From positions 1 through 25,677 of the IMG/VR virus record IMGVR_UViG_3300002052_000035: a DNA stretch of 25,677 nucleotides, one strand, 5' to 3'. The position numbers and the translations under genes are program-made. This document shows, piece after piece, positions 1 to 25,677 of the stretch. The stretch is from a virus. The notes under the pieces were generated by a model, which was not told where the DNA came from, ran no database searches, and worked only from the letters and a program-made list of their open reading frames with translations. Each line of letters begins with the position of its first letter. The stretch's first letter is position 1.

Positions 1-92
1 TCTGGAAATTATAGACATTTCAAACCCTGCCAACCCTTCGCACGCTGGTCGTTTGAATCATAGTGCCGGTGGCGCGGGACTGGATGGTGCAA
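1..92. repeat. Left copy of a 92-bp exact terminal direct repeat
   Basis: These 92 bases are identical to 25586-25677. They are LVIVD propeller coding sequence in frame 2. Identical contig ends usually mean either a circular or terminally redundant molecule, or an assembly that stopped at both copies of an internal repeat. The reading changes from propeller to unrelated sequence at exactly base 93, which favours a repeat boundary. The identity itself is seen directly; the interpretation is open. Confidence 0.97.
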
Positions 93-169
93 TAAAGGAA
101 ATGATAGAAAAATATCCCGGTAGGCCGCTAATTATCCATATGTATAATTCGAGGTATACAAATGATTAA
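2..169 (+). CDS. 3' end of an ORF: LVIVD repeat fragment fused to a short unrelated tail (partial)
   Basis: The frame is open from base 2 to a TAA at 167-169, and the 5' end is missing. The first 30 residues or so follow the LVIVD consensus (LEIIDISNPANPSHAG, then GGAGLDGA). The last 25 or so, beginning IKEMIEKYPGRPLIIH, do not resemble a propeller blade, where a strand ending in GNYAYV would be expected. If the molecule is circular, this completes the gene that starts at 24942 and gives a 270-residue protein. If not, it is a tail-gene fragment fused in frame to the C-terminus of another gene, much like 10133-10378. The stop overlaps the start of the next gene by 8 bases, which suggests translational coupling. 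Confidence 0.7.
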   Translation: MEIIDISNPANPSHAGRLNHSAGGAGLDGAIKEMIEKYPGRPLIIHMYNSRYTND

Positions 170-1088
170 ACTTGCAGTTAATATGATTGTTTTTAATTCT
201 GATTTTGTGCTAAAGCAATGTCTTGAGTCGATATATCCATTTGCATATCAAATATTGATTGTTGAGGGACCAGTAAACTATTGGCAACAACAAGGTTACA
301 CAACTTCTGCAGATAATACAAACAAAATATTACATACATTTCCAGATCCAGAGAAGAAAATAAAGATTGTACATGGACAATATCAGGAAAAAAATGAACA
401 AGCGAATGGAGCTATACAACATCTTCAACCGGAATGCGATTATCTTCTTAATCTTGACAGTGATGAGATATATAAGCCACAAGACATGAAAACTGTGCTG
501 AATCTCCTTGAAAAAGAAAAATACACATCGGTTGCATTCAAATCTTGCACTTTCTACGGCGGATTCACGCATAAATTAACAGGCTTCGAGGAAAATGTTG
601 AATTCCTTCGAATACATAAAATATATCCTGGTTCTATATGGCTAAGCCACAGACCGCCACAAGTTAAGCATTTTATACCTGTAGAACAGCAATACCCACA
701 GAAACATCTTAATATGAATATACTTGCCAACATGGGTATACGTATGTACCACTACAGTTACGTTTTCCCCCGTCAAGTCAAGGAAAAAGTCCAATATTAT
801 AAGTCGGCAGTAAGTCAGGACAATTGTATAGTTCATTACTTTGCTGATGTATATACATCATGGACGCTTGGTTCGTCTAAGATGCGAGAAATCATAGAAC
901 AGCATTATAAAGGTGTACATGAATTTAAGCCTGAATTTAGAGGTCCATGTCGTACAGAATTTTTTCAAGGAGATCACCCTGCAACAATAAAACGCGATAT
1001 GCTACAATTAAAACAGCGATTCAACGAAGAATTGCAGAAATATTGCATTCAACAAGGAAGACAACATGGAAAAAACTTGCTGGTATAA
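162..1088 (+). CDS. Family 2-type glycosyltransferase
   Basis: A 308-residue protein. The N-terminus (KLAVNMIVFNSDFVLKQCLE) matches the first strand and helix of GT-A fold family 2 enzymes, with the usual 'N-x-x-ES' spacing into a loop. A DxD-type metal/nucleotide-sugar site is visible at about residues 98-102 (LDSDE), in the expected place after strand 4. No membrane segment is seen, so it is probably cytoplasmic. Enzymes of this type transfer a sugar from a nucleotide-sugar to an acceptor; donor and acceptor cannot be told here. The ATG at 162 overlaps the upstream stop, and the gene overlaps the next by 23 bases. It is the first of five GT2-like genes in the cassette. Confidence 0.8.
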   Translation: MIKLAVNMIVFNSDFVLKQCLESIYPFAYQILIVEGPVNYWQQQGYTTSADNTNKILHTFPDPEKKIKIVHGQYQEKNEQANGAIQHLQPECDYLLNLDSDEIYKPQDMKTVLNLLEKEKYTSVAFKSCTFYGGFTHKLTGFEENVEFLRIHKIYPGSIWLSHRPPQVKHFIPVEQQYPQKHLNMNILANMGIRMYHYSYVFPRQVKEKVQYYKSAVSQDNCIVHYFADVYTSWTLGSSKMREIIEQHYKGVHEFKPEFRGPCRTEFFQGDHPATIKRDMLQLKQRFNEELQKYCIQQGRQHGKNLLV

Positions 1089-1707
1089 AGAAGAATGTTG
1101 CAATGAAATGATTAGGGGTGCTCGTGGTGAACTGTGGCCTACGCTTGACAAATCAAATCATTGGTATATTTTGGAAGATTTGCTGCGTATAGTTTACGGC
1201 CAAACTACACCATTGTTATTAGATTTGGGCTGCGGGGCTGGGGATTTACAAAACCAACAGATTGTTAGGGATCGATATGAATATTATGGCGCAGATTTGT
1301 CGAATGTGATCAATAATGTGGCTTTGGAAATGAATCCACGAGGCGAATATGTCAAATGTGATGTTATCAAAGACATGAACATAGATTTCATATCCATATT
1401 TGATGTTGTTGTAATGAATGCATTAATAGATGTTATGGAACATCCTATCTACATATTAGGCAAGATCTTGAAACAATGCAAGAAATATGTTATTATTCAT
1501 AGGCAAAATCTTACTGAGAAAGAAACCTATATTACCACACAAACTTCTTACGGCGGGATTACCAACATTTCGCATATCAACAAAAAAAAATTTTTTGACA
1601 TAATTTCTCGACATAAGTTTGATATAATTAGTTTAAAGAAGACGGGGCTTACCTCGGAAAACCACAGCTTATTGTTGAAAAGGAGAGAAACATATAAAAA
1701 ACAATAA
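1066..1707 (+). CDS. Class I SAM-dependent methyltransferase
   Basis: A 213-residue protein with a clear SAM-binding motif I, LLDLGCGAGD at about residues 51-60, and an acidic post-I strand (YYGADLS, about 74-80). These are followed by FDVVVMNALIDVMEHP, where the core strand 4 region with a 'D-x-x-EH' type ending is expected. The C-terminal half (Asn-Ile-Ser-His, then FFDIISRHKFDI) fits the Methyltransf_11/25 layout. The start at 1066 lies within the end of the glycosyltransferase gene and has AAGGA about 8 bases upstream. The substrate is unknown; the setting suggests sugar or glycan O-/N-methylation. The first 30 residues contain three cysteines and are not typical of the family. Confidence 0.82.
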   Translation: MEKTCWYKEECCNEMIRGARGELWPTLDKSNHWYILEDLLRIVYGQTTPLLLDLGCGAGDLQNQQIVRDRYEYYGADLSNVINNVALEMNPRGEYVKCDVIKDMNIDFISIFDVVVMNALIDVMEHPIYILGKILKQCKKYVIIHRQNLTEKETYITTQTSYGGITNISHINKKKFFDIISRHKFDIISLKKTGLTSENHSLLLKRRETYKKQ

Positions 1708-1726
1708 TTTAGTTGGGTGAAACAAA

Positions 1727-1918
1727 ATGAAGATTCAGCTTATCTCTAACACGGAACAAAATTTTCGTAAAAACTTTTCAGCCAAAGATATGCAGAACTT
1801 GAAAAAACTCGGCTATGATTTCGAAGAATTAATTCGATTGAATGAAAAAATTGATGACAATCTCTCGTGTGGTGAAATTAAAAATTTGCGTAAATTTTTG
1901 TTGTTGGAAAGCCATTAA
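1727..1918 (+). CDS. Small protein of unknown function
   Basis: A 63-residue, charged, probably helical protein (for example FSAKDMQNLKKLGYDFEELI). I do not recognise a family. It sits 19 bases after the methyltransferase stop, with only a weak purine stretch (GGGTGA) upstream. The stop TAA at 1916-1918 is followed at once by an in-frame TGA. After that the same frame stays open for 25 more codons, to a TGA that overlaps the next gene's ATG. That extension reads like protein (IRKLRGTIHDTIAAVEQ), so the gene may once have been longer or the two parts may be remnants. Confidence 0.5.
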   Translation: MKIQLISNTEQNFRKNFSAKDMQNLKKLGYDFEELIRLNEKIDDNLSCGEIKNLRKFLLLESH

Positions 1919-1995
1919 TGATATTCACTTATACGAAAACTCCGTGGTACTATACACGATACTATTGCGGCGGTTGAGCAGCGAAAGGAGAAGAA

Positions 1996-2232
1996 ATGAA
2001 TACAGTAATAGCATTTATCGCTATATTTGGTTTTTTGGGTTTTATAAGTCTTATAAGTGCAATACTTGCTGAAATATTTTGTCATTGGAAAAGTGAGCTA
2101 CCTGGGAAATTATTTTTATTTTTTTTATTGTTCTCGATATTATTTTTAGCGGGTATGGGAATAATTCTAGATTACGACGCGAAACATACAAAACAATGCA
2201 AACAACAAAATGGGAATTATAATTGTGAATAA
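1996..2232 (+). CDS. Small two-helix membrane protein
   Basis: A 78-residue protein with two strongly hydrophobic segments, about residues 4-28 (IAFIAIFGFLGFISLISAIL) and 39-61 (LFLFFLLFSILFLAGMGIIL). They are separated by a short loop containing Cys-His-Trp-Lys, and the tail is hydrophilic with cysteines. A very good ribosome binding site (AAGGAGAAG) lies just upstream. The family is not recognised. A holin-like or small inner-membrane partner of the glycan enzymes are possible roles, but nothing decides between them. The last 23 bases overlap the start of the following fusion gene. Confidence 0.65.
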   Translation: MNTVIAFIAIFGFLGFISLISAILAEIFCHWKSELPGKLFLFFLLFSILFLAGMGIILDYDAKHTKQCKQQNGNYNCE

Positions 2233-3769
2233 GATACCTTTATATATACATATACCAAGAACGGGAGGTACATTTCTTCGGGAATATTTCAGAAAATGTT
2301 GTCCTGGAATACAGATACACGAGCATAATCGTGTGCGAGATCTTACAAATCCAGATCAATATTGGAAATTCGCTTTTGTGAGAAACCCATGGGATTGGTA
2401 CGTGTCTCGTTATTTCTATTTTTGCAGGAAGCACATAAATGAGCAGGGCGTGTCAATCCGTTGTGATTCTGGATTGTTTGGTAATGCATTTCAAGAAAAA
2501 TTTCCCACATTAAAATCACATTTATTGTGGGGAGCCAATGATAGAATACCGGGTTTTTGGTTAACCGATCGTCTTATAGACATGTGTTGGGTAAATGGAT
2601 ATGATGAAATAGATTATTATGGTAGATATGAAGAAATGGAATCATGTGTGAAGACAATACTTGATTATTGTTCAATTAAACCAAAAAAGACAATACCGGA
2701 ATTTTTGTCCGATCCAGATAATCTTAGATATAAAAATTCAACAATACATGAACATTATTCAGAATATTATGACGAAGAATTGAAGCGACTTGTTGCCGAA
2801 AAAGATGATATATTTCTCAATAAGAGATTATTTTCTTATTGCGATTGGAAAATATATAAATTCGAAGATAAAAAAAAACGATATAATTTCTGTACAGTCT
2901 CCGATATAAAATATCTGAACCAGGGATTATGTATGTATGATTCCCTGGTTCGATATTCTAAAACTGATTTCACTCTATATTATCTATGCATTGATAGAGA
3001 ATCATATGTGAGATTGCAATCTCTCGATCTACCCAACGTTGTAGTAATGTGCGCTCGCTATGTAGACGAGTTCAACAACTACGATAATAGGCTATACCAA
3101 GGTTATTGTTGGAGCTTGGCATCAAGATTATGTAATTATTTGCTTAATACCAAAGAGATAGACGATATTCTATATGTCGATTCAGATATTGTATTCTACG
3201 AAGGTATTGAGAATATATATAATGATGTCAAAAAAGGTTCAATAGGAATAATACCACATCTTCATGTATCAGTAGGGTGCACGGTTGGAGGATATAATGT
3301 CGGTATAATATATTTCCGAAACAATGAAATTGGACGTGAATGTTGTCAATTTTGGACTAATTGTGTGTTAGGAAAATATCAAGAATATATAGGAAAATAT
3401 GATACCTGCGGAGATCAAAAATTTCTTGAATTATTTGAGCAAAAATGGGAAAAAGATGTTATAATAATAGGAGAGACCACAGGGCACGGAGCGCCGTGGA
3501 ATTTATTCCTATATAAATATGATAATTTTTCAATTGAAAATAAGATAATATCGTTTAAGTCTCCGCCGATTATACGAAATTTAAGAACGTACGGAGAAAA
3601 TAAATTGATTTTTTGCCATTTTGCTGGATTTACTCCTGATTATGAGAATAATACATATGCCGCAACAAAGGAGAGATTTAATGAGAATTTTTTGAATATT
3701 CCTGCATGTAGAAAAATATATAACGAGTATTTTCAATTGATGAAAGAAACCTACGAAAGATATTATTAA
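2210..3769 (+). CDS. Sulfotransferase-like / glycosyltransferase (GT8-like) fusion protein
   Basis: A 519-residue, two-domain protein. Residues about 8-215 look like a P-loop sulfotransferase. HIPRTGGTFLREYF (14-27) matches the 5'-phosphosulfate loop of the 'HIPKTGGT' family, and FVRNPWDWYVSRY (56-68) matches the 3'-phosphate binding motif. Residues about 224-519 look like a GT-A glycosyltransferase of the GT8 kind: a DxD motif in ILYVDSDIVF (320-329), YNVGIIYFRNN (362-372) where GT8 has a 'FNSG' strand, GDQ (401-403), and a late HFAGF (470-474) resembling the terminal metal-binding His region. A protein of this layout could add both sulfate and sugar to one glycan; that is inference. An alternative start is GTG 2225, closer to the first conserved strand. 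No strong ribosome binding site decides between them. Confidence 0.75.
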   Translation: MGIIIVNKIPLYIHIPRTGGTFLREYFRKCCPGIQIHEHNRVRDLTNPDQYWKFAFVRNPWDWYVSRYFYFCRKHINEQGVSIRCDSGLFGNAFQEKFPTLKSHLLWGANDRIPGFWLTDRLIDMCWVNGYDEIDYYGRYEEMESCVKTILDYCSIKPKKTIPEFLSDPDNLRYKNSTIHEHYSEYYDEELKRLVAEKDDIFLNKRLFSYCDWKIYKFEDKKKRYNFCTVSDIKYLNQGLCMYDSLVRYSKTDFTLYYLCIDRESYVRLQSLDLPNVVVMCARYVDEFNNYDNRLYQGYCWSLASRLCNYLLNTKEIDDILYVDSDIVFYEGIENIYNDVKKGSIGIIPHLHVSVGCTVGGYNVGIIYFRNNEIGRECCQFWTNCVLGKYQEYIGKYDTCGDQKFLELFEQKWEKDVIIIGETTGHGAPWNLFLYKYDNFSIENKIISFKSPPIIRNLRTYGENKLIFCHFAGFTPDYENNTYAATKERFNENFLNIPACRKIYNEYFQLMKETYERYY

Positions 3770-4264
3770 ATGTTTACACATGGAGAATTAATTCAAATAG
3801 CGAGCAAATGGCTCCAACAAAAATGTTCTATTATAATTACTGAGTTGGTCACTTATGCCGGAGAGATTCCTGATGTAATAGGTTTCAATCATTATCAATC
3901 CATTCTTATTGAATGTAAAACGACGAGAAAAGATTTTTTTGCTGATCAAAAAAAAGGAATCAGAAAAAATAATATTGGCATGGGTAATTATAAATATTAT
4001 CTGTGCCCCAAGGGACTGATACAACAAAATGAGATACATAATGATTATTGGGGATTGTTAGAAGTTTCGCCAAATAAAAAAGTGACAATAACTATGGTTC
4101 CATATATATGTAGTGATGATATTAAAAATCTTAAAATGGAACGTTCACTATTGGTAAGCGCAATAAGAAGGATAGGGCAACATTCCCCCAAAGGAATAGG
4201 AATAAAATGTTATCAACACGACAATAAAAGAAAAGCAGGCATAATGATAGAAAGAATATCGTGA
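3770..4264 (+). CDS. PD-(D/E)XK nuclease-like protein
   Basis: A 164-residue protein. The arrangement Glu25, PD at 34-35 (PDVIGF) and ECK at 48-50 (ILIECK) is the signature of the PD-(D/E)XK nuclease fold. It is followed by TTRKDFFADQKK and GNYKYYLCPKGLI. This combination of 'ECK-S/T-x-x-DF' with a 'YYL-x-P-x-GLI' strand is, as I recall, found in small nuclease-like proteins of phages and bacteria. Which DNA it would act on is unknown. The ATG follows the previous stop directly. The gene is out of place among glycan enzymes, so it may be a defence, anti-defence or DNA processing gene riding in the cassette. Confidence 0.65.
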   Translation: MFTHGELIQIASKWLQQKCSIIITELVTYAGEIPDVIGFNHYQSILIECKTTRKDFFADQKKGIRKNNIGMGNYKYYLCPKGLIQQNEIHNDYWGLLEVSPNKKVTITMVPYICSDDIKNLKMERSLLVSAIRRIGQHSPKGIGIKCYQHDNKRKAGIMIERIS

Positions 4265-4310
4265 GAATGGAAAACTACAGATAAAAATAACGAGGAGAGT
4301 GAGGAAAACA

Positions 4311-4445
4311 ATGAGTAACATACGAACGAAACCAACAACAGAAAAATATAGAAAAGGGTGGGAAAAAATCTTTGGGAAGAAAAAGCCGAAAGCGAGAAAG
4401 ATAATTTATATTGATACCGAAAAATTAACAACCACAAAATTATAG
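4311..4445 (+). CDS. Small basic protein of unknown function
   Basis: A 44-residue ORF rich in lysine and arginine (for example TEKYRKGWEKIFGKKKPKAR). A good purine ribosome binding site (GAGGAGAGTGAGG) lies 8-20 bases upstream. No family is recognised. Very small basic proteins of this kind are common in phage genomes and may bind nucleic acid. The gene sits alone in the otherwise empty gap between the nuclease-like gene and the cupin gene. Confidence 0.55.
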   Translation: MSNIRTKPTTEKYRKGWEKIFGKKKPKARKIIYIDTEKLTTTKL

Positions 4446-4466
4446 AATTTTGCAGTAGAGATTTGA

Positions 4467-4874
4467 ATGAAAAAAATACCAATTGTAAATGACATAAAGG
4501 AAGTATTAAAACCTCAATTTGACGACGAACAAGGCTCACTAAATGTGATTGAATTCAAATATTTACCGTTTAATCCGAAAAGAATTTTTTGGATCAATAA
4601 AGCAAATTGCCCTCGTGGGAATCATGCACATTATAAAACAAAACATATATATTTTTGTGTGCATGGAAAAATAAATATAACAATTACAGATGTTACCATT
4701 ACATCATTAAGCTATGAGCTTTCTAACGATTCCAATGGAATATATGTGCCAAATATGTTATGGAATAGTATTCAATTTTCTGCGGATTCTTCATTATTAG
4801 TTTTGGCGAATACTAATTATGATCCCAAGGATTACATTAATAGTTGGAGTATATTTTGCAGAATAAGAAAATAA
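4467..4874 (+). CDS. WxcM/FdtA-like cupin (possible dTDP-sugar 3,4-ketoisomerase)
   Basis: A 135-residue single-domain cupin. The stretch PRGNHAHYKTKH (49-60) matches the 'RG-x-HAH-x-x-x-x-x/H' active-site strand of the WxcM-like/FdtA/QdtA family. Those enzymes isomerise dTDP-4-keto-6-deoxyglucose to the 3-keto sugar during deoxy-amino-sugar synthesis. The C-terminal region, which ends in YDPKDYI, also matches the family's 'Y-x-x-x-DYI' end. The usual partner genes (dTDP-glucose synthase and dehydratase, PLP aminotransferase, acyltransferase) are not in the window, so the enzyme would have to use a host-made intermediate. The next gene begins inside its 3' end. Confidence 0.7.
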   Translation: MKKIPIVNDIKEVLKPQFDDEQGSLNVIEFKYLPFNPKRIFWINKANCPRGNHAHYKTKHIYFCVHGKINITITDVTITSLSYELSNDSNGIYVPNMLWNSIQFSADSSLLVLANTNYDPKDYINSWSIFCRIRK

Positions 4875-5521
4875 TACAACGAATCAAAGAATGCAGAATA
4901 CAATTAAGCAATATCTGCAATCTTTCAACTAGACATCTTGCGTGTCCGGCGTCAAAAGAAGAAAAAGAACAATATTTACCACTTAAAAACATCATGAATT
5001 GTATTATTCAACTTAGACAATTAGATTACAAGGGTGATTTAGGGTTTCATATTTATAATGAGCCATTATTAGACCCCAGGTTGTTATATATTCTTGACTT
5101 TACACGCCATGTGTTGCTTAATAAAATAATTATATGGTCAAACAAAACATTATATACCGATGAATTGGGCGAGGAAATAAAAAAGTTTGGCAATATACAT
5201 TTTGTTTTTTCGGACTATTTATTGCCCCACCATTTGGATAATCGGCTTACTATATACCGCGATTCTGCACATCCGATTATCAATAAACGGTGTCTGCAAC
5301 CATATTACCAACTTAACATCAATTATAATGGCGATGTAGTCTTGTGTTGTTATGATTGGAAATGGACAAAAACATATGGTAATATCAAAAGACAAAAATT
5401 AGAAGATATATTAATTTCTGAGAAGATGAATTGTGACTATAGAAACCTAAAACAAGGCGAGTTATTTAAGTTTTGCACTAATTGTACAGTAAACTTTGGA
5501 GATAATAATGCAGCATTATGA
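4856..5521 (+). CDS. Radical SAM/SPASM-like protein with an unusual cysteine motif
   Basis: About 221 residues. I chose TTG 4856 because GGAG lies 6 bases upstream; TTG 4844 is the alternative. The N-terminus (RIQLSNICNLSTRHLACPAS) aligns with the opening strand of radical SAM enzymes. However, instead of CxxxCxxC it shows Cys21-x8-Cys30, with another Cys at 13. The C-terminal half is a convincing SPASM-type region: NYNGDVVLCCYDW, GNIKRQKLEDIL, then FKFCTNC. These auxiliary cysteines normally hold a second iron-sulfur cluster. The substrate is unknown. It overlaps the cupin gene upstream and the methyltransferase gene downstream, so translation is probably coupled. Confidence 0.65.
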   Translation: MQNKKIIQRIKECRIQLSNICNLSTRHLACPASKEEKEQYLPLKNIMNCIIQLRQLDYKGDLGFHIYNEPLLDPRLLYILDFTRHVLLNKIIIWSNKTLYTDELGEEIKKFGNIHFVFSDYLLPHHLDNRLTIYRDSAHPIINKRCLQPYYQLNINYNGDVVLCCYDWKWTKTYGNIKRQKLEDILISEKMNCDYRNLKQGELFKFCTNCTVNFGDNNAAL

Positions 5522-6062
5522 TAATATAGATAGAACTGCGAGCTTAAAACGAATCGTGCCGGATTTATATGATTATAAAACGGTATTATATGTAGGCGCT
5601 CGACCAGATAGACACGATTATTTGGAAGATTTTCACAAAGCAAATTACAAAATTGATGTGATTGAAATATGGCATCCAAATGTAAAATGGTTAAGAGCGC
5701 TACCGTGGATTAATCGTGTTTATCATATCAACTTTAAAAAGTTTTTTGCTGAATATTATTTATATTATAGTCATTTGAAGTACGATATCATATTTCTTTG
5801 GCACGTTATTGAACACATTTACATGCCGGAAATAGAATATATTTTTACCAAGCGTTTATTTGAACAAGTGGCAAAAAAAATAATCGTCATAGGGTGCCCC
5901 TGGGGTGTATATCATCAGGGAGAGATGGGTGGAAATCCAGACGAGGCACATGTTAGTCATTTAGATTATCAAATTTTTGAGAAATACGGATACCAAGTTG
6001 AATGTTTGGGTAAACAGAATTATATAGGATCAAATATTACGGCGATAAAAAAAATAAAATGA
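5508..6062 (+). CDS. Methyltransferase-like protein (class I fold)
   Basis: 184 residues from ATG 5508, chosen because GGAG lies 6 bases upstream; an upstream TTG at 5496 is in frame but has no such signal. VLYVGARPDR fits a modified motif I, with an aromatic-Val-Gly-Ala core in place of the glycine-rich loop. DVIEI is the acidic strand 2. FLWHVIEHI matches the 'D/W-x-x-EH' strand-4 end of Methyltransf_11/23 enzymes. KKIIVIGCPWG is the strand-5 region where methyltransferases have a proline. A later part mentions Glu-Ala-His-Val-Ser-His, again typical of small SAM methyltransferases. The SAM-binding loop is less glycine-rich than usual, so activity is uncertain. Confidence 0.65.
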   Translation: MQHYDNIDRTASLKRIVPDLYDYKTVLYVGARPDRHDYLEDFHKANYKIDVIEIWHPNVKWLRALPWINRVYHINFKKFFAEYYLYYSHLKYDIIFLWHVIEHIYMPEIEYIFTKRLFEQVAKKIIVIGCPWGVYHQGEMGGNPDEAHVSHLDYQIFEKYGYQVECLGKQNYIGSNITAIKKIK

Positions 6063-6124
6063 AATATCAAAAAGTTATTCATCCAGGTACTATTCGACAT
6101 AAGTGTATGCTCATAAATGAATAA
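6059..6124 (+). CDS. Possible 21-codon linking ORF
   Basis: The ATG overlaps the preceding stop (ATGA), the reading runs for 21 codons (beginning MKYQKVIHPG), and the TAA lies just past the ATG at 6117. It therefore bridges two methyltransferase genes with overlaps on both sides. It may serve only to carry ribosomes across the gap, because the 6117 start has no clear ribosome binding site. It may also be the stub of a deleted gene. No family is recognised. Confidence 0.3.
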   Translation: MKYQKVIHPGTIRHKCMLINE

Positions 6125-6623
6125 AAAAATAATATATCCCTGGTTAACCAATGAGGCCATATGGTTTTTAGAATGGTATTTGTCGCAAAACTATGTAACA
6201 CATGTATTGGAATTTGGATCAGGAAATAATACTCTATTTTTTGATCAAGAAAAATTTAGTTTACAAATAATAACTATTGAAAATGATGGGCTGTATTACA
6301 ACAAAATTAAGGACAAACTTTCGCTTAGAGTAGATTTCCGTTGGTTGTCTCGCCCATATTATAATGTGTGTGATCGATTCCAAGATGAATATTTTAATTT
6401 GATATTAATTGATGGCCGTGACCGAGCAAAATGTATCGAAAAATCTATGCGAACATTGAAAAAAGGTGGTATATTAATGTTAGATAATTCTGAAAGATAT
6501 TATTACCAAGAAGCCATCAAATTGTTATCGGATTGGAAAGTAACAATTACACAGCAAAAAGATAATCCCTTGTGTGAACATAATTATCCCGATTGGGAAA
6601 CTTCTTGGTGGGAGAAACCATGA
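6117..6623 (+). CDS. Class I SAM-dependent methyltransferase
   Basis: A 168-residue protein. Motif I is HVLEFGSGNNTLFF (about residues 29-42), followed by an acidic strand 2 ending (IITIEND), FNLILIDGRDR as strand 4, and LKKGGILMLDNSERY as strand 5 with its loop. This is the full order of class I methyltransferase core motifs in a compact form with little extra sequence. The 'GSGxST/NT' type motif and 'DGRDR' strand resemble Methyltransf_24 and CmcI-like proteins. The substrate is unknown. It follows the small bridging ORF and overlaps the FkbM gene by four bases (ATGA). Confidence 0.78.
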   Translation: MNKKIIYPWLTNEAIWFLEWYLSQNYVTHVLEFGSGNNTLFFDQEKFSLQIITIENDGLYYNKIKDKLSLRVDFRWLSRPYYNVCDRFQDEYFNLILIDGRDRAKCIEKSMRTLKKGGILMLDNSERYYYQEAIKLLSDWKVTITQQKDNPLCEHNYPDWETSWWEKP

Positions 6624-7294
6624 ACAAACAAGAAATTAAAGAATTGATAAATACAGAAAATCCTACTATATTAGAAATAGGAGCACACGATGGATCTGAT
6701 ACCAATGATTTTTTACAAACTTTTAAATTTGGTTATTTTTATTGTTTTGAACCAGACCCACGATGTGTAAAAAAGCATAAAGTGAATGTTAATGATTCTC
6801 GATGTAAATTGTTCGAAGTAGCATTGTCAAATGAGAATTCCAAAGGACTATTATACATGTCTGGCGGTTGGCCTCCTGATTGGCCTGGTTCCGGCGATTG
6901 GGATTATTCTTCATCACTCAAAAAACCATTGAATCATTTAAAAATGCATCCTTGGTGTAAATTTGATAAAACTACAATTGTAAAAACAATAACATTAGAT
7001 CAATGGACAATGGAAAACGTCAAGGGTAAAATAATTGATTTTATATGGATGGATGTACAAGGAGCAGAAGGCGATGTAATTAAAGGAGGATTAAATACAT
7101 TGCGCTATAGAACTAAATATATATATACTGAATATGCGAATGATGAACAATATGAAGGGCAACTAAACCTAGAAGCCATTTTGAAATTATTGTCAAACTT
7201 TGTTTTATTGCGACAAATTGATAATAACGTATTATTAAAAAATTTAGGATTAGAAGATGTTCGAAAAGATAGATATTATAATTCCAACAAATAA
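6620..7294 (+). CDS. FkbM family methyltransferase
   Basis: 224 residues from ATG 6620 (GGGAG 5-9 bases upstream; an in-frame TTG at 6593 is less likely). TILEIGAHDGSDT (16-28) is the FkbM 'D/E-x-GA-x-xG' motif I. CFEPDP (42-47) is the post-I strand with its acidic residue. VKTITLDQW followed by IDFIWMDVQGAEGDVIKGG is the FkbM hallmark (usually 'iDfiKiDvEGaE-x-dvl-x-G'), here with Trp-Met and Gln in place of Lys-Ile and Glu. FkbM enzymes are SAM-dependent O-methyltransferases, often acting on sugars of surface glycans. Its 3' end overlaps the next gene by 38 bases. Confidence 0.88.
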   Translation: MNKQEIKELINTENPTILEIGAHDGSDTNDFLQTFKFGYFYCFEPDPRCVKKHKVNVNDSRCKLFEVALSNENSKGLLYMSGGWPPDWPGSGDWDYSSSLKKPLNHLKMHPWCKFDKTTIVKTITLDQWTMENVKGKIIDFIWMDVQGAEGDVIKGGLNTLRYRTKYIYTEYANDEQYEGQLNLEAILKLLSNFVLLRQIDNNVLLKNLGLEDVRKDRYYNSNK

Positions 7295-7922
7295 ACCAAA
7301 AAATAGATTAAAGAAATTTTTTAGGGAATTAACAGAATCGCTTGATCTATCAAAGTTTAGAATTATTTCAACTCATTTAGATACAAGCGCAGCAGTAAAC
7401 CGTAATTGGGGATTGCACCAAGCTACATCTGATGTTGTGATTATGATTGACGATGATATTAGTGGTTTTTATCCTGGTTGGGCTGAAGAGTTAATACAGC
7501 CATTATTACACCAAAATACTATTGTGATGATTTCTGCACGATTAATGCGATCTAAAACTAAACTTGGTGTAATGATGAATATTATCCCAGATATGACTAG
7601 GCATTACCAACATAAAACATTAATATACGGACAACAAAATCAAACGTATGTGGATGAATACGAAAGAAGATTAATACCAATCAAAGCTTTACCAAGTGCC
7701 TGTATTGCATTTAGAAAAACTGAAATCAGATTTGATTGTGCGTACCGGGGCGCTGGTTTCGAAGATACGGATTTTTGCATGCAACTAAATGAGAAATTTA
7801 CAAAAGCAATATATATGATCAATAACAATGTCAAATTAATCCATAAAAACGAAATGAAAAATCAATTAAATGGACAACTATTACATAACCAACAATATTA
7901 TTTACGAAAGTGGGGACTATAA
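7257..7922 (+). CDS. Family 2-type glycosyltransferase
   Basis: A 221-residue GT-A enzyme. The first strand (KIDIIIPTNKP) and AAVNRNWGL (45-53) match the family 2 opening and its 'RN-x-G' helix. VIMIDDDI (61-68) is the DxD metal site. GAGFEDTDFCMQL (about 163-175) is the family 2 'ED-x-D' region that holds the catalytic base and acceptor contacts. All key acidic residues are present, so the enzyme is probably active. The ATG has AGGA about 7 bases upstream. The stop overlaps the next start as TAATG. Confidence 0.85.
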   Translation: MFEKIDIIIPTNKPKNRLKKFFRELTESLDLSKFRIISTHLDTSAAVNRNWGLHQATSDVVIMIDDDISGFYPGWAEELIQPLLHQNTIVMISARLMRSKTKLGVMMNIIPDMTRHYQHKTLIYGQQNQTYVDEYERRLIPIKALPSACIAFRKTEIRFDCAYRGAGFEDTDFCMQLNEKFTKAIYMINNNVKLIHKNEMKNQLNGQLLHNQQYYLRKWGL

Positions 7923-8140
7923 TGGCTTTAAAGCAAAATGAAATATTAAATTTTATACATTCTGTTGAAGGCATATATAATAATTGTAATAGTATACATA
8001 CAGCAGTTCGCGGATTAAAAATGATTATTATTGAATTGATAAGAGAAAACAAAAAACTCGAAAATGATTTGAAATATCAAAAAAACCAAAATCCAACAGA
8101 GGACACTAATACCAATAATGAAAATAACGGCTCTGTGTAA
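7922..8140 (+). CDS. Small coiled-coil protein of unknown function
   Basis: 72 residues from ATG 7922, which overlaps the preceding stop (TAATG). The middle part (GLKMIIIELIRENKKLENDL) is a heptad-like amphipathic helix, and the C-terminal 20 residues are rich in Asn, Thr and Glu and probably disordered. I see no known domain. It may be a partner or spacer between two glycosyltransferases. Its last 23 bases overlap the next gene. Confidence 0.5.
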   Translation: MALKQNEILNFIHSVEGIYNNCNSIHTAVRGLKMIIIELIRENKKLENDLKYQKNQNPTEDTNTNNENNGSV

Positions 8141-8918
8141 AACTTATTCCTGTGATGAATTCATCGAGGCCGCAATCGAAAGTATATATGATTTTGTGGA
8201 TCACATTGTATTCGTGAATTCTGATATTGATTGGACTGGCAAATCTGGTATAAACAAAGTTAAATCAACAATATTACAATGGCAGAAACAAAACGATAAA
8301 CAAAAAAAGATTATTCATATTGATGCCAATGTATCTAATCAATGGAAACAGTGTAATATTGGATATCAATGGATTAAAGATAATCTTAAGCCAGATTGGA
8401 TAATGATATTTGATACAGACGAAGTTTGGGATTTTGAAAACATTGCAATAGCTAAAAATATTTTAGTTAAATCGACTGAATATAATGCGATAAGTGCTCA
8501 AATGCACACATATATCAAGTCTCCATTTTACAGAGTATCTCCCCCAGAATGGTGCAAACCCACTGTATTTATCAGGCCAATACACATAGCAATGCAAGGA
8601 ACCAGGGGTAACAAAGTGTCGCCACGATTATTTTGTGATGAACTATTCTTTCACCATTTCACTTATGTGCGTATGAATGAAAAAGATGTGTTTCGGAAAA
8701 TACAGACAACCTTGAGAGGAGATCGTGATGACGCGCCAAATGTTAAATTGACAAATATAAAACAATGGAAAAAAGAAAAATGGGATCAATTGCCGCGCGC
8801 ATACAATTTTCACACCACAAAATGTTATGAGAAGTCATGGCACAGAATTAAACAAATTTCTATCAGCGATTTGCCACAAACTTTAAGAAATAAAGCAATT
8901 GTTGAAAAATTTATGTAA
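8118..8918 (+). CDS. Family 2-type glycosyltransferase
   Basis: A 266-residue protein. MKITALCKTYSCDEFIEAAI followed by ESIYDFVDHIVFVNS is the family 2 N-terminal strand-helix-strand. FDTDEVW (98-104) is the DxD site, extended to D-x-D-E as in the genes at 162 and 10435. SPRLFCDELFFHHFTYVR is a 'H-x-H' type region also seen in the first glycosyltransferase of this window (YHYSYVF), so the two may be distant relatives. The C-terminal part is basic. Donor and acceptor are unknown. It is followed by the longest intergenic gap of the cassette. Confidence 0.78.
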   Translation: MKITALCKTYSCDEFIEAAIESIYDFVDHIVFVNSDIDWTGKSGINKVKSTILQWQKQNDKQKKIIHIDANVSNQWKQCNIGYQWIKDNLKPDWIMIFDTDEVWDFENIAIAKNILVKSTEYNAISAQMHTYIKSPFYRVSPPEWCKPTVFIRPIHIAMQGTRGNKVSPRLFCDELFFHHFTYVRMNEKDVFRKIQTTLRGDRDDAPNVKLTNIKQWKKEKWDQLPRAYNFHTTKCYEKSWHRIKQISISDLPQTLRNKAIVEKFM

Positions 8919-9071
8919 ATTATAGTATATGGCAGCTTGTGATGACATTATTATCAAATTCAAACATTATATAATTAATTTTTATTTTTTTTATGTTGTT
9001 GTAATAATATTATGGGTTCCGAATTACAAAAGGAAAAGTTTAGAGATTAATATATATTGGAGAGCAGAAAA
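8919..9071. other. AT-rich gap in the cassette
   Basis: This is the longest non-coding stretch of the cassette (153 bases). It holds a T-rich run near 8979-8992, but I find no stable GC hairpin before it and no convincing -35/-10 pair. It ends in the ribosome binding site (GGAGAG) of the next gene. It may be a boundary between two sub-cassettes. Confidence 0.4.
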
Positions 9072-9371
9072 GTGAACGTAAAACAAATAGTAACTGATTT
9101 TCTTGGTGAGGATTGGGCCGAACATCCTTGCGATATCACTATCAAGGAAATAGTTGAAAATTATCTTGAAGGATCTGATTATGATGGTTTATATTGTGAG
9201 GCATGTAGCTGTAAATTGAATGATATAATGCCATGTAACGGCATAAATCCATACTGTAGGCCGGGACACCTATTGAAGTGTAAAGGTGAAAAATGTCCAT
9301 ATGGGATATATAATGTAAATATTGGAGATTGTTTTTGTATAGGTTCCAAGGAAGAAGAAGCAAATGAATGA
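9072..9371 (+). CDS. Small cysteine-rich phage protein
   Basis: 99 residues from GTG 9072, chosen because GGAGAG lies about 8 bases upstream; TTG 9057 is the alternative. About eleven cysteines are packed into the second half: YCEACSCKLNDIMPC, then YCRPGHLLKCKGEKC and CFC. The order 'YDGLY - CxCxxxDxxPC - C-x-PG' matches, from memory, a small protein common in phages of many hosts, in which the cysteines probably bind metal. No function is established to my knowledge. It stands alone between two glycosyltransferase-type genes. Confidence 0.6.
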   Translation: MNVKQIVTDFLGEDWAEHPCDITIKEIVENYLEGSDYDGLYCEACSCKLNDIMPCNGINPYCRPGHLLKCKGEKCPYGIYNVNIGDCFCIGSKEEEANE

Positions 9372-9416
9372 AATTCACGGCAAAATAAAATGTAATAGGA
9401 CGTGGGGTTTGACATA

Positions 9417-10136
9417 ATGAATAATACTGCCTTATTGGTTAACACAGGGGATCAGTCTAATAAAATCTGGAAATATTGGTATAAATATTATATACAAAAC
9501 TGGTCTTGTTCTGGTTTTATTGATACTGTATTTTTGTCAGAAGAGATGAAATTAGATGATGTTTTGTGCCGAAAAACTGAAATTATTAATACAACAACTG
9601 GTAAGATTGATTGGGCATCTGGTTTAATTAACTATCTTTTGAAATGTCATTATCAATATATAATACTCGTTCATGAAGATTATTTTTTAACCGAATCTAC
9701 TTGGGCAAACATTGCCAAATATCTTATAGATTTTGTTCAGAAACATGATATTAAATTATTAAAATGTTGTGGTTGGTGGGCTGGGTATATAGACGAAAAC
9801 GCACCAATGGTAGAAGATGAATCATTGCCTTTGTTTGTTGGCGAAAAGGTTAAAAAGGTTATATGGAGATACAACAACGAATCACAATATCTTATATCTC
9901 ACCAAACATCAATATGGAGCAAAGATTTTTTGCTTAGCACACTGAAGGCCGGGGAGTCACCGTGGGAGCATGAGATAATCGGTACATTAAGACTCAGAGA
10001 ACGCAATATACCCATATATGCATATCGTGATAAATGTCCATTTGAGTATGGCGAAACAGTTCAACAAAACAAAGTGCGCCCGGGTTGTGGTCATTATTTT
10101 GATGGTGAATTTAATGATGGAGATTCTATATTATGA
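9417..10136 (+). CDS. Glycosyltransferase-like protein (GT-A type, family uncertain)
   Basis: 239 residues from ATG 9417; GTG 9402 in frame is possible. IILVHEDYFLTE (about 79-90) sits where GT-A enzymes have their DxD strand, here as H-E-D. SHQTSIWSKDFLLSTL followed by ESPWEHEIIGTLRLRE resembles a phage and viral group in which a 'q-x-x-lW' strand is followed by 'E-x-PW-x-x-E'. I recall that combination from putative glycosyltransferases, but I cannot confirm the family. There is no membrane segment. The stop overlaps the next start (ATGA). Confidence 0.5.
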   Translation: MNNTALLVNTGDQSNKIWKYWYKYYIQNWSCSGFIDTVFLSEEMKLDDVLCRKTEIINTTTGKIDWASGLINYLLKCHYQYIILVHEDYFLTESTWANIAKYLIDFVQKHDIKLLKCCGWWAGYIDENAPMVEDESLPLFVGEKVKKVIWRYNNESQYLISHQTSIWSKDFLLSTLKAGESPWEHEIIGTLRLRERNIPIYAYRDKCPFEYGETVQQNKVRPGCGHYFDGEFNDGDSIL

Positions 10137-10378
10137 TTGACGCATTATTGTTAGCACTGATTGGCGGCTTTGTATATTGGTTGTGTTGTCGTGCGGTTAA
10201 GTATTATGACAATCATAAAAAGGATCAAAGCACAACCAACGTTGCCATGCCCCAATTATCAGAAGATGAATTTGACAGACTTAACGCAAAAGCGAAAGAA
10301 CTTGGATCAACGACTGTGTTTACGGCAAAACAAGTCGGAGATGCATTCCTCGAAATACGCGGATTGTATCTGAGATAG
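10133..10378 (+). CDS. Small membrane protein ending in a copied piece of the tape measure protein
   Basis: An 81-residue protein made of two parts. Residues 1-30 hold one membrane segment (DALLLALIGGFVYWLCC) followed by a basic stretch. Residues about 44-78 are nearly identical to residues 112-148 of the tape measure protein encoded at 14418 (EFDRLNAKAKELGSTTVFTA and onward). The reading frame is kept through the copy. The ATG overlaps the preceding stop (ATGA). The first part alone looks like a phage inner-membrane peptide of unknown role. The fusion is probably a recombination product, and whether it still works is unclear. Confidence 0.6.
   Translation: MIDALLLALIGGFVYWLCCRAVKYYDNHKKDQSTTNVAMPQLSEDEFDRLNAKAKELGSTTVFTAKQVGDAFLEIRGLYLR
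10264..10365 (+). repeat. 102-bp copy of an internal part of the tape measure gene
   Basis: Compared with 14753-14860, this stretch differs by a single substitution (T at 10335, C at 14824) and a 6-base in-frame deletion (14846-14851 missing). Sequence on both sides is unrelated. The difference from the source argues against a simple assembly duplication. The copy lies near the right border of the glycan cassette. Confidence 0.95.
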
Positions 10379-10434
10379 ACAATCCAAAACATTGCGGATT
10401 AATTACCAATAGGAGGACAGAAAGCTGTGAATAA

Positions 10435-11559
10435 ATGGAGGATCGCAAAACACTTGCTCTTAATATTTTAGCAAGTCATAATGAAGCCTATGAATTAGAT
10501 AGATGTCTTAAGTCTATAATTATAAAAAATTTATTTGATGAAATAGTTATAGTTCCCACCACAAAAGATCCAGAAGTCTGGAAAGTTGCTCGCCAATATA
10601 CAAAAAAAGTATATCATTTTGAGTGGATAGACGATTTTTCTGCTGCCCGCAATTTTGCCCGCAAGAAAACAAAATCTGATTATATATTTTGGTGCGATGC
10701 CGATGATGTCGGCTCCGGATTGTTTGCAGAACGTGCTATCAAAATGAAGGAATATGTAATCAATAGTAATTACGATCTATATTTTATTCCTTATTATCTA
10801 TATGTAAATGATTATTGCGAAGGTATAGCAAGCAGGGAACGCATATATCGTAGAACTAAGTTTTTCTGGGATAAAACAATCCATGAACAGCTTAAAACGA
10901 GAAAAAAAATCACTTATGCGAATTTTAATGGCATATCTATTGAACACCGACCCACCAAAGATCCACGAGTCGGGGTATTGCGTAACTTACGATATCTCAA
11001 AAAGGAATATGATAATGGCACAATGAGCAAAGATATGCTATATTATTTTGCACGAGATCTACACCTGGAAAAGAAGTATGACAAATCTATACAATTATTC
11101 GAGCAAATAATTAATAACCAATGTAATAATCCAGACGTGTTGTGCCATTCTGCTTATTGTGTATCACAGTATTATACTTATAACGATGATGGTACAATCA
11201 AAAAAGATACTATGTTCCAGGGCGAGACATTTGCCCGTATTGCGTTATCATTTTCAGACCTATATGCTGAAGCGTATGTAATACTCGGAGATATATATTA
11301 CGCAAAAGGTGATATCAATAACGCAATAAAATTTCTAAAAATAGCAATCTCAAAAGACCCCCATAAAGGCAACGGAGTCAAAGAGTTACAGTTTTACGAA
11401 GAAAAACCGGCCGAAAAATTATGCTATATATTTTGTCAATTAGGAGAATTTGAACAGGCAATATGGTATAATCGCCTTGCACTTAAACACAATAAATCAA
11501 AAAGAAACCTAGATATTAGGGCCAGCATTATAAAGGCTTTAAGTGAACAAAAAATATAA
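10435..11559 (+). CDS. Glycosyltransferase (family 2) with TPR-like C-terminus
   Basis: A 374-residue protein. LALNILASHNEAYELDRCLKS (8-28) is the family 2 first strand and helix. WIDDFSAARNFARKK (64-78) and IFWCDADDV (84-92) are the 'W-x-x-DFS-x-ARN' and DxD motifs typical of bacterial glycosyltransferases followed by TPR units. From about residue 195 on, helical pairs of TPR character appear (YDKSIQLFEQIINN; AEAYVILGDIYYAKGDINNA). They probably bind a protein partner or acceptor, which would fit protein glycosylation. A strong AGGAGG at 10412-10417 is 17 bases from this ATG and better placed for a GTG at 10427 that opens only 14 codons in another frame. It is the last gene before the tail module. 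Confidence 0.85.
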   Translation: MEDRKTLALNILASHNEAYELDRCLKSIIIKNLFDEIVIVPTTKDPEVWKVARQYTKKVYHFEWIDDFSAARNFARKKTKSDYIFWCDADDVGSGLFAERAIKMKEYVINSNYDLYFIPYYLYVNDYCEGIASRERIYRRTKFFWDKTIHEQLKTRKKITYANFNGISIEHRPTKDPRVGVLRNLRYLKKEYDNGTMSKDMLYYFARDLHLEKKYDKSIQLFEQIINNQCNNPDVLCHSAYCVSQYYTYNDDGTIKKDTMFQGETFARIALSFSDLYAEAYVILGDIYYAKGDINNAIKFLKIAISKDPHKGNGVKELQFYEEKPAEKLCYIFCQLGEFEQAIWYNRLALKHNKSKRNLDIRASIIKALSEQKI

Positions 11560-11561
11560 TA

Positions 11562-11589
11562 TTGAAAATAAACAAAAGAAATATATATT
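11562..11589 (+). promoter_or_regulatory. Possible promoter of the tail module
   Basis: TTGAAA at 11562-11567 and TATATT at 11584-11589 are separated by 16 bases, close to the sigma-70 consensus. They lie in the 68-base gap between the cassette and the first tail-module gene. The region is very AT-rich, so chance matches are likely. The position at a clear functional border is the main support. Confidence 0.35.
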
Positions 11590-11627
11590 ATATATTGAAT
11601 TTTAAATTATAAAATATGGGGTAAAAT

Positions 11628-11957
11628 ATGCCAACAACCACAGATAGACGAATATCACCTGCGATGAGTTTTACTGCGGTCAATCTTTCAGATACATCCG
11701 AAGTGCGTTTAATCGATTTATCGGCATTATCTATAGATGATGGCATGCTTAATACCAATGAACGTGGATTATATTATTGTCGTGGCTTTCATTGTAATAC
11801 TGATGGAACTCTTGTAATTGAATCCGTCGGTAACATATCTGGACACACGGTATCATTATCTGTTAAGGATGGAATGTATTATCCTTATGGGGTTAAGAAA
11901 TTCATGCAAACAGGTAGTACGGGAATTTCAAACGGTCAAATTATAGCGGTAAGGTAA
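11628..11957 (+). CDS. Small structural protein, possibly spike-base/decoration type
   Basis: A 109-residue protein predicted to be mostly beta. The pattern of a Leu/Asp-rich opening, 'RGLYYCRGFHCNTDGTLVIE' in the middle, a hydrophobic 'VSLSVKDGMYYPYGVKKF' strand and an end of the type 'TGST-x-I-x-x-GxIIAV' resembles short phage virion proteins that sit at or near the head-tail joint. One example is the spike-base family described from a gene transfer agent. The match is from memory and weak. It is the first gene of the tail module, which suits a connector or decoration role. Confidence 0.4.
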   Translation: MPTTTDRRISPAMSFTAVNLSDTSEVRLIDLSALSIDDGMLNTNERGLYYCRGFHCNTDGTLVIESVGNISGHTVSLSVKDGMYYPYGVKKFMQTGSTGISNGQIIAVR

Positions 11958-11958
11958 T

Positions 11959-12510
11959 ATGTCAATACCATCTATCAACCCAATCAGATCACAAATACGC
12001 GATGCAGTATTATATGCACTGCGTAATCGTATAATTGGTGGTGGTATAGCTATAAGATATAGTTCTGAAGGCAATACGACTGTAAGCGATGCCGGATATT
12101 ATCACACAATAAGACACGCATTTGACCCGCCTCGAACATTTGAACAGATGCAAGAGTTTCCTTGTGCTAATGTATATATTGATGCCGAATCATGCGAGAA
12201 TGCAGCTAATGTACAAATAGATCAGAACCAAGCAGCATTGCACAACAGTTTTACTTTGGTTATGGAAATTTGCATTAACGAAACTAATAATCCTGCATTA
12301 ATTCAAGACCAAATATTAGCAGATATACAAAAATATTTCGGAATTAATTATTTTATACCTGATAGCGCTGGGAATGCAACGTGTTTCAATTGTTATTATT
12401 TGTCAAGCGACCCGTGGGGAACTGATAGAACAAGGCCGAATTGTGGTATAACAGTGAATTATATAGTATGGTATAGACAGAAATTAACCGATCCAACACA
12501 AAAAATATAA
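11959..12510 (+). CDS. Tail terminator/completion-like protein
   Basis: A 183-residue protein directly upstream of the tail tube gene, the usual place of the tail terminator in siphophages. The first part (IRSQIRDAVLYALRNRI) is an amphipathic helix. The middle has 'CANVYIDAES' followed by 'SFTLVMEICINE', a strand pattern seen in gpU/Tcp-like proteins, where a ring caps the finished tail. The end (GITVNYIVWYRQK) is a 'Y-x-v-x-YR' strand, as in minor tail and terminator proteins. The name rests on position and strand pattern rather than on a sure sequence match. Confidence 0.55.
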   Translation: MSIPSINPIRSQIRDAVLYALRNRIIGGGIAIRYSSEGNTTVSDAGYYHTIRHAFDPPRTFEQMQEFPCANVYIDAESCENAANVQIDQNQAALHNSFTLVMEICINETNNPALIQDQILADIQKYFGINYFIPDSAGNATCFNCYYLSSDPWGTDRTRPNCGITVNYIVWYRQKLTDPTQKI

Positions 12511-12521
12511 GTGGGGAAACA

Positions 12522-13487
12522 ATGGGATTTAATAAAACAAAACGAACGCTCGGAATGAAAATCGAAAGCACTCCATATACAGCCGAGACATTGGCAGCAA
12601 CAGATTATAATATTGAAGCTTTCAACATTGAATATACGCCCGAAATAGCTGTCTTAGAAAGAAAAATAGCGAGAGGTGATTTGTCTAGAGATGTGTCTAT
12701 TACTGGAAAAAGGCAAGTAACTATTACATTTTCAATACATGCTTATACATCCAGCACACTAAATTCTCCTCCAAATTACTTTAAATGTCTTCAAGCTTGT
12801 GGCATGTTTCAAACTATACACGGCTCCACTGGAGTGTCTTTGGTACCTCATGCGAGCTATACAAACGTTCCGGCAACAATTGAAGTTGTCGAAAAGGACG
12901 AGGGCACAAGTCCTAGTCAGGTGGTAATCAAAGCACATGGTTGTATGGGAAATGTAAAAATACCATTAGGTAATGTTGGGGAACCATTACGTTATGATTT
13001 TGAATATAAGGGGGTATTAACTTCAATTACAGATCGTGCTTATGGAAGCATATTGACTCCAACTGGTATGACATCTCAACAGCCAGAGGCAGTGCTTGCT
13101 TGTGGAATCACTCTTTTTGGTGAAGGACAGCAGCTTAACACAATTACAATTGATCTTGGTAATGTAGTTGAAAACTATACTGATCCAACAAAAGACCAAG
13201 GCTATGAAGGCGCTCGCGTTGTTGATCGGAATCCGAACATTGCGCTCGATCCAGATCTTGAATTAATTGCAACACAGGGAGATTATGCAAGGTGGACAGG
13301 TAATACAACAGGCATATTTTCTATGCAAATTGGAGACAATATGGCAATTAGTGCACCAGCCGCACAGCTTACAAATGCATATCAACCAGGTGAGCGTGAA
13401 GGGCACGTAGTAAATAATAAGACTCTTGAACTTAAGCGAAGTTCAGGAAATGATGAGTTGAAAATTTTACAAGGTTCAGAGTCTTAA
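12522..13487 (+). CDS. Major tail tube protein-like
   Basis: A 321-residue, beta-rich protein. The N-terminus MKIESTPYTAETLAATDYNI matches the opening of many phage tail tube proteins ('k-e-s-t-y-g-t-d-x-x-p-t-d-y'). RDVSITGKRQVTITFSI is the tube subunit beta-sheet. PLRYDFEYKGVLTSITD and the closing VVNNKTLELKRS fit the second barrel. About 320 residues is normal for a two-sheet tube protein. GGGG lies 7 bases before the ATG. It is followed by a strong hairpin, often found after highly expressed tube genes. In the virion it would stack into the tail tube around the tape measure. Confidence 0.7.
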   Translation: MGFNKTKRTLGMKIESTPYTAETLAATDYNIEAFNIEYTPEIAVLERKIARGDLSRDVSITGKRQVTITFSIHAYTSSTLNSPPNYFKCLQACGMFQTIHGSTGVSLVPHASYTNVPATIEVVEKDEGTSPSQVVIKAHGCMGNVKIPLGNVGEPLRYDFEYKGVLTSITDRAYGSILTPTGMTSQQPEAVLACGITLFGEGQQLNTITIDLGNVVENYTDPTKDQGYEGARVVDRNPNIALDPDLELIATQGDYARWTGNTTGIFSMQIGDNMAISAPAAQLTNAYQPGEREGHVVNNKTLELKRSSGNDELKILQGSES

Positions 13488-13503
13488 TTTTTTAATAAAT
13501 AAA

Positions 13504-13558
13504 GGGCGAGGTTTAAGTCGGGTTACACGTCCTCCTTTCCCGCGCCTCGCCATTTTTA
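13504..13558 (+). terminator. Hairpin with T-tract after the tail tube gene
   Basis: GGCGAGG (13505-13511) pairs perfectly with CCTCGCC (13545-13551). An inner stem CGGG (13519-13522) / CCCG (13539-13542) and the run ATTTTT follow the layout of an intrinsic terminator. The 33-base loop is longer than usual, which suggests attenuation or regulation as well as termination. It is by far the most GC-rich structure in the window. Confidence 0.6.
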
Positions 13559-13572
13559 TACCAAAGGAGGAT
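13529..13572 (+). promoter_or_regulatory. Ribosome binding site able to pair with upstream anti-SD-like stretch
   Basis: CCTCCTTT (13531-13538), inside the hairpin loop, is the exact complement of AAAGGAGG (13563-13570), the ribosome binding site before the chaperone gene. With a further A-T and a G-U pair the helix is 10 base pairs (13529-13538 with 13563-13572). Because one arm lies inside the terminator loop, both helices together would form an H-type pseudoknot. This could hide the ribosome binding site and lower chaperone synthesis after the abundant tube protein. The pairing is seen in the sequence; the control is inferred. Confidence 0.5.
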
Positions 13573-13575
13573 TTA

Positions 13576-13590
13576 ATGGAGGATATATGA
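13576..13590 (+). CDS. Four-codon leader peptide (M-E-D-I)
   Basis: An ATG with the perfect AAAGGAGG at 5-base spacing opens four codons and stops at TGA, overlapping the chaperone start at 13587 (ATGA). The GGAGG within this leader (13578-13582) is the binding site for the chaperone gene itself. Ribosomes ending the leader would be placed to restart on the main gene, so the leader may couple the two or pass on the control by the upstream RNA structure. It is too short to judge by coding potential. Confidence 0.35.
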   Translation: MEDI

Positions 13591-14081
13591 AAATAAAAGA
13601 TGTTGTATTGACAGAAGAAATGAAGGTTAAATTAAAAAATGCTGGAGCGTTAGGTATTCAAATTGATTCTAATTTTTTTTATGTGCCGGAAATATATCGT
13701 GAAAAAAATAAAGATAACGAATTTATAATACCAAAAGAATGTTGGCCCGTATTTACTCTTCGTGGACTTAATGGCATCGAATCAACAAAATTAGAAGATG
13801 AGATGACGGGTGGTATTGTATATACGGAAGATTCAAAACCGTCGATCAATATACAATCTGGACATATAAAAATAGAAATATGCAGACGCGGTATTATAGC
13901 TTGGAAAAATTTTTATGACATAAAAGGAAATGAAATACCAAAACCCGAAAAAGACGTAAGCACAGGAGGTGTTACAACAATGTCTTTGAAATACATATCT
14001 CCTAAGTTGTTAACTGAATTATCGAATGCAATAACGGAACAGAGTTATCTTACAGAAGAGGAATTATTGGGTTTAGAATAG
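13587..14081 (+). CDS. Tail assembly chaperone, short form (gpG-like)
   Basis: A 164-residue acidic protein just upstream of the tape measure gene, the invariant place of tail assembly chaperones. It begins MKIKDVVLTEEMKVKLKNAG and ends YLTEEELLGLE. The middle has a compact beta region (FFYVPEIYREK; FTLRGLNGIES), not an enzyme. In lambda-like phages the short form is made in large excess and its C-terminus is extended by a -1 shift in a few percent of cases. The same arrangement is present here (slippery site at 14069-14075). The protein binds the tape measure and guides tube subunits, and is absent from the finished virion. Confidence 0.8.
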   Translation: MKIKDVVLTEEMKVKLKNAGALGIQIDSNFFYVPEIYREKNKDNEFIIPKECWPVFTLRGLNGIESTKLEDEMTGGIVYTEDSKPSINIQSGHIKIEICRRGIIAWKNFYDIKGNEIPKPEKDVSTGGVTTMSLKYISPKLLTELSNAITEQSYLTEEELLGLE

Positions 14082-14428
14082 CAGCCAGGTTCAGGGCTGG
14101 ATTTTGGGGGAAGATTAAATATCAATGTACATCATGTAACAATAACCAAAATTATAAATCCGCATGGGGCTGCATAAAGAAAAGTAAAATGGCCGAACCT
14201 ACTTTTGCAGAAAAAATTAATGGAATAGAATATAAATATTGGAATTGTCCAGTGAAATTTATCCCAGACAGTATTTATGGTTTTTTGAAAATTTATGATT
14301 ATTATAAAACATTTCCAGGGGCGAAAATTTCAAGCTACGACAATGTTTCTGCGAGATTTCTCAAAGCGACACAATATTATAATGTACAATATTCGGAGGC
14401 GATGGATGAAATGATAGATGGCAAGTGA
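13587..14428 (+). CDS. Tail assembly chaperone, -1 frameshifted long form (gpGT-like)
   Basis: After GGT-TTA at 14070-14075 the ribosome can slip back one base and read AGA-ATA-GCA onward. That frame stays open without a stop to TGA 14426-14428 and gives a 280-residue protein (163 residues of the short form plus 117). The added part begins RIAARFRAGFWGK, then has CTSC and a later WGC and YWNCPVKFIP. It continues into the sequence that could start at ATG 14189, but that ATG has no ribosome binding site, so expression by frameshift is more likely than a separate gene. The extension ends inside the tape measure start, as in other siphophages. Confidence 0.8.
14069..14099 (+). promoter_or_regulatory. 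Programmed -1 frameshift signal GGGTTTA plus hairpin
   Basis: G-GGT-TTA fits the X-XXY-YYZ rule in the chaperone frame (codons TTG GGT TTA). Six bases downstream CAGCC (14082-14086) pairs with GGCTG (14095-14099) around an 8-base loop and includes the zero-frame stop TAG just before it. Slippery site, spacing and hairpin all agree with known phage chaperone frameshifts. Only two codons separate the slippery site from the zero-frame stop, which is usual. Confidence 0.85.
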
Positions 14429-17213
14429 AGTGTTGGCCGTAGAAGCCAGATTAAAAGATTATATATCAAATAATCTAGATACAATCAATAACAAATTAAA
14501 CGAATTTTCCCAAAAGGGGAGAAATAGTTTTAATAAAGTCTCCAAATCTAGCTCATTTCTCAGTAGAGCATTTTCAGGAACTAAAGATTCTCTAATTAAT
14601 TTTGCAAAACAATTCGGCCCCGCTGCTGCTGCCGTTACTATCTTAACTTCGACATTATTAAAAATCAAAAATACTATTAATTTTGTGCAGGAAGTTACGA
14701 TTGATTTTGAAAAAACAATGTCAACTGTAAAAGCGATATTGGTTCCAACCGCAGATGAATTTGACAGACTTAACGCAAAAGCGAAAGAACTTGGATCAAC
14801 GACTGTGTTTACGGCAAAACAAGCCGGAGATGCATTCCTCGAAATGGGGAAACGCGGATTTAAAGTAACGCAAACTCTTGATGCTGTTGAGGGAGTCCTT
14901 GACTTAGCTGCTGCCGCACAAATTAGTCTTTCCGAGGCCGCATCTGCGACGGTAGCGACACTCAATCAATTTGGCCTTGCTGCAAGCGAATCGACAAGAG
15001 TTGCCGATGTAATGACAGCAGCCTTCAGCAAATCCGGTTTAAATATGTTTAACTTTACAGAGGCAATGAAGTTTGTTGGGCCAATAGCTGGACAAGTAAA
15101 TGTTTCTCTAGAGCAAACAACAGGGCTTCTTGGTGTATTGGCCGACAGAGAAATCAAGGGATCTCTTGCTGCAACTGGTTTGCGAACAATATTTTTAGAA
15201 TTGGCTAATAGCAATTCGAAAGTTAATGAAATGTTAAGGCAAAATGGAGTATATACAGATGATGTAATAAAAAAGCTTGAAGCTTTAAGCAAGATGAATC
15301 TTACTGTTACCGATACAACGGAATATTTTTCTGTGCGCGCGACTGCAACAGCGCAGGTAATACTTAATAATATAGGAGCAGCTCAAAACTTAACAGGAGC
15401 GTTAAAAGACGTCGATAAATACTCAAAAACAGTGGCAAATACAATGCTTGATAATGTTGCTGGCGCCACTACGCTACTTAAATCTGCCCAGGAGGGGCTT
15501 GCGCTTGCTATAGGAGAAACGTTTAAAGAAGCGAAAGTTGAAAGATTGCGAGTGTATACTAAAATAATTAACAAAGCCAGAGATTATATTATACAGCATA
15601 AAGACAAATTACAAGCGCTTGCAAATGTAGCCCAAAAAACATTTATGTCACTTATAAAATTTGGGAAATATTTATGCGATATGTTTAAAAGCGATTTCGC
15701 AGATCTTGCGGAATCCGTATTGACATTAATTAAAGTTATATTTGGATATGTAAAAGATTTTTTTTCAACATTTAAGGAGCCGATAGTTGCAGCTTTAAAA
15801 TTTATACGCGATGCAATTAAAACAATATTACAAGTTGTTAATTATTTTGCAAAAACGATAACGGCCCTTTTCGGTCTTGTTAAAACAGGATTATTGACAC
15901 TTGTAGAATATTTTTTTAGGGCTGTTGAAGGAATAGGTAAAGCTATCAATTGGATATCAAAAAAATTAAAAGGCAAAGAAGTTTTTGACTTATCAGGAAT
16001 ACAGGAAAAAATTGAAAAATTAAAAGCATCAGCACAGGAATCAGCAGATAAAATATATATCGCATTAAGTGGCAGTAAAGCCGTATCGGCTTTAGAAATA
16101 AATGTTGACAAAGCAAAAAAAATGATAAAAGAAGTCTCTTCACTACCTATACTACCACCTATACCACCAACAATTCCAACTGCTGCTGTTACTCCTGCCC
16201 CTGTCGTTTCTCCGGAAGAGGAAATTAAAATATTAGAAGAAAAGCTGGCTGCCAACAAATTCTATCAAGACTTAATTATCCAAAATATGCAAGCAGGCAT
16301 TGTAAAAGAAAAAGCTATTGCAAAATTAAAAAGAGAAGAAGATTATGCGCAGGCACAACAATGGCATGACAAAAAAATTATTGATAATAAAAGACTTGGT
16401 GAATTACGCATAGAAATAAAGCAACAATATGAGGATAAAATTACAGAAATAGAAAAAAGTGGAATAGAAGAGCACATGGGAATGCGTATAAAATCATTTG
16501 AAAAATGGGTAGGACTTGGGAACACATTGACAAATCAATTAATGGGGTTTTTGAGCACACGTCGTAGAAACGATATTGAAGACAAAAGAGAAGAAATAGA
16601 AAGGTGGCACAAGGCTGAAACCGAAAAGATTAAATCATCTGAAAACACTGAGGATGCTAAAAAAAAATTATTAGAAAGAGTCGAAACAGAAAAACAAGCA
16701 ATGCTTAAAAAAGCAAACGAAGAAAACAAAAAACGTGCTATTGCAGAAAAGGCATTAATGATTGCGCAAGCAACCGCAGCAACGGCACTTGGTGTAACAA
16801 CAGCTTTGTCTTCATGGACATCTCCTGTGTCGAAACGTATTGCAGAAGCAGCAATAATTGGAACGGCAGGTGCTCTACAGATAGCCACAATTGCCGCACA
16901 GCGAATGCAACATGGCGGTATTGTCGGGGGAGCTACTTATACGGGTGACAAAATTCCAATAATGGCAAATTCCGGTGAAATGATGCTCAATCGAGAGCAG
17001 CAGGCCAACCTCTTCAATATGGTTAAGGGCGGTGGGAACACTACCAATAATACATCTGCGCTTAATCTTACAATTAACATACCAACAGGCACACAATTAG
17101 ACAGCAATGCAGTTGATCAAATTACAGATTCAATGGAAAAACTTAACGAAACATTATTGCAGGCCAATGAAAACGGATATCTTGAGACATTCAAATCAAG
17201 TGTAGGATTATAA
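14418..17213 (+). CDS. Tail tape measure protein (TP901 type)
   Basis: A 931-residue protein. Residues about 90-300 are the conserved TP901-type core: FDRLNAKAKELGSTTVFTA, FLEMGKRGFKV, LNQFGLAASESTRVADVM, IAGQVNVSLEQTTGLLGVLA. Several hydrophobic helices follow near 430-515 (VIFGYVKDFF; ALFGLVKTGLLTLVEYFF), then a proline-rich hinge near 575-600 and a long charged coiled coil. The end MQHGGIVGG with GDKIPIMANSGEMMLNREQQ is a standard tape measure C-terminus. At about 1.5 angstrom per residue the tail would be near 140 nm (inference). The protein sets tail length and is ejected with the DNA. The start overlaps the chaperone extension by 11 bases. A short copy of residues 112-148 lies at 10264-10365. 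Confidence 0.95.
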   Translation: MASEVLAVEARLKDYISNNLDTINNKLNEFSQKGRNSFNKVSKSSSFLSRAFSGTKDSLINFAKQFGPAAAAVTILTSTLLKIKNTINFVQEVTIDFEKTMSTVKAILVPTADEFDRLNAKAKELGSTTVFTAKQAGDAFLEMGKRGFKVTQTLDAVEGVLDLAAAAQISLSEAASATVATLNQFGLAASESTRVADVMTAAFSKSGLNMFNFTEAMKFVGPIAGQVNVSLEQTTGLLGVLADREIKGSLAATGLRTIFLELANSNSKVNEMLRQNGVYTDDVIKKLEALSKMNLTVTDTTEYFSVRATATAQVILNNIGAAQNLTGALKDVDKYSKTVANTMLDNVAGATTLLKSAQEGLALAIGETFKEAKVERLRVYTKIINKARDYIIQHKDKLQALANVAQKTFMSLIKFGKYLCDMFKSDFADLAESVLTLIKVIFGYVKDFFSTFKEPIVAALKFIRDAIKTILQVVNYFAKTITALFGLVKTGLLTLVEYFFRAVEGIGKAINWISKKLKGKEVFDLSGIQEKIEKLKASAQESADKIYIALSGSKAVSALEINVDKAKKMIKEVSSLPILPPIPPTIPTAAVTPAPVVSPEEEIKILEEKLAANKFYQDLIIQNMQAGIVKEKAIAKLKREEDYAQAQQWHDKKIIDNKRLGELRIEIKQQYEDKITEIEKSGIEEHMGMRIKSFEKWVGLGNTLTNQLMGFLSTRRRNDIEDKREEIERWHKAETEKIKSSENTEDAKKKLLERVETEKQAMLKKANEENKKRAIAEKALMIAQATAATALGVTTALSSWTSPVSKRIAEAAIIGTAGALQIATIAAQRMQHGGIVGGATYTGDKIPIMANSGEMMLNREQQANLFNMVKGGGNTTNNTSALNLTINIPTGTQLDSNAVDQITDSMEKLNETLLQANENGYLETFKSSVGL
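14753..14860 (+). repeat. Tape measure segment copied at 10264-10365
   Basis: This is the intact version of the repeat: it keeps the six bases (GGGGAA, 14846-14851) absent from the other copy and continues as normal tape measure coding sequence on both sides, so it is the likely source. It encodes a well conserved helix of the tape measure core. Confidence 0.95.
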
Positions 17214-19111
17214 TGGCTGATTATGCATATATTGGATCATATGAAGGAGATTGTTTCGAAATAGTTAATGTTACAGATAGAGCAAATCCTGTACATGTTG
17301 GTAGGCTTGATAATGGGGTAGGTGGAGCGGGCTTAGTTGAGCCAAGATGCGTAAGAATACAAGGGAATTATGCATATGTCGCCAGCTATATTTCAAATTG
17401 TATGGAAATAATTAGTATATCCGATCCTGCCAACCCTTCACACGCTGCAAAAATAAGTCATGGCGGAGATATTTTGCTTAATGGCCCATATCATCTTTTT
17501 ATTGACAATAACTATGCATATGTAGTATCTGTGCTATCTAATTCTCTTGAAATAATAGATATATCAAGCCCAACAAGTCCGGCACATATGGGATCAATTA
17601 TCCACGGAACCGGTGGTGCTCAGATATCTAATCCTACCAGTATATGTGTTGTTGGTAATTATGCTTATATTACATCATATGCTACAAATTATTTAGAGAT
17701 TGTTGATATAACCAACAAGACTTCACCGGAACATAAAGGCAATATAGTACATGAAGAAGGTGGTGCAGTATTAGACGGGGTAAGAGATGTGGTTGTTGTT
17801 GGTAATTATGCATATGTGGTATCATACGGTTCTAATGCGCTTGAAATAGTTGATATTACCGATCCTGCGAATCCTTTACATAAAGGAAAAATATCACATG
17901 GAGATGGTGGGGCATTAATTGCCAGCCCAACAGGAATATGTGTAAAGAATAATTTTGCATATGTCGCTTCTTATGGCTCAAGCGCTCTTGAAATAATAGA
18001 TATCTCCGATCCCGCAAATCCGGTTCACGCTGGAAAAATAATTAACGAAGAAGGGGGCGCAGCATTATATCAACCAATTTCTGTAATAGTAGATTCTACT
18101 TATGCATATGTTGCTTCTTATGGTTCTGATGCTTTGGAAATAGTTAATATATCAGATCAAACTAGTCCGATACACGCCGGAAGTATTTTAGACGGGGCAG
18201 GGGGTGCTGGGCTAAATGGGGCATGGGGAATACATTTATCGGGGATAATAGAAAATAAATTAGAGTTTGAAGATACAGATGGCAACAAAATCATGGTCTC
18301 GTTGCCGGTTTTTCCATATAAAACATCGATTGAATTTCCGTTTGATATACAAAAATTAAATGATGGCTCGTACTCTTCGTATGATCATGGTTCAACATAT
18401 GATATTAGAAAATGCGAATGCACATTTATTTTGGATGAAGGGGAAACATTAACATTTTTAGAATTTTTTACTAACGAATATGAATATGGAGTCAATAAGG
18501 GTCGTGCTTTTGATGTGACAATGCGTCCGACAGTAAGCAATAGTGGCTTTTTCCCATTCGGGCCGGATAAAGGTAACAATGGCGACTTCGATGTTGGTGT
18601 TATCATAAAAAATATATCTCGCATAGGAAATGCGCCTTATTTATATTTTCACATTGATGTCTTAATCATTAATACTGGCTCATGGCCAACATATTCGTTA
18701 CCGTCCGAGGTGTCAGAAGGTTCCTTAACAATTGGTAATGTGTCTAATAATAGATTTCCCCCTAATTGGTTCAATCCATCTGGGGGGTATGGTTATTTTG
18801 GAACTGTATTACAAGATGGATCTATTGAATGGATTGATAGATTCGAGGGCGCTGATCATTATCAAACATCTTTCAATATGGTTTCCAACGAATCGAAAAC
18901 AGCGAAAGTAATTGAATATATAACAGGTACTGCACGAGATGATAATTTTTCGATTGTCAGTGGAAATAATATATTTCCATTTGGGAAAAATATCCCCGAC
19001 AATAAAACATATACAGTAAAAATGATACAAAACAAGATAGATATTACGCATGTACGACATGATAGATTTGAATATAGTCTAAAGCTGGCATATATTAGTT
19101 ATACAGGGTAA
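17213..19111 (+). CDS. Seven-bladed LVIVD propeller fused to a distal tail-like protein
   Basis: A 632-residue protein. Residues 4-345 are seven repeats of 48-49 residues, each with YAYVxSY, then xLEIIDISDPANP, then an H-x-G and a GGA-x-L stretch, and a closing hydrophobic strand. This is the LVIVD repeat (COG5276), which folds as a beta-propeller. Residues about 352-632 (KIMVSLPVFPYKTSIEFPFD; FTILDEGETLTFLEFF-like strands; YTVKMIQNKIDI) are a beta-rich tail domain. The gene lies where the distal tail gene follows the tape measure. The start overlaps the previous stop (TAATG). I infer a tail-tip component with the propeller displayed outward, perhaps for binding a surface. A propeller at the N-terminus of a distal tail protein is not something I know from model phages. 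Confidence 0.75.
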   Translation: MADYAYIGSYEGDCFEIVNVTDRANPVHVGRLDNGVGGAGLVEPRCVRIQGNYAYVASYISNCMEIISISDPANPSHAAKISHGGDILLNGPYHLFIDNNYAYVVSVLSNSLEIIDISSPTSPAHMGSIIHGTGGAQISNPTSICVVGNYAYITSYATNYLEIVDITNKTSPEHKGNIVHEEGGAVLDGVRDVVVVGNYAYVVSYGSNALEIVDITDPANPLHKGKISHGDGGALIASPTGICVKNNFAYVASYGSSALEIIDISDPANPVHAGKIINEEGGAALYQPISVIVDSTYAYVASYGSDALEIVNISDQTSPIHAGSILDGAGGAGLNGAWGIHLSGIIENKLEFEDTDGNKIMVSLPVFPYKTSIEFPFDIQKLNDGSYSSYDHGSTYDIRKCECTFILDEGETLTFLEFFTNEYEYGVNKGRAFDVTMRPTVSNSGFFPFGPDKGNNGDFDVGVIIKNISRIGNAPYLYFHIDVLIINTGSWPTYSLPSEVSEGSLTIGNVSNNRFPPNWFNPSGGYGYFGTVLQDGSIEWIDRFEGADHYQTSFNMVSNESKTAKVIEYITGTARDDNFSIVSGNNIFPFGKNIPDNKTYTVKMIQNKIDITHVRHDRFEYSLKLAYISYTG

Positions 19112-19113
19112 TT

Positions 19114-22100
19114 ATGGCAACAAGTAGCATATTTTTTGGGATTAAAATAATATTACAGGATCATGACAATCCGATTTCTGAAAATACGTCTATTGGATTA
19201 TATAATTGCAATTCTGCATTAACCGCGAATGCCAATTCGGGTCAAAAAAATGTTACCGTTGCTGCCGGTACCACTTTTGAAATAAACGAAGTAGTAACAA
19301 TCAAAGATGATAATGCTTCAGAAACGAATATTATAGCTAGTAAAGTTGGTAACGTTCTCACAATGAGAAATAATCTGCAAAATACATATACCACAACAGA
19401 CAATGGTATCGTACACGCAAATTCGAAATTCAGATGGTGCCAGAACCCAAGGTCTAGTTTTCAGGATTGGAATACCGATATGTTGGTACAGAACGGTATT
19501 GCCCCCTGGACAAAACAGATAGATCTTTCTCGTGGTGGCAATATTTCTCAAGGGGGTAGCGGAAAAATAACGGTCAAAAATACATCTCAATTGTGGAATA
19601 CGTTAGAAACAAATTCAATATATTTCAATCGATTAAAAGCCGAGATATGGGAAATTGAAGGGCAAGAAACTCAGGCTCTTGGAACATTAATGATATATAC
19701 AAGACGATGGGTTGGAATGTGCGAAAGTCCTTCTTGGGATTCAAAACAATATACAATTCCTTTACGCAATTTTTTTTCACAGCGCAATGTTAATTTTGGC
19801 ACACAAATTAATCAAACAGATTATCCAAATGCAAATAATGATTTAGTAGGAAACGATATACCTATTACGATCGGAGAAATAAAAACAATATTAAGCGATG
19901 ACGTTGTTGTATATAATGGGTATGCAAAAGCTGTGCGTACCGGAAACAAAGAAACTCAATTTGTAATGACAGATGAATACCAGACTATGAACGCAGCGAC
20001 TGTGTTAAAAGCAAAGTTAGACACACCGAGTGGCCCGATAGACACATTTCCGGTACTTAATGATACACACTATGAGCCACACATTAAAATAGGAACAAGC
20101 GTACTTTGGACTTTAGATGGAGTTCCAATTTCATCTGGGAGTTATCCAGTCACAGCATTAAATGGTCAAATAATCAATATGCTTATGGGTTCAGCTGAAG
20201 GCGATTTTAGAAAAATAGAAAGTGTTGTTTTAGACTTTGGTACCGATGCTTTTGGCGGCACACTAGAATTGGTTGTTGATGATTATTATAGCGAAGAATT
20301 AAGCGGAAATTCTACTGCAACCGATGTGGATAATTCTTGGTGTGAAATTTCAGATATTAAGCGAATATATCATTTAGATACATGGCCTTGCAAAGATTTT
20401 ATTGATAAAGATGGCAATGTGCTGTCAGAGTTTCCAGAATTATATGAATATACGGATAATCCCAAAATAGAAACAACAGTATCTGGATCAGCAGAAACAA
20501 TTAAAGAAAGAGTATTGACAAAACCATACGATTTTTTAAAGATCTCAAATCATTCATTTGAGATTGAAGATGTGAGTAATAAAAATACTTTTGAAATTGA
20601 TGTTAAACATTTAACAAAATCAAAAGATACTCTTAATAGCTATATTTTATTAACATCTACCAATGTTGAATTACTTGGCGCAAATGCTTTTGATTTAGAT
20701 GATGAATGGGAATTTCCAGGCTACCAGACTGAAGGCGTTGGATATGTCACATCTGGCGAAGGGGCAACATATGATTTAGCTCTACAATCTGGTAGTTTAA
20801 GCAATACGATCGACAAAGATTTTGATTCTCTTGTTGAATATAGAATAACCGCCAATATTACAACTACCACGAAAGCATTATTAGCCTTTAAAATAACTCC
20901 GCCAATAATCACAACAGATTTTGACAGCGTATATATGGGAATCCATCATTATAATGATGTTAGTTCGGCTAATTATGAGTATAAATTAGATCTTTTTGTT
21001 AAGAGCAGACATTGGATGGGATTGGCAAAACAGGTTTTTACAAACGAAATACAATCTATGGGCACTGGTTCTTCCACGGTATATGATATACCAGATTTTT
21101 ATTTCGAAACAAATCGGCCTTCCTTAAGAAACGCATGGTTTTTTCATGAAGAAGATTCTAATGGATTATTATCAGGTTACAAATTGTTTGAATTAAGCGA
21201 CATTAATACAAAAGAAAAGTTTAATAATATGCAGGAAATAGGATTATTTTTAGAATATACCAATACGGTAGCTGCAGATGCGGAACACTTAGATGCTACT
21301 ATTAGAGATGTGTGCTTCATTTTTGTGCGAAGAGCGACGATAGAAAATGAAATTTATACTCCAATGAAAGGCCGTATATATAATGATACCTGGGGTGGTC
21401 GCGTTACTTCAACAGATATGATAGAAGCGCCGCATAGAGTTTTTGAGCATTTTACTCGGTTACAGAATTTTGGGGATTCGAGCTTTCCACCGAGCGCGGG
21501 ATGGGGGCAAGATTATGCTAATGGTGCCCTTATTCAAACATCGGGCGAAGGTGGTATTGATGAATCTGTAGACTCTAACTATAGTACCATTATGGGATAT
21601 AACATGGCATTTCAGATATTGGATTATAGCAAGAAAACAACCAATTGGGTTAAAAAAATAATATGTCAAAATTATTTCTTGGCAAATTGGGTAAATTCTG
21701 ATGGATATGAGTGTCTCAAAAGTATTCGATATGATGAAAATGTTACGCCGAGCGAGTTGGTTACGTTGGCTGACATTGTTGACCGTAATAAATTGCAAGT
21801 AATTGAACCATCTCCATTAGACATATACCCAGAACCCTATATTCAATATCGCAAAAACAACGCGAATGGAAAATTCGAAGGATTAATAAAAGTAACCCAT
21901 GCCGACGCTGATACGTATGATTCAAGCTATGTAATAGGTATGACCGGTGCCGCGGCAGAAACGCTCTGGAATAATTGTCATACTCTATGGACTAAATGTA
22001 AAAGCATTAATCCACCACCACAAGAATTGACTGAGCTATTGGGCGCAAATGGCGATGACGCTGATACACAAGCACAAGCATATATTTCCAATTGGGTATC

Positions 22101-22407
22101 TTGGCAATTTAATAAAAAATGCGTCATCAATGTGCATTATAGCAAAGCGAAAACTTGGGAAGAGGCATATAAATTTCATCTTCAATTACCACACCAAACC
22201 AATAATTTAATTTGGGAATGTGTTATAACCAAAATCACCAAAGACCCAAACCCACCATATGTGATTACAATTGAGGCGGTTATGATACACGAATCTGTGG
22301 TTGAAGAATACATCAAAGATAATTATACAGCATATGGAAATAATAACGACTGGAAAGATACATATACAGTATATGGTAATGATCAAGACAAAAAAGATAA
22401 TATGTAG
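19114..22407 (+). CDS. Large tail hub/tip-like protein
   Basis: A 1097-residue protein in the place of the central tail hub. A small beta domain near residues 30-90 (VTVAAGTTFEINEVVTI; ETNIIASKVGNVLTM) is followed by a long region with features of tail-tip proteins: PNANNDLVGNDIPITIGEI (near 245-265) resembles the 'D-x-iG-x-pIPI-x-yG' motif of hub proteins. The sequence is rich in short beta strands and has no membrane segment or obvious peptidase motif. The C-terminal 200 residues include Trp- and Tyr-rich stretches and end in a duplicated 'YTAYGNNNDWKDTYTVYGND' pattern. It probably forms the tip through which DNA leaves. Confidence 0.6.
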   Translation: MATSSIFFGIKIILQDHDNPISENTSIGLYNCNSALTANANSGQKNVTVAAGTTFEINEVVTIKDDNASETNIIASKVGNVLTMRNNLQNTYTTTDNGIVHANSKFRWCQNPRSSFQDWNTDMLVQNGIAPWTKQIDLSRGGNISQGGSGKITVKNTSQLWNTLETNSIYFNRLKAEIWEIEGQETQALGTLMIYTRRWVGMCESPSWDSKQYTIPLRNFFSQRNVNFGTQINQTDYPNANNDLVGNDIPITIGEIKTILSDDVVVYNGYAKAVRTGNKETQFVMTDEYQTMNAATVLKAKLDTPSGPIDTFPVLNDTHYEPHIKIGTSVLWTLDGVPISSGSYPVTALNGQIINMLMGSAEGDFRKIESVVLDFGTDAFGGTLELVVDDYYSEELSGNSTATDVDNSWCEISDIKRIYHLDTWPCKDFIDKDGNVLSEFPELYEYTDNPKIETTVSGSAETIKERVLTKPYDFLKISNHSFEIEDVSNKNTFEIDVKHLTKSKDTLNSYILLTSTNVELLGANAFDLDDEWEFPGYQTEGVGYVTSGEGATYDLALQSGSLSNTIDKDFDSLVEYRITANITTTTKALLAFKITPPIITTDFDSVYMGIHHYNDVSSANYEYKLDLFVKSRHWMGLAKQVFTNEIQSMGTGSSTVYDIPDFYFETNRPSLRNAWFFHEEDSNGLLSGYKLFELSDINTKEKFNNMQEIGLFLEYTNTVAADAEHLDATIRDVCFIFVRRATIENEIYTPMKGRIYNDTWGGRVTSTDMIEAPHRVFEHFTRLQNFGDSSFPPSAGWGQDYANGALIQTSGEGGIDESVDSNYSTIMGYNMAFQILDYSKKTTNWVKKIICQNYFLANWVNSDGYECLKSIRYDENVTPSELVTLADIVDRNKLQVIEPSPLDIYPEPYIQYRKNNANGKFEGLIKVTHADADTYDSSYVIGMTGAAAETLWNNCHTLWTKCKSINPPPQELTELLGANGDDADTQAQAYISNWVSWQFNKKCVINVHYSKAKTWEEAYKFHLQLPHQTNNLIWECVITKITKDPNPPYVITIEAVMIHESVVEEYIKDNYTAYGNNNDWKDTYTVYGNDQDKKDNM

Positions 22408-22415
22408 GGGGTACA

Positions 22416-22817
22416 ATGGCAATAGAGGGATTTGAATTAACATGTAGACCAGATCTGGAATTGCGTATAGATATTCGGTATGCTGGATATGAAAGACGAA
22501 TAAATCGTAAATTTTTTATTAAGCGCGCCAAAGAAAAGGCATCAAAAATAATTACCGAAGAAAAGGTTGAAGAAAAATACCAAGAAAATTATAATGCTAT
22601 GCTGAATTATATTAATGATAGACCTTATTTTTCAGAACGGACTAAAAAAATAAAAAGACAATCATTAAAATCAAAAGAGACAGTCAAAAAAATGAAATTA
22701 ATGGCCCGCAATCGCCTTATAGCCATAAAACAAAAAGAATTGGGTGAAAAAGAATTTGAAATATATTTTAATACAGTGATTAAGGCGTTGAATAAATTCG
22801 CAGAAGAAGTGAAATAA
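22416..22817 (+). CDS. Small basic helical protein of unknown function
   Basis: A 133-residue protein rich in Lys and Glu. After a short beta-like start (FELTCRPDLELRIDIRYAGY) it is almost entirely helical (KKIKRQSLKSKETVKKMKLM; IKQKELGEKEFEIYF). AGGGGG lies 4 bases before the ATG, and the stop overlaps the fibre start (TAATG). The family is not recognised. Position between hub and fibre suggests a minor tail or tail-assembly protein. Confidence 0.55.
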   Translation: MAIEGFELTCRPDLELRIDIRYAGYERRINRKFFIKRAKEKASKIITEEKVEEKYQENYNAMLNYINDRPYFSERTKKIKRQSLKSKETVKKMKLMARNRLIAIKQKELGEKEFEIYFNTVIKALNKFAEEVK

Positions 22818-24649
22818 TGGCACAAAACGTACACATTGAACATATAGACGATACGTTTGCCAACGTATACGCTAATCTGGATCTAAGCCAAATTGCAATT
22901 CTGACTGACCAAAATGAAGAATTTGTATGGATGAATGATGATGCGAGTAAACTATATTTTGCTGCTGCTCAGAAATATTATGATGGTTCATATACATATA
23001 TGAATGCCGATTTTGCGCAAGTCGAATGCCACGACGATCTTCTGCTTGACGAATACATCAAACATTCTGGTGATACGGATACATTAATACGTTTTGAAAC
23101 AGATAAAATAACCCTTCAGGCTGGTAGCGGCGATTATATTGTCATAGAACCTACAAAAATATATACAACCACACCGTTCGGATGGGAAACGGATTCTCCA
23201 AGTGGAGACTTGCATCTTTACAAAGGGAGTGCTGCTGAAGTGTTGCTGAAAATATCAAATGCAACAGCAGGTTTGCTTTCAACTGATGGATTAGATATTG
23301 GAATAGATGGTAGCGCAAATGCATTTTTCAAAAACCGTGAAAACACTTCATTGACATTATACACAAATAACACAGAACGTATTACGTTATTGAATAATGG
23401 TAACGTTGGTATTAATGAATCGAGTCCAGAAACAATAGTAGAAATATCTGCTGCTGAGGCATATTTAACTTTACAAAATGTGACTAATGAATCTGGCGTT
23501 GGTTTGCGTGAAACACAGATAAGAGGGAAGGGACATCAATCAGATACGACAGAATACGAACTCGGTAGAATAGAATTTTCACAAAGTGATATTGGCAACG
23601 GAGAAGATAAAAGCGGAAGAATTGTATTACATACTTATGGCAATGGTTCGTTGAATCCGTGGATATATCTTATAGATACTGGACGCTTAGGATTGGGGGG
23701 AGAATCGACTCCTGTCACAATGATAGAATTGACCGATTCAGCTCCATATTTTACATTACACAACAACACACATGAAGACGTAGATTGGGGCAGAGAATCA
23801 CGAATAATAGCTCGCGGTGAACAATCTGGCGGGGAAGAATCTATTTTGGGTATGCTTGAAATATCTCATTATGGATCTTCTGATGATGAAAATGGGCGTG
23901 TTACAATTAAAGTAAATGATGGAAATGATGGGGTTTCTCCAACTAATAGATTAATAATTAATTCATTTGGACGTGTTGCTATTGGTGACGCAATTGATCC
24001 ATCATATTTGTTACATCTTCTAAGTTCGGCTACTCCAGATATTATATTTCATAACACAACTCATAGCGATAATGACGGCTGGAGAAAAAGTATTATACAA
24101 TATCGAGGCGAAAAGGGTGATGGAACAGAACACACTTTGGTTTCTTTGGCTGGGTCTCATTTTGGTTCTGGCGATGATGAAAAGGGAAAATTTGTAATAT
24201 CTACAAATGACGGCAATGATAGCGAATCGCCTTCAGAATCTCTTACAATTGATTCAGATGGAGGCCAAAAGCGAAGATATAATGTTTTCGAATATACAGA
24301 AACATGCACGGGAAGTATGAGCTATACACTTGATTATGATATGAATGCAACCAATACGTATGGTAGCTTAACTGTGGTGGTCGGAGGACGAAAGACAATG
24401 GCAGGGCCATCTTATACCCACGCAACATGCTATGATATACATCGTTTTGAACTCGAAAACAATGTTTTAAACGTAAGTAAAGTGTCTTTAGATATTGGTT
24501 CAAATGTTAAAACGACTTTGACTGCTATAGGTAGTGGAGACCAGTTACGAATTACAGCCGAAGAAGAACCGAATGGCGGAACACAATATGATTATGATGT
24601 TTTTATCAGATTTGTTGTTTATGGGACAACAAGTATTACAAAAGTATAA
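22817..24649 (+). CDS. Tail fibre-like protein with three internal repeats
   Basis: A 610-residue protein. NGNVGINESSPETIVEI (about 195-211) matches the 'G-x-VGIGT-x-x-P-x-x-L' repeat of phage and bacterial fibres. Three repeats of about 90 residues follow, each with an 'A/P-Y-x-T-L-x-N-x-T' strand, 'RGEQSGGEESILGMLEISHYGS', 'DDENGRVTI', and an ending 'GRVAIGD'. The C-terminal 130 residues (from about YNVFEYTETCTGSMSYTLDY) form a different beta domain. No Peptidase_S74 chaperone end is visible. The repeats probably form a trimeric shaft and the last domain the tip that binds the host. Confidence 0.7.
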   Translation: MAQNVHIEHIDDTFANVYANLDLSQIAILTDQNEEFVWMNDDASKLYFAAAQKYYDGSYTYMNADFAQVECHDDLLLDEYIKHSGDTDTLIRFETDKITLQAGSGDYIVIEPTKIYTTTPFGWETDSPSGDLHLYKGSAAEVLLKISNATAGLLSTDGLDIGIDGSANAFFKNRENTSLTLYTNNTERITLLNNGNVGINESSPETIVEISAAEAYLTLQNVTNESGVGLRETQIRGKGHQSDTTEYELGRIEFSQSDIGNGEDKSGRIVLHTYGNGSLNPWIYLIDTGRLGLGGESTPVTMIELTDSAPYFTLHNNTHEDVDWGRESRIIARGEQSGGEESILGMLEISHYGSSDDENGRVTIKVNDGNDGVSPTNRLIINSFGRVAIGDAIDPSYLLHLLSSATPDIIFHNTTHSDNDGWRKSIIQYRGEKGDGTEHTLVSLAGSHFGSGDDEKGKFVISTNDGNDSESPSESLTIDSDGGQKRRYNVFEYTETCTGSMSYTLDYDMNATNTYGSLTVVVGGRKTMAGPSYTHATCYDIHRFELENNVLNVSKVSLDIGSNVKTTLTAIGSGDQLRITAEEEPNGGTQYDYDVFIRFVVYGTTSITKV

Positions 24650-24672
24650 CATATATAAAATAAGGGGTTTAT

Positions 24673-24912
24673 ATGAGTATTCACGAAGATATACAACTGT
24701 ATATGAAGCAATACGCACCGCAGTACGGGCCGTGCAAATTGGTATTTGTACAGCAATGGCTTGATGATCAAGAAAAATCAACGGCTATTATAGAAACTTG
24801 GAAAACAAACGGTGAAAATACGGAAAGAAAGCAGTTCAAAGTATTTTATAGTGGCGGTAATCTAACACACCAGGAACTTAGTCCAACCGAATGGGCGCCG
24901 CATTCATATTAA
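24673..24912 (+). CDS. Small protein of unknown function after the fibre
   Basis: 79 residues, preceded by AGGGG at good spacing. The sequence (LYMKQYAPQYGPCKLVFVQQ; TAIIETWKTNGENTERKQF) is mixed alpha/beta, with tryptophans in the second half. No family is recognised. Its place between the fibre and the second propeller gene would suit a fibre chaperone or small adaptor, but there is no direct evidence. Confidence 0.55.
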   Translation: MSIHEDIQLYMKQYAPQYGPCKLVFVQQWLDDQEKSTAIIETWKTNGENTERKQFKVFYSGGNLTHQELSPTEWAPHSY

Positions 24913-24941
24913 TAATTATGGAGGATAGGGAATTATGAATA

Positions 24942-25677
24942 ATGGGTGTTATATCACGATATGCGTTTTGCACAGCGTACGATGGCGATAATCTTGAAAT
25001 TATTGATATATTAGATCCGGCCAATCCCGCACATAAGGGAAAAATAGTTGACGGAGCCGATGGTGCTGGACTTAATGCCCCCCGTGGGTTATTTGTGTCT
25101 GGCAATTACGTATATGTTGCATCATATTCATCCAATTGCTTAGAAATAATAGATATATCTGATCCGGCCAACCCCACACACAAGGGGCGTATTAATGATG
25201 GTGCTGGGGGTGCTGGTTTAAGTGGTGTCAGCGATGTTTATGTTGTTGGTAATTACGCATATGTGACGAGCTATTTATCTGATTGTCTAGAAATTGTAGA
25301 TATTTCAAACCCGGCTAGCCCAACTCACAAAGGAATTATTAGTAATGGAGCCGGAGGCGCGGGATTAGATGGGGCTCGTAGTGTGTTTGTTGTTGGTAAT
25401 TACGCATATGTAGCAGCTTATCTTTCTGATTGTCTAGAAATTGTAGATATTTCAAACCCTGCTAGTCCAATACATGCGGGTATACTTAATGACGGAGATG
25501 GCGGTGCGGGTCTTAATGGGCCTTGTGATATATATGTATCAGGAAATCATGCATATGTTGCAAGTTATGGCGGCGGTTCGGACTGTCTGGAAATTATAGA
25601 CATTTCAAACCCTGCCAACCCTTCGCACGCTGGTCGTTTGAATCATAGTGCCGGTGGCGCGGGACTGGATGGTGCAA
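24942..25677 (+). CDS. Second LVIVD-repeat propeller protein (3' end missing)
   Basis: The frame is open from ATG 24942 to the last base. Blades begin at Tyr codons 24960, 25107, 25254 and 25401 and at a His codon 25548, a strict 147-base (49-residue) period. Each has 'LEIVDISNPASP' and 'GGAGL-x-G' cores. Blade 5 carries two extra glycines. Only about 4.7 blades fit before the end, whereas the propeller at 17213 has seven, so about two more are expected. Joined to 93-169 across the ends, the product would be 270 residues. GGAGG (24920-24924) fits an ATG at 24935 better, but that frame stops after 18 codons; 24942 gives the propeller. No other domain is seen in the visible part. Confidence 0.8.
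   Translation, partial: MGVISRYAFCTAYDGDNLEIIDILDPANPAHKGKIVDGADGAGLNAPRGLFVSGNYVYVASYSSNCLEIIDISDPANPTHKGRINDGAGGAGLSGVSDVYVVGNYAYVTSYLSDCLEIVDISNPASPTHKGIISNGAGGAGLDGARSVFVVGNYAYVAAYLSDCLEIVDISNPASPIHAGILNDGDGGAGLNGPCDIYVSGNHAYVASYGGGSDCLEIIDISNPANPSHAGRLNHSAGGAGLDGA
24960..25677 (+). repeat. Tandem 147-bp repeats within the propeller gene
   Basis: Four full units and part of a fifth are present. Some words are exactly repeated at 147-base spacing, for example TGTTGTTGGTAATTACGCAT at 25241 and 25388, and a long stretch around GTCTAGAAATTGTAGATATT in neighbouring units. Such near-exact repeats allow slippage or recombination and can mislead an assembler. Confidence 0.85.
25586..25677. repeat. 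Right copy of the 92-bp exact terminal direct repeat
   Basis: Identical to 1-92. This copy is an integral part of blade 5 of the propeller gene, in frame with all earlier blades, so it is in its native setting. The left copy is the one that leads into foreign sequence. Confidence 0.97.

Follow-up and report, generated by a model that had tools for sequence, protein, structure and literature searches.

A tape measure gene fragment in a small membrane-protein gene and further self-derived patches in a sediment phage

Introduction

How does a piece of a phage's own tape measure gene come to form, in the same reading frame, the end of a small accessory membrane-protein gene located a few kilobases away? 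This question is raised by positions 10264–10365 of a 25,677-nucleotide viral sequence (IMG/VR record IMGVR_UViG_3300002052_000035), which was analysed at its full length and which we refer to as the window. A sequence-only reading of this DNA had offered three possible origins for the copied piece, namely a scar of illegitimate recombination, a homology patch used for cassette exchange, and an RNA decoy for something that targets the tape measure transcript. The origin of many small phage genes is an open question, and the present case, though limited to one lineage and two records, is one in which donors, junctions and a polymorphic example can be named. We conclude, with a probability of roughly two in three, that the copied piece (hereafter patch E) is a recent self-derived insertion and one of a series in a ~57-kb sediment phage, brought about by recurrent illegitimate recombination into accessory genes.

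Results

Patch E (10264–10365, + strand) consists of copied tape measure codons that form, in frame, the C-terminus of an 81-residue protein encoded at 10133–10378 on the same (+) strand, the start of which overlaps the stop of the upstream gene. This protein comprises a hydrophobic N-terminus (residues ~3–20, judged by eye from the sequence), a basic and polar stretch, the tape-measure-derived part, and a final LYLR. Upon alignment with the tape measure gene at 14753–14860, patch E showed one C/T difference and one loss of 6 nucleotides: an exact run of 71 bases, the longest between the two (10264–10334 = 14753–14823), is followed by the single T/C difference, 21 identical bases, the absence of the tape measure GGGGAA, and then ACGCGGATT. 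These positions and differences, as well as the codon phase, which is identical in patch E and its source, confirm what had been read from the sequence initially. A 146-base query matched the window record in exactly two places, 10255–10400 and 14753–14860 (the second with E = 8e-44), and patch E and its source form the sole repeat of at least 20 nucleotides in the window when the repeats of the LVIVD-repeat genes and the 92-base ends are excluded. The near-identical copy is bounded on both sides by unrelated sequence, and the 81-residue protein obtained a weak PHROGs score as a tape measure (E 2e-5). The sequence-only reading had taken the differences as a sign of a copy old enough to have diverged; a single substitution in 102 bases instead indicates that patch E is recent.

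Patch E is known from one record of one assembly. An exact 38-mer from it gave 0 matches in viral_contigs, the exact start of the 81-residue gene gave 0 matches in genome_contigs, and a nucleotide search of the patch E region in phages returned nothing. The N-terminus alone, used as a query, yielded four insignificant records (E 0.6 to 3), and PADLOC returned nothing for the 81-residue protein. Because no form of the 81-residue gene without the fused part was found among the relatives searched, we infer, rather than observe, that the piece was inserted into this gene and not merely fused to it.

The source of patch E (14753–14860, +) lies inside the conserved domain of a tape measure protein of 931 residues (14418–17213, +; PF10145, E 1e-31; PHROG 1533, E 6.5e-61). 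As the position of the codons lost from patch E is occupied by residues in each of the tape measure relatives checked (21/21), we take the tape measure to be the donor, with the probable ancestral state, and patch E to be the derived copy. The substituted position is uninformative on direction, with A in 10, S in 6 and V in 5 of the 21 relatives.

The window starts and ends with the same 92 bases (1–92 = 25586–25677), which suggests a circle, but its sequence yielded no identifiable terminase, portal or capsid gene. Exactly the same 92 bases end a second contig, L030 (IMGVR_UViG_3300002052_000357), which carries terminase, portal and capsid genes (portal and capsid being matched via the near-identical contig L003), and begin a third, L040 (IMGVR_UViG_3300002052_000243), which encodes a primase-helicase-like protein and shares a 94-base overlap with the beginning of L030. 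Window, L030 and L040 close to a map of 57,112 bp, and the tetranucleotide profiles of the three contigs correlate at 0.96–0.98 with one another, compared to at most 0.90 when set against five other phage sequences. This neighbourhood is supported by the sister contig L003 (IMGVR_UViG_3300002053_000617), which passes across the join, continuing from L030-type sequence into window positions 1–1635 at 99.9% identity. Furthermore, the LVIVD-repeat gene at the tail end of the window (24942–25677, +) runs on in frame into L040, where its natural end is found (L040 1–328), and not into window base 1. Most likely, the terminal repeat of the window is a shared k-mer node inside an LVIVD repeat and does not mark where a circular genome closes. 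Rather than a complete 25.7-kb circle, the window is one of three contigs and covers ~45% of a ~57.1-kb phage map. This is a warning that a contig with a terminal repeat may represent less than half a genome and owe its apparent closure to a repeat within a protein gene. In the relevant text of PMC4411801, the SMTZ site 1 assembly of White Oak River estuary sediment carries the record number 3300002052, and the shared end k-mer suggests that the window comes from this same assembly.

Between the head and tail modules, window positions 162–11559 hold an 11-kb cassette of glycosyltransferase-, methyltransferase- and sulfotransferase-like genes, all named by eye except for the gene at 10435–11559 (PHROG 13126). 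A 20-nucleotide AT-rich exact match between this cassette (8014–8033) and a glycosyltransferase-like gene of L030 (15297–15316) is probably due to chance. L030 and L003 differ by 9 SNPs in 10,045 bases (99.91% identity). The major capsid gene of L003 (4411–5427) carries a nonsense change relative to L030 that shortens the product from 439 to 338 residues, which could stem from prophage decay, from a stop that is suppressed, or from an error.

Across this map, the same phage holds four further self-derived patches of ~50–147 nucleotides, all direct and in frame. Three of these, B', C' and D1, sit within a small region that lies upstream of the first gene of the window, in L030 as well as in L003. 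Patch B' derives from 17972–18041 (+; 70 nt, 100% identity) and patch C' from 22808–22862 (+; 55 nt, 100% identity), and the junctions of both are identical in L030 and L003, that is, in two records. D1 likewise starts at the same base in the two contigs, while its constituent LVIVD repeats differ: D1 of L030 (16365–16503) consists of 25239–25288 (+), the source of its first 50 nucleotides, joined to the last repeat (25586 onward), whereas D1 of L003 (10791–10935) follows the gene from 25533 onward (25533–25677, +; 147 nt with one mismatch, the last 2 nt lying on L040). This use of different repeats suggests that the repeats of the tail LVIVD gene recombine with one another. The end of D1 occupies window positions 1–94 (+) and is followed by KEMIEKYPGRPLIIHMYNSRYTND and a stop. 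The fourth, patch F (L030 2087–2146), is a 60-nucleotide copy of 8852–8911 with one mismatch, which was found in one record and is located in the repeat-rich spacer of a DUF6745 protein. When it was removed from this protein, BLASTP scores increased from 69.3 to 74.7 and from 49.7 to 58.5 bits against two GD102 pieces and from 59.7 to 64.7 bits against a Nostoc homologue, both homologues being distant and one alignment lying within repeats. Since the removal raised the scores against both homologues tried, patch F is probably an insertion, with 8852–8911 as its donor.

The lengths of E (102 nt), F (60 nt) and D1 of L003 (147 nt) are divisible by three; those of B' (70) and C' (55) as aligned are not multiples of three, their true ends being uncertain by at least one base. 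With random frames, the chance that four separate cases (E, C', D1 and F) are all in frame is about 1 in 81 on one strand, a figure that is rough because the open reading frames were chosen for being open. The in-frame cases are few (these four and B' in L003), and the choice of reading frames favours open ones. For a joined, "patch-free" form of the L030/L003 reading frame, of 97 residues, the phage search gave 21 records, none of them significant (best E 0.4).

A longer patch connects this zone with the locus of patch E. Patch A' of L003 derives from 10042–10256 (+; 215 nt, one mismatch) and contains the end of the upstream gene together with approximately the first 41 codons of the 81-residue protein; its source ends 8 nucleotides before patch E starts in the window. 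In L003, the copied N-terminus is followed by ~20 other codons and then, in frame, by the LVIVD fragment B', yielding a protein of 87 residues. Patch A' is polymorphic between two strains, as it is present in L003 and absent from L030, which is 284 nucleotides shorter there. One membrane N-terminus is accordingly found with two pieces of the phage's own tail genes, a tape measure piece in the window and an LVIVD repeat in L003. The idea that the small protein had this piece as a conserved domain of its own does not hold up, given that the only other locus found for this N-terminus has the LVIVD fragment instead. A 62-base piece starting where A' ends had no match outside L003 except that its last 33 bases also occur in L030, and a 34-nucleotide pattern taken from the part of the L003 insertion that lacks matches was seen nowhere but in L003.

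The two fusions of one N-terminus reflect either coincidence, a breakpoint hotspot or a module. A bolder reading, which we regard as doubtful, is that an active process in this lineage repeatedly copies ~18–70-codon pieces of the phage's own, mostly structural genes, in sense and in frame, into accessory genes, and that the 81-residue protein is a module in which such pieces replace one another as the cytoplasmic part. If true, new small proteins would be built from the phage's own tail parts.

Such patches were not found in the other phage DNA that we scanned. While the repeat search (blastn, at least 45 nt at 90% identity or more) recovered E, F, B', C' and D1 in the 57 kb of this phage, with one further row for the shared 94-base node, it showed no dispersed repeats in 26 other viral loci (344 kb), of which 2/26 had a tandem repeat with a 120-bp offset; these loci are partly non-independent, with several near-identical tape measure loci among them, and are fragments of at most 21 kb, in which pairs further apart would be missed. 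Complete phages likewise had no dispersed repeats (none in 6/6; 231 kb), in a scan that is free of the fragment-size limit but leaves out pairs closer than 1 kb and covers few genomes. In viral_contigs, the upstream gene matched the sister contig only, the downstream glycosyltransferase gave three distant matches at 28% and no near-identical relative, and for the major tail-tube candidate (12522–13487) a single 53% relative turned up, on a contig of 4.2 kb. Searching genome_contigs with the capsid protein returned 100 stretches, none of which was confirmed. Among the papers listed by literature searches, none dealt, judged by title and start of abstract, with self-copied fragments in phages.

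The phage encodes a Cas4/PD-(D/E)XK-type exonuclease, an enzyme type frequently associated with phage recombination systems, and an AAA protein of PHROG 1499, while each of the annealing recombinase families RecT, ERF and Rad52 was absent from the records searched (0/4 each). A 293-residue protein encoded next to the Cas4-type exonuclease (L040 1439–2320) has no family match and few relatives, namely in Hydrogenobaculum phage 1 and one Manatee Spring phage, and is only by its position a candidate annealing protein. L040 also carries a lone IS607-type serine recombinase gene (5099–5716), beside which no tnpB was noticed by eye. In IS607-type mobilisation, each piece that is moved carries an identical dinucleotide core at its two ends. 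The ends of E, B', C', A' and F share no dinucleotide, and only those of D1 in L003 do (by eye); lacking a shared core at the patch ends, an IS607-type mechanism was dropped.

Discussion

We propose that illegitimate or very-short-homology recombination copied ~108 nucleotides of the phage's own tape measure gene into the gene of a small accessory membrane protein, with the donor frame kept and 6 nucleotides lost. The process may have been break repair or template switching, in which breaks in accessory DNA are filled with short copies of phage genome sequence; selection would then retain those insertions that leave the recipient readable. The suggestion of a recombination scar is supported, and is extended from one site to four more self-derived patches and the polymorphic 215-nucleotide patch. 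That A', B', C' and D1 lie in collinear order is not accounted for by random insertion.

Among the alternatives, an assembly chimera would place patch E in no real genome, with a short-read assembler having joined unrelated pieces via shared k-mers. Record 3300002052 comes from a metagenome short-read assembly, for which PMC4411801 names IDBA-UD and reads of ~129 bp for the SMTZ site 1 sample; the 92-base end repeat of the window is itself a graph effect, and patch E occurs in one record only. We nevertheless consider this origin unlikely. A substitution and a 6-nucleotide loss with the frame kept argue against a plain duplicated read path, in line with the sequence-only view that patch E is no assembly copy, the longest exact run of 71 nucleotides is shorter than a read, and a second record shows the similar patches B' and C' with unchanged junctions.

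Only slightly less improbable than the explanations below is a decayed large duplication, in which the 15-kb stretch 10042–25677 was duplicated and then deleted down to short remnants. This would explain better than random patches why A', B', C' and D1 follow each other in L003 in the order of their sources, and all patches are indeed direct repeats. We give it a low probability, however, as the gaps between the remnants (tens to ~400 nucleotides) have no match to the source region, the remnants are still 99–100% identical, and both E and F lie outside the A'–D1 zone.

A decoy role for the fused piece is very improbable on the present evidence. In such a scenario, a membrane-anchored piece of the phage's own tail protein would hinder infection by a further phage of this type (superinfection exclusion), and the occurrence of one N-terminus with a tape measure piece in the window or an LVIVD repeat in L003, as well as the description in PMC3952083 of tape measure proteins as a target of exclusion lipoproteins, is compatible with it. 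Yet, the charge pattern after the hydrophobic part suggests, by eye, a cytoplasmic tail, the 6-nucleotide loss removes conserved positions, and the other patches sit in unrelated proteins. The RNA decoy of the sequence-only reading found no evidence and is not supported.

Similarly small is the probability that the copy serves as a recombination site for swapping accessory genes. Repeats do flank accessory genes, and A' together with its source would, in an L003-type genome, flank the glycosyltransferase cassette. For patch E itself, this proposal is not supported: recombination with the tape measure would delete 10366–14752 and with it several tail genes, and the viral_contigs scans showed no rearranged relative at E. 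A diversity-generating retroelement or a mobile palindromic element, suggested by a near-identical template and copy within a few kilobases and by the in-frame insertions of Rickettsia palindromic elements (described in PMC10969869), can practically be set aside, given that a reverse transcriptase (PF00078) is absent in 4/4 records, the single substitution is C/T and not at A, no terminal inverted repeats were seen by eye at the patch borders, and the folding of patch E is not unusual (z -1.57; the z-scores of the five patches being -1.57, 0.54, -0.96, -0.18 and, for the LVIVD-derived D1, -2.31, with no palindrome found).

The self-derived insertion that we favour bears a partial resemblance to several known systems. 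Templated insertions by microhomology-mediated template switching, a subject of papers on eukaryotes, also consist of short genome copies, several of which are joined in one place; they differ in that no polymerase or microhomology signature is established in this phage, and the literature matches listed contained no case in phages. Rickettsia palindromic elements, according to the account in PMC10969869, likewise are ~150-nucleotide in-frame insertions in protein genes, but belong to palindromic families, while here varied pieces of the phage's own genes are found without a palindrome. Ltp-type superinfection exclusion lipoproteins, as presented in PMC3952083, share with the 81-residue protein the combination of a small envelope protein with a link to the tape measure; Ltp, however, binds the tape measure and is not a copy of it, and the 81-residue protein has no lipobox by eye. 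Closest is phage mosaicism, for which PMC3945230 attributes abrupt junctions in phage genomes to illegitimate or relaxed homologous recombination. The abrupt junctions and the suspected phage recombination machinery are shared, whereas the mosaics described there swap segments between phages and here the phage's own genes donate pieces of ~50–215 nucleotides. Overall, the patch series belongs to phage mosaicism, as an unusual variant made of repeated, in-frame, self-derived patches.

Follow-up and report, generated by a model that had tools for sequence, protein, structure and literature searches.

Gene content of the window and its matching ends

The window, by which we mean the whole 25,677-bp stretch analyzed here (IMG/VR record IMGVR_UViG_3300002052_000035), carries glycan-type genes from position 162 onward, after unrelated sequence 3' of its left repeat copy, as well as tail genes, among them a tape-measure gene, and two LVIVD-type beta-propeller genes, the second of which runs off the right end (Table 1). 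One member of the glycan gene cluster, a 519-residue ORF at 2210-3769, combines an N-terminal sulfotransferase match with a long C-terminal part that has no assignment. The large tail protein at 19114-22407 had no match among phage records and viral contigs. Distant (35%) relatives of propeller B were seen among the propeller-type proteins in the first 12 kb of another record, IMGVR_UViG_3300036766_002280 (118,802 bp).

Table 1. Repeat copies, propeller genes and copied gene pieces (window coordinates unless a contig is named).
Feature	Position	Strand	Description
Repeat copy 1, 94/96 bp	1..94	+	Propeller-blade fragment in a small chimeric ORF; window begins 2 bases into the repeat
Chimeric ORF, non-propeller 3' end	95..169	+	KEMIEKYPGRPLIIHMYNSRYTND, then stop; read-through in L006
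Sixth block	10042..10256	+	215 bp also in L006 2355-2569 (99.5%); within a 277-bp block missing from L014
Patch A	10264..10356	+	93 bp of tape-measure gene, in frame in small ORF 10133-10378; 92/93 bases match 14753-14845
Patch A donor	14753..14845	+	Within tape-measure gene 14418-17213 (PhageMin_Tail 1e-31)
Propeller gene A	17213..19111	+	Pfam LVIVD 2.1e-36; seven blade motifs and C-terminal domain; patch B donor
Patch B donor	17972..18041	+	In propeller A; 70 bp identical in L014 15761-15830 and L006 2223-2292, frame kept
Patch C donor	22808..22862	+	Over start of tail gene 22817-24649; 55 bp identical in L014 16230-16284 and L006 1769-1823, frame kept
Propeller gene B, 5' part, 245 residues	24942..25677	+	LVIVD-repeat beta-propeller; Pfam LVIVD 9.5e-43 (ORF 24942-25676)
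Patch D donor	25533..25677	+	Propeller B; 145 bp (99.3%) in L006 1544-1688; the repeat falls in this stretch
Repeat copy 2, 94/96 bp	25584..25677	+	Within propeller gene B; window stops 2 bases short of repeat end
Patch E	L014 2087-2146 and 8852-8911		60 bp (98%) common to two otherwise unlike ORFs, in frame; peptide FENPFNFSHMIPIQATEI

Bases 1-92 of the window equal bases 25586-25677 without a mismatch (100% identical by direct sequence comparison, as the first-pass annotation had reported), and a chance origin is far too unlikely for an exact match of 92 bases. When IMG/VR was scanned for a 36-base segment of the repeat, three other contigs were found to have it. Two end in it: L014 (3300002052_000357, 16,503 bp), whose last base is the last base of the 92, and L013 (3300002052_000243, 15,210 bp), whose first base is the first. 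In the third, L006 (3300002053_000617, 12,737 bp), the repeat is internal. L014 encodes terminase, portal, prohead protease, capsid and neck proteins; L013 encodes the C-terminal part of a propeller, a Cas4-type exonuclease, a primase-helicase and a sigma factor. On L013 there is also a serine-recombinase-like protein at 5099-5716 (N-terminal DNA-binding part; phrog_6620 transposase, 1.6e-55), while a first reading of 1439-2320 as a RecT-like protein was dropped, being without any supporting family match.

Comparison of all the contigs puts the exact repeat at 96 bp: TG, the 92 shared bases and TA, with 94 of the 96 present on each contig end. Window bases 1-92 match L014 16412-16503 exactly, bases 1-94 match L013 1-94 and L006 1542-1635, and bases 25584-25677 match L014 16410-16503. 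The left flanks diverge just 5' of window position 25584 (the base preceding the repeat is T in L014 and C in the window), and the right flanks diverge at window base 95 (the base following is A in the window and G in L013). An allele of the L006 type has C before the repeat and A after it. The first-pass annotation was thus right that the sequence changes abruptly beyond the overlap, but the change falls at base 95 and not, as it had claimed, at base 93, immediately after the 92.

Assembly breaks and the probable order of the phage genome

The window very probably comes from the middle of a tailed-phage genome some 57.1 kb long, and the circle suggested by its ends is almost certainly false, those ends being places where an assembler stopped in the 96-bp repeat. 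The repeat would occur twice in the genome: natively in propeller gene B, and as a copied fragment in a small chimeric ORF between the head and glycan modules, the 5' part of which sits on L014 (and L006). This extra copy presumably arose by the copying of a gene piece into a small ORF. A de Bruijn assembler with a largest k of 95 would be unable to traverse a repeat of 96 bp, each of the four flanking paths would halt 94 bp (k-1) into it, and each end of the window would then hold the repeat minus 2 bases, with 92 shared between the ends.

This arithmetic could be checked to the base. When de Bruijn graphs were built from the local junction strings at k = 91, 93, 95, 97 and 99, only the graph for k=95 returned all four contig ends exactly, so that repeat length and k together predict where the window begins and stops. 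The value of 95 was derived from the sequences before the published settings were consulted: assembly 3300002052, from sediment of the White Oak River estuary (sulfate-methane transition zone, site 1), was made with IDBA-UD --maxk 95, and the reads of that sample had a mean length of 129 and an insert of about 281 bp (PMC4411801). L013 and L014 belong to that assembly, and the window presumably does too. Contigs from IDBA_UD have maxK-1 bases in common at such breaks (PMC10914622). A lone circle at k=95 predicts a self-overlap of 94 bp, the length by which L013 and L014 overlap; the window shows 92, or 94+94-96, because the repeat exceeds k by one base.

The proposed order runs from L014 (terminase, portal, capsid) through the repeat into the window (glycan genes, tail), through the repeat again into L013 (propeller end, replication, sigma factor) and back to L014, for a length of 16,503 + 25,677 + 15,210 - 94 - 92 - 92 = 57,112 bp. 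The k=95 graph is also compatible with the window closed into a circle and L014 joined to L013, and is indifferent between these two connections because both yield identical k-mer sets. We prefer the L014-window-L013 order for four reasons: L006 joins the head module to the start of the window; the window and L013 complete the propeller, while the window joined to itself cuts it; the gene modules of the contigs are complementary; and L013 runs on into L014.

The first of these reasons rests on L006, which comes from a different assembly (3300002053), carries another allele of the copied fragment and crosses the left junction: it passes from the L014 head module (10 kb, 99.9%) through the chimeric ORF and the repeat to window 93-1635 (99.9%). 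As to the propeller, its 3' part lies at L013 93-328, and the window and L013 together give a single frame of 323 residues with six blade motifs and a C-terminal strand, LDGAWNVFVVE, that resembles propeller A's LNGAWGIHLSG; the window joined to itself gives five blade motifs and an unrelated tail. L013 in turn ends on the 94 bases with which L014 begins, and a pentapeptide-repeat ORF is continuous over that join (L013 14713-15210 plus L014 1-94), just upstream of the large terminase gene. The passage from the window end to L013 would be the other true junction; we infer it, since a search for a contig spanning this point found none. With that link, terminase, portal, capsid, tape-measure and replication genes stand in one connected order, by way of the repeat and the 94-bp L013/L014 overlap. 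The GC contents of the three contigs are 35%, 33% and 36%, and their tetranucleotide use is closer to each other than to that of two other phage contigs compared, with correlations among the contigs that are no more than moderate (0.41-0.57).

The first-pass annotation had preferred a false circle caused by a repeat over a real one, and the contig, k and gene-content tests all support it in this. Its count of about 4.7 blades in the joined gene was correct, as was its statement that head, terminase and replication genes are lacking in the window; these lie on the neighboring L014 and L013. It had proposed looking to the left of base 1 and for further propeller beyond 25677: to the left, L006 has the blade fragment, chimeric ORFs and then head genes, and to the right, L013 starts in the repeat and continues the same frame for 78 residues to a stop.

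Three other explanations have to be weighed. It is very unlikely that the copied fragment in L014 and L006 is an assembly chimera and that the propeller sequence is single-copy in the phage, despite the fact that sequence assembled near repeats is error-prone and that the L014 and L006 alleles are unlike in the left half of the fragment. Two assemblies agree in having the fragment with its left flank; it is bounded on both sides by unrelated sequence, which a path switch at one repeat cannot yield; the two contigs match without a difference in two more fragments (70 and 55 bp) of that stretch; and the graph would not break there if a second copy did not exist.

We consider it highly improbable that the window is a real circle of 25,585 bp, with L014 and L013 joined via the repeat as a separate 31-kb phage, even though its ends are identical and the k=95 graph allows it. 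In such a circle the propeller would break off after five blade motifs and run into an unrelated end, and head, terminase and replication genes would all be absent; the leftover L014-L013 phage would lack tape-measure and tail-tip genes and carry a chimeric propeller end, and L006 connects an L014-type head module to the window start. As for an ordinary complete genome, whether circular or with terminal redundancy, that was cut at an arbitrary position, matching ends do usually mark a complete genome (PMC8116208), but we rejected the plain circle as having next to no chance, given an overlap of 92 where k=95 calls for 94, a cut exactly at the borders of a repeat common to three other contigs, the alternative paths that exist and the absence of essential gene modules from the window.

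The circle is thus almost certainly a known type of assembly artefact that can be accounted for base by base, and the window is best read as the middle of the 57-kb phage. Searches of phage records with its terminase, tape measure or helicase found no close named phage, searches of viral contigs found only two relatives of the tape-measure protein, both distant, and the portal had no matches in bacterial and archaeal genomes.

Gene pieces copied in frame

The blade fragment in the chimeric ORF is one of five copied stretches (A-E in Table 1; 55-145 bp), all of which keep the strand and reading frame of their source. Agreement of frame in 5/5 would be expected by chance at (1/3)^5 = 0.004 under random frames, in what is a small sample. 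As far as the two assemblies show, these copied in-frame pieces appear to be real. The small ORF that holds patch A (10133-10378) gave weak matches only, the best of them mostly to tape-measure proteins; by eye, its N-terminus looks like a membrane segment. The block that includes the sixth shared stretch, a 277-bp presence/absence difference between L006 and L014, has a shared border of 7 bp.

A cluster of copies lies at L014 15728-16503 and L006 1544-2603, where the sequence is a patchwork of unrelated stretches and short segments identical to tail genes of this phage. The chimeric ORF is built in the same order on both contigs: an unrelated N-terminus is followed by the first residues of a tail protein (window 22817 on, MAQNVHIEHIDDTFA), a further unrelated part, roughly one blade and, last, more unrelated sequence. 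A search for relatives of the L006 chimeric ORF was negative. The two alleles of the copied blade differ in composition: that of L006 (1544-1688) corresponds to window 25533-25677 with one change, and so to blade 5 alone, while that of L014 (16365-16503) has blade 2 (25239-25288) joined to blade 5 (25584-25677) at the border TGTCT. This looks like a blade exchange between the copy and the full gene, and an assembly or strain effect could also account for it.

Beside control phages the copied pieces are unusual: in 10 records or contigs (353 kb), which are few and not matched by habitat, the only exact repeats of 45 bp or more lay at termini or at short range. A search for ancestral, unpatched sites of the copied patches found none, and a search of the earlier literature for reports of such patches in phages found nothing close. 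Our best guess, to which we give somewhat better than even chances, is that the pieces originated by strand-switch copying or short-homology recombination and that open frames were then selected for; that they are kept in use as a store of variants is less likely. We are doubtful of the fuller proposal that this population actively places copies of 55-145 bp from its genes, with frame and strand preserved, in small ORFs at other positions of the genome, and that the copies then swap blades with the full propeller gene, which would provide small chimeric proteins or a stock of variants. The presence in a single phage genome of several recently copied, in-frame gene pieces merits a wider survey.

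Relation to known contig classes and recombination systems

If read as circular, the window would make a puzzling element of tail and glycan genes and might be tallied among complete viruses. Most likely it is a single piece of an ordinary tailed phage, and the remaining pieces are in the same collection. CheckV defines contigs with direct terminal repeats (DTR) as those longer than 2 kb with at least 20 bp repeated at both ends (PMC8116208), and the window, with 92 bp, resembles them in both terminal match and length. It departs from them in that its ends stem from a dispersed internal repeat: its overlap is neither k nor k-1 (92 against 94 at maxk 95), its terminal sequence has other neighbors (three contigs with different flanks), and terminase, portal, capsid and replication genes, unrecognised in the window, are present on L014 and L013. 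Filters described there, against low complexity, more than five copies and proviruses, would miss a repeat that is confined to the two contig ends (PMC8116208). The closer parallel is with the breaks treated by COBRA (PMC10914622): as in those, the window breaks off at a repeat internal to the genome and overlaps several other contig ends by about k-1 bases; the difference is that the repeat is one base longer than k, giving a false self-overlap of 92 rather than 94. This shortfall of two bases is a usable mark of the artefact, and a simple check for false circles would be to compare the self-overlap with the assembler's k-1 and to look for other contigs that end in the same terminal sequence.

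The copied pieces can be set beside two further systems. In Acinetobacter baylyi, short-patch double illegitimate recombination sets short stretches from elsewhere in the genome between unrelated flanks. The patches described here likewise come from elsewhere in the genome and lie between unrelated flanks, but they belong to a phage, are long at 55-145 bp and are in frame in every case. This process is a candidate mechanism only. Reservoirs of partial tail or adhesin gene copies are used for switching. The fragments in this phage are unlike such reservoirs in that they are embedded in other ORFs, and the piece from the tape-measure gene, among others, is not readily recognisable as part of an adhesin; the fragments are like such reservoirs in being partial copies, elsewhere in the genome, of a repeat-built and possibly host-facing gene, and in that the L014 and L006 alleles differ as though blades had been exchanged.
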